Shown: piece by piece, positions 1 to 64,000 of the stretch
Layout: each line of letters starts with the position of its first letter
Numbering within the stretch: position 1 is the first letter of the stretch
Assembly: GCA_034620365.1 (NCBI GenBank)
Contig: JAQGEQ010000081.1
Location: 1-64,000, forward strand
Reading direction: 5' to 3'
DNA: 64,000 bases
Source of the DNA: Pegea sp. RAD2-039
Taxonomy: Eukaryota; Chordata; Thaliacea; Salpida; Salpidae
Position numbers and translations under genes: made by a program
The notes under the pieces: generated by a model
Told to the model about the DNA's origin: nothing
The model's database searches: none
The model's input: only the letters and a program-made list of their open reading frames with translations

Positions 1-1869
1 CCACAAACATGAGATTGAAACAGCTTTACTTATAAGGCAGGATTTTTTCAACTGACATTTCTTTTCACTCGATTTTTGAAAGGTGAATTTGGAAACTGAT
101 AACTTCAGTTGAATTAAAGTTAGCTTCTCATTGTTGATCACCAAATATCAACAATTTCGGTTTTTACTGGAAGTAGCATGACTTTTTTCTATTTGGAATA
201 GTAACTTCAGTATTTTACATAAAAGTCAGCTGACACATTTTTTTGAATTTAAAAATACAGATTTTTAACAGATTTTTGGTTTTTATTGGTTATCAATTAT
301 TATTAAAATTAATTAACTATCATTCTACTTTTGTATAGTAGTTTTTTTGCAGCTGAACCTTTTTAGTTTTTTTTTTTCAAAACTACTGTAAGAGGTTAAT
401 CAAGAAGAACTATTTATACAAAACCATCCTGATGAAATTTACACAACTAGTCAATATAAAGTTCGATTTTTTGTTAAATTTAGCTTCTTATTTACATATA
501 AGAAGCACTAGTCAGAAGTTACCAAACTGTTATTGATTTATCAAAAGATATTTAACAGATTTATGAAAAATTGCTCAATAAGTTTTTTACATAAACAAGT
601 TTATTTTTCTCAGAAATTTGTAATTAGTTAAAATGATTATGAATAAATTAAATACACAGCTGTTGTTGTTCTGAAGTGCTCCAGCATTTACTTATTAAAG
701 TAAACATTATTTAAAGAAAAGTCAAACTAAGGAGAAATTTGTAATTAGTTAATTTTTGTTTTCTTTTGTAAAACAAATTAGTAGATTTTTTCAATTTATT
801 GAAGTAAGTTGTTTATATTACAAACAAAAAACAGAAACGCTACTTTCTATCAAAAACCGATAGAAACTACTATAAAAGATTATAATTCTAATAAAATGAT
901 TAAAATCAGTAAATAAACTGGATAATGACATCTTACTATACTTTATACTACGTAACACATAAGATTTGTATTTATAATTAAAAATTTCAGATTTCTGTTT
1001 CATAAGTTTCTTAACAAATTTAAAAAATAATTATCTTACTAAAAATAAAACATACTTTCGATTTATCGTAACTTTATTTTTTTCTGTTTTATCCCACAAA
1101 TGTGAGACTAAAGCAGGCTTATTTATAAGATTATTTTTACAAGTTGAAAGAAAGGTTAATATAATTGAGTATTATGAGCAAATTTAGAAACTGAAACATT
1201 CAGTTGAATTAAAAGCATAATTTTTTAAAAGCATGTTAGTTTTGGTGAAATTCAAATTTCAGACCTTTAATTCATCAATTTCTTAACAAATTAAAAAACA
1301 AATTCTATTTAAAAATAAAATACCATTTGGATTTATAATTTTGATTGCTTTTCTGTTTTAGTACAACTAGCAAAAAAATGAGAAAGGTAATTTTAAACTA
1401 ATCAAGATATTTTATTTTGTAGAAATACTTTTTTGATAACTCTAAACCTTTCTACTTGCTTTAAATTAATAATTTTTTAGTACATTTCATCTTAACTCAA
1501 TAAATCTAGTAATAACTTCTTGTTTTATCTTATGTTTGTATTCTTTTATAGAAATTGCAATTTACTTTTAAGTATATTTGATTACAAAATATAATTCAAA
1601 ATAACAATTGTTATAAAAACTGAAACTAACCAAAATCAAGCAATGAATATGAAGCATACGTTTTAATGTTTAGATCAGTTTCTAAGATAGACACCGATCA
1701 TTTTCTCATTCAAGAAGTTGTATAAGCCAAAACAGACAACAGTTATATCTGTCGATTTTCAACTAAATATTTTTCTTTCGTTAGGAAAAGATTTTGTTTA
1801 TGAAACCCGAAATGAAATTTGTAGAAACTTTATAATTTACTTTGAAAGTTGACTTTTGTTGATAATTTA

Positions 1870-3090
1870 ACAAATCCGCTATATGTTAAAAACTTATTTG
1901 ATTTTCGCTAGTAAGAAACATAATCTAGAACTTGAAAACAATTTAAATTGGAAAATTCCGGACAAAATTATATTCATTTAATACTTTTTATGCTATGATT
2001 ATCTGTGTAGAAAATTAACAATGAAATTTTATTCTAAGAAGCTGCTAAACTCAATCAGATATAATTTATATTTTAACGGTCAATAAAAGCAAAATAAAGA
2101 TATTGAGATTGCATTATGAGTCGGCTGCTGTTTTAAACTTTTACGTTAAAAAGTCTTTATAAATGTTTGTAATTGATTAATAGATGTCAACTTCTTTGAA
2201 CAAAAGTAGATTTTTAAATTATTAAACTAAGTTAATTTCACTGAAAAAAAAAAGAAAAAAAATGCCAATTTCGATTTAAAACCTCTAACAACTATGATAA
2301 AAGATTTTATCTTTAATAAAATCCTGAAATCCTGTATAAAATAAATAATGGTGTCTTTGTTGAATTTATTCTAAGGAATTAAGTTTTGTACAGTAAACAA
2401 TACGAAAGAAGTTTTTGACAAGCTTATTGTTTTTTTTAAAACATCTTAAAATTGTTTGAAATAAAAGTACTGTTTGCAAAAAAAAAGGCAAATAAATCTG
2501 CACATGTTAAAAACTCAATTGATTTTCGATGGTAAGAAACATTATTTATATTTTAAAAACAAGTTAGATTGGAAAATTGTTGACAAAATTATATTCATTA
2601 AATATTTTTTGTGCTATGATTATCTGCGTAGAAAATAAACCATCAAATTTTGTTCTAGAAAGTTGCTAAGCTCAATCAGATATAATTTATATTTTAATGG
2701 CCAATAAAGGCAAAATAAGGACCTGATACTGTGTTAATAGATGGCTGCTGTTCTAAATTATTACATTAAAAAGTTTTTATAAATGTTTGTTATTGATTAA
2801 TATAAGTTAAAATTTTCGAACAAAAGTAGAATTTTTAAATTATCAAACTAAATTAATTACACTTCAAATAAAAATACTAATTTCGATTTAAAAGCTCTAA
2901 GAACTATGATAAAAGACTTTACCTTTAATAAAATCCTTAATTCCTGTAAAAATTATAAAATGGCGTTAATGTTTAATTTCTGCTAAGGAATAAAGTTTTG
3001 TACACTGAAAAATAAGAAAGAAGTTTTCGACATGCTTATTGTTTTGTTTAAAACATCTTAAAATTGTTTGACATAAAAGTACTGTTTGCA
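1870..3090 (+). repeat. Tandem pair of a 0.62-kb module, direct repeat copy 1
   Basis: Two head-to-tail diverged units. Markers such as GCTATGATTATCTG occur near 1,992 and 2,612, giving a period of about 620 bases. Each contains CTCAATCAGATATAATTTAT and GGCTGCTGTT. No protein is seen. Confidence 0.8.
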
Positions 3091-3401
3091 AAAAAACGCA
3101 ACCCAGATAGCTAAATGGTTGTAAGGAAATTACAGAAACTTTTATAAGATTTGTTCTACAATGTTTAACTATTTATTATAACTTAAATTTACTTTTGTAT
3201 ATTATGAACAACTTTCTTAAAGTATTATAATTCGTTGCAGCATTTCCTTATTTCGCCAACTTAATTTAGTTGAACGAAAAACATCTTAAATATACATTGT
3301 GTAAAATTGTGCGATTAAAAACTTTGATTATTTGCTTAAAATTAGATTTAAACTTTTGCAAAAAACTTGATTTTTGAAATCAAAGCGTTGACTAGAATAT
3401 T

Positions 3402-3484
3402 AATGAAAAGCCATTCCAGTGTGGCATGTGTGGAAAACATTTTCTGAGAGGTCAACTGTCAAACGTCATGAAAAAACTCACTTT
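3402..3484 (+). pseudogene. Single C2H2 zinc finger remnant, copy 1
   Basis: The frame reads NEKPFQCGMCGKHFLRGQLS, the hallmark of a C2H2 (Kruppel-type) finger including the EKPF linker. One A is missing after 3,461. In the next frame RHEKTHF follows, supplying both histidines at the right spacing (C-x2-C-x12-H-x3-H if the lost base is restored). No neighbouring finger is visible. The same frameshift is present in the duplicate at 52,278, so the break is older than the duplication. Confidence 0.85.
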
Positions 3485-3756
3485 ATTAAATCTGTTCGAT
3501 AAATCATTTGCACAATTTTAATCATAACACATCTATTTTGTCATGAAAGTACGTCTAAGAGTCAAACTTAATTAAAATTCTTCGTGAATAACTTTTCAAA
3601 AAATAAATATCGTTATTCCTAAAACGCCAATTTAAATAAACTTCTTAAAAAATTTTATTCAAATTATTTTTCAACGATTCTGAAGATTACTTTCTTTAAA
3701 GATATGTGGTTAGTTCCTTCACTTTTTGTTCCTGAATTTTTAAAAGAATTTTAAAA

Positions 3757-3801
3757 AATGCTTTTGACAGTGTGATAGAGAAACAATTTTTGATCCTTAG
3801 G
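3757..3801 (+). mobile_element. Reverse-transcriptase-like trace NAFDSV, copy 1
   Basis: The frame reads ILKNAFDSVIEKQFLILR, resembling RT block A (aromatic/K-A-F-D-S-V). Downstream to about 3,975 there are stops and a YQPQYGALP string that could be a worn PQG block. It is a different family from the LINE at 63.5 kb. Two related copies make chance less likely, but it is short. Confidence 0.45.
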
Positions 3802-4124
3802 TTGTTCATTAGACTATGATAAGATAAAATTTTACAAAGTAAGTAAGTTCACACAATACATTTTTGGTTAGTAATAGAGATACAAATAGAAGGCTAATAT
3901 AAGATGATCCAATTTCTCTGATATCAAATCTAAAATTTACCAGCCTCAATATGGAGCTCTACCTAAGTCAAGAAAGATAATTTTTGGAAAAATCAGAAAA
4001 TTTGAAGAAACAAATGTTGAGTTAACAGAAAAATTTCAAACCTTTTAATTCTATATTGTTAAAAGATACATTTTTTAAACATTTTATTTTGTAAGTTTTT
4101 AAAATTGTAAAATTAAGTTCATTA

Positions 4125-4570
4125 ATTCATTAATTACTTAAAAATTTTATTAACGACTCCTAAAAATAATTTTCATTTTAAAAGTAAATTACATCTTTAA
4201 TTTATCATTTAGTTTGTCTTACCATTTTATCACAATTAGGAATATATATACAAAAGAATTTTAAATGAAGGAAATAATTTCACTTCTCTGTAATTAGAGT
4301 TGTCGGAAAACAAAAACTTAAAATTATATCATGTATGATGATAACTTGAAATTATATCATGGCAAACATAATTGACCGTCGTTCATCAAAGTAATTTGAG
4401 AAAATATATTGAGTTCGATTCTTTATACAACTGAATAATTCAGTTTTCAAATTAAACAAGAATACTTAAACAAATATCAAAAATAGCGTTAGTATTCATA
4501 GGAAACTAAAATTGTTATATTAACTTTTTTCAATTTTGTGTTTGTGGGGTTAATACAAATAAAATTGAGT
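4125..4570 (+). repeat. Interspersed module shared with 13,125-13,470
   Basis: Strings such as CACAATTAGGAATATAT, GAAGGAAATAATTTCACTT and GTGTTTGTGGGGTTAATAC occur here, at about 53,000-53,420 and at 13,125-13,470. No coding potential is seen. Confidence 0.7.
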
Positions 4571-5271
4571 TTGCTAAAAGCCGAAAACATACTTTTCTAA
4601 CTTTAATTTTTCTATTACTTATTATCAAAAAACAAAATATTTTTAATTGATACTTACCAAGTTTTTTAAAGAAATTTTTTTCTAGGATTGTTTATAAATT
4701 TCTAATTGTGACTTCAAAAATCTTCCAAAATTTGGTAAACTTATTTTTCAAATCATCGATTAAAATTTTTTCTAGCGAAAATCATACAATTACTCGGTTA
4801 CATTTGATAAAGATTTATTACTTCAAGTTTTTACAGCAACTAAAATATATTTTATCAATAAATCGATAGATATTTTATTTTGATTGAATTATTTATTTGA
4901 TATATCTGCGAACATAGAATCTTTTTAAAGAATAAATTTAATGTATAACCCTTTCTCCGGAAAAATTATGATTGATGATAACTCAAGGTACTTATAATTT
5001 TTCTTGTTTGTAAACCATTGAGTTCCAAATATTTTTTGCATGACTAAAGACATGTTAGAAACAGTTTATAGAAAGAATTCCATAAAAATGCTTGAATTTA
5101 TGTTTAAACTTTTAAAATAAGTATAAATTTTGTAGAATTTCTTTTAACTAAAAGTACAATTCTCTAATGGCTAGTGCCACATTTTCAAATCAAATTGTAT
5201 TTAAGAAAAGGTTTTTTGTCTTGAAATGATTTCTCAGTTTAAGAAGTCAAATGAAAGATCATAAATTTAAC

Positions 5272-5810
5272 GTAAGGTTAACAGCGACAACTAGCGACTG
5301 TTCAAGTTTACAAATAATTTGACAGAGGTTTATGAAACAAAATTTATTAAACTGATATGACAACAAACAATGAAAAGATAAAATAAAGTACCAACAGCGA
5401 CAAATTGCGGATGTAATGATTTACAAATAACTTGTTTGATTTTTAAGAAGCAAAATAAATTAAACTAAACCAAAAACAAACCAAAAACCAACTCATTTGG
5501 TTTTATTATTAGCAAACCTTTCTATAGACAATCAAATCAGCCCTTTAAAAATTTGCTTATTATTTATGTTATAAATATTATATATTTTTTTTCTATTATT
5601 AGTGATTACAGGTGATATCTTAAGCAACGTTAAGTGTTTTATAGCTTGATATGTTTTGCTTATGTATCTACTTTCTATAGTTCTATTATTTATATAATCT
5701 TTAAGTTGAAACTTATTCAAATTCAAAATATTAATGAACATTTGGAAAACTTCAAACTATCTTTTGCACCGCAATAATCATGTTATATCTTATTGCATTC
5801 TAATTAAATG
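5272..5810 (-). repeat. Inverted block of modules found in plus orientation elsewhere
   Basis: 5,272-5,500 is the reverse complement of modules at 6,900-7,515 (the CAGCGACA core and its flanks). 5,560-5,740 is the reverse complement of the CATATCAAGCTA-AAACACT module seen at 14,158, 12,155, 29,990 and 40,525. An inversion inside an older copy explains it. The 69-codon minus-strand frame here has no recognisable domain. Confidence 0.65.
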
Positions 5811-5948
5811 TTTGTGGGTTGAAATTTTAAAATCCTTACGTTTTACAAACTTTGATGAACTTTTAATTTTTAAAATTATTCAATTTGTGTTTGATTTTAT
5901 TGTGTAAGATTTCGCAATTTGTGTTTTACTACTATCTTTCTAATTTTA

Positions 5949-6044
5949 TGACCAACTTTGAATCACGTGACCAACTTTGAACCACGAGACCAACTTTGAA
6001 CCACGAGAACAACTTTGAATCACGTGACCAACTTTGAACCAACC
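5949..6044 (+). repeat. 19-bp tandem array with E-box palindrome (5 units), copy 1
   Basis: Unit ACCAACTTTGAACCACGTG; several junctions form CACGTG, the bHLH E-box palindrome, while others read CACGAG. It is always followed within 100-200 bases by the module beginning TTTACATTTTGATTAACGG. Confidence 0.9.
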
Positions 6045-6099
6045 TCAATGTAAATCTTGAGCTCATGATACCTCAAATGTAAATATTAAGTAGAAGTTT

Positions 6100-7680
6100 C
6101 TTTTTAAATAAAATTTACATTTTGATTAACGGCTACATCTAAAGTATTGTCGATCAGAACAGTTATTCTGAAAAATCATTTCAAAACCAGAATATTTTTT
6201 TTAGTACAATTTATTATTAAACTGTGGCACTTAGCTCTTAGAAATTTGATTTTTGACTGTTTAACTGACAATGGTATCATTGACATATAAATTATATCTT
6301 ATTAATGTATTCCAATTCAAAAATATAGATTTATAATTTTCTTTAAGTATTAAACACAAATTACTAATATCATTGTGTTTGTCATGAACAACTTCTGTTA
6401 TTAATGATTTGAGTCAATTTTTTTTTTTAACATAAGAAATAGTTTACAAGAAAACTGTTACTTTTTAGATCACTTTCTATGAATTATGCGATTCATTTCT
6501 CATTCAAGAAGCTAGATAAATCAAAATAGATAACAGCTATAAATGTCTATTTTTGATCAATTTTTTCCATTACTAAAAGCAAATTTTTGTGTTGAATTAG
6601 AACAAAAACAGTTTTACGAAATATATTTTTTACCTTTAAAGTGTACCTTTGGTAGATAATTCAACAAAAGCACTATAAATGAGATATAAGAACATATTTG
6701 ATTCTTGCTAGTAAAAACTATAATCAAAAAATTGAGAATCAAGAATTTTTGTTCTTTAATCATCAATCAAATATATTTTTTATTTTGATATTAAGTGAAA
6801 GAAAAATTAAAGTTAAAAACATATATTTTCTGCTTTTAGCGAAATCAACTTTCATTTACCTTAACCCCATAAATATGATACTAAAATAAGTCAACAAAAC
6901 AATTTTAAACAAACGAGTTGTTTGTGTTTGGCTTAGTGTAATTTATTTTATTTCTATAATATCAAACAAATTATTAGTAATTCACAACATCCGCCAGCTG
7001 TCGCTGTTGGCATTTTAATTTATCTTCTTCTTTATTCAATTTCTTATTCTGAAATATCAAAGTAAAAACAGACTAAAGTTGCTGCTTTACAGTTGCTGCT
7101 TACTTTTGTACTGACAATTGTATTACTGACAAATGAATTAAATTTTGTTAACAAATTACAATGCTAAATTTGCTAACATAAATCATGTATAAGATCATTT
7201 ATGTCATCTAAAATTATTTAATTTCTTATATTACTGTAAGTCTAGATGTTAAAATTAAGCCAATTTATTAAAGAAGTTAGCAAATTGTTACATCTAATGC
7301 ATGTGGAAAATTATTTTAATCGCTATAATTTAGATAGCAGCAAATCATCTACTAGCTTAAGTTGATTCGATTTTCCATACAAATGTTTGTTAACAACAAA
7401 ACAAAACGAGTTGGTTGTTGTCATTTTAGTTTAATAAATTTTGTTTAAAACTTTTGTCAAATTATTTGAGAACTTAAACAGTCGCTAGTTGTTGCTGTTG
7501 ACTTTACGTTAAATTAGCTATCCTTCATTCGACTTAATATACTGGTAAGTCACTTTTATACAGATATAATTTTCCTAAATACAATTTTATAACAAACTGT
7601 TTCAATTAGAATAATTTAATAAAGTATATAGAAGGAATTAATAACATTATTTTGCCTGTCTTCAACAGCGTCTGTCATTA
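6100..7680 (+). repeat. 1.5-kb interspersed module D with two CAGCTGTCGCTGTTGG cores, copy 1
   Basis: It opens with TTTACATTTTGATTAACGGC, continues through GTGGCACTTAGCTCTTAG, GTGTTTGTCATGAACAACTT and CATTCAAGAAGCTAGATAA, then the core ACATCCGCCAGCTGTCGCTG (from about 6,988), and a weaker second core near 7,480. Other copies lie at about 16,095-17,290, 26,385-27,780, 31,800-32,640, 43,550-45,170, 47,640-48,480 and 54,960-56,540. No coding frame is conserved between copies. Confidence 0.8.
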
Positions 7681-8834
7681 ATGATTTGTGTTCTTCAAAA
7701 TTGTTTTTGATTTAAACAAAAGAAATGAAAATCAAGAGAAACTTTTATTGTTTACATCAGTTTGTATGATAAACAAATCATTTTCTCATCCAAGAAGCTA
7801 TATAAGTCAAAATAGACAAAAGTTCTATCTGTCAATTTTCAACTAAATATTTTTTCCTATTAGAAACAATTTTCAAATTTAGCTGCTTATTTACATCTAA
7901 GAAAAACTAGTCAGAAGTTACCATACTGTTATTGATTTATCAAACAATATTTTAACAGCTTTATGAAATATTGCTCAATCAATTTATTACATAAATAAGT
8001 TTCCATTCCAAAAGTTTGTAATTAGTTAATATTTGTTTACTTTTGTAAAAGAAAAGAGTAGATTTCTTCAATTTATCAAAGTAAGTTGTTTATATTGCAA
8101 ACAAAAACTAGAAACGCTACATTCTAATGAAAACCAATGAAAACTACTATGAACGATTTTAGTTCTAATAAAATGTAAAAATCAGCGTAAATAATGGATA
8201 ATGACGTCTCGTTGAATTTTATATTACATAAACATGAATTTTTTTAATTAAAATTATAAATTTAAGATTTTTTTTCATTTAATTTTTTTAAAAACGCAAA
8301 AATAATTTTCTTACTAGAAATAGAATACATTTTGGAATAACAGTTCTATTATATAATAAGCGCTTTTGATTTGAAATTTTGAAAATTGTTAACATGTTTA
8401 AACTATCAAAAACCGGATTTTTATCCTTTTAGCATTCTAAGAATGAGGTTTAAATTACTTTAATTAGTAGAGAAAAGATTAAAATAGTCGGTTAACTTTT
8501 GTGCTTGTCTTATATATATTTGTCATTTATTCAAACTACAGTTCATATTTTAATTTTTAAATCAGTTTACTGTTGTTTATGTATTAGTAGTAACTTCGAG
8601 TCAAAATATATCTAAAAATTTGTAAATAAAGATTAAAATATAAGCTGATCTGTCTATTTACAATTTTCTCAAATTTAAAGTTTAAGAATATCCAAATAAA
8701 CTTTATTCACTAAAATAATTTACAATGTACTTCTTAAAAGAAATTGGAAAAACTTTTGAAAACTTTTATTTTTCATTAATATGGATTACAGACAAGACAA
8801 TGCATTTAACCAGAAAAGAAAATGATGAACCTTA

Positions 8835-8927
8835 AATGTTGAATTTACTAAGGATAGATTGAAGTGGTGTCGTAAGAAGATAACCGGCCAGACTAATTTC
8901 CAAACTAAGCAAAAAGAGGTTATTTAA
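8835..8927 (+). other. Short coding-like fragment, family unknown
   Basis: A 30-codon frame reads NVEFTKDRLKWCRKKITGQ and continues TNFQTKQKEVI before a stop. Codon use is less AT-skewed than the surroundings, and a preceding frame (KENDEP) could join it by a one-base shift. The ending faintly resembles the F-x-T-x-Q-x-E-x-I pattern before the Walker box of RecQ helicases, but that is a guess. It lies 144 bases beyond the end of direct repeat copy 1 and is not duplicated. Confidence 0.3.
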
Positions 8928-8999
8928 TATAAATAACAAATATTTATGAAGAAACTACTTATGTTGAAATAAATTATAATTTCTTACTAATGAAAACAT

Positions 9000-9490
9000 C
9001 AATAAAGTTATAGGTAAATTTCAGCAGTTTTATTATAACAGATTTCGAAGTACCTTAAAATTAAACCAAAATGATAGTCATTTTATAACTAGAAACAAGC
9101 AAAGTCATTAAGAATATTGTGTCAACAAAATATTTACTAATAATACAAAATTTCAAAGCAGCTAAATAAGCTACTTATAATCCAAAACAAACGCTACTAA
9201 GTTAATTTTTTTCAGATCTTTATCTATATTTACTATTACAAAATTGATATTCTATTAAAAAAAATCCTATAGAGAGTTAATCTAAGCTCTAAACAGTCAA
9301 ATATAGTTTAATTTCATTTAAGAATGATTCTACAAATGTGGAATACATTTTATCTTTTTTTTTACGTTTGAATATTATATGAAGAAACCATGTGCAAGAT
9401 AAACAGTAGTAGTTGATACACTGTTTGGTAATATTGATTAAAGTTTGTTGAAATTCATTCAACTTCAAATTAATCTGATACTTTAAAAAT
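9000..9490 (+). repeat. AT-rich module shared with 46,950-47,420
   Basis: Shared strings include AAATTCATTCAA, GCTACTTATAATCCAAA and GAGAGTTAAT. No coding potential. 8,692-8,999 before it holds only the unidentified fragment at 8,835-8,927. Confidence 0.55.
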
Positions 9491-9499
9491 ATTTTTAAT

Positions 9500-12400
9500 T
9501 ACGTAAACAATACCATTAAATAATTCGTTTTTTCTATCTTCTAATCATTCTATATTTTTTTCAGATATCTCTTACAATATTTTGGGAAGAAAAATTTTAA
9601 AGAATTTGTAGCAGATGGTATTTTGTTGAGCTCAACTACGGATTATTATATAATATAGATTAAAAACATTTTAAATGAAATTTAAAAAAAAAGAAACATC
9701 ACCTTTCAAAGTAACAAAAACACTTTTAACTAATAAATTTGGGATAGTTGTTAACCTTCAAAGCATTAATGTAGTTATATCTAATCAGAAATAGTCTAAT
9801 TATGATAATTTTTTCTCAGTTTTTAGTTTATAAAATAAAATAAAAATGTGTAGGTCAATTTAGAGTTTGCAATTTGTATTTTGAACCATATTTGAACCAT
9901 GAATCAAATTTGAAACTAAAACATGCCTATTTATAATGTTTGTAGGTTTTTAACAGCAAGTAAAATGTATTAAACAAATATTCCCTAAACCAGTTTTAGA
10001 TTTGGAGACTGATAAATTCAGTTGAAGTAAAAGCAAAACTTTCTACAGATTATTGGTAATTTTTTTTATGTATTTAAATTTTTTAAAGAAAAAACGCTTT
10101 TTTATAGAGTAATAAAACAAGTTTTTGCTCATAAATGTGGGATAACTCTAAACTGCTACCAAAAACTGTATGTGCAATAAAATGCTAAACGCATATAAAA
10201 GTTAAATATTGTGTACAAATGAATAATAACGTCTTGTAGTATTTATGTTGCAGAAAAAAGTTTTTTAATGTAGACAATATGAATAAAGTTTTCAACATGT
10301 TCATTGCTTTGTTTAAAACCTTTTACTATGCTCAAAATATTTCATAATTCTAAAATGTTTAATAATTTTTTTTGAAATTAAATTTGTGGTTGTATTTTAA
10401 GAACAGTTTTTTTAAGTTTTTAAGTTTTAAGTTTTTCAATTAACAGTTGTTTACTTTTGTAAAACAATGGTACATTTCTATATTTTATCGAAGCAAATTG
10501 TTCATATTAAAAATAAAAACCAGTAACGCTACCTTCTATCGAAAACATTTAAAAACTACCATGAAAGATTTAAATCTAATGATATATTAAAAATCAGTAG
10601 AAAACTGGATAATGACGTCTTTGTTGTATTTTATCCATAAGGAAAACGTTTCTTATTTACAATTATATATTTCCCAAAATTATAAATCAATTCCTTAAGA
10701 AATTTTAAATACAAATTTTTCTTTTTAAATTTAAACTTCATTTTGAATTTATCATTTTGCTTTTCTTCCCGTTTTAGCACAGTTAGCAAAATATAATAAA
10801 GAAAGATAATTTTAAACTAAGAAAATTTATTTTAATTTTTAGAAATACTTTATTGATAGATGTAAACCTTTTTATTAGCTATAAAGTATTAAATTTTTTC
10901 TACATTTCATCTAAATTAAATAAATCTAATAATAACTTCTTGTTTTTATCAATTAAATAAAAAAAGTACAATTTTTCTTTCATGGAAATTGCAATTTACT
11001 TTAAAGTATATTTGATTACAAAATATATTTCAAAAAGTTTTTGGATAAAACTGATAAAGTTTAGATTATTTTAAGAATATTTCATAGAAAAATTTATTAT
11101 AAAATCAAAATACAAATAATAATTTTGAAGGATTTTTAGAGAGTAAATTCATCCTTATTTATATAAATTTTAGTTGTTATATAATTCATTATAAGTAAAA
11201 ATGAATTAACAAAAGTCTGTAAAAATTAGATTACGTAAATATAAAAAAAACAATTTCATTTGAAATGGTTTCTAATGATTTATTTACTAATATTTCAAAT
11301 TTCAAAACAGTTAAACTTACTGACTTAAAATTAATTAAAATTTTATGTTAAATCTCATGAAGAAGATTATGTATTTATATTAAACTTATTTATTTTTTTT
11401 TATTTAAAAAAAAGTAAAATCAAAAAATTACGAATTTGTGTGCTTCACATTATTAAATAAGCTACCTATAATCTAAAACAAACGCTAATAAATTAATTGT
11501 TTGTAGATCTTAATCTCTATTTACTATTAACAAATCAACTTGGAAAATAAAATGCAGATAGAATTTATTTATATATTTTATTGTTTTTCAAGTTTTTTAT
11601 TTCCCTTTAATTTCGAAATTATTTAAAATTTTAAGCATTTTTAAAAGACATTTTGCCTACAGATACTTTTAAACATAAATAATTTGTTACTTAGAAAAGT
11701 TATTGTTCTTAAAAATGAAAGTTATTAATTGAAGAGATTAAATTCTATAAAAAAATTGCATTAGAAAACAAACAAGACAGTTTTTCAAAATTAGTTGCTT
11801 TAATAACAAGTTTAGTTTATTGAAAAGTTTTTTTAAATTTCACATTGCAACTAAAACTCAAAATTAGTAGGACTGTAGTAAGAAAGATAAGGAATTTATG
11901 AATAATAAAATCTTTCAAAAACTGCATGATTTCAAAATTAAAAGATTTACCAAAATTTGCAGTAAGTAAACATTTTAAAACTTTAACTCACAAACCTTAG
12001 ATTAAAATGCAATAATGTATAAGATGAGTATAACGAAGTTTTACCTGAAATTCAGGTGTTATTGTTTAGATTTTCATTGATTATTATTTTGAAGTTGAAC
12101 AAGTTTCAACTTATCAATTTTATAAACAGTTTTTCTAATAAAAGTAGAACCATAAGCGAACATATCAAGCTAAAAACACTGGAAGTTATTGAGGATCTAT
12201 ATTATTAAAATATTATCTTATTTTTATTTTATTCTAAATTTTTTGTTGAATATTTTTTCTGAACTGCGAAAAATGGAAAATATTTTCAACATAATTTACT
12301 GAAAGTTTAAACTTATTAGAATATTAATTCAGTAAATAAAGTTTACAAATTATACAATATTAAAAATATAAACATCAAATACATAGAAATATATAGGAAA

Positions 12401-13090
12401 TGTTATTTCCGCTGTCATTATTGAAAATGCTTTGAAAATTTTCTTATTGTCATTAAAAAATTATTTGATAAAATTTTTAAGCTATTTTTTTGAGCAGCAT
12501 AAATATAAGATTGAGACCACTTTATATATAAGTTTTGAGATTTGACGCAATCTGCGTAAATACAACCATCCAGATAGTTTCTCTTTTTGGAGCCCGTTTC
12601 TTCTTACGGGTGATTATACGGTAAATGACATTAATGCTAGTGAAGCATTATAAAAGATTTTTTATTGAAATAAAATTTCTATCTCAGTTTAGATGATTAT
12701 GACTAATTTAAATTTATTTGCTGTTGTTGTCTGAAGTGCTACATCAGTTACTTGTTATTTACTTTTTTCTGTTAGAAAATTTTCGAAATAAACATTTCAA
12801 AGAAATTATAGCAGAGAAATTTCAGTTATGTTGATCTACTGATTATTGTTCGTTAAAGATAATAATACTTTCAAATAACATTATTTAAAGAATGCTCAAA
12901 CTATAAAAACTAATTTTTACTCGTAATTCTTGGGATAGTTGTAAATTTTTATGTTATTTTTAATGTTGTTATTTATTGTTAACGTTAATTTAACTTTAGT
13001 ACATTCCCATTATTTTTTCATTTATTGAAAAAACGGTAAATGTCAGTTTCTTCATATACTTTGTAATTTGCTTTCTAGTTATATTAGAGA
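9500..13090 (+). repeat. Composite interspersed unit, copy a
   Basis: Ordered modules recur in the same order at 27,950-30,930 and 38,690-41,480: TTTATAATGTTTGTAGGTTT (about 9,930), TACTTTATTGATAGATGTAA (about 10,850), GCAGATAGAATTTATTTATA (about 11,550), CATATCAAGCTAAAAACACT (about 12,160), the double-hairpin module (12,588-12,790) and AAACGGTAAATGTCAGTTTC (about 13,033). No protein-coding frame is shared. Confidence 0.75.
12588..12670 (+). repeat. Double-hairpin module B, copy 1
   Basis: Two short inverted repeats in a row: CCCGT-ttcttctt-ACGGG and AATGCT-agtga-AGCATT, about 20 bases apart. The module recurs at 14,683, 30,440, 38,383 and 40,983, with worn traces at 15,420 and 45,210. Flanks are AT-rich. 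Confidence 0.7.
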
Positions 13091-13124
13091 TTATATTAAG
13101 TTATATTAAGTTATTTTAAGTTCC

Positions 13125-13470
13125 TTAATTCATCAATTTCTTAACAATTTTATTAACAACACTTAAAAATAACATTCATTTTAAAAATAAAATACATCTT
13201 GAATTTATCATTTTGTTTGTCTTCCCATTTTAGCACAATTAGGAATATATAAGAACAAATTTAAATGAAGGAAATAATTTCACTTTCGGTAATTAGAGTT
13301 GTCGGAAAAACAAAAATAAAATTATATCAGGTATAGCACTCATAGCAAAATTATTTCACCGTCGTTCATGAAAGTAATTTGGGCAAATACTCATTGGAAA
13401 TTAGAATTGATATATTAACTTTTTTCAATTATGTGTTTGTGGGGTTAATACAAATAAAATTGATTTCGCT
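13125..13470 (+). repeat. Interspersed module shared with 4,125-4,570
   Basis: Contains CACAATTAGGAATATAT and TTAGAGTTGTCGG. It sits between composite copies a and b. Confidence 0.7.
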
Positions 13471-13479
13471 AAAAGCTTA

Positions 13480-15150
13480 AAGCTTAATTTTTTGTTGATA
13501 TTAATCTCTATTTATTATTAGCAAATCGACTCAGAAAAGAAAATGCAGATAGAATTTATTTTTATATTTTATTGCTTTTCATGTTTTTTGTTTCCCTTAA
13601 CTTTCAAATTCATTTAAACTTATATGCATTTTTTTAAGGACATTTTTGCTCAAGATACTTTTAAACATAAATAATTTGTTACTTAGAAAAGTTGTTTTTC
13701 TTAAAAATGAAAGTTATTAATTGACGAGATTAAATACTATAAAATGATTGCATTAGATAAAAAACAAGACAACTCTTCAAAATTTGTTGCTTTAATAAGA
13801 AGTTTAATATATAGAAAAGTTTATAATTTTTCACAATGCAACTAAAATATAAAATTAGTAAGACCTTAGTAAGAAAAGTAAGGAATTTCTGAATAATAAA
13901 ATCAAGCAAAATTGCATAATTACAAAAATTAAAGATTTACCAAATTTTGCATAAAGTAAACCTTTTAAAATGTCAATTCACAAACCTTATGCAATTATAT
14001 TAAAATGCAGTGATATATAACATGAGTATAACGATTTTTACCTGACATCCGAGTGTTATTATTAATATTATCGTTGATTATTATTTTGAGGTTGTACAAG
14101 TTTCAACTTATAAATTATATAAATTGTTTTTCTAATGAAAATAGATACATAAGCGAACATATCAAGCTACAAAACACTTAACGTTGTTTAAGATTTCACC
14201 TGTAAAAATCATGATAATAATAATAAAAATGATAATAATATTTAATGAAAATAAAATTGGTAAATAAATAATAATAGAACACAACCTTACTGTTTACATA
14301 TAATTTCAATTAATAATTGTATAAGCTGAATATACAGCTTTATTTATAGAACTGATAATAAAAAACGTTGATAGAGTTTAAGAAAATAAATTAATAATAT
14401 TCCTTAAGGTATATAATAACAATTCCAAAAAGTGCATTTTTACGTTGTAAGAATATAGTCTTAGTACATAAACCTTTTGAATGATTTTTAAAAAGTAAAA
14501 TGTTTTAAGCAATTTATACGTAGTTGTTTTAATGTAAAACACAAAGTATATTCTTTAAAAAACAAAAAATATAAACCAATAAAAGTTCTTCTACCGCTTA
14601 CTTTGATATAATAAGGATTTATTTATTAAATTTTTATTTCTATTTGCTAACACCACATTCGTCAAACAGACAGTCTCTATTTTTGGAGCCCGTTTTTTCT
14701 TACGAGTGATTTTACGGTAAATAACATTGATGCTAGTGAAGCATTAGAAAAGATATTTTATTGAAATGAAATTTCTATCTCAGTTTAGATGATTATGACA
14801 AATTTAAATACATTTGCTATATAGAAAATATTATTCTACTTTCTTTTGTTAGAAAAATTTCGTAAGAAACATTATAAAGAAATTGTAGCAGAGAAAAGAT
14901 TATTGTTTGTTAAAGATAATAATACTTTCAAATAACATTACTTAAAGAGTAGTCAAACTAAGAAAACCAATTTTCATTCCTAATACTTGGGATAGTTGTA
15001 AATTTTTATGTTATTTTTAATGTCGTTGTTTTTTGTTAGAGTTAATTTAACTTTAGTAGATTCACCTTATTTTTTTCATTTATTAAAAAAACGGTAAATG
15101 TCAGTTTCTTCATATAGTTTGTAACTTGCTTTGTAGTTATATTAGAGACA
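13480..15150 (+). repeat. Composite interspersed unit, copy b (shorter)
   Basis: Carries only the later modules (GCAGATAGAATTTATTTTTA, CATATCAAGCTAC, double hairpin at 14,683-14,880, AAACGGTAAATGTCAGTTTC). About 500 bases (14,210-14,650) between the CATATCAAGC module and the hairpin differ from the other copies and show nothing recognisable. Confidence 0.7.
14683..14765 (+). repeat. Double-hairpin module B, copy 2
   Basis: The first stem is damaged here (CCCGT against ACGAG); the second (AATGCT is GATGCT here, against AGCATT) retains five of six pairs. Confidence 0.65.
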
Positions 15151-15409
15151 AACTAAAGTCGTAAAAGTATTGTGTTTTAAAAGATAAAGTTCATAAAATT
15201 TCATGATTTAATTTTAGATAGTGTAATTTTGAAATTATATTATATATTTGTCCTTAGAAAAATTACTTATAAAATTAAAAAAATTATTTTCGTTGAGAAA
15301 CACAATCTATTGAGACATGAGACAAAGATTGAGACTACTTGACTTAAAAATTTTTAACATCAACGCATTCAACGTACGTTCTTGTTGCTTATATTCATGT
15401 CATTTTAGA

Positions 15410-15740
15410 ATCTGTCAACTTTTACGGGTGACTTTATTGTAAATATCGCTAATGTTAGTGAAGCAAAAATAAGATTTTGTATGAAGAGTAAGTAGTACAT
15501 AATTTTAACAAAATATGTTTCTGCAAAAAAATCTTCAAACTCTTAAGCAATTTCATTATATAGTTATTTAAACAATGAAATACTTTACCGGCTGCATCCC
15601 TTGCGATTTAATATGAGCTCACCACATCAATCAACTCGTTTGAATTGAAGTTACTACGTCACATCTATTTTTAACTCTAATAAGACAAAGAGTTTTTCAT
15701 TACATTTATTTCTATTTAACCAAAACATTCTTTTCTAACT
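15410..15740 (+). repeat. Interspersed module K, copy 1
   Basis: Contains ATGAAATACTTTACCGGCTG, TCCCTTGCGATTTAATATG and CACATCTATTTTTAACT, recurring at 31,015-31,320 and 45,200-45,560. It is followed in two of three cases by the CACAAATATGAGACTAAAAC module. Confidence 0.7.
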
Positions 15741-15892
15741 TTAGCATTTCAATCAAATATTTTTTTACATACAAATTTACTAAAGATGTTTTTTTTTTTA
15801 ATATAAATCAAAAACTTTAATTCAATATTAAATAATAATACAAATAAATAAAAAAAAATTATTTTTAAATGTTTGTTTTCATGACTTTTACT

Positions 15893-16090
15893 TTTTTCTG
15901 TTTCAACCCACATATTTGAGACTAAAACAACCTTATATATAAGGTTAGTTTTACTAGTTGACAGGACATTGAAGTTTCCCATCTTCCGTCTAAAATTTTG
16001 AGACTGATATATTCAGTTGTCTTTAACAAAAATAGAGTCACACAAAGACTAATAATAATAAAAATAAAGATGATAATGATTTGTTTCGTA
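15893..16090 (+). repeat. Interspersed module A (CACATATTTGAGACTAAAAC type)
   Basis: One of many copies of a module reading TTTCTGTTT-AACCCACAAA-TATGAGACTAAAACAGG-CTTATTTATAAGG, followed by GAAACTGATA-TTCAGTTGAATT. Others start near 1,080, 26,830, 31,340, 43,080, 45,700, 48,870 and 49,960. 15,973-16,090 also matches 37,555-37,680, directly after minisatellite array 3. Confidence 0.75.
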
Positions 16091-16094
16091 AAAT

Positions 16095-17290
16095 ACTTGT
16101 GGTATTTTTGACTGTTTAACTGACAATGGTATTATTGACAAATAAATTAAATCTCATTATTGTATTCCATTTCAAAAATATAGAATTTTAATTTTGATTA
16201 TAGTTTCAAAAACAAATTAATAATATCATTGCGCTTGTCATGAACAACTTCTATTACTAATGATTTGCGTCAATTTTTTTCGATTAATTATGTCTATTAT
16301 TAAAAACAAATATTTGTTTAGAACTCAAGCGAAAACAATTTTACGAAATATATTGTTTACTTTAAAGTGTACCTTTTGTAGATAGTTCAACAAATACACT
16401 ATAAATGAGATATTAAAACACTTTTCATTTTTGCTAGTAAAAACTATAATCCAGAAATTGAAAATAAAGAATTCTTGTTCTTCAATCATCAATCAAATAT
16501 ATATTTTATTTTGATATTAAGTGAAAGAAAAATTACAATTAAAAACATATATTTTCTGCTTTTAGTAAAATCAATTTTTCTTTGTGTTAACCCTATAAAT
16601 TTTGTACTGAAATAAGTCAACATAACAATTTTAACCAAACAAGTTGTTTGTCCTTGGCTTAGTTTAATTTATTATATTTCTAACATTTTATTCAAACAAT
16701 TTATTTGTAATTCACAACATCCGCCAGCTGTCGCTGTTGGCACCTTAGTTACCTTTTTTTTATTTAGTTTTTTTTCAGAAAAATCAAAAAATTTGCTTGC
16801 TGTTATTCAACTTCAAATTAACCCAAGATGAAGCCCTTGAGCCTGGGTTTACCTATGAGTCCAAACATAAAATAGTTTATCATAACATATTTTCTTCGGA
16901 CAAAACTGAGTTTTTTAGTAATACTATGTAGAGAGCTCAATGCCCTTGGCTAATTTCAATGCTTGTTTTACATACTAACTTTTCTAAGACATAGATTTGT
17001 GTTGAGTAGGTTTATATCTAAAATTTTAAATGTTGAAAATTTTACACATGCTGTGAGTCGAAAATTATTTTAATCGTTTTATTTTATCAAAACATAGCAG
17101 TAATTAGTTTAAGGGCTTATGATGAATGATTTTCCTTACACATGTTTGTTAACAGCAAAACAAGCAGGTTTGGTTTTTGTATTTTTAAATTTAATATAAT
17201 TTGTTTCTCAAAATACAAGTAAACATTTTTAAGCATTAACAATTGCTATCTGTTGCTGTTGATAGTTCACTGAAACATTTTTATTTTTGC
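16095..17290 (+). repeat. Interspersed module D, copy at 16-17 kb
   Basis: Diverged copy with the core ACATCCGCCAGCTGTCGCTG near 16,718 and the second core near 17,237. Between them is an unusually open stretch (16,776-16,931) containing ALEPGFTYESKHKI. It is absent or disrupted in the other copies and I cannot identify it. Confidence 0.7.
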
Positions 17291-17945
17291 TTTTTTTTTA
17301 TTTCTTTTATTGATAAATTGTTTTTGTATTACAAGATGGACATTTTCTCACAACAGTTTAATAACAGGTTCTAGCGCTTAGCAATGATAAAATTCAATTT
17401 AGACTACTTAATTACCTAATTTTGTACTGACTGTTTGTATAAGATTAAAAGTTTTTAGTAATAAGTAAATAATATTATTACACTTGTCATAAACAGCTTC
17501 TGTTATCTTTGATTTGTATGTACTATTATATAATTTTGAATTATCAGTAAATAAAGAATTTCGGATTATTGTTTTTCAAGATATTTCTAGAGATTCCACA
17601 GCTTATCTGACAAAATGTTCGACTACTGATTGTTGTTTATTACAGACAGAAACGCTTTCAAATAACATTATTTAAACAAAATTCAAATTAGGAAAATTAT
17701 TTTTTACTTTGATTACTTGGGATAGTTGTAAGCTTTTATGTTATATTGAATTTCATTCTTTTTTAATAGAGGTAAAATACATTTAATATATTCATCTCTT
17801 TTTTTAATAAAAAATTTTTTATGTGAGTTTCTTAATATAGTTTGCAAATTGCTTTCTAGTTATATTAGAGATAAAACATTCTATTTGAAAAAGTTCAAGT
17901 CTATAAATAAATAAACTCTAATCTTAATTGTATTGTGTATACAAC
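17290..17945. other. AT-rich stretch without a gene
   Basis: Contains worn pieces of the composite-unit tail (GATAGTTGTAAGCTTTTATG, TGCTTTCTAGTTATATTAG). Nothing else is recognisable. Confidence 0.5.
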
Positions 17946-18492
17946 AAGGCAGCAACAACCACTAGTAGTCAGTAAAAGCCATTAGAAACCCGCAACAACC
18001 ACTAGCAACCAGCAACTACCACTAGCAACCAGCAACAACCATTAATAACCAGCAACAACCAATAGCAACCAGCAACAACCATTACCAACCAGCAACAACC
18101 ACTTTGGAGCAGCAACAACCACTTCAAAGCAGCAGCAACCCCTTGCAGCCGGCAACAACCATTAGAAACCAGCAACAACCACTAGCACCCAGCAACAACC
18201 AATACCACCGAGCAACGAACACTAGCAACCAGCAGCAACCACTAGCAGCCTGCAACAACCAATAGCACCAAGCAACAACCAATACCATCAAGCAACAAAC
18301 AATACCACCCAGCAACAACCAACTGGCAGCCAGCAACAACTAATACCACCCAGCACCAACCATTAGAAACCAGCAGCAAATATTACCAACCAGCAACAAC
18401 CACTTCAAAGCAGCAACAACCACTTGCAGCCAGCAAGAACCACTAATAACCAGCAAAAACCATTAGAAACCAGCAACAACCACTAGCACCAA
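17946..18492 (+). repeat. 20-bp minisatellite, array 1 (about 27 units)
   Basis: Units follow AGCAACAACCAnTAnCAnCC with recurring variants (ACTAGCAACC, AATACCACCC, ACTTCAAAGC, ACTTGCAGCC, ATTAGAAACC). It ends one base before the left inverted arm. The 71-codon minus-strand frame across it is rich in Leu, Cys and Trp because a 20-bp period reads through three units. I do not regard it as a gene. Confidence 0.95.
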
Positions 18493-18493
18493 G

Positions 18494-18690
18494 ACGTCAT
18501 CAGAAGACTAGTAGCAGTAGATGATGTCAGAGTGTTTGTGTATGCAGATGATATCAAGCTATTATGTTGCAATTCTTCAAAACTTCAAACTGCACTACAC
18601 ACTGTAGAAAACTGATCTATGAATTGGCAGCTCAGAATCCAGCCACAAAGTCTTGTGAAGACGAGAATTTGTGAATGAAGTGAAGGAAAT
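18494..18690 (+). mobile_element. Non-LTR retrotransposon reverse transcriptase fragment, left
   Basis: Counterpart of the RT fragment at 63,400-63,599, beginning mid-gene with GRLVAVDDVRVFVYADDIKL-like sequence and running on to LQTALHTVEN, a TGA in place of tryptophan, then SMNWQLRIQ. It abuts the minisatellite at its left end, so the upstream RT was lost or never copied. The left copy keeps LQTALHTVEN, which the right copy has partly deleted. Confidence 0.88.
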
Positions 18691-18699
18691 CACTTCATC

Positions 18700-20284
18700 T
18701 TTATTGATCAACTCACATTTGAAATAATTCCTTTTTAATCTCAGTCTACAAAAACTCATATGAATGAAGTAAATATTAACTATCAACCCTAATCATCAGT
18801 TAATTCTAATCAACAAATGTTAATTAACCAATATGTCCATGCTGATTGTCGTGAAAACTATTTGTGTAATACATAAACACTACTAGTAGTAGAGAATTAT
18901 GAAAAAATCTTAATCAAATTAATTAGATACTAAATAACTTATCGATTAATACTTTATATCATAAATGAAATGGAAATTATGCAATTATTCTGTTTAATTT
19001 TAATATTTGATTCAGATGTTTTGAGATCGCCAATTTATAAAATTGAGTTTTTACTGAGTTTTTGTAGAACTAATTTACAAACAAACAAAACAGTTTAGAA
19101 TCAAATAAACTCATTAAAAGTCTCAACTCTTCTGTCTCTTTTCTATCTTCACTGATTAAGGTACGCTCGATTAAATTTCTTGTGTCTATTTCTTTTTCCA
19201 AACCAACTTTCTTTTATTCATAAATAGATTAACAACTTTCTCTGTATAAATTTTATAGTACTTTGTGTATATTGTGATTATGATTTATTATTTATTGGCA
19301 TAGTTATTTAACTATTTAATTAGATGTTGTTACTAAAAACGTTTATTTTAAATATAAGATGTATATTTCTGATTAAAGATTCTTCATTTCTTTCTTTTAA
19401 TTTGATGCTTTTTTTATCTGTAGAGTTCATGATCATTAAATTCATTTTAATTTGTAGTTTTGTTTTTGTATTATTTACAAATTAAAATTACTGAACCGTG
19501 ACTACGTGTTTTTACTATCAGCAATTATGACGACATTAATTTGGCAATCATTTGTATAATATTAGAAAGTTAGTTGAAACCAAATACGTATTTGTTAGCA
19601 AGTTAATGAAAACGTCTAAATGTGTTTCAATGACTTCATGCTTTATTTTTTATTTGATTTAAGATTATTTACGACTTTTATAAAATAAACACCTTGGATC
19701 ATCACAAAAAATAAGGTAAAGCTCGAAATAGATCTCAAAAAAGATATTATATTTCTTAATCTAATAAGCTTTCAATTAGACTAAATTAATTGTAAATGGA
19801 TCAAGCGAAAAGTTATTACTTTCTAAAATTAAAGAATTTTCACCAAATTGTCTTTTTTTTTCGTTTTCCAGTATTGTTTTTATTTAGTTATTTAAATAGT
19901 AGTAATCAGGTTGAATAGAAACAGGATAAACCTTCTTACATAAGTTTAATTTGCCTTGCGTTTACAGTCGAGTAGTTTTTCAAACTAGTTAAAATTGAAA
20001 GTTGTTTACCGTTTTTAAACCAGCATATTCTTTTTAAATATAAAGTAGCATTTATTAAGCTTTTTATTTAATTGATATAAATTATAATTTCTATAAAGTT
20101 TGTTTTCAAAAATATTGTCATTAATTATAAGCTCTGATAAAATCATCCGTAACTTTCTAATTGATCTCAAGAACAACTTCATTAACTGTCTTCAACAATA
20201 AATCACTACTCAAAATTCGACTTCTTAATCTTCTGTTGCAGCGTCGATTTTATAAAAAAATGTTATTTCATCTATTTATTTAAA
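18700..20284. other. Gene-free arm sequence downstream of cullin-3, left copy
   Basis: Shared with 61,796-63,390 in the right arm. It includes a hairpin AATGAAGTGA-aggaaa-TCACTTCATC near 18,675-18,700, just after the LINE remnant. A short frame next to the cullin stop (SSDLLLKTVNEVV, near 20,170-20,210 on the minus strand) is open in both arms but unidentified. Confidence 0.5.
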
Positions 20285-22403
20285 TTACAAAGAAAAATCC
20301 TTTATTCCGGAGTTGTCGGTGATGTGACGCTTAAAGTCCTCGTTGGTTGTGATGGAGAATTTCATGTTATTCAACATACTTTCGAGTTTGCTGGTGAACT
20401 GGCATCCACATTCAGTCTGAAATTCGATGACGTCTCGCGATTGATGACGTAGTTGATAAAAAAAGTAAACAAACCTTCAATTTGGCGATCATGTTTTTCT
20501 CAGAGTCATCTGAGATACTTTTGTTGGTGAGAAGACGTCTACTGAGATGCTGTTTGTAGTAGCGCTCAAAAACATATTTTTCTTGCAGAAAGCGAAATAG
20601 CAACATCGACTTTTCCAGGACGCATTCAACGTCTTGTTCAGATAACTAGAAAGATCGGAATGATTATGAGGGCACCGGGTTGTTTTAAACTAACCATTTT
20701 ATTTCCTTTCTTCAGTTTATCATCAATAAACAACGAGAGGTACTCTGGTGACTTCGGGTTGAGATTAACAAACCATTCAAAGTCACCCCCGATCATCTTC
20801 TTAAAGATATTATCATTTTTGAATGATTTAGTCAAAAAGTCATCCATACGATCTTTGAGGTTCAGCAAGCTCTACAAGGTTGAAAGTTAAAAGGTTAGAT
20901 GATAAATAGAAAGAAGTACCTGGATGTAATCCACTGCAAACTTTTGACTACAATCTTCAACAAGAGCTTTTCCCTGCTCTCGAAGGTACACACTCACACA
21001 ATCCTTCAAAGTCAAAAGACCTTCAGGAACTCTTTCAAACAACTTGTACATACGAAGAAGATCTGTAAACAAACACCAGTTTTATATTTAACTTATGTGG
21101 TTGGAGAAATCCAACAAACCCTCTTTTTTATCATTCCTTAACATGTGAACAGCTCCAGAGTTTTCCATCTCAACTATGGTACGCATGTGCTTCTGGATCA
21201 GCTCGCTTTCAAGAACTGAATCAAAAAAACAAATTTGAAGCTGGTCGATGATGACGAGGGTGTCTAGGTACCAGATATAATAGCTGGTTCGCTCATTGGA
21301 TCAAGATAATAACGCGCTCTTTCGACTTCCTCTTCGATTCTAGCTTCAACTTTATTGATGTAGACAGAGGTGCTGTTTTCAGCTAACAATTTCTGGCTTT
21401 CGAACTACAAATGATAATTAAATTAGAAATGTTTATGATTCTTAAGAAGGATTTTTTACTCTATAAAATTCAGCCGACTGATGCAAAAAAGCGATCTCAA
21501 ATTGTTGCTCGTAAACGTCTCGGTTATTCAGCGATAAAGTCGTGAGCATCATGCAAGCGCTTCTGATAGAACCTCTGAAAGTAGAAGATGTTTCGAAAGA
21601 TGTTTAAAACACTCTAGAGTCATCTACCTGTCAACAACTTCCCCCTTTCGTTCGCGAGCTACGAGATCTAGAAGCACTTCTTCAAGATAACTTCCTATCT
21701 CCTTGTGGCGGATCACTTCATCTCGAAAGAGTTTTAATCCCAGATGATAAACATTATCAACGTTATTTTGAGACACATAAACTCGATCCTTTATGAAAAA
21801 TATGTGAGAAAATAAACATGTAGGTAAAGATACTGACCATAAGCGCCATGGTATATCTGATCTTTACCATGCAGGTTAGATGGTCTTCCCAAGCAGCGTT
21901 CAGTGTGGACAGGAAGTTGTTCTTCAGTGAAGCAATCACATCAACACTAACCTGAATTAAAAGGAGTTTTTTTCACTAAATAAATCTCTAAAAGTCATTT
22001 TAGACAAACAGAACCACCCAATTACACCCGATGTTCGATGACTGTCAGCTGGGACAGTGGCATCAACGTCCAGCTAGTGTCTGTCTAGGTTAGGACCTAA
22101 TAGGTGGCCAATTATTTAGAAAATATTTATAAGAAACATCTTTTGATGTGAGCTTTGCCAAATAAACTATAAAAATGATCGACCCAAATTCCAACAACCA
22201 ATCACCTTTAGACGAAGATGGTCAGTGACCACCTCTCTCAATCCATTGTACAACTTCTCGCCATGCTCATGAATAACCATCATGTACGCATTCCTAAAAA
22301 TTTCTTCAAATCTAAGACTACCCTCGTTTTTGTTTTGAATTTGTTGGATTGCTTTCTTGAGCAGATCCCAGTTGTTCAAGAAGTATCGGTCATCCACTGT
22401 CAT
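20285..22403 (-). pseudogene. CUL3: Cullin-3 N-terminal half, left copy, ten exons, no C-terminal domain
   Basis: Cullin-3 is the scaffold of CRL3 ubiquitin ligases; its N-terminal half binds BTB adaptors and its C-terminal half binds RBX1 and carries the NEDD8 site. Exons on the minus strand: 22403-22206, 21951-21838, 21788-21628, 21574-21460, 21404-21272, 21215-21120, 21062-20920, 20871-20695, 20645-20475, 20416-20285. All introns are GT-AG and all exons are open, giving 479 codons against about 768 in human CUL3. Recognisable stretches are [81 protein letters not shown] and [13 protein letters not shown]. The frame ends NSGIKDFSL then stop, where the family continues for roughly 270 residues. 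The human protein has a first coding exon before this ATG, and I found none here. The first ATG lies directly after a good acceptor, matching a conserved intron position. Relative to conserved residues this copy has FEEIFRN where the family has FEELYRN. Identity is certain; function is doubtful. Confidence 0.93.
22015..22115 (-). other. GC-richer insert in cullin-3 first intron, left copy, with hairpin
   Basis: Same insert as at 59,970-60,075 in inverted orientation, with the ACTGTC/GACAGT stem intact. It predates the inverted duplication. Confidence 0.4.
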
Positions 22404-24524
22404 CTAGAAAAAAAAATCAGATTTTATATTTTCATTTTCTTTGTATGAATTTTTTTTTATCAAATTAAAATAAAAAAATAGTGAATAAAAACAGAATTTT
22501 TGAGTATCAAAAATGTCATATCAACCAATAAGTTGATTTCCTTTTACATAAGCTGGCTAACTTAGACTGAAAGTTTATAACTGCTCAACTTATAAAAGCC
22601 TGAAAACTGAAGTTAGCACCTCATTTCTATTATAAATATTTTCACTCAACTTTGATAAAACGCATTTTGCAGAAATTTGTTGAAAAAAAAAATATAAAAA
22701 TGGGTTAAATATATTTGTAAAAAAAATTCTATCATAAAATAAGTAAAAAAACACAAGTTTCTGAAAATCACAAAATGTAATGATTTATATAATTATTAAT
22801 ATATAGATGAAAACCAAATGTTTGAATTATAAAACTAATTATAATTCCTACTCTAATATTTGCTAAAGCTTTAATAAAATCTCTATAAATGTAAAATTAA
22901 TTTAAAACTATAAGCATAGCAAGTTAACTTCAAATTACAAATAAAAAATCAACAGTATATTACTATCAACATTTTAGCAAAAAATGAAATTCTTTAATCC
23001 ACTATATTTAAACCAGTACAACAAAATTGATATCTAAAATGATAAAAATTTCTATCACTTTATTAGTGTCTGAATAGTTTGAATCTCGATGAAACATGTG
23101 GCTGCTTCGTGTGTTTGTTTCAAAGTATGTAGGTGTTTGTCTGCATAAACAAAGAAATCATGACGTCGTACATCGAAAGTAGAAGCGAGAAAAAACATCC
23201 TCTACAACCAGCCTCATAAACATGAAGCGATCGTGCCTAAGTCACGCGCAACACAATTGTTAAGATCATTTAAGCACGTTTAAACAATATTTTTAATATC
23301 TACAAAAAATTACTTTTAAGCTAAAAATGTATTCTTTTAGAAAGATACTAAAAAAAAACTTAAATTTTCTGGTGCTTTAAATAGTAAAACAAGAACAATA
23401 ATTAAAACATAACAAGTAAAAGCAGTAGCAGCCAAGTTTAGCTAACTACACTCTTTTTCAACAGCATTAAATATTCAAAAAGTTATTAAGTCTGTTATAA
23501 TCCAAAAGATACATAACCTTACATTCAGAAAACCTAGCACTGTACTATTGCTTAAACTATAGATCCCATATACTTAAAACAAAATGTTCTATTATTAAGT
23601 TAATCCTGTAGCAGGCTACAGATTTATCTAACAACTGAAAAAGAAACATAAATTTTTTATCTTGTCTTTAAACCACAAGGAGATAACATAAACACTTTTG
23701 CAATCAGAAAACTTAACTTTGCGCTTTTAGCTTAAGTAACGGATCTAGAAAAAGCTTACATGAAAGTTTTTGAATTTAAAATGTTGATCAAACCTAGTAA
23801 TACCTTGAAATTTAAATTAAATTTTAAAGCAGAAATGATTTTGTACGCAAAAAAGTTATGAAAATGAAATGAATTATTATTTTGAAAATGAATTTGAAAA
23901 AACCATTCTAAGTAATGGTAGCTGGACGAAATTTTAAAATGATTCAAAAAGCTGACATTACGACTGCAAAACATTTTTTCCTACTATTTACACAATAGAC
24001 TCATATAAATAAACAATATAAATCCTAAAAGTATTTTTACACAAAACTACCACTGAAGTATTTTGGTACTTATAAGATCATGAAATGATTCTGTCTTTTT
24101 AAAATTAATGAACGTCAAAAAGTACTTAAATACAAAAAAGCAAAAAAAAAAAACAATATATAAGAAAACAATCCAAATAACCATAAACAAAACTTCTGAA
24201 CGTAAGTATATACAATAAATAAATGTTTGCTTGCATTTAGCTTCTTCAAACTCACTTTTACAATTTATAAAGATATAAAGCTAGATAAATATGAACTTTT
24301 AACAATTAAACTAGATATTTAGCAACTATCAGTGGTAAACTTAACACCCTAACTCGAAGACAAAAAGTGAAAAATTTTGTTAGAATGGGAACGCCCAAAA
24401 TCAAAAGTTTGCTTTTGTAATTATGAAAAGTGAAATAATAATCAAGAAACGACTAACTCATTCAGTAAAAGCAGCAAATATTTAGAAAATCTCGGATAAT
24501 TACACTGCTTTAGATGTTATTCTT
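22404..24524. other. Cullin-3 upstream sequence in left arm, no further exon found
   Basis: About 2.1 kb shared with 57,562-59,680. Apart from the GC-richer block it is AT-rich. A 72-codon minus-strand frame (23,756-23,974, MFCSRNVSFLNHFK) is open in both arms, but its differences change amino acids freely and it resembles nothing known. Confidence 0.5.
23085..23270 (-). promoter_or_regulatory. GC-richer block upstream of cullin-3 left copy, possible promoter or 5' leader
   Basis: Inverted counterpart of the block at 58,815-59,015, with the same TGACGTCG site and the same CACGCGCAA stretch. A 28-codon open frame on the plus strand (starting MWLLRVFV) crosses it and is also open in the other arm, but it matches nothing I know and is probably chance. 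Confidence 0.3.
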
Positions 24525-24529
24525 AAATC

Positions 24530-24960
24530 TTAGTGGGATTTGGTATAGCATAAATTAAATAAATAGTTACAATGAAAATATTTTATGAATTATTTCTTTT
24601 TAGTGTCACAATTGTGCTTTTCAAATCAAGGCAGATAATCCTTGTATTTATGTCAACAAAATTGTACATGAGGTTGATTAATTGTCTCAAATCATTGCCA
24701 TCATCAAATGTAGCGCAGAATCCAACCTTGCCTAGAACAAAGGATGTAAAATTATGTTGCTTGCCCCAAGTAAGTCATCAGTTCTCTAAGCTCTTCAGCG
24801 CTCATTTTTGCCACTAGGTGTAACCAAAAAGAAGCAGTGTTTTTACAGTCTCAATCAACTAGAGACGAGGTAGAGATGAAGTTGCACTTTGTTGGTACAA
24901 ACTCCTCTTGTGGTCATCGTTGGACTCAATTATGATTCAATTCTATGACGTCATCTGCTT
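24530..24960 (+). pseudogene. POLR2I: Unprocessed partial RPB9 pseudogene
   Basis: This aligns with 35,650-36,065, from within intron 2 through exon 3, intron 3, exon 4 and the bases after the stop. Intron 3 is retained, including its AAGTAAGTCATCA donor and CCACTAG acceptor, so this came from DNA rather than from mRNA. It is dead. The codon for Glu62 is TAA (24,679-24,681), an indel breaks the end of exon 3, the zinc ligand Cys112 is glycine, and the native stop has become CAA. Exons 1-2 are missing. It begins within about 10 bases of the end of the left inverted arm. A downstream CTATGACGTCAT-like string is shared with the real gene's 3' flank. Confidence 0.9.
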
Positions 24961-25502
24961 TAAAGTTAAAAATTTTTAAATTTCATAAATAATTGGATAA
25001 AAACTATTTTGTGAAAAGATTAAATTAGATTATATCAACAACTATTTAGTTACTGTTGTTGTTCATGTTTTAGACTGAAAATGAGTTAAAAGTGTTAATG
25101 CGTAAGAGTTGTACAGAAATTATTGTTGAAGTGATACTATTGTAATTAGTTTTTTAGTACTATTAAATTATTTAAGGATGTGTTAAAAAAATAAAGTGAT
25201 AATGCTTTAGATTAATCGTCAATTATTCTACTTTAAAATATTTGGCGCTATCTTGCAGTTGAAATTCTGATTGATAATTACGTACTAATACTTTGTTTAC
25301 CTATTTTATTTTTAATACAAGTCAACAACCTTATGCAAACATACTTATTTAATGAATAAATATTTTACAGTAACTAACTAACGTCAATATACATTTATAT
25401 AACACTATATATATATGAACCATTTCATAAAACTTAAATGAAAACTCCATTTGCTTTTTTTATAAATCATCTTCGACTTTTAATTTACAACAATTCGTCC
25501 AA
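24961..25502. other. AT-rich stretch between two pseudogenes, nothing seen
   Basis: Lies between the RPB9 and DRP1 remnants. No further exon of either gene, repeat module or RNA could be recognised. Confidence 0.5.
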
Positions 25503-25751
25503 CAGATGAAAACATATCTTTACCTGATAGCGGCGATAGTTCCGAAGAAGATGTAGTTTAAGATTACGCAAAGTTCCTCCACACACGTGAAATGATCTTT
25601 TGTGACTTTTTTGAAGTCACAGAAGAGATAGAACACGAAACAGAACGCTTGAGTGGAACTAATAAAGAAATAACAGCTGAAGCAATCCATTTGAAGATAT
25701 TTAGTTCTGAATCTTTTAATTTAACTTTGTTGACTTACCGGGAATTTAAAG
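25503..25751 (+). pseudogene. DNM1L: DRP1-type dynamin GTPase exon, broken
   Basis: DRP1 (DNM1L) is the cytosolic dynamin that divides mitochondria and peroxisomes. The exon appears to start after a CCAACAG acceptor and end at AAAG/GTGAGT. In one frame it gives DYAKFLHTREM, EIEHETERLSGTNKEIT and EAIHLKIFSSESFNLTL, closely matching the DRP1 GTPase segment that runs KFLHT, EIENETERISG, PIHLKIFSP, NLTLVDLPG. A TAA interrupts it at 25,559-25,561, where the family has a conserved acidic/Trp position. One base is missing near 25,729, so the G3 motif DLPG (25,732-25,743) is read in another frame and is followed by a stop. No other DRP1 exon was found within several kilobases. Identity is secure from motif order; it cannot make a working GTPase. 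Confidence 0.85.
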
Positions 25752-26032
25752 GTGAGTTTTTTGGTTTAGAATGAAAGAGATCAAAATTTATCGATTAAAA
25801 GTTGGTTTTAATCATTCACAAGTATCTAGAAAACCAATTAACAAATCAACCAACAAAACTATTCTACCAACCATCAGACCTTGAAAATGGACAAAATTGA
25901 CGTTTTACTTTTTTGAAGTCTAAATAACAATTTTCTTATTTTGACTGTTTGAACTTCAATTCTACTAAGTATAATTACTAATCTATTTATTATTACTTAT
26001 TAACTTTTCTTGAGAATCATCAATAGTTTCAA

Positions 26033-26214
26033 GATGAACCACGTGACCAACTTTGAACCACGTGACCAACTTTGAACCACCTGACCAACTTTGAATCATA
26101 TGACCAACTTTGAACCACGTGACTAACGCTGAATCACGTGACCAACTTTGAACTACGTGACCAACTTTGAACCACGAGACCAACGTTGAATCACGTGACC
26201 AACTTAGAACCAAC
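26033..26214 (+). repeat. 19-bp tandem array with E-box palindrome (9-10 units)
   Basis: Longer array of the ACCAACTTTGAACCACGTG unit, with CACGTG at most junctions. A 76-codon minus-strand frame starting MVLSWSRDS is a read-through of the period and not a likely gene. It lies 280 bases after the DRP1 remnant. Confidence 0.9.
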
Positions 26215-26384
26215 CTCTACTTCTGATTTTTATTATTATTATTTATTTTTATTTATTATTGTAAAAACGAATTTTAATCATAAATAAATTCCGCTCTAAT
26301 TTATGCTAAATAAATCTAAATAATGCAGAATATATAAAAGTTTGATAATTATTGTGTTTAAGTTTCTACATAAGTTTCTACTAA

Positions 26385-27780
26385 GATTTACATTTTGATT
26401 AACGGCTAGATCTAAAGTATTGTCGATCAGAACAATTATTCTGAAAAATCATTTCAACATCAGAATACTTTTCTTAAGTACGATTCGTTATTGAACTCTG
26501 GAACTTAGCTCTTAGATTTGATTTTTGACTGTTTAACTAACATTGGTATTACTGACAAATAACATTAAATCTTATTAATGAATTTAAATTCAAAATTATA
26601 GATTTTTAATTTAATAAAGTATTAAAAACAAATTAATAATATCATTGTGTTTGTCATGAACAACCTTTGCATCATTAGTAGATTAAAAATTTCGGATTGT
26701 TGTTTTTCAAGATATTTCTAGAGATTTTGTTCAACATTTTAACTGACAAAATTAAGTATTTAAATATCTGTTAGAATTATCTGTTCTAAATAAATAAGAA
26801 GCTTTATTTATAAGAACTTTTTTTCATGGCTATTGTTTTTTTCTGTTTTAACTCACAAATATAAGATTAAAGCAGGCTTATTTATTTGGTTAGCGTTTCC
26901 AATTGACAGGAATTTTAAAAGTCGGTTTCTTATTTAAACATTTTGAGATTGATCTATCAGTGGAATTTAAAAACACAATTTTTCAACAGTTTGTTAGTTT
27001 TGTTGATCTTCAATTATCATTAGATTCCCCTTCTAATGAGTTTAACATGTACAGTGAGCGCAAGAATTGTCTCGGTGAATTGGTTTTCTGGTAAGATAAG
27101 AAAAAATTTTAAGTATTTTAAAAGCATCTCATATAAACAAGTGAATACAGGCTCTTCTATCAAACGTTTGGAGGACTGTCTAATATGTGATGTCCAGCAT
27201 TAAGATTTATAAAGTTTAAGTTAAAGTTTGATTGAAACGTAATCATTACTAAATCATTGTGAAAAAGCAAAGTCATTAAAAATCAATTTAGATATCATTT
27301 TTCAGAGATAATGTTGAAAGACTTAAATATTTTTGCTTTTTGAGTGTCATGGTTACTGTAATTGAAAGTTTCTTCTTCGAAAACTCTAATTATTTTTTAC
27401 AGTATTTTTGAGAAATCTATTATACTTTATCAAAACATCGGTACATTACTTTTTAACAATGTTAGTTTATTTTTTCATAGAATTGACAGCTATGAGATTG
27501 TCTTCCTATTGCATTAAAAAAACTTTTCAGCTTAACAGATCATCTTACATATCATAAACCTATTTATTCGTTTTAGTTAAATAAAACATATTAGATGTCG
27601 ATTTAGCAGCTTAAGTTGATTTGATTCTCAATGCAAATGTTCGGTAATAACAAAACTAAGCGAGTCGTTTGTTTTTAGGTTTAGTTTAATTTATTTTGTT
27701 TCTTAAAAATCAAACAAGTTATATGTAAATCACAGCATCCGCTAGCTGTCGCTGTTTGTACTTTGTTTTAACTTTTTTTG
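26385..27780 (+). repeat. Interspersed module D, copy at 26-27 kb
   Basis: Begins TTTACATTTTGATTAACGGC and ends with the core ATCCGCTAGCTGTCGCTGTT. It encloses a copy of the CACAAATATAAGATTAAAGC module (about 26,850-27,110) and a 63-codon plus-strand frame (26,903-27,094) of no known family. 27,110-27,480 shows nothing I can name. Confidence 0.65.
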
Positions 27781-27949
27781 TTTGATTTCTAATTCTGAAA
27801 AAGTGTTTTACAACACGAATTTTTTCTGATTTTATTCAAAGTTAATAACTTCACAAAGTAAGCCCTTTTGGTAGTAATCAGATGTAACCTACCCTTAAAT
27901 GAGTTTGCACAATCAAATATTTTAAATTGCACCATCAATACAATTAAAT

Positions 27950-30930
27950 AATTCATTTTTTTTATCTTTTATATCTTTCTAGTAATCTAGTTAGATTTTT
28001 TTTAAATCTTTTACAATACTTTTGGAAAACAACTTTGAAATAATTTGTATCAGATAATATTTTGTTGAGCTCAACTACTGATTATTATTTGATATAGATT
28101 AAAAACATTTTAAATGAAATTTTTAAAATAACAAACATCACTTTTCAAAGTATCCAAAACACTTTTAACTAATAAATTTGGTATAGTTGTTAACTCTTAA
28201 AGCTTTAATGTAGTTTTATCTAATCACAAAAAGTCTAATTATGATAATTTCTCCCTGGTTTTTAATTTATTAAACAAAACATAAAACTGAAACGTCTATT
28301 TAGAGTTTGCAATTTGTATTTTGAACCATATTTGAATCATGAATCAAATTTGAAACTAAAACATGCCTATTTATAATGTTTGTAGGTTTTTAACAGCAAG
28401 CAAAATGGATTAAACAAATATTCCCTAAACCAGTTTTAGATTTGGAGACTGATAAATTCAGTTGAATTAAAAGCACAACTTTCTACAGACTATTGGTAAT
28501 TTCGTTTACGTTTATGTTTTAAGCATAATATTTTAAAAGTATGTTGGTTTTGTTAAATTTTAAAATTCAGACCTTAAATTCATTACATCCTTGACAAATT
28601 TAAAAAAAAAGTTTTTTTTTTAAATAAAATACCATTTGGATTTAAAATTTTCCTGTTTTAGCACAGTAAGAAAAAAAAAATAAGAAAGATAAATTTAAAC
28701 TAAAAACATTATTTTATTTTTTAGAAATATTTTTTTGATAACTGTAAACCTTTCTACTGGCTTTAAAGTATTAATTATTAGTACATTTCATCTAAACTAA
28801 TTAACTCTAGTAATAACTTCTTGTTTTTATCTTATGTTTATATTCTTTCATAGAATTTGCAATTTGCTTTTAAGTATCTTTGATTACAAGAGATAATTCA
28901 AAATATTTTTGGATAAAAATGAGAAAGTTTTGGTTATTTTATAAATATTTCAGAGAAAATTTGTTTTAACATCAAAATACAAATAAAAATTTTGAAGAGT
29001 CTTTACAAAGTAAATTCATTCTTATTTATTTAAATTTTAGTTGTTATATGATTCGTTATAACTAAAACTAAATTTACTAAAGTCTGTAAATAGTAGATTA
29101 CGTAAACATAGAAAAAACAATTTTATTTGAAATGTTTTCTAATTATATACTTACTAATATTTCAAATTTTGAAACAGTTTTATTTAATAACTTAAAATTA
29201 ATTATGTATTTATATTAAATTTTCTTATTTTTTTTTATTTTAATAAAGTAAAATCAAAAAATTACGAAATTGTGTGATTCACAATATCAAATAACCTACC
29301 TATAATCTAAAACAAACGCTTTTAGATTAATTTTTGCGTAGGTCTTTATCTCTATCTCCTATTAACAAATCGACTTAGAAAAGAAAATGCAGATAGAATT
29401 TATTTATATATTTTATTGTTTTTCACGTTTTTTTTCCTTAAATTTCTAATTCATTTAAACTTATAAGCATTTTTTAAAGACATTTTTCCTAAAGATACTT
29501 TTGAATATATTTAATTTCTCATTGATAAAAGTTATTTTTTTAAAAATGAAAGTTCTTATTTGACGAGATTAAATTTTATAAAATAATTGCTTTAGAAAAC
29601 AAACAAGACAGTTTTTCAAAATTAGTTGCTTTAATAACAAGTTTAGTTTATAGAAAAGTTTTTTTTTTAATTTCACAATGCAACTAAAACATAAAATTAG
29701 TAGGACTGTAGTAAGAAAATAAGGAATTTCTGGATAATAAAATTTTGCAAAAATTGCATAATTTCAAAATTAAAGATTTACCAAAGTTTGTAGAAAGTAA
29801 ACATTTTAAAATTTTAACTCACAAACCTTAGATTAAAATGCAATAATATTTAACATGATTATAACAAATTTTACCCTATATTCGAGTGTTATTATTAATA
29901 TTATCGTTGATTACTATTTTGAGGTTGAACAAGTTTCAACTTATAAATTATATAAATTGTTTTTCTAATAAAAGTACAAACCTAAGCAAACATATCAAGC
30001 TACAAACACTAGGAGTGGTTAAGGATCTATTTTATTAAAATATTATATTATTCGTTTTAATTCTAAATTTTTTTTTCTGAACTAGGAGAAATGGAAAATA
30101 TTTTCAACATAAACTACTGAAAGTGTAAACTTAATTGATTATTAATTTAATAAATAGAGTGTAAAAATTATACAATTTTAACAATATAAACATCAAATAC
30201 ATAGAAATATATAACAAATGTAATGATTAGTCGGAATATTTAAAAATGCTTTGAAAGTTTTCTTATTGTCATTTACTTAATTTTTTTAGTTAAAAATTAC
30301 TTCATATAATTTGGAAGCTATTTTATTGAGCATCATAAACTTAAGATTGAAAATACTTTATAAATAAGCATTGAGATTTGACACAATCTGCATAATTGCA
30401 GAAATCAAGAGGGTTACTATTTTGAAACCCGTTTATTCTTACGGGTGATTTTATGGTAAATAACATTAATGCTAGTGAAAATAAATAAAAGATTTTTTAC
30501 TGAAATGAAATTTCTATCACAGTTTAGATGATTATGACTAATTTAAATACATTTGCTGTTGTTGTTCTGAAGTGTTACAACATTTACTTATTATTCTACT
30601 TTCTTCTGTTAGAAAATTTTCGAAAAAAATATTTATAAGAAATTGTAGCAGAGAAATTTCAGTTATGTTAGTCTACTGATTGTTGTTTGTTAAAGATAGT
30701 AATACTTTCAAATAACGTTATTAAAGAATAGTCAATCTAAGAAAACTAATTTTTACTCCTATTTTTTGGGATAGTTGTAAGTTTTTTGTTATTTTTAATG
30801 TCGTTATTTTTTGTTAGAGTTAAATTAACTTTAGTATACTCACCTTATTTTTTTCATGTATTGAAAAAACGGTAAATGTCAGTTTCATCATAGAGTTTAT
30901 AATTTGCTTTCTAGTTGTATTAGAGCCAAA
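27950..30930 (+). repeat. Composite interspersed unit, copy c
   Basis: Same module order as copy a, from the TTTATAATGTTTGTAGGTTT module (about 28,370) through the double hairpin (30,440-30,620) to AAACGGTAAATGTCAGTTTC (about 30,868). No gene seen. 27,480-27,600 and 27,780-27,950 before it are AT-rich and featureless to me. Confidence 0.75.
30440..30500 (+). repeat. Double-hairpin module B, copy 3
   Basis: First stem CCCGT/ACGGG intact. The second stem is lost because the GAAGCATTA side reads GAAAATAAA. Confidence 0.6.
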
Positions 30931-31014
30931 CTAAATTCTTAATAGTATTGTGTTTTAACAGATAAAGTTCATAAAATTTCACGATTTAATTTTAGAAAGT
31001 ATAATTTTTAATAA

Positions 31015-31320
31015 TAATATCGCTAATGCTAGTAAAGCAGAAATAAGATTTTTTATGAAAAGTAAATAGTATATAATTTTAACAAATTATGTTTCTACAA
31101 AAAAATTCTCCAAACTCTTACTCAATTTCATCGTACAGTTATTTAAACAACGAAATGCTTTACTATCTGTATCCCATGCGATGTAATATAGGCTCACCCC
31201 ATCAATCAACTCGTTAAAATTGAAGTTACTACTTCACATCTAATTTCAACTTTAATAAGACAAGAAGTACTTCATTACACTTACTTCTCTTTAACTAATT
31301 GAGAAACTTTATTTATAAAA
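31015..31320 (+). repeat. Interspersed module K, copy 2
   Basis: Same module as 15,410-15,740, with CTATCTGTATCCCATGCGAT. The CACAAATATGCGACTAAAAC module follows at about 31,358. Confidence 0.7.
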
Positions 31321-31799
31321 ACTTGTTTTAAAGAACTTTACTTTTTTCTGTTTCAACCCACAAATATGCGACTAAAACTGGCTTATTTATAAGGTTAATT
31401 TCTTTTATACATACAAGTCTCAGAATATTCTTGTCTTGTTTTTAACAATTTTGAAACTGATATTTTCAGTTGAATTTAAAAACACAGATATTCTACAGAT
31501 TGTTGATTTTGTTGATTATCAATCATTATTAAAGCCGGTTTCTAATTAGGTTAACAAGTACTTTGAGTGTAAAAAAGTCCGAATAATTTTTTTCTGTTGG
31601 TTGTAATTGTTAATCTTTTTAACATACATGAAGCAAGAGATCAGATTTTATGATAATATTAGTTTCTTCGTGATCCTTATAGAATATATTTTTTATTTAG
31701 TTGAAAAACCCTTTAACAGAATTTTCATCAAATTTATTTATTCTATGTATACATAATCTATTTTTTATAAAAGTAAAAGTTTAAAAATTCTTATCAAGA

Positions 31800-32640
31800 A
31801 GTGAATTTTGAATCATAAATAAATTTCGCTGTAATTTATGCTAAATAAATTTAAATAATGCAGAATAAATAAAAATTTTATAAATAATTGGTTGAAGTTT
31901 CTATTTAAATAAGATTTACATTTTGGTTAACGGCTAAATCTAAAGTATTGTCGATAAGAACAATTATTCGGAAAAATCGTTTCAAAACAATACTATTTTT
32001 CTAAGTACAATTTTTTAGTAAACTATGACACTTAGCTCTTAGAGATTTGAACTTAGACTGTTTAACTGATAATGGTATCATTGATATACAAATTATATCT
32101 TATTAATGTATTCCAATTCAAAAAATAGATCTATAATTTTAATAAAGTATTAAAAATAAATTACTAATATCATTGTGTTTGTCATGAGCAACTTCTGTTA
32201 TTAATGATTTGCGTTAATTTTTTATTTTAACATAAAATATAATTAACAAGAAAACTTTTACTTTTTAGATCACTTTCTATGAATTATGCGAATCATTTCT
32301 CATTCAAGAAGCTAGATAAGCCAAAATAGATAGCAGCTATAAATGTCAATTTTTATTAATTAATTCCTTTATTAAAAACATATTTTAGTTTAGAAATAAA
32401 AAAAACTGTTTTGCGAAATATATTGTTTACCTTTAAAGTGTACTTTTGGTAGATAATTCAACAAATGCACTATAAATGTGATACAAAAAATTATTTTATT
32501 TTTGCAAGTAAAAACTATAATCCAAAAATTGAGAATCAAGAATTTTTGTTCTTCAATCATTAATCAAATATATTTTTTATTTTGATATTAAATGAACAAA
32601 AATTAAAGTTAAAAACATATATTTTCTGCTTTTATCGGAA
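31800..32640 (+). repeat. Interspersed module D, partial copy
   Basis: Contains TTAACGGCTAAATCTAAAG, GTGTTTGTCATGAGCAACTT and CATTCAAGAAGCTAGATAAG. It stops before the CAGCTGTCGCTG core. Confidence 0.7.
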
Positions 32641-32779
32641 TAAACTTTCAGTTGCTTTCAGTTAAATATTTCTAAAATTAATTTCTTTCACATACAGAGG
32701 TGAAACGTAAAGTTGTTAATTCTGATATTTAAAAAAAAATTTAATTTACTAGTTTTAATGTGATTACAATTTTAGATAG

Positions 32780-33900
32780 TTCAGAAACTTCTTGGCTACA
32801 GTAGTTTTTAAGCCAATTGTTTTATTTTCATCTTATATTTTATTTATCAAATCATACTTTATATCAGACTGAAAAAGTTTGGTTCACTGATTTTGTTTTA
32901 GAGACTTGTTTTTATTTTAAATATAGCGTCGATTTACTACTTGTTATGATTTGAATGAAACTGTTTTCAACTTTCTATTTGAAACTTTATAAATTTTCTT
33001 CCAACATATTTTTCGTTTCAAAACGTTTCACATTAGCAAATGAAGCAACTCAACTTATTATCGTTATTACTTAAAAACAGTAATTTAACAAAAAACAGCT
33101 TTTTAATTTGCTTTACAATCGCAAATTTCACGTTATAATTTAGCATTTCCTACAAATGAAAATTGAAAAGGAAATATGATGAAGGTTAAACAATGGTCAA
33201 AAGATTTTCTTGATCTTTAACAAATCTAGGAATGATTCAAATAGTTCTTGCCAAGAAATTGGATTTTAAATAGTTATTCTAACATTAAAGAAAACTTATT
33301 AATTTTAATAAGTCTGAAAACCGTTTGTTGACATGTTGAACTGCATTTGCTGACAAAATCAAAAAAATAATTTTTTTGCCGAAATCGAACAATTAAATTG
33401 ATAAAAATAACTTTTTTCAAAATAATTCTAATTTAATTTATCAACTTTTATTATTTACAAAATAATTAAACAAAAAATTGTTCAGTTTAACTCATGAAAT
33501 CAATTTAATTATTAAGATCATTCAAGCTTGAAAACAATTCTAATGACTAACTTTCTTTTTGCCTTAGTTAAAATTGTTGCAATCAAGAAATTATTTATAT
33601 AATTTGTATTAAATAACTTTTTAAAGTTTAAGATTGTTTGAAGAAAGCAATAAATTTTAGATTTAATAATTTCAGCCAACTGTTTTGTTTTCCTCTCATA
33701 TTTTATTTATCAAATCTAATCAAACTTCATAACAGACTGAAAAAGTTCTGGTTCACTGATTTTGTTTTTCAGACTTGTTCTGTTAAGTATAGCGTCGATA
33801 TACTACTTGTTATGATTTGAATGAAACTGTTTTCAACTTTATATTTGAAACTTATAAATTTCCTTCCGATGTGTTTTTCGTTTTACAAAATTTCATATTA
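32780..33900 (+). repeat. Local direct duplication, about 0.85-kb spacing
   Basis: About 32,820-33,060 and 33,680-33,920 share TATTTTATTTATCAAATC, CAGACTGAAAAAGTT, TATAGCGTCGAT and ACTACTTGTTATGATTTGAA. The 60-codon frame at 33,638-33,820 is open only in the second unit. No function assigned. Confidence 0.75.
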
Positions 33901-34282
33901 GCAAATGAAGCAACTCAACTATTATTTTTCAGTTGAAAACAGTAATTTAACAACAAAAAAGTCTTTTAATTTGCTTTAAGTTCACAAATTTCACTTTAGA
34001 ATAATTTTAAATTTGTAGTTTAAGTCAGCAATTATTTTATAAAGGTAGTTTCATCCTCGTTTGTTGTGTAAATTTTCTAATATAAAGTATTTTTAATTAA
34101 TTTTATTTAAAGAGTTAAAATAACAAATAATGGACATAAAGAAATAACTCTACTCAAATTAAACTTTTACTAATAACTATTGACAAGAATAACAAACTCA
34201 ACTCATACTTTTTTAATAGCACTAATTAAAATTAGGAGAAAGTTACACTTTAACTGGTTAAATACAATAAACAAATTACAAT

Positions 34283-34517
34283 TTGTTGTTGGTGGTTGCT
34301 AGTGGTTGTTGGCGGTTGCTATTGATTGTTGCTGCTTCGAAGTGGTTATTGCTGGTTGTTAATGGTTGTTGCTAGTGGTTGTTGCTGGTTGCAAATGGTT
34401 GTTGCTGGCTGCTATTGGTTGTTGCTGGCTGCTAATGGATGTTGCTGGTTATTAATGGTTGTTTCTGGTTGGTATTGGTTGTTGCTTGGTGCTATTGGTT
34501 GTTGCAGGCTGCTGATG
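34283..34517 (-). repeat. 20-bp minisatellite, array 2 (about 12 units, opposite strand)
   Basis: Same unit as arrays 1 and 3 but reading GGTTGTTGCTGG on the plus strand. It lies about 380 bases upstream of POLR2I. It shares with array 1 the unusual run CAGCCTGCAACAACCAATAG followed by CACCAAGC. Confidence 0.95.
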
Positions 34518-34883
34518 ATAATTTATAACAAGATAAAATAAAGGATAGTGAAAGAAACATGGGTTTTTTTATCATTCTTGTCCTTATACATTTGTTTTTT
34601 ATAGTTGTGTTGGTTGTTAGCTGCTATGTGCTACTATGTGAATAAATGTATTTTACTTTGATATTGTAACTTTATGTCGTTCTAAATAAATATATAGATT
34701 TGTTTTTGTATTTAATATTAACTACAATCAAACGATTTAAAAATTGTATAGTTTTCTAATGAAGAATAAAATATAGTTTTATTTATATTTTGAATGCTGA
34801 ATGTTAAACTTATCAAAATCAATAATGATGTCCAGTTTGTTGTAGCTTTATAACTACATCTTTTATTTATTGATTTTATTTCA
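34518..34883 (+). promoter_or_regulatory. Presumed POLR2I upstream region
   Basis: These 366 AT-rich bases separate minisatellite array 2 from the POLR2I start. They must hold the promoter if the gene is transcribed from nearby DNA. I see no distinctive site beyond AT-rich TATA-like strings, which are uninformative at this base composition. Confidence 0.3.
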
Positions 34884-34895
34884 ATGAAGAAAAAA

Positions 34896-36033
34896 ATGAG
34901 TTCAAGCAGAGGGCCTAATTTTATTGGAATAAAGTTCTGTCAAGAATGGTAAAAATTGTTTTATTAGTTTTTCAATTCTATAATTTTATTAAAAATATAT
35001 CTACATAAAGTACTTACCATATTTTTTAATCCTTATGTACTATTTTATTTCTAATTTTATTATTTATCTTCAAAAGTCTGCTATAACTTTAAAAGACTAT
35101 TCAAAATATAAATTTGTAATAATTTATCTTATTATTTTATGATTATAATTAGTATTATATAATAAGCATAATAAAGTCAATTAGACTTATTAATTCATGT
35201 TGTAGTAAGTTTTATTTTCATAAATATGAAATATATTATTTATTCCAGTTTTTTATAAAGTTTTATTTTAAAGTTTTATTATAAAGTTTTTTTTTTATTT
35301 TATTTATATAAAATATACCATAACTAATGAGTGGAAAAGAAAAATATGAAATATTCTTTGCTACTTTATGTTCTTTTTTGTTTTTTCTTTATTTTCCAAT
35401 ATGCAGTTTTGTCTTATTGGTTTAAAAATAAAATAAATATCCTGAACAAGTTATAAAAATATTATTTATACTAAACTAATTAAAAAGACATAATTATGGT
35501 TTTCTTATCTACTGTTTCAAAATTATTTGCTAGTTTATGTTTTTAATGATATTTTTATTTTTTTATTCATTGAAATATTTGTGTTTTTTAGTAATAACAT
35601 GCTGTATCCAAAGGAAGATAAAATTAATAAAGAGTTGCTGTATGCTGTGAGTTATTCATTTTTATAGCTTGTTGAAAATTGAAATAGTTACAATGAACAT
35701 TTTTTATAAATTATTTTATTTTAGTGTCGCAATTGTGGTTTTCAAATCAAGGCAGATAATCCTTGTGTTTATGTGAACAAAGTTGTACATGAGGTTGATG
35801 AATTGTCTCAAATCAATCCTGATGTAGCCCAGGATCCAACCTTGCCTAGAACAAAGGATAATCCTTGCCCCAAGTAAGTCATCAACTCTCTAAACTCTTC
35901 AGCGCTCATTTTTGCCACTAGGTGTCACCATAAAGAAGCAGTGTTCTTCCAGTCTGAATCAGCTAGAGACGAGGCAGGGATGAAGCTGTACTTTGTTTGT
36001 ACAAACTCCTCTTGTGGTCATCGTTGGACTTAA
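34896..36033 (+). CDS. POLR2I: RNA polymerase II subunit RPB9, complete, four exons
   Basis: RPB9 is the small two-zinc-ribbon subunit of RNA polymerase II that acts in start-site choice, fidelity and TFIIS-stimulated cleavage in the nucleus. Exons 34896-34948, 35592-35646, 35725-35873 and 35922-36033 splice to 122 residues (human 125). All junctions are GT-AG; introns are 643, 78 and 48 nt. The N-terminal ribbon has cysteines 15, 18, 37 and 40. The C-terminal ribbon has cysteines 84, 87, 112 and 117. Landmarks are [19 protein letters not shown], the invariant DPTLPRT and the terminal CGHRWT. An in-frame ATG four codons earlier (34,884) is an alternative start; I chose 34,896 because it gives a length close to the family. 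A possible ATTAAA poly(A) signal lies at 36,134. The gene is the only clearly intact one in the window and is flanked by oppositely oriented minisatellite arrays. A partial pseudogene copy lies at 24,530-24,960. Confidence 0.96.
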
Positions 36034-36164
36034 TAATGATTCTATTCCATGACGTCGTTTGCTTTTTGCTTTCATTTCGTGTCTTCTCGGCAGAAAACGA
36101 TATGTTGCAAAAATTGCATACTTCTTTTTTTTCATTAAAAAGTTGTTCAACATCAAAATTTTAA

Positions 36165-37547
36165 TACCAAGAACCACTATCAACAAGCAACACGCACTAG
36201 CAACCAGCAAAAACCATTAGCAGCCAGCAACACCAACTAGCAGCCAGAAACAAGCATTAGCAACCAGCAACAACCACTTCGAAGCAGCAACAACCACTTG
36301 CAGCCAGCAAGAACCATTAGAAACCAGCAACAACCAATAGCACCAAACAACAGCCATTAGCAGCCAACAACAACCATTACCAACCAGCAACAACCACTTC
36401 AAAGCAGCAACAACCACTTCGAAGCAGCAACAACCACTTCAAACCAGCAACAACCACTTGCAAACAGCAACAACCACTTCATAGCAGCAACAATCATTAA
36501 AAACCAGCAACAATCACTTCAAACCAGCAACAACCACTTGCAAACAGCAACAACCACTTCAAAGCAGCAACAACCATACCACCGATCAACAACCACTAGC
36601 AGCCAGCAACAACCAATACCCCCCAACACCAACCATTAGAAACCAGCAACAACTTTTACCAACCAGCAACAACCACTTCAAAGCAGCAACAACCACTTGC
36701 AGCCAGCAACATCCACTAGTAGCCAGCAAAAACCATTAGAAACAAGCAACAACCACTAGCACCCAGTAACAATCAATACCACTCAGCAACAACTAATACC
36801 ACCAAGCAGCAACCACTAGCAACCAGCAGCAACCACTTCAAACCAGCAACAACCATTAGCAACCAGCAACAACCAATACCACCCAGCAACAACCACTACC
36901 AACCAGCAACAATCACTACCAATCACTACTATCCAGCAACAATGATTAATAACCAGTAACAAACACTTCGAAGCAGCACCAACCATTAGCAGCCAGCCAC
37001 AACCAATACCACCCAGCAACAACCAATACTACGGAGCAACAACCACTAGCATCAAGCAAAAACCACTTGCAACCAGCAACAACCCCTTTCAACCAGCAAC
37101 AACCACTAATAGCCAGCAACAACCACTGTAACCAGTAATAACCATTAGCAGGCAGCAACTAACAATACCACCCAGCAAAAACCACTGGCAGCCAGCAACA
37201 ACCAATACCACCCAGCAACAACCACTGGCAGCCAGCAACAACCAATACCACCCAGCAACAACCAATATCACCAAGTAACAACCAATAGCAACCAGCAGCA
37301 ACTACTAGCAGCCTGAATAGCTACCAATACCACTAAGCAACAGCCATTAGCAGCCAACAACAACCATTACCAACCAGCAACAACCATTAGCAACTAGCAA
37401 CAACCACTTCGAAGCAGCAACAACCACTTCAAAGCAGCAACAACCACTTGCAACCAGCAACAACCAATACCACCCAGCAACAATCACTACCAATCACTAC
37501 CAACCAGCAACAACCACTTCGATGCAGCAACAACCCTTTGCAGCCAA
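36165..37547 (+). repeat. 20-bp minisatellite, array 3 (about 69 units)
   Basis: The longest array, starting about 130 bases after the POLR2I stop. It contains local higher-order repeats, for example alternating AATACCACCC and ACTGGCAGCC units near 37,180-37,265. A run of about six units near 36,635-36,766 matches array 1 at 18,362-18,490 in order. Open frames on the minus strand (up to 70 codons) are by-products of the period. Confidence 0.95.
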
Positions 37548-38382
37548 CAAGTTTCATTTTAAGTTTCCCATCTTCCGTTTCCTATTTTGAGACTGATATA
37601 TTCAGTTGTCTATTTTAAAATAAAGTTATACAAAGACTAATATTAATTAAAATACAGATGATAATACTTTCTTTTGTAAAATATTTGTGTGAAGAAGTAG
37701 AGACTGTAGTTTGTATTTATTTATATATTTTATTGTTTATCATGTATTTCATTTTCTTTAAAATTCAAATTCATTTAAACTAATATTCAATTGTATATGA
37801 CATTTTTGATAAAAATACTTTTAAACATAAATACTGTTGATGTCTAGCGCTTATCTTTTTGAGTTGTCTTTCTTTTGGTAGTTGTTTTTATTTATCTTTT
37901 CAACCATACTTAAAGACAGTTTTTTTTTTATTCTCGTAATTTTCTCTGTTACTTATAAGAGTTATTTCAATTAAGTCAAATTTCTTTTTTAATTTTTTTT
38001 TCAAAGCTTTGATGTAATTATATCTTATCACAAAAACATAGATCTGAAATATATTTTTTTTAACTTTTTAATCAAATGTATTAATGTGAGATTCAACATA
38101 AAGTTTGCATTTTGCATCTTAGTATCATTACGCACAAAATACATTTTAATAAGGGTTTATGTGTTTTTGAGTGAGAAAACTAGAAGATACTTTGAGTGAT
38201 TCCTAGAAAATATAATTTTTTATTAAATTACACGTATTATCCGTTAAAATTTAATAAATAAAATTTTCAAATTATTGTTGTTCAGCATCAGAAACTTAGG
38301 ATAGAAACCACTTCATACATAAGGTTTAAAATTTAATGCAACCTTCTTATCAAGGTCTGAAAGATTATTTTTTTTGAACCTG
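37548..38382. other. AT-rich repeat debris after minisatellite array 3
   Basis: 37,555-37,680 matches 15,973-16,105 (AAGTTTCCCATCTTCCGT and following). 37,850-37,920 resembles 46,090-46,190 (GTCTTTCTTT-GTAGTTGTTTTT). No gene. Confidence 0.5.
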
Positions 38383-38460
38383 TTAATTGTTACGGGTGAT
38401 TTTATGGTAAATAATCTGTATGCTGGTGAAGCATTATAAAAGATTTTTTATTGAAACTAA
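38383..38460 (+). repeat. Double-hairpin module B, copy 4
   Basis: First stem CCTGT/ACGGG keeps pairing through a G-U type wobble. The second is TATGCT-ggtga-AGCATT, five of six pairs. Confidence 0.6.
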
Positions 38461-38689
38461 ATTTCTATCTCTGTTTAAATGATTATCACTTATTTAGATA
38501 ATTTGCTGTTGATTTTATAAGGTGCAGCAACTTAGTAGAATCTTTTACTTATTATTTTACTTTTCTATGCATTCTTTCTGAAGCTGAACAGTTTTCAGTT
38601 ATAATTGAAAAAAATTTTTGTAAAAAGTTAGTCAATCAGAACTGTTGAAACCAAACCAACTTCACAGTATTTACACAAGTAGTCAATTT

Positions 38690-41480
38690 GGAAATTAATT
38701 TTTTTTTTCAAAATTAGCTTCTTAATTACATCTGAGAAAAACTAGTCAGAAGTTACCATACTGTTATTGATTTATCAAACAATATTTTAACAGCTTTATG
38801 AAATATTGCTTAATAGTTTTTTTACAAAAAATTATTTTTAATTTTGTTTTCAATTAATAGTTGTTTATTTTTGTACAACAAAAGTAGATTTCTATAATTT
38901 ATCAAAGCAAATTGTTCATATTAAAAACAAAAACCAGAAACGCTACCTTCTATCGAAAACCTTTCATAACTACCATAAAGGATTTAATACAAATAATATT
39001 TTCGAAATCAGTAAAAAACTTCATGATGACATGCTTGTTGTAATTTAAAGAGAAAAAATGTTTATTAATTAAAATTTAAATTTCAGAATTTTAATTCATC
39101 AATTACTTAAGAAGTTTTAAATCCAATTTTTCTTTTTAAATTTAAAATTCATTTTGAATTTATCATTTTGCCTTTTTTCCCGTTTTAGCACAGTTAGCAA
39201 AATATAATAAAGAAAGATAATTTTAAACTAAGAAAATTCATTTTAATTTTTAGTAATACTTTATTGATAGATGTAAGCCTTTTTATTAGCTATACAGTAT
39301 TAATTTTTTTCTACATTTCATCTAAATTAAATAAATCTAATAATAACTAATAATATTATTATTCTTTAATGGATATTGCAATTTAATTTTTAAGTATATT
39401 TGATTACAAAATATATTTCAAAATATTTTTGGATAAACCAGAAAAAGCTTTGATGATTTTATAAATATTTCATAGAAAAGTTTGTTTTGACATTTAAATA
39501 CAAAAAATAATTTTGAAGGGTTTTTAGAAAGTAAATTCATTCTTATTTAAATAATTTTTAGTTGTTATATAACTCCTTATAACTAAAATTAAATTAACTA
39601 AAGTCTGTAAAAAGTAGATTACGTAACCATAAAAATAAACAATCTCTTTTAAAATGTTTTGTAATAATATATTTACTAATGTTTTAGATTTTAAAACGGT
39701 TAAACTTACTAAGTTAAAATTAATTAATATTTTGTGTCAAATATTATGAAGAATATTATGTATTTATAATAAATTTGTTTTATTTTGTTAAAATTAAAAT
39801 CGAAATTTACTAAATTGTATGATTCACAATAGTAGATAAGCTACCTATAATCTAAAATGAACGCTAATAGATTACTTTTTTGTAGATCTTAATCTCTATT
39901 TACTATTAACAAATCGACTAAGAAAAGAAAATGCAGATAGAGTTTATTCATATACTTATTGTTTTTCACGTTTTTTGTTTCCCTTAAATTTCAAATTCAT
40001 TTAAACCTTGATGCATTTTTTAAAGACATTTTTGCTGAGGATACTTTTAAACATACATAATTTGTTACATAGAAAAGTTGTTTTTCTTAAAAATGAAAGT
40101 TATTAATTGTCGAGGTTAAGTTTTATAAAAAAATTGAATTAGAAACCAAACAAGACAGTTCTTTTAAATTAGTTGCTTTAATAACAAGTTTAAATTATAG
40201 AATAGTTTTAAAACTTTCACAATTCAACTAAGACATAAAAATTAGTAGGACTTTAGTATGGAAAATATGGAATTTCAGAATACTAAAATCAAGTCAAAAT
40301 TGCATAATTTCAAAAATTGCAGATTTACCTAATTTTGCAGAAAATAAACTTTTTAAAATTTCAACTCATAAACCCTAGATTAAAATGCAATAATATATAA
40401 CATGAGTATAACGAAATTTTACCAGATATTTGGGTGCTATGATTTAATTTGTTTATTATTATTTTGAGGTTGAACAAGTTTCAACTTATGATATATTTAA
40501 ACTGTTTTTCTAATGAAAGTAGATTCACAAGCGAACATATCAAGCTAAAAAACACTTGAAGTTGTTAAGGATCTATATTATAAAATATCATATTATTTTG
40601 TTTTTATTCTAAAATTTTTTACGGAATATTTTTTATGAACTGCGAGAAATAGAAAATATTTTCAACATAATTTACTGAAAGTGTAAGCTTATTAGAATAT
40701 TAATTTAATAAATAAAGTTTTCTTATTATACAATTTGAACAATATAAACATCAAATACATAGAAATATATAAGAAATGTTTTTATCAGTGTCATTATTGA
40801 AAATGCTTTGAAAAGCTTTTTTATTGTCATTTAAAAATTACTTAATAAAGTTGTTAAGCTACTTTTTTGAGCACTAGAAACATAAGATCACATAAGATTA
40901 AGATGACACCACTTTATATATAAGCTTTGAAATTTGACGAAGTCTGCATAAATACAAGTATCCAGACAGTTTCTATATTTGGAGCCCGTTTCTTCTTATG
41001 GGTGATTTCACGGTAAATAACATTGATGCTAGTGAAGCATTAGAAAAGATTTTTTACTGAAATGAAATTTCTATCTCGGTTTAGATAATTATGAATAATT
41101 TAAATATATTTGCTGTCGTTGTTCTGAAGTGCTACAACATTTACTTATTATTCTTTTGTTAGAAAATTTTCGTAAGAAACATTAAAAAGAAATTGTAGCA
41201 TAGAAATTTCAGTTATATTCATCTACTGATTGTTGTTTGTTAAAGATAATAATATTTTCAATTAACATTATTTAAAGAATAGTTAAACAAAGAAAACCAA
41301 TTTTTTCTCCTAATACTCGGGATAGTTGTAAATTTTTGTGTTATTTTTAATGTCGTTATTTTATGTAAAGTTAATTAAACTTTAGTATATTCACCTTTTA
41401 TTTCATTTATTGAAAAACAGTAAATGTCAGTTTCTTCATATAGTTTGTAATTTGCTTTCTAGCTATATTACAGTCAAATT
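38690..41480 (+). repeat. Composite interspersed unit, copy d
   Basis: Same order as copies a and c, starting with AACTAGTCAGAAGTTACCAT (also near 7,907) and ending after the double hairpin at 40,983-41,170. An extra hairpin module lies just upstream at 38,383-38,540. Confidence 0.75.
40983..41060 (+). repeat. Double-hairpin module B, copy 5
   Basis: First stem CCCGT/ATGGG is wobble-compatible; second stem GATGCT/AGCATT keeps five of six pairs. Confidence 0.6.
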
Positions 41481-41639
41481 AAAATCGTAAAAGTATTATG
41501 TTTTAAAAGATTTACTTCATAAAATTTTATAATTTAATTTTAGAAAGTATAATTTTTCAATTATATTACATGCATTATCCTTAAAAAATATCCTTATAAG
41601 ATTTAAAAGTTATTTTTGTTGAGAGCCACATACTGTACA

Positions 41640-44600
41640 GATTATTTTTTGATATACATAATAAACTTATTGAATAACATTTATCACAAAACCATAAACT
41701 AACCAAAATTAAGAAATGAATAGGATGCAAAAGTTTTAATGTTTAGATCAGTTTCTAATTATTTTCTAATTCAAGAAGTTATATAAGTCAAAATAGAAAG
41801 CAGTTTTATCTGTCGATCTTAAACTAAATATTTTTCTTCTGTTAGAAAAAGTTTTTGTTTATGAAACCCGAAAATAAATTTTTAGAAGCTTTAGAATCTA
41901 CAGTTAAAGTTTGCATTTTTTGACAATTTAGCAAATGCGCTATATGTTCAAAACTTATTTGATTTTAGCTAGTAAAAAATGTAATCTGGAAATTGAAGAC
42001 AAATTGAATAGGAAATTTGTTGACCAAATTATATTCATTTAATATTTTTTGTGCTATGATTATCTTTGTACAAAATTAGCCATCAAGTTTTATTCTAAAA
42101 AGTTGCTAAGCTCAATCATATACAACTTATATTTTAATGGACAATGAAAGCAGAAAAGGATTTGATACTCTGTTATAAGACGGCAGCTGTTTTAAACTTT
42201 TATGTAAAAAATTCTTTATAAATGATTGTAATTGATTAATACATGTCAACTTTTTTGAACAAGAGTATATTTTTTAATTATTAAACTAAGGTAATCTCAC
42301 AGCAAATAAAATATAAAAAATGGTAATTTCTAATTAAAACCTCTAACAAGTATGATAAAAGATCTTTTATAAAATCCATAAATCCTGGAAAAAACTAAAT
42401 AATGGCGTCATTGTTGATTTTCTGCTAAAGAATAAAGTTTTGTGCTGTAAACAACCAGAAAGAAGTTTTTGACATGCTTAATGTTTTGTTTAAAACATCT
42501 CAAAATTGTTTGAAATAAAAGTTCTATTTGCAAAAAAATGTAAACTAGATAACTAAATGATTATAGGGAAATTATAGAAACTTTTCCAAAACTTGTTCTA
42601 CAATGTTTAATCGTTTATTATAAATTAAATTTACTTTTGTATAATACGAACAACTTTTTTTAAGTATTAAAATTCGTTGCAACATTTCTTTATTTTGCCA
42701 AAATAAATTAGTTGAACGAAAATATCTCCTATATACATTGTTGAAAAAAGTACGATTGAAAACTTTGATTATTTGCTAAAAAATCTAATTCAAGCTATTG
42801 CAAAAACCAGATTTTTGAAATCAAAGCGTTGACGAGAATATTATTAAAACTTTAGAAAACATTTTATTGAATAAAAGCTGTGCAAAGCACTTTTAGTGAA
42901 AATAATTGAAAAGAAATCAAGAAAAATAATTTTGTCACTTATATAAAAGTAATTTTTTCTTCTGTTTTCAAAACTTACTTTTCTCTAATTCAACTTATAA
43001 TTAAGATAATTCTATTTTAAAATATATCATGAATAAATAAGAAACTTTATATAAAAATTTGTTTTTAAGAAGTTTACTTTTTCCTGTTTCAACCCACAAA
43101 TATGAAACTAAAACTGGCTTATTTATAAGGTCAATTTCTTTTCATATAGACAAGTTTCAGAAAGATCTTTTCTAAATTCTATGATTTTGAAGCTGATATA
43201 TTCAGTTGAGTTTAAAAACACAGACATTCTACAGATTGTTGATTTTGTTGATTATCAATTATTGTTTCTAATTAGGTTAACAGGTACTGTGAGTGTAAAA
43301 AATGTCCGAATATTGTATTCTGGTGGTTGTATTTGTTCATCTTTTTAACATACATGAAGCAAGAGATCAGATTTTATGATATGATTAGATTCTTCGTGAT
43401 CCTTATAAAATATATTTCTTATTTAGTCAAAAACATTTTAGCAGAATTTGTAAGCAAATTTATTTATTTTATGTATATTTAAAAACAATCCAATATTTTA
43501 TAAAACTAAAAGTCTAAAAATTCTTTTCCAGAAAAAAATTATAAATATTAAGTTGAAGTTTTTATTTAAATAAGATTTACATTTTGATGAACAGCTACAT
43601 CTAAATTATTGTCGATCAGAACAATTATTCTGAGAAATCAATTCAAAACAATAATATTTTGTTAAGTACAATTTGTTCTTAAACTGTGGCACATAGCTCT
43701 TAAAGATTTGAATTTAGAATGTTTAACTGACAATGGTAACGTTGACATATAAATTATATCTTATCAATGTATTCCAGTTCAAAAATATAGATTTATAATT
43801 TTCAAAAAATATTAAAAACAAATTACTAATATCATTGTGTTTGTCATGAACAACTTCTGTTATTAATGATATGCGTCAATTTTTTATTTTAACATAAGAA
43901 ATAATTTACAAGAAGATTGTTACTTTTTAGATCACTTTCTATGAATTATGCAAATCATTTCTCAATCAAGAAGCTAGATAAGTCAAAATAGATAACAGCT
44001 ATAAATGTAAATTCTGGATTAATTATTTATATTACTAAAAACAATTTTTTGTTTAGAAATGAAACAAAAACAGTTTTACAAAATATATTGTTTACCTTTA
44101 AAGTGTACCTTTTGTAGATAATTCAACAAATGCACTATAAATAAAATTTAAAAACATTTTTCATTTTTGCTAGTAAAAACTATAATCCAGAAATTGAAAA
44201 TAAAGAATTTTTGTTCTTCAATCATCAATCAAATAGATTTTTTATTTTGATATTAAGTGAAAGAAAAATTAAAGTTAAAAACATATATTTTCTGCGTTTA
44301 ACAAAATCAACTTTCATTTGCATTAACCCCATAAATATGATACTGAAATAAGTCAACATAACAATTTTAAACAAACGAGTTTTTTGCTTTGGCTTAGTTC
44401 AATTTGTTTTATTTCTTTAAACTCAAACAATTTATTTGTAACTCACAACATCCGCCAGCTGTCGCTGTTGGCACTTTATTTATATTCTTTGTTATTCAAT
44501 TTCTTATTCTGAAAAATCTAAGTAAAAACAAACTTATGTTGCTGCTATGCAGTTGCTGCTTACTTTTGTACTGACAATTGTATTACTGAAAAATAAATTG

Positions 44601-45170
44601 AATCTTGTTAACAAATTACAATGTGAAATTTGCTAACAAAATTCATTTATGAGATCATTTATGTAAGTTAAACTTATTTAATTCCTTATGTTATCATAAG
44701 TGTAGATTTTAAGTTTAAGACAATTTATTAAGTAAGTTAGCAAATTGTTACACCTAATGTGTGTGAAAAATTACTTTAATCGCTATAATTTACATAGCAG
44801 CAAATCATCTACTAGCTTAAGTTGATTCAATTTTCCATACAAATGTTTTTTAAAAACAAAACAAAACGAGTTGGTTGTTGTCATTTTAGTTTAATAAGTT
44901 TTGTTTCAAAAATGTCTATCAAATTATTTGAGAACTTAAACAGTCGCTAGTTGTCGCTGTTGACCTTACGTTAAACTAGCTATCCTTCATTTGATTTCTT
45001 GTACTGAGAAGTCACTTTTAAACAAATATAATTTTCCTAAATACAATTTGATATTAAATTGTGGCAAATAGCATTATTTAATTAAGTATTATAAAGAAAT
45101 TAACAATATTATTACACTTGTCATGAACAACTTCTGTCATTAATGATTTGTGTTGCTACAAATAAGAATG
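41640..45170 (+). repeat. Third, diverged relative of the direct repeat
   Basis: 41,690-42,850 aligns with 1,625-3,430 (one 0.62-kb unit only, zinc finger lost), 43,070-43,300 carries the CACAAATATGAAACTAAAAC module, and 43,550-45,170 aligns with 6,100-7,680. The order is the same as in the 8.7-kb repeats but roughly 2.7 kb (3,430-6,100) is replaced. It supplies an outgroup for judging changes between the two near-identical copies. Confidence 0.75.
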
Positions 45171-45199
45171 CACCTTGTTGGTGTTGTTCTTGTTACTTT

Positions 45200-45560
45200 G
45201 GAATCTGTCCTTTTTTACGGGTGACATAAAGATAAACATTGCTAATCCTATTGAAGCTAGATGGAAATGTTTGTTTATAAATAGTAAGTATTACATAAAT
45301 TTAACAAATTAAAATTACTTTTTAAAAATAAATCTTTAAACTCTTAAGCAATTTCATTTTATAGTTATCTAAACAATGAAATGCTTTACTATCTGTATCC
45401 CTTGCAAATTAATATGGGCTGACCCCAATCAATAATTCATATAAAATTTAAGTTACTACTTCACATCTGATTTTAACTATATTAAGACAACAAGTTTTTC
45501 ATTACTTATACTTCTCTTTAACAAAAACATTCTTTTCTAACTTTAGTTTTGCAAACAAAT
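45200..45560 (+). repeat. Interspersed module K, copy 3
   Basis: Same module, with CTATCTGTATCCCTTGCAAA. The 73-codon plus-strand frame at 45,549-45,770 runs from K into the next module and is not conserved. Confidence 0.7.
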
Positions 45561-46221
45561 ATATTTTACATAAAAAATTTACTAAAGATTGTGATTTCCT
45601 TGTTTTTTAATTATAAATCAAAAACTTTTATTCAATATTCAAAACTAGTACAAATAAGTAAAAACTTTATTTTGAAATGTTTAATTTTAAGAAGTTTACT
45701 TTTTTCTGTTTTAACCCATAAATATGAGACTAAAACAGGTTTATATATAAGATTATGTTTCTCGTGTTGATATAATGTAAACCAATTCTGTATAAACGAA
45801 TTCATTTAGAAACTGATACATTCAGTTGATTTTAAAAGAATAATTTTTCTACAGATTGTTGGTTTTGATGAACTTCAATTATTGTTGACGTCGCTTTCCA
45901 AGGCCTGATTTTTTTCAATTGACATCAAAGCTACCAAATCTTGTTTCATTATTTTTTAAAAGCTGATCATTTCAGTTTAATTAAAAGCTATCTATTCAAC
46001 AGGTTGTTGGTGTTGATGATAATTAATTATCAAAAAAGTCGCTTCTAACGAAATTAATAATTGGTGAAAGTGAAGGAATTGTCTTTTTGTGCTTGTTGTC
46101 TGGTGCTTGTCTTTCTGAATTGTCTTTCTTTCGCTAGTTGTTTTTGTTTATTTTTTCAACTTACATAAAACTTAAAGAAGAAAAAATTGCTGTTCTTGAA
46201 TTTTGAAAACAATTTTAAGAA

Positions 46222-46263
46222 AATGCTTTTGATACCAAGTTCGAAAAACAATTTTTGATCTTT
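46222..46263 (+). mobile_element. Reverse-transcriptase-like trace, third copy
   Basis: The frame reads NAFDTKFEKQFLIF then stop, plainly related to the trace at 3,757. It sits in a different repeat context and shares almost no flank, so the short core may be what is left of a once longer element. Confidence 0.4.
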
Positions 46264-46477
46264 TGACTTTTCTATAAATTAAAAAAATCAGATTTTAGAA
46301 AGTTATTAATTTATTAATATAGCGATTACTTAACTAACTGAAATAAATAGTTCTACCACAGAAAAATAATACAAGTTACAATAATTCTAAAAATTTAACA
46401 ATTTTTTGCTTGATTTGTTTGGTTAGTCACAAAGTTCTGATATAATTTGTACTATTAAAAAGTTTTGTCATTCGACA

Positions 46478-46548
46478 GCATTTGTGGATCAGTTGTAGAT
46501 TTCTCGCCTACCAAGCTGCAGGGGCAGGTTGGATTCCCACCGAGGTAG
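46478..46548 (+). mobile_element. tRNA-derived SINE head or tRNA pseudogene
   Basis: The order TGGATCAGTTGTAGAT (D-arm, A-box like), CTCGCCTACCAAGC (anticodon arm with a seven-base loop CTACCAA), GGTTGGATTCC (T-arm, B-box like; consensus GGTTCGAATCC) and CACCGAGG (3' acceptor strand) is that of a tRNA. The loop would give anticodon ACC. The anticodon stem pairs at only three of five positions and the acceptor stem is poor, so it is not a working tRNA. Its G+C content stands out sharply from the surroundings. A SINE head or a tRNA pseudogene are both possible. Confidence 0.7.
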
Positions 46549-46949
46549 ATTTAGTTATGTTTACAAAATCTGATTTTTTTCTAAAAATAAAAGATTAAAA
46601 TCCTTTTCCAGAAACGAATTTTTCATCATAAGTAAATTCTGCTCTATTTTATGCTAATTAAATTAAGATAATGCCGATTATTGAAATTTTTATTAAATAT
46701 TGGGTTAATGTTTGCATTTAAAAAAGATTTTTTTCTTAATTAACGACTACGTCTAAGTAATGTTGATCCAAACAAACATAATAATAAATAAATGTTTATA
46801 AATTAACAATTAAGCTCATTATGTGGAAAAATGAGCAAGATTTGATTATTTTATGAATACTTTTCAGACAATTAAGTTACAAATAGTAATGTTGAAGTAT
46901 TTTCATGAAAAAAATAAATCTACTAATAATAAAAAATTAATTGTCATAC

Positions 46950-47420
46950 AAATGGTTATAAATAACAGTAAGTCTAACTAAATTCTGAAAAAAGTTGATA
47001 AGATCATAAAAATTTAAACCTCAATGATAATCATTTTAAACTTAGAAACAAACATTTTCGTTTAAAATATCATCTAATAATATTTTAACTAATAAAAAAA
47101 ATTTCAAAACAGCTAAGGAAGCTACTTATAATCCAAACCAATCACTAATACTTTAATTTTTTTTCAATTCTTAATGTTTTAACAAAATTTTACAAAATCG
47201 ATTTTCGGTTTAAAAAAATCCTTTAGAGAGTTAATGTAAGCTTTAAAATGTCAAGTATGGTTTAATTTCTTTTATAAACGATAACAGCTTATTTTTTGCG
47301 TTTGAGAATTATACCAGAAAACCATATGCAAGTTAAAAGGTAGCAGTTGATTCTCTGCTGGGTAATATTGATTACAGTTATGTTGAAATTCATTCAAATT
47401 CAAATTAATATGATATTTAT
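46950..47420 (+). repeat. AT-rich module shared with 9,000-9,490
   Basis: Counterpart of the module at 9,000-9,490. 47,420-47,640 has a slightly richer stretch (CACACCGTTGTACCTAATC) that I cannot assign. Confidence 0.55.
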
Positions 47421-47639
47421 TCAGTCAACCGAATCACACCGTTGTACCTAATCTCTTTCACTCCGTAATTAACTATTTAAAAGCTTCTTATAATCTACTG
47501 TTTGTGGTGCAAACTGGTAAAACCTTGAAATCGTTATAAATTAACTTTTTAAAGCTCAAAGTCGGCTTGGCTAGTTTCAACTTTTGTTTACTCACTAACT
47601 ATTCTAAAATATAAATTTTGTTGACTAAATGTGTATTTT

Positions 47640-48480
47640 AAATTAAAAAGGATCTATTGAAGAAATTGGCAAAAGGTTACATCTACTACGTGTGGAAAAT
47701 TATTTTAATTTCATTAATTTAACATAAAATTTCAGCAAATAATTTAAAGGCTGATTTGATTTTCTCTACAAACGTTCGGTAATAACAAAATCAAGCGAGA
47801 TGTTTGTTATTCGTTTAGTTTTATATTTTTTTGTTTCTTAAAAATCAAACAAGTTAGTTGTAAATCACAACATCCGCTAGCTTTCGCTATTGGTACAATA
47901 TATATTTTTTTAATTCGATTTCTCATTCTGACCAACCATTTTAAGACCAGAATTTTTTTCTTTAGTATGATTCGATATTAAAATGTGGCACTTAGCTCTT
48001 AATGAATAAATTTTAGACTGTTTAACTCCTTACTTTTGTACTGACAATCTTATTATTGACAATTAAATTCAATCTTATTAATGAATTACATGTCAAAGAT
48101 ATACTTTAACAAAATCTAATAAAATTTCTAAAACAAATTATTAATACTATTACAATTGTCATCGACATCTTCTCTCATTAATGATTAGTTTGCTATAAGA
48201 TTGTTTTTAATTATAAACATTAGAAATGAATACAAAGCAAAAGTTTATCTTTTAGATCAGTTTCCATCATGAACAAATAATTATCTGATTAAAAAACTAT
48301 AAAAGTCAAAACAAACCACAGTTATATCTGTCAGTTTTCAACTATGTGTTTTTCTTCCGTTAGAAAACATTTTTCGTTTAAGAAATTCAACAAAAAGTTT
48401 TAGAATCTTTACAATTTACCTTCAAAGTTTACTTTTGTTGATACTTAATTAGCAAATGCGATAGTTGTTGCAAACTTATT
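47640..48480 (+). repeat. Interspersed module D, partial copy before direct repeat 2
   Basis: Core ACATCCGCTAGCTTTCGCTA near 47,868, then GTGGCACTTAGCTCTTAATG and a run through TCAGTTTTCAACTATG. The remaining 48,480-48,878 is AT-rich with no gene seen. Confidence 0.6.
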
Positions 48481-50749
48481 TGATTTTAGCTAGTAAAAAT
48501 ATAATCTAAAAATTGATACCAACTTTAATTGGAAAATTAAAAAAGATTAATTTCATTATTTTTTGTTCTATGCTTTTCTGTATCTAATTTTAACTCTATT
48601 CAGACAAGCAATATTTGATTACATTAGTTTCTCTTTAACACATACATTCTTTTCAATTATTAATATTGCAAACAGATACCAATTTTCACTTATATAGTTT
48701 ACTAAAAAATTAATTTTCATTTATTTTTAAGTATAAATCGAAAACTACAATTCAACATCTAAAAAATAATATGGATGTATATTATTACATAATTATTATT
48801 ATTATTACTAATACTATTATTAATTTATTTTTGGTATTTTGTTTTTCTTTCATGAAGTTAATTTTTATTTGTTTTAACCCACAAACATGAGATTGAAACA
48901 GCTTTACTTATAAGGCAGGATTTTTTCAACTGACATTTCTTTTCACTCGATTTTTGAAAGGTGAATTTGGAAACTGATAACTTCAGTTGAATTAAAGTTA
49001 GCTTCTCATTGTTGATCACCAAATATCAACAATTTCGGTTTTTACTGGGAGTAGCATGACTTTTTTCTATTTGGAATACTAACTTCAGTATTTTACATAA
49101 AAGTCAGCTGACACATTTTTTTGAATTTAAAAATACAGATTTTTAACAGATTTTTGGTTTTTATTGGTTATCAATTATTATTAAAATTAATTAATTGTCA
49201 TTCTACTTTTGTATAGTAGTTTTTTTGCAGCTGAACCTTTTTAGTTTTTTTTTTTCAAAACTACTGTAAGAGGTTAATCAAGAAGAACTATTTATACAAA
49301 ACCATCCTGATGAAATTTACACAACTAGTCAATATAAAGTTCGATTTTTTGTTAAATTTAGCTTCTTATTTACATATAAGAAGCACTAGTCAGAAGTTAC
49401 CAAACTGTTATTGATTTATCAAAAGATATTTAACAGATTTATGAAAAATTGCTCAATAAGTTTTTTACATAAACAAGTTTATTTTTCTCAGAAATTTGTA
49501 ATTAGTTAAAATGATTATGAATAATTTAAATACATAGCTGTTGTTGTTCTGAAGTGCTGCAACATTTACTTATTAAAGTAAACATTATTTAAAGAAAAGT
49601 CAAACTAAGGAGAAATTTGTAATTAGTTAATTTTTGTTTTCTTTTGTAAAACAAATTAGTAGATTTTTTCAATTTATTGAAGTAAGTTGTTTATATTGCA
49701 AACAAAAAACAGAAACGCTACTTTCTATCAAAAACCGATAGAAACTACTATAAAAGATTATAATTCTAATAAAATGATTAAAATCAGTAAATAAACTGGA
49801 TAATGACATCTTACTATACTTTATACTACGTAACACATAAGATTTGTATTTATAATTAAAAATTTCAGATTTCTGTTTCATCAGTTTCTTAACAAATTTA
49901 AAAATAATTATCTTACTAAAAATAAAACATACTTTCGATTTATCGTAACTTTATTTTTTTCTGTTTTATCCCACAAATGTGAGACTAAAGCAGGCTTATT
50001 TATAAGATTATTTTTACAAGTTGAAAGAAAGGTTAATATGATTGAGTATTATGAGCAAATTTAGAAACTGAAACATTCAGTTGAATTAAAAGCATAATTT
50101 TTTAAAAGCATGTTAGTTTTGGTGAAATTCAAATTTCAGACCTTTAATTCATCAATTTCTTAACAAATTAAAAAACAAATTCTATTTGAAAATAAAATAC
50201 CATTTGGATTTATAATTTTGCTTGCTTTTCTGTTTTAGCACAATTAGCAAAAAAATGAGAAAGGTAATTTTAAACTAATCAAGATATTTTATTTTGTAGA
50301 AATACTTTTTTGATAACTCTAAACCTTTCTACTTGCTTTAAATTAATAATTTTTTAGTACATTTCATCTTAACTCAATAAATCTAGTAATAACTTCTTGT
50401 TTTATCTTATGTTTGTATTCTTTTATAGAAATTGCAATTTACTTTTAAGTATATTTGATTACAAAATATAATTCAAAATAACATTTGTTATAAAAACTGA
50501 AACTAACCAAAATCAAGCAATGAATAAGAAGCATACGTTTTAAAGTTTAGATCAGTTTCTAAGATAGACACCGATCATTTTCTCATTCAAGAAGTTGTAT
50601 AAGCCAAAACAGACAACAGTTATATCTGTCGATTTTCAACTAAATATTTTTCTTCCGTTAGGAAAAGATTTTGTTTATGAAACCCGAAAAGAAATTTGTA
50701 GAAACTTTATAATTTACTTTGAAAGTTGACTTTTGTTGATAATTTAACA

Positions 50750-51970
50750 AATCCGCTATATGTTAAAAACTTATTTGATTTTCGCTAGTAAGAAACATAA
50801 TCTAGAACTTGAAAACAATTTAAATTGGAAAATTCCGGACAAAATTATATTCATTTAATACTTTTTATGCTATGATTATCTGTGTAGAAAATTAACAATG
50901 AAATTTTATTCTAAGAAGCTGCTAAACTCAATCAGATATAATTTATATTTTAACGGTCAATAAAAGCAAAATAAAGATATTGAGATTGCATTATGAGTCG
51001 GCTGCTGTTTTAAACTTTTACGTTAAAAAGTCTTTATAAATGTTTGTAATTGATTAATATATGTCAACTTCTTTGAACAAAAGTAGATTTTTAAATTATT
51101 AAACTAAGTTAATTTCACTGAAAAAAAAAGAAAAAAAATGCCAATTTCGATTTAAAACCTCTAACAACTATGATAAAAGATTTTATCTTTAATAAAATCC
51201 TGAAATCCTGTATAAAATAAATAATGGTGTCTTTGTTGAATTTATTCTAAGGAATTAAGTTTTGTACAGTAAACAATAAGAAAGAAGTTTTTGACAAGCT
51301 TATTGTTTTTTTTAAAACATCTTAAAATTGTTTGAAATAAAAGTACTGTTTGCAAAAAAAAAGGCAAATAAATCTGCACATGTTAAAAACTCAATTGATT
51401 TTCGATGGTAAGAAACATTATTTATATTTTAAAAACAAGTTAGATTGGAAAATTGTTGACAAAATTATATTCATTAAATATTTTTTGTGCTATGATTATC
51501 TGCGTAGAAAATAAACCATCAAATTTTGTTCTAGAAAGTTGCTAAGCTCAATCAGATATAATTTATATTTTAATGGCCAATAAAGGCAAAATAAGGACCT
51601 GATACTGTGTTAATAGATGGCTGCTGTTCTAAATTATTACATTAAAAAGTTTTTATAAATGTTTGTTATTGATTAATATAAGTTAAAATTTTCGAACAAA
51701 AGTAGAATTTTTAAATTATCAAACTAAATTAATTACACTTCAAATAAAAATACTAATTTCGATTTAAAAGCTCTAAGAACTATGATAAAAGACTTTATCT
51801 TTAATAAAATCCTTAATTCCTGTAAAAATTATAAAATGGCGTTAATGTTTAATTTCTGCTAAGGAATAAAGTTTTGTACACTGAAAAATAAGAAAGAAGT
51901 TTTCGACATGCTTATTGTTTTGTTTAAAACATCTTAAAATTGTTTGACATAAAAGTACTGTTTGCAAAAA
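50750..51970 (+). repeat. Tandem pair of a 0.62-kb module, direct repeat copy 2
   Basis: Counterpart of 1,870-3,090 with the same two-unit structure, so the tandem duplication came first. Confidence 0.8.
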
Positions 51971-52277
51971 AACGCAACCTAGATAGCTAAATGGTTGTAA
52001 GGAAATTACAGAAACTTTTATAAGATTTGTTCTACAATGTTTAACTATTTATTATAACTTAAATTTACTTTTGTATATTATGAACAACTTTCTTTAAGTA
52101 TTATAATTCGTTGCAGCATTTCCTTATTTCGCCAACTTAATTTAGTTGAACGAAAAACATCTTAAATATACATTGTGTAAAATTGTGCGATTAAAAACTT
52201 TGATTATTTGCTTAAAATTAGATTTAAACTTTTGCAAAAAACCTGATTTTTGAAATCAAAGCGTTGACTAGAATATT

Positions 52278-52360
52278 AATGAAAAGCCATTCCAGTGTGG
52301 CATGTGTGGAAAACATTTTCTGAGAGGTCAACTGTCAAACGTCATGAAAAAACTCACTTT
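52278..52360 (+). pseudogene. Single C2H2 zinc finger remnant, copy 2
   Basis: Counterpart of 3,402-3,484 inside direct repeat copy 2, with identical frameshift and identical zinc-ligand codons. In the third, diverged relative of this module (near 42,840) the finger is deleted, leaving only flanking GAATATTA and AGAAAACATTTT strings. Confidence 0.85.
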
Positions 52361-52632
52361 ATTAAATCTGTTCAATAAATCATTTGCACAATTTTAATCA
52401 TAACACATCTATTTTGTCATGAAAGTACGTCTAAGAGTCAAACTTAATTAAAATTCTTCGTGAATAACTTTTCAAAAAATAAATATCATTATTCCTAAAA
52501 CGCCAATTTAAATAAACTTCTTAAAAAATTTTATTCAAATTATTTTTCAACGATTCTGAAGATTACTTTCTTTAAAGATATGTGGTTAGTTCCTTCACTT
52601 TTTGTTCCTGAATTTTTAAAAGAATTTTTAAA

Positions 52633-52677
52633 AATACTTTTAACAGCGTGATAGAGAAACAATTTTTGATCCTTAGG
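52633..52677 (+). mobile_element. Reverse-transcriptase-like trace, copy 2
   Basis: Duplicate of 3,757-3,801 with A-to-T and D-to-N changes (NTFNSVIEKQFLIL). It has lost the diagnostic AFD residues since duplication. Confidence 0.4.
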
Positions 52678-54807
52678 TTGTTCATTAGACTATGATAAGA
52701 TAAAATTTTACAAAGTAAGTAAGTTCACACAATACATTTTTGGTTAGTAATAGAGATACAAATAGAAGGCTAATATAAGATGATCCAATTTCTTTGATAT
52801 CAAATCTAAAATTTACCAGCCTCAATATGGAGCTCTACCTAAGTCAAGAAAGATAATTTTTGGAAAAATCAGAAAATTTGAAGAAACAAATGTTGAGTTA
52901 ACAGAAAAATTTCAAACCTTTTAATTCTATATTGTTAAAAGATACATTTTATAAACATTTTATTTAGTAAGTTTTTAAAATTGTAAAATTAAGTTCATTA
53001 ATTCATTAATTACTTAAAAATTTTATTAACGACTCTTAAAAATAATTTTCATTTTAAAAGTAAATTACATCTTTAATTTATCATTTAGTTTGTCTTACCA
53101 TTTTATCACAATTAGGAATATATATACAAAAGAATTTTAAATGAAGGAAATAATTTCACTTCTCTGTAATTAGAGTTGTCGGAAAACAAAAACTTAAAAT
53201 TATATCATGTATGACACTCATGGCAAACATAATTGACCGTCGTTCATCAAAGTAATTTGAGAAAATATATTGAGTTCGATTCTTTATACAACTGAATAAT
53301 TCAGTTTTCAAATTAAACAAGAATACTTAAACAAATATCAAAAATAGCGTTAGTATTCATAGGAAATTAAAATTGTTATATTAACTTTTTTCAATTTTGT
53401 GTTTGTGGGGTTAATACAAATAAAATTGAGTTTGCTAAAAGCCGAAAACATACTTTTCTAACTTTAATTTTTCTATTACTTATTATCAAAAAACAAAATT
53501 TTTTTAATTGATACTTACCAAGTTTTTTAAAGAAATTTTTTTCTAGGATTGTTTATAATTTTCTAATCGTGACTTCAAAAATCTTCCAAAATTTGGTAAA
53601 CTTATTTTTCAAATCATCGATTAAAATTTTTTCTAGCGAAAATCATACAATTACTCGTTTACATTTGATAAAGATTTGTTACTTCAAACTTTTACAGCAA
53701 CTAAAATAGATTTTATCAATAAATCGATAGATATTTTATTTTGATTGAATTATTTATTTGATATATCTGCGAACATAGAATCTTTTTAAAGAATAAATTT
53801 AATGTATAACCCTTTCTCCGGAAAAATTATGATTGATGATAACTCAAGGTACTTATAATTTTTCTTGTTTGTAAACCATTGAGTTCCAAATATTTTTTGC
53901 ATGACTAAAGACATGTTAGAAACAGTTTATAGAAAGAATTCCATAAAAATGCTTGAATTTATGTTTAAACTTTTAAAATAAGTATAAATTTTGTAGAATT
54001 TCTTTTAACTAAAAGTACAATTCTCTAATGGCTAGTGCCACATTTTCAAATCAAATTGTATTTAAGAAAAGGTTTTTTGTCTTGAAATGATTTCTCAGTT
54101 TAAGAAGTCAAATGAAAGATCATAAATTTAACGTAAGGTTAACAGCGACAACTAGCGACTGTTCAAGTTTACAAATAATTTGACAGAGGTTTATGAAACA
54201 AAATTTATTAAACTGATATGACAACAAACAATGAAAAGATAAAATAAAGTACCAACAGCGACAAATTGCGGATGTAATGATTTACAAATAACTTGTTTGA
54301 TTTTTAAGAAGCAAAATAAATTAAACTAAACCAAAAACAAACCAAAAACCAACTCATTTGGTTTTGTTATTAGCAAACCTTTCTATAGACAATCAAATCA
54401 GCCCTTTAAAAATTTGCTTATTATTTATGTTATAAATATTATATATTTTTTTTCTATTATTAGTGATTACAGGTGATATCTTAAGCAACGTTAAGTGTTT
54501 TATAGCTTGATATGTTTTGCTTATGTATCTACTTTCTATAGTTCTATTATTTATATAATCTTTAAGTTGAAACTTATTCAAATTCAAAATATTAATGAAC
54601 ATTTGGAAAACTTCAAAACTATCTTTTGCACCGCAATAATCATGTTATATCTTATTGCATTCTAATTAAATGTTTGTGGGTTGAAATTTTAAAATCCTTA
54701 CGTTTTACAAACTTTGATGAACTTTTAATTTTTAAAATTATTCAATTTGTGTTTGATTTTATTGTGTAAGATTTCGCAATTTGTGTTTTACTACTATCTT
54801 TCTAATT

Positions 54808-54903
54808 TTATGACCAACTTTGAATCACGTGACCAACTTTGAACCACGAGACCAACTTTGAACCACGAGACCAACTTTGAATCACGTGACCAACTTTGAA
54901 CCA
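54808..54903 (+). repeat. 19-bp tandem array with E-box palindrome (5 units), copy 2
   Basis: Duplicate of 5,949-6,044 within direct repeat copy 2, nearly identical. Confidence 0.9.
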
Positions 54904-57900
54904 ACCTCAAGGTAAATCTTGAGCTCATGATACCTCAAATGTAAATATTAAGTAGAAGTTTCTTTTTAAATAAAATTTACATTTTGATTAACGGCTACAT
55001 CTAAAGTATTGTCGATCAGAACAGTTATTCTGAAAAATCATTTCAAAACCAGAATATTTTTTTTAGTACAATTTATTATTAAACTGTGGCACTTAGCTCT
55101 TAGAGATTTGATTTTTGACTGTTTAACTGACATTGGTATCATTGAGATATAAATTATATCTTATTAATGTATTCCAATTCAAAAATATAGATTTATAATT
55201 TTCTTTAAGTATTAAAAACAAATTACTAATATCATTGTGTTTGTCATGAACAACTTCTGTTATTAATGATTTGCGTCAATTTTTTTTTTTTAACATAAGA
55301 AATAGTTTACAAGAAAACCGTTACTTTTTAGATCACTTTCTATGAATTATGCGATTCATTTCTCATTCAAGAAGCTAGATAAATCAAAATAGATAACAGC
55401 TATAAATGTCTACTTTTGATCAATTTTTTCCATTACTAAAAGCAAATTTTTGTGTTGAATTAGAACAAAAACAGTTTTACGAAATATATTTTTTACCTTT
55501 AAAGTGTACCTTTGGTAGATAATTCAACAAATGCACTATAAATGAGATATAAGAACATATTTGATTCTTGCTAGTAAAAACTATAATCAAAAAATTGAGA
55601 ATCAAGAATTTTTGTTCTTTAATCATCAATCAAATATATTTTTTATTTTGATATTAAGTGAAAGAAAAATTAAAGTTAAAAACATATATTTTCTGCTTTT
55701 AGCGAAATCAACTTTCATTTACCTTAACCCCATAAATATGATACTAAAATAAGTCAACAAAACAATTTTAAACAAACGAGTTGTTTGTGTTTGGCTTAGT
55801 GTAATTTATTTTATTTCTATAATATCAAACAAATTATTAGTAATTCACAACATCCGCCAGCTGTCGCTGTTGGCATTTTAATTTATCTTCTTCTTTATTC
55901 AATTTCTTATTCTGAAATATCAAAGTAAAAACAGACTAAAGTTGCTGCTTTACAGTTGCTGCTTACTTTTGTACTGACAATTGTTTTACTGACAAATGAA
56001 TTAAATCTTGTTAACAAATTACAATGCTAAATTTGCTAACATAAATCATGTATCAGATGATTTATTTAAACTAAAATTATTTAATTTCTCATCTTATCGT
56101 AAGTCTAGATGTTAAATTTAAAACAGTTTATTAAAGAAGTTAGCAAATTGTTACACCTTTTGCGTGCGGAAAATTATTTTAATCGCTACAATTTACATAG
56201 CAGCAAATCATCTACTAGCTTAAGTTGATTCGATTTTCTATACAAATGTTTGTTAACAACAAAACAAAACGAGTTGGTTGTTGTCATGTTAGTTTAATAA
56301 ATTTTGTTTAAAACTTCTGTCAAACTATTTGAGAACTTAAACAGTTGCTCGTTGTTGCTGTTGATCTTGCGTTAAATTAGCTATCCTTCATTTAACTTCT
56401 TATACTGGTAAGTCATTTTTAAACAGATTTAATTTTCCTAAATACAATTTGATAACAAACTGTTTCAATTAGAATAATTTAATAATGTATATAAAAGGAA
56501 TTAATAACATTATTTTGACTGTCTTCAACAGCGTCTGTCATTAATGATTTGTGTTCTTCAAAATTGTTTTAGATTTAAACAAAAGAAATGAAAATCAAGA
56601 GAAACTTTTATTGTTTACATCAGTTTGTATGATAAACAAATCATTTTCTCATCAAAGAAGCTATATAAGTCAAAATAGAAAAAAGTTCTATATGTCAATT
56701 TTCAACTAAATATTTTTTATTATTAGAAACAATTTTCACATTTAGCTGCTTATTTACATCTAAGAAAAACTAGTCAGAAGTTACCATACTGTTATTGATT
56801 TATCAAACAATATTTTAACAGCTTTAAGAAATATTGCTCAATCAATTTATTACATAAATAAGTTTCCATTCCAAAAGTTTGTAATTAGTTAATATTTGTT
56901 TACTTTTGTAAAACAAAAGAGTAGATTTCTTCACTTTATCGAAGTAAGTTGTTTATATTGCAAACCAAAACTAGAAACGCTACATTCTATTGAAAACCAA
57001 TGAAAACTACTATAAAAGATTTTATATCTAATAAAATGTAAATTTCAGCGTAAATAATGAATAATGACGTCTCGTTGAATTTTATAATATATAAACATGA
57101 ATTTTTTAATTATAATTATAAATTTAAGATTTTCTTTCATTTAATTTTTTTAAAAACGCAAAAATAATTTTTTTACTAGAAATCGAATACATTTTGGAAT
57201 AATAATTCTATTATATATTAAGCGCTTTTGATTTGAAATGTTGAAAATTGTTAACATGTTTAAACTATCAAAAACCGGATTTTCATCCTGTTAGCATTCT
57301 AAGAATGAGATTTAAATTACTTTAATTAGTAGAGAAAAGATTAAAATAGTTGGTTAACTTTTGTGCTTGTTTTATATATATTTGTCATTTATTCAAACTA
57401 CAGTTCATATTTTAATTTTTAAATCAGTTTACTGTTGTTTATGTATTAGTTGTAACTTCGAGTCAAAATATATCTAAAAATTTGTAAATAAAGATTAAAG
57501 TATAAGCTGATCTGTCTATTTACAATTTTCTCAAATTTAAAGTTTAAGAATATTCATCTAAAGAATAACATCTACAGCAGTGTAATCATCCGAAATTTTC
57601 TAAATATTTGCTGCTTTTACTGAATGAGTTAGTCGTTTCTTGATTATTATATCACTTTTCATAATTAAAAAAGCAAACTTTTGAGTTTGGGCGTTCCCAT
57701 TCTAACAAAATTTTTCACTTTTTGTCTTCGAGTTAGGATGTTAAGTTTACCACTGATAGTTGCTAAATATCTAGTTTAATTGTTAAAAGTTCATATTTAT
57801 CTAGCTTTATATCTTTATAAATTGTAAAAGTGAGTTTGAAGCAGCAAAATGCAAGCAAACATTTATTTATTGTATATACTTACGTTCAGAAGTTTTATTT

Positions 57901-58814
57901 ATGGTTATTTAGATTGTTTTCTTATATATTGTTTTTTTTTGCTTTTTTGTATTTAAGTACTTTTTGACGTTCATTAATTTTAAAAAGACAGAATTATTTC
58001 ATGATCTTATAAGTATCAAAATACTTCAGTGGTAGTTTTGTGTAAAAATACTTTTAAGATTTTTTTTTTGTTTATTTATATGAGTCTATTGTGTATATAG
58101 AAGGAAAAAATGTTTTGCAGTCGTAATGTCAGCTTTTTGAATCATTTTAAAATTGCTTCCAGCTGCCATTACTTAGAATGGTTTTTTCAAATTCATTTTC
58201 AAAATAATAATTCATTTCTTTTTCATAACTTTTTTGCGTACAAAATCATTTCTGCTTCAAAATTTAATTTAAATTTCAAGGTATTACTAGGTTTGATCAA
58301 CATTTTAAATTCAAAAACATTTCATGTAAGCTTTTTCTAGATCCGTTACTTAAGCTAAAAGCGCAAAGTTAAGTTTTCTGATTGCAAAAGTGTTTATGTT
58401 ATCTCCTTGTGGTTTAAAGACAAGATAAAAAATTTATGTTTCTTTTTCAGTTGTTAGATAAATCTGTAGCCTGCTACAGGATTAGCTTAATAATAGAACA
58501 TTTTGTTTTAAGTATATGGGATCTATAGTTTAAGCAATAGTACAGTGCTAGGTTTTCTGAATGTAAGGTTAAGTATCTTTTTGATTATAACAGACTAAAT
58601 AACTTTTTGAATACTTAATGCTGTTGAAAAAGAGTGTAGTTAGCTAAACTTGGCTGCTACTGCTTTTACTTGTTATGTTTTAATTATTGTTCTTGTTTTA
58701 TTATTTAAAGCACCAGAAAATTTAAGTTTTTATTTAGTATCTTTCTAAAAGAATACATTTTTAGCTTAAAAGTAATTTTTTGTGCATATTAAAAATATTG
58801 TTTAAACGTGCTTA

Positions 58815-59015
58815 AATGATCTTAACAATTGTTTTGCGCGTGACTGAGGCACGATCGCTTCATGTTTATGAGGCTGGTTGTAGAGGGTGTTTTTTCTCGC
58901 TTCTACTTTCGATGTACGACGTCATGATTTCTTTGTTTATGCAGACAAACACCTACATACTTTAAAACAAACACACGAAGCAGCCACATGTTTCATCGAG
59001 ATTCAAACTATTCAG
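58815..59015 (+). promoter_or_regulatory. GC-richer block upstream of cullin-3 right copy, possible promoter or 5' leader
   Basis: About 200 bases here are visibly richer in G+C than the flanks and are well conserved in the left arm (about 23,085-23,270). They include CGCGTGACTGAGGCACGATC and ACGACGTCATGA, a CRE-like TGACGTCA-type site. The block lies 0.7-0.9 kb before the first cullin exon seen. I could not find a convincing first coding exon (the human one ends MRIRAFP). This may be an ancestral promoter with a noncoding first exon. That role is inferred from position and composition only. Confidence 0.3.
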
Positions 59016-59680
59016 ACACTAATAAAGTGATAGAAATTTTTATCATTTTTGATATCAATTTTGTTGTACTGGTTTAAATAGAGTGGATTAAAGAATTTCA
59101 TTTTTTGCTAAAATGTTGATAGTAATATACTGTTGATTTTTTATTTGTAATTTAAAGTTAACTTGCTATGCTTATAGTTTTAAATTAATTTTACATTTAT
59201 AGAGATTTTATTAAAGCTTTATCAAATATTAGAGTAGGAATTATAATTAGTTTTATAATTCAAACATTTGGTTTTCATCTATATATTAATAATTATATAA
59301 ATCATTACATTTTGTGATTTTCAGAAACTTGTGTTTTTTTACTTATTTTATGATAAACTTTTTTTTACAAATATATTTAACCCATTTTTATATTTTTTTT
59401 TTCAACAAATTTCTGCAAAATGCGTTTTATCAAAGTTGAGTGAAAATATTTATAATAAAAATGAGGTGCTAACTTCAGTTTTCAGGCTTTTATAAGTTGA
59501 GCAGTTATAAACTTTCAGTCTAAGTTAGCCAGCTTATGTAAAAGGAAATCAACTTATTGGTTGATATGACATTTTTGATTCTCAAAAATTCTGTTTTTAT
59601 TCACTATCTTTTTATTTTAATTTGATAAAAAAATTTTCATACAAAGAAAATGAAAATATAAAATCTGATTTTTTTTCTAG

Positions 59681-61795
59681 ATGACAGTGGATGACCGATA
59701 CTTCTTGAACAACTGGGATCTGCTCAAAAAAGCAATCCAACAAATTCAAAACAAAAACGAGGGTAGTCTTAGATTTGAAGAACTTTATAGGAATGCCTAC
59801 ATGATGGTTATTCATGAGCATGGCGAGAAGTTGTACAATGGATTGAGAGAGGTGGTCACTGACCATCTTCGTCTAAAGGTGATTGGTTTTTGGAATTTGG
59901 GTCGATAATTTTTATAGTTTATTTGGCAAAGCTCACATCAAAAGATGTTTCTTATAAATATTTTCTAAATAAATGGCCACCTATTAGGTCCTAACCTAGA
60001 CAGACACTAGCTGGACGTTGATGCCACTGTCCCAGCTGACAGTCATCGAACATCGGGTGTAATGTGGTGGTTCTGTTTGTCTAAAATGACTTTTAGAGAT
60101 TTATTTAATGAAAAAAACTCCTTTTAATTCAGGTTAGTGTTGATGTGATTGCTTCACTGAAGAACAACTTCCTGTCCACACTGAACGCTGCTTGGGAAGA
60201 CCATCTAACCTGCATGGTAAAAATCAGACATACCATGGCGCATATGGTAAGTATCTTTACCTACATGTTGATCTTCTCACATCTTTTTCATAAAGGATCG
60301 GGTTTATGTGTCTCAAAATAACGTCGATAATGTTTATCATCTGGGATTAAAACTCTTTCGAGATGAAGTGATCCGCCCCAAGAAGATAGGAAGTTATCTT
60401 GAAGAAGTGCTTCTAGATCTCGTAGCTCGCGAACGAAAGGGGGAAGTTGTTGACAGGTAGATGACTCTAGAGTATTTAAAACATTTTTCTAAACATCTAC
60501 TTTCAGAGGTTCTATCAGAAGCGCTTGCATGATGCTCACGACTTTATCGCTGAATAACCGAGACGTTTACGAGCAACAATTTGAGATCGCTTTTTTGCAG
60601 CAGTCGGCTGAATTTTATAGAGTAAAAATCTTCCTTAAGAATCATAAACATTTCTAATTTAATTATCATTTGTAGTTGGAAAGCCAGAAATTGTTAGCTG
60701 AAAACAGCACCTCTGTCTACATCCATAAAGTTGAAGCTAGAATCGAAGAGGAAGTCGAAAGAGCGCGTCATTATCTTAATTCAATGAGCGAACCAGCTAT
60801 TATATCTGGTACCTAGACACCCTCGTCATCAACGACCAGCTTCAAATTTGTTTTTTTGATTCAGTTCTTGAAAGCGAGCTGATCCAGAAGCACATGCGTA
60901 CCATAGTTGAGATGGAAAACTCTGGAGCTGTTCACATGTTAAAGAATGATAAAAAAGAGGGTTTATTGGATTTCTCCAACCACATAAATTAAATATAAAA
61001 CTGGTGTTTGTTTACAGATCTTCTTCGTATGTACAAGTTGATTGAAAGAGTTCCTGAAGGTCTTTTGACTTTGAAGGATTGTGTGAGTGTGTACCTTCGA
61101 GAGCAGGGAAAAGCTCTTGTTGAAGATTGTGGTCAAAAGTCTGCAGTGGATTACATCCAGGTACTTCTTTCTATTTATCATCTAACCTTTTAACTTTCAA
61201 CCTTGTAGAGCTTGCTGAACCTCAAGGATCGTATGGATGACTTTCTGACTAAATCATTCAAAAATGATAATATCTTTAAGAAGATGATCAGGGGTGACTT
61301 TGAATGGTTTGTTAATCTCAACCCGAAGTCACAAGAGTACCTCTCGTTGTTTATTGATGATAAACTGAAGAAAGGAGATAAAATGGTTAGTTTAAAACAA
61401 CCCGGTGCCCTCATAATCATTCCGATCTTTCTAGTTATCTGAACAAGACGTTGAAAGCGTCCTGGAAAAGTCGATGTCGCTATTTCGCTTTCTGCAAGAA
61501 AAATATGTTTTTGAGCGCTACTACAAACAGCATCTCAGTAGACGTCTTCTCACCAACAAAAGTATCTCAGATGACTCTGAGAAAAACATGATCGCCAAAT
61601 TGAAGGTTTGTTTACTTTTTTTATCAACTACGTCATCAATCGCGAGACGTCATCGAATTTCAGACTGAATGTGGATGCCAGTTCACCAGCAAACTCGAAA
61701 GTATGTTCAATGACATGAAATTCTCCATCACAACCAACGAGGACTTTAAGCGTCACATCACCGACAACTCCGGAATACAGGATTTTTCTTTGTAA
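59681..61795 (+). pseudogene. CUL3: Cullin-3 N-terminal half, right copy, ten exons, no C-terminal domain
   Basis: Exons: 59681-59878, 60133-60246, 60296-60456, 60507-60621, 60676-60808, 60865-60960, 61018-61160, 61209-61385, 61435-61605, 61664-61795. Every exon is open, every intron is GT-AG, and introns are 48-58 nt except the first (254 nt). The model is 479 residues and ends NSGIQDFSL. It covers the BTB-binding cullin repeats and the start of the cullin homology domain, but not the RBX1-binding and neddylation regions. The final intron before [12 protein letters not shown] is kept, and the protein diverges from the family about 37 residues later. AATAAA follows the stop at once (61,799). 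Compared with the left copy I count 24 amino-acid-changing and 7 silent differences, close to what no selection would give. It keeps the family's FEELYRN but has SQEYLSLF where the left copy and family have SPEYLSLF. It could be transcribed, but I read it as a decaying duplicate. Confidence 0.93.
59970..60075 (+). other. GC-richer insert in cullin-3 first intron, right copy, with hairpin
   Basis: The first intron seen is 254 nt whereas the others are about 50 nt. The excess is a block of mixed composition with an inverted repeat ACTGTC-ccagct-GACAGT. It looks like a small transposon remnant inserted before the arms duplicated, since the left arm has the same block. The family is not recognised. 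Confidence 0.4.
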
Positions 61796-63390
61796 TTTAA
61801 ATAAATAGATGAAATAACATTTTTTTATAAAATCGACGCTGCAACAGAAGATTAAGAAGTCGAATTATGAGTAGTGATTTATTGTTGAAGACAGTTAATG
61901 AAGTTGTTCTAGAGATCAATTAGAAAGTTACGGATGATTTTATCAGAGTTTATAATTAATGACAATATTTTTGTAAACAAACTTCATAGAAATTATAATT
62001 TATATCAATTAAATAAAAAGCTTAATAAATGCTACTTTATATTTAAAAAGAATATGCTGGTTTAAAAACGGTAAACAACTTTCAATTTTAACTAGTTTGA
62101 AAAACTACTCGACTGTAAACGCAAGGCAAATTAAACTTATGTAAGGAAGTTTCATCAAGTTTCTATTCAACCTGATTACTACTATTTAAATAACTAAATA
62201 AAAACAATATTGGAAAACGAAAAAAAATGACAATTCGTTGAAAATTCTTTAATTTTAGAAATTAATAACTTTTCGCTTGATCCATTTACAATTAATTTAG
62301 TCTAATTGAAAGCTTATTAGATTAAGAGATATAATATCTTTTTTGAGATCTATTTCAATCTTTACCTTATTTTTTGTGATGATCCAAGGTGTTTATTCTA
62401 TAAAAGTCGTAAATATTCTTAAATCGAATTAAAAAATAAAGCATGAGGTCATTGAAACACATTTAGACGTTTTCATTAACTTGGAACATATAAGTTTTTG
62501 TTTTCAACTAACTTTCTAATATTATACAAATGTACAAATGATTGCCAAATTAATGACGTCATAATTGCTGATAGTAAAAGCACGTAGTCCCGGTTCAGTA
62601 ATTTTAATTTGTAAATAAAACCAAAACAAAACTAAAAATTAAATTGAATTTAATCATCATGAACTCTACAGATAAAAAAAGCATCAAATTAAAAGAAAGA
62701 AATGAAGAGTCTTTAATCAGATATATACATCTTATATTTAAAATAAACGTTTTTAGTAACAACATCTAATTAAATAGTTAAATAACTATGCCAATAAATA
62801 ATAAATCATAATCACAATATACACAAAGTACTATAAAATTTATACAGAGAAAGTTGTTAATCTATTTATGAATAAAAGAAAGTTGGTTTGGAAAAAGAGA
62901 TAGACACAAGAAATTTAATCGAGCGTACCTTAATCAGTGAAGATAGAAAAGAGACAGAAGAGTTGAGACTTTTAATGAGTTTATTTGATTCTAAACTGTT
63001 TTGTTTGTTTGTTTGTAAATTAGTTCTACAAAAACTCAGTAAAAACTCAATTTTATAAATTGGCGATCTCAAAACATCTGAACCAAATATTAAAATTAAA
63101 CAAAATAATTGCATAATTTCCATTTCATTTATGATATAAAGTTTTAATCGATAAGTTATTTAGTATCTAATTAATTTGATTAAGATTTTTTCATAATTCT
63201 CTACTACTAGTAGTGTTTATGTATTACACAAATAGTTTTCACGACAATCAGCATGGACATATTGGTTAATTAGCATTTGTTGATTAGAATTAACTGATGA
63301 TTAGGGTTGATAGTTAATATTTACTTCATTCATATGAGTTTTTGTAGACTGAGATTAAAAAGGAATTATTTCAAATGTAGTTGATCAATG
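61796..63390. other. Gene-free arm sequence downstream of cullin-3, right copy
   Basis: Counterpart of 18,700-20,284. It starts with AATAAA at 61,799, six bases after the end of the last sense codon. 61,867-61,923 encodes MSSDLLLKTVNEVVLEIN with an ATG here, where the left arm has TTG. The 85-codon minus-strand frame at 62,866-63,123 has no known match and is broken in the left arm. Confidence 0.5.
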
Positions 63391-63399
63391 AAGATGAAG

Positions 63400-63909
63400 T
63401 GATTTCCTTCACTTCATTCACAAATTCTCGTCTTCACAAGACTTTGTGGGCTGGATTCTGAGCTGCCAATTCATAGACCAGTTTTCCAAACTGTGCAGTT
63501 TAGTTTAAAGTTTTGAATAATTGCAACATAATAGCTTGATATCATCTGCATACACAAACACACTGACATCATCGATTGCTACCAGTCTTCCGATGAGGTC
63601 TTCAATGAAAATTAAAAAGAGAAGGAGGCCCAGAACAGAACCCTGAGGAACACCCCTAGTGATTTGACTAGAAGTAGATAAAGATCTTTCTACACGAGCT
63701 TGTTGGGTTCTAGCTGAAAAGTAATCTTCAATCCACTGTAAGATAAAGATATTGATTTTTAAGTTTTTCAATACAGTAACAAACTTAGTGTGTGAGACAG
63801 AATCAAACGCTTTTGCAAAATTGAGGTATATGAGGTCACAGGGAGTATTACTTTCGTAATGGGCTGTAAGCTCAAAAGTAAGAATTTTAAGATTAGTTTC
63901 GCTTGTCAT
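63400..63909 (-). mobile_element. Non-LTR retrotransposon reverse transcriptase fragment, right
   Basis: A 134-codon open frame (63,505-63,909) carries ordered RT blocks: LIYLNFAKAFDSVSH, then RGVPQGSVLGLLLFLIFIED, then VFVYADDIKLL with the YADD catalytic motif. This pattern is typical of CR1/Jockey-like LINEs; the usual GPLLF is GLLLF. Frame is lost just after KLL, but homology continues to about 63,400 with ENWSMNWQLRIQP in another frame. There is no upstream endonuclease or RT start before 63,909, so the element is truncated at both ends. The part to 63,599 is shared with the left arm. Confidence 0.9.
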
Positions 63910-64000
63910 AAATCATTTAAATAGGCACTAACTAAAGTTTCTTTTTTGTTTTGTTATAATTTGACAATAAACAATTGAAGTTTTAGTTAAGTATTGTGTA

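Follow-up and report, generated by a model that had tools for sequence, protein, structure and literature searches.

The closest described counterparts of the locus analysed here are the ampliconic palindromic blocks of sex chromosomes, on the mammalian Y and, as Su(Ste)/PCKR, on the Drosophila Y, which combine multicopy genes, inverted architecture and gene conversion (PMC6325706, PMC4772468, PMC3403216). We liken our locus to them by architecture and not by chromosome. Multicopy gene copies at 97-100% identity, inverted architecture and mosaic copies are common to both, and the identity steps seen here suggest that the mosaic copies reflect gene conversion. Unlike those of sex-chromosome palindromes, the arms described below are not simple, colinear mirror copies, and the amplified gene is a truncated cullin-3. 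A second comparison is with fold-back inverted duplications, for which PMC3907307 gives spacers of 766-70,466 bp and microhomologies of 2-8 bp. Our locus shares with these an inverted join and a microhomology of a few bp, and the 15.8 kb from 8,691 to 24,524 would serve as the spacer; the inverted copy expected to follow it directly is missing from the flank to 84 kb. The copy-number-variable blocks described for a monogonont rotifer in PMC8447722 are satellites of 143 and 154 bp, unlike the present block.

The window and the repeat block around it

The window is the whole stretch of 64,000 nucleotides analysed, the left end of contig C92 of a small AT-rich genome that is probably an animal's (contig base 1 is the window start). 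As judged by sequence comparison it is part of an ampliconic repeat block, which is seen on C92, C134, C96 and C283; in the block DNA from outside the window that was compared, 95% of the window finds a counterpart (matches of at least 500 bp and at least 80% identity). The features on which the argument turns are as follows.

1-8,691, plus strand: 8.7-kb piece (W), left copy, starting at contig base 1
9,888-13,090, plus strand: block repeat X, inverted at C92:69,694-72,859, right of the join J1
14,679-16,095, plus strand: block repeat Y, inverted at C92:68,742-70,183
17,950-18,488, plus strand: tandem array of 26.9 copies of 20 bp, which cuts the left Z at 18,491
18,491-24,524, plus strand: 6-kb piece (Z), left copy, counted among 12 long ones
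48,879-55,880, plus strand: first part of the right W, which matches the left W at about 99.2% identity; right end approximate
55,880-57,553, plus strand: remaining 1.7 kb of the right W, at about 95% identity with both the left and the C134 copy
57,553-57,561, no strand: join J1, the polarity flip point, with a second instance at C134:169,507-169,515
57,561-63,602, minus strand: right copy of Z, inverted, sister of C134:163,464-169,507
63,505-63,912, minus strand: LINE-type reverse transcriptase fragment (Pfam RVT_1), unbroken across 63,602

Scans of the whole window for tRNA and Rfam families gave no match, nor did a phage-DNA search with 18,400-24,600 only as query. Bacterial-style genes were represented by no open reading frame of at least 150 aa in the window, and a gene scan of 10 window reading frames (9 of the 36 in one list and 1 further) returned a single sub-threshold Dynamin_N match only.

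The right-hand pieces and their join

The first-pass annotation had read the right-hand 15 kb as a direct copy of 1-8,691 fused to an inverted copy of 24,524-18,494, and as alignments both parts hold: 1-8,691 matches 48,879-57,553 directly (98.2% over 8,693 columns) and 18,491-24,524 matches 63,602-57,561 in inverted orientation (97.0% over 6,052 columns), each far beyond chance, and the two adjoin at 57,553/57,561. The outer limits of the chimera are of another kind. Position 48,879 is neither a breakpoint nor an end of homology, since the left copy begins at C92 base 1 and is merely truncated there, and homology runs through at 10 other places, where a 1,001-bp query (48,300-49,300) was matched full length among the best candidates, to which scoring in the genome search was limited. 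Nor is 63,602 a break in the right copy, which shares its sequence with the C96 copy as far as 65,016; the copy interrupted there is the left one, by the 20-bp tandem array. The left-hand counterpart of the RVT_1 fragment is cut at 18,491, and the join between array and 6-kb piece is seen again at C92:604-610 kb and where C134 ends. The pieces are not two-copy sequences: almost all of the window has matches elsewhere in the block, and Z itself has 12 copies of at least 4.9 kb each among the candidates scored.

The similar divergence of about 1-2 percent that had been given for both pieces does not stand either. Left and right W differ by 0.8% over 1-7,000 and by about 5% over 7,001-8,500, and this sharp step at about 7.0 kb marks W as a mosaic; the 6-kb copies differ by about 3%. 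The last 675 bp of the right W are 97% identical to C92:296,496-297,170, and by its identity profile the last 1.7 kb is of other ancestry than the first part. The right Z is nearest to the copy at C134:163,464-169,507 (98.9%, against 97.5% for the left Z), and the two are sisters with an ultrafast bootstrap of 100.

A 611-bp query across J1 had a full-length match at 2 of 28 places, J1 itself and C134:169,208-169,818 (99%); with the same join on C134, J1 is inherited and no private misjoin. The alignment letters give it 2-3 bp of microhomology, and a 10-bp motif, TTTAAGAATA, is common to both sides near it, a weak sign in AT-rich DNA. A real join with so short a microhomology would also be left if, in a single recent event, template switching or complex repair had copied 1-8,691 and 24,524-18,494 and brought the copies together on the right. 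We regard such an event as highly improbable, given the identical join on C134, a right Z closer to C134 than to its supposed source, the identity step within W and a left limit at 48,879 that is a contig edge. Single-event template switching of the MMBIR/FoSTeS type does not describe a join that is not private to the locus and a Z whose source is not its nearest relative. The earlier argument stands insofar as J1 is not what a simple tandem duplication leaves behind, but its derivation from the left-hand pieces by one recent event does not.

The contigs of the block end within repeats that are nearly identical to one another, and in some cases the terminal tract equals an internal copy at 100% (the C134 end to the left copy; C92:644 kb to C92:187 kb); such tracts may be assembly artefacts, so that a misjoining of repeats at 57,553/57,561 has to be considered as well. 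J1 was assembled twice, however, with differences of 0-5% per 500-bp bin around it between C92 and C134; the outer flanks of its two copies part to the left of window 56,323 and to the right of 64,214; and it coincides with a polarity flip on both contigs. On these grounds we consider a misjoin very unlikely.

Block polarity and a proposed origin of the join

The flip at J1 extends through the block: 309 of 311 repeat matches of at least 500 bp agree with it (11 of 12 genome queries, four block contigs, best candidates scored), the matches being non-independent as queries share families, and once overlapping matches are merged 194 stretches are consistent and 2 opposed. On C92, 22/22 matches left of J1 are plus and 166/167 right of it minus; on C134, 62/63 below 169,511 are plus and 31/31 above it minus; C96 (11/11) and C283 (17/17) are minus throughout. 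Both wrong-sign matches are short and 75% identical (C92:432,421-433,004 and C134:92,799-93,369). The order of units right of J1 is reversed too, with the 6-kb piece followed by 16.1-14.7 kb and then by 13.1-9.9 kb. What looks like a conspicuous 15-kb chimera within a single window can be one exposed section of a reversal of polarity across the whole block, which is revealed only by comparison of whole contigs.

It is likely, in our estimate, that J1 goes back to an old event in the ampliconic block, an inverted fusion or the breakpoint of an inversion, and that homologous exchange reshuffled it afterwards. This reading is supported by the normal continuation of both sides of J1 elsewhere in the block: the usual sequence past 8,691 is present at C92:295,296-297,086 and C92:223,676-224,624, and that past 24,524 at C96, at the C134 end and at C92:127,495-129,372. 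The type of break, the order of events and the cause of the homogenisation we infer as follows. Repair of an old double-strand break within a directional repeat array would have joined ends in inverted orientation, with little homology between them, either as a fold-back (inverted duplication) or as one breakpoint of a large inversion, setting the 8.7-kb unit end (8,691) against the reversed 6-kb unit end (24,524). The joined region would then have come to lie in two places, one on C92 and one on C134, either as two alleles or because it was duplicated, and later crossovers and gene conversion between repeats would have rebuilt its surroundings, resulting in the patchwork of ages in the right-hand 15 kb.

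Within this preferred reading, and counted as a sub-case of it, an ordinary large inversion inside the array, with no duplication, is a real possibility that we would stop short of calling probable. J1 would be one of two breakpoints, the second lying in unassembled sequence. Inverting W-X-Y-Z gives the observed order W|Z'Y'X', each contig has a single polarity switch, and the shorter arm is assembled for only 57.6 kb (C92) and 65.4 kb (C134), which leaves room for a second flip; that no such flip is seen among the matches along C92 for the 592 kb to the right of J1, nor along C134 for the 169 kb of the corresponding side, counts against it, but is nothing decisive. Fold-back as the sole mechanism was rejected: the inverted 8.7-kb unit that it predicts just past 72.9 kb is missing, and the flank beyond inverted Z, Y and X, from 72.9 to 84 kb, holds the 32.7-41.6-kb repeat types and the array, with no inverted W. 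A simple mirror palindrome with one centre was likewise ruled out, the best right-arm partners of left-arm pieces being scattered over C92 (84-86, 162-166, 237-241, 292-306 and 585-591 kb).

A truncated cullin-3 gene in the block

Z carries a truncated gene for CUL3, the scaffold of BTB-CUL3-RBX1 ubiquitin ligases, with two copies in the window.

20,285-22,403, minus strand: left copy, 10 exons, 479 residues (exons 1-5: 22,206-22,403; 21,838-21,951; 21,628-21,788; 21,460-21,574; 21,272-21,404; exons 6-10: 21,120-21,215; 20,920-21,062; 20,695-20,871; 20,475-20,645; 20,285-20,416)
59,681-61,795, plus strand: right copy, 10 exons, intact

The likeness to CUL3 lies in the N-terminal match. Residues 23-492 of the 768-residue Cullin-3 chain of PDB 8h34, which we take to be human, align with the 479-residue product (E 3.6e-198). 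The Pfam Cullin profile covers residues 12-472 of the product, and by sequence the N-terminal cullin repeats with the predicted BTB-binding face are present. The difference lies in the C-terminal part: the reading frame ends after the equivalent of residue 492, and the RBX1-binding and neddylation region is absent. The C278 gene has this part (Cullin profile 513-620 and Cullin_Nedd8), and its C-terminal pieces had 0 matches in 39 block-DNA sequences (351 kb, overlaps included), where a control piece from the N-terminal part had 14.

The gene is intact in 11 of the 12 Z copies, and the stop codon stands at the identical place in all 12. Compared with a neutral yardstick, the copies have fewer amino-acid changes, and 0 stop mutations are seen where 8.0 are expected; exon gaps were left out as evidence because the flank gaps come mostly from partial copies. 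By these measures the truncated copies show signs of selective constraint, which makes the block a case in which constraint on an amplified, truncated cullin-3 can be put to the test. More speculatively, the block may exist because of the shortened CUL3, which has the adaptor-binding half but not the RBX1/NEDD8 half, would be kept by selection in about a dozen copies and would act as a natural dominant-negative or titrating factor on BTB-CUL3 ligases, possibly in genomic conflict, a role in which it would resemble other amplified truncated genes; we put this forward tentatively and think it rather doubtful. N-terminal cullin-3 fragments of a similar kind serve as an inhibitor in laboratories.

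Polarity of the block and its central join

The window (25% GC, AT-rich) is the first 64 kb of C92, a contig of 649,741 bp from a 387-contig assembly totalling 105.7 Mb. Cullin genes with several exons and a LINE-type reverse transcriptase show it to be eukaryotic, and it is probably from an animal. When the window was scored against 247.7 kb (overlaps included) of DNA from outside it, 95% was covered by matches of at least 500 bp and at least 80% identity. A 19-bp tandem repeat, TGACCAACTTTGAACCACG, occurs at three window sites (5,949-6,041, 26,035-26,212 and 54,811-54,903), and a sub-threshold Dynamin_N match at 25,562-25,771 (+) (E 0.0013, below the curated cut-off) may represent a further gene fragment within the block.

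What the window shows is a polarity switch within an ampliconic repeat block that is also found on contigs C134, C96 and C283. Left of the join at 57,553/57,561, where an 8.7-kb copy meets an inverted 6-kb copy, all 22 matches on C92 are on the plus strand, and right of it 166/167 are on the minus strand. On C134, 62 of 63 are plus before its copy of the join and 31/31 minus after it; the matches on C96 (11/11) and C283 (17/17) are all minus. In total, 309 of 311 matches agree, or 194 stretches against 2 contrary when overlaps are merged, bearing in mind that the matches are not independent (queries share families) and that only the best candidates were scored per search. The contrary matches, C92:432,421-433,004 and C134:92,799-93,369, are both 75% identical. 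The tally covers matches of at least 500 bp from 11 of the 12 genome queries on the four block contigs only; the join-spanning query, other contigs (e.g. C203, C369, C370, C278, C58, C6 and C363) and matches below 500 bp, some of them opposite in sign and derived from short inverted sub-repeats, were left out. The flip falls at the join on both C92 and C134, where opposite-sign matches end no more than 8 bp apart, and unit order is reversed right of the join (24.5-18.5, 16.1-14.7, 13.1-9.9 kb). Block-query matches stop at about 28-31 kb on C96 and about 50.5 kb on C283, with the same polarity on both, as expected for two edges of the inverted block or two alleles of one edge.

The first-pass annotation had described the right-hand 15 kb as a chimera of a direct and an inverted copy, fitting one event or two close in time. 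Both matches were recovered by self-alignment of the window (1-8,691 versus 48,879-57,553, direct, 98.2%; 18,491-24,524 versus 63,602-57,561, inverted, 97.0%), and the join between them is real and inherited. Of 28 places matched by a 611-bp query over 57,553/57,561, two were full-length: the window itself and C134:169,208-169,818 (99%). Near the join (56,501-64,000), window and C134 are 94.6-100% identical per 500-bp bin. Since the sharing is limited to about window 56,323-64,214, the two joins appear, as far as sequence can tell, to be two pieces and not one assembled twice from the same reads. The usual continuation past 8,691 exists at two other C92 loci, and that past 24,524 on C96, at the end of C134 and at C92:127 kb. 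Read from the junction letters, the overlap at the join is 2-3 bp, and a 10-bp motif common to both sides lies nearby.

Mosaic ancestry of the copies

Neither the outer limits nor the dating proposed earlier stands. The left 8.7-kb copy begins at contig base 1, so 48,879 merely mirrors the contig edge and is not a breakpoint; of the 52 matches to a 48,300-49,300 query, 10 outside this site are full-length, on C92, C134 and C283. Nor is the right outer limit one: beyond 63,602, the right copy is still shared with C96, up to 65,016, and the break lies instead in the left 6-kb copy, where a 20-bp tandem array extends to 18,488. This array/6-kb-piece join is also present in the copy at C92:604-610 kb and at the end of C134. 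The 6-kb copies at window 18,491 and C92:221,310 have different flanks and break at the same base (±1) next to the palindrome GACGTC, at what may be a recurrent breakpoint.

As for dating, the 8.7-kb match steps down from 98.2-100% per 500-bp bin up to 7,000 to 94-96% from there to 8,500, and the right-copy stretch at 49.3-54.8 kb is also matched at 98-99% by C92:585-591 kb. The left pieces had been taken as source and the right as copy; in a tree of the 12 copies of the 6-kb piece of 4.9 kb or more, the right window copy is instead sister to C134:163,464-169,507 (98.9%, ultrafast bootstrap 100). Between the two window copies, gap-free identity is 97.5%, the family background. The twin of the left copy is the end of C134, with 0 mismatches in the first 6.0 kb; bins up to about 26.9 kb are 99.4-100% identical and those further on 91-97%. 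Given these uneven identities and different closest relatives, the right-hand 15 kb appears to be mosaic, with segments of three or more ages. Two contig-end tracts are 100% identical to an internal copy over at least 5 kb (C134:227,106-234,909 versus window 18,222-26,024, about 94% past 26.9 kb; C92:643,814-649,669 versus C92:187,081-192,685), reflecting either recent conversion or an assembly effect.

Origin of the join

With the join common to C134, the copies mosaic and the right 6-kb copy nearer C134, a single-event chimera is not supported. All observations can be explained if an inverted join of low homology arose inside a directional repeat array and exchange between repeats followed. 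Fold-back repair or a large inversion would each fit as the origin of such a join. Under fold-back, an inverted 8.7-kb unit should follow past 72.9 kb; it is absent from the flank up to 84 kb, although later shuffling may have removed it. Contig ends truncate the shorter arm on both C92 and C134, so either origin may apply. C92 and C134 each have a left-type 6-kb copy, at 33 kb and 59 kb from the join respectively and to the same side of it, and we therefore lean towards the two contigs being alleles rather than paralogues.

A truncated CUL3 gene in the 6-kb piece

Both window copies of the 6-kb piece carry a shortened cullin-3 (CUL3) gene:

20,285-22,403, minus strand: truncated CUL3, left copy
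59,681-61,795, plus strand: truncated CUL3, right copy

Twelve copies are spread over C92, C134 and C96, ten of them distinct and the other two 100% twins. The gene has 10 exons and 479 residues, aligns to the human Cullin-3 chain of PDB 8h34 over its residues 23-492 and covers positions 1-469 of 620 of the Pfam Cullin profile. Start, stop and frame are the same in 11/12 copies, the broken one being at C134:44 kb; 9/9 introns are GT-AG in 11/12, with one GC-AG in C92:604 kb. Outside the block, the CUL3 gene on C278 has both ends, namely exons matching all ten, Cullin profile positions 513-620 and a Cullin_Nedd8 domain. Its C-terminal pieces had no matches in the window and the other loci searched, and an N-terminal control piece had 14. 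N-terminal CUL3 fragments are used as inhibitors. According to PMC3401178, the CUL3 N-terminus binds BTB adaptors, the C-terminus binds RBX1, and NEDD8 is attached to a C-terminal lysine. Text searches of the literature returned no title or abstract that deals with truncated CUL3 genes in amplified form, and on that basis such genes appear unreported.

Block copies differ from the C278 gene by dS 0.46-0.50 and dN 0.04-0.05, and mean pairwise dN/dS among them is 0.55. Among the 10 distinct copies, which are related, may be converted and include the broken C134:44 kb copy, 31 synonymous changes were observed versus 31.7 expected, 67 amino-acid changes versus 94.2 and 0 stops versus 8.0, with expectations scaled to intron and flank substitution rates. 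In 5,000 draws with exon changes fixed at 98, 4.4% gave no more amino-acid changes plus stops than observed, and 0.26% no more stops. Together, these figures suggest weak constraint after truncation. A second partial CUL3 family (C203:3,543, C203:25,227, C369:15,796 and C370:1,753) is 88-89% identical to the window copy, and exon 3 contains a stop in the two members examined, on C203 (3.5 kb) and C369.
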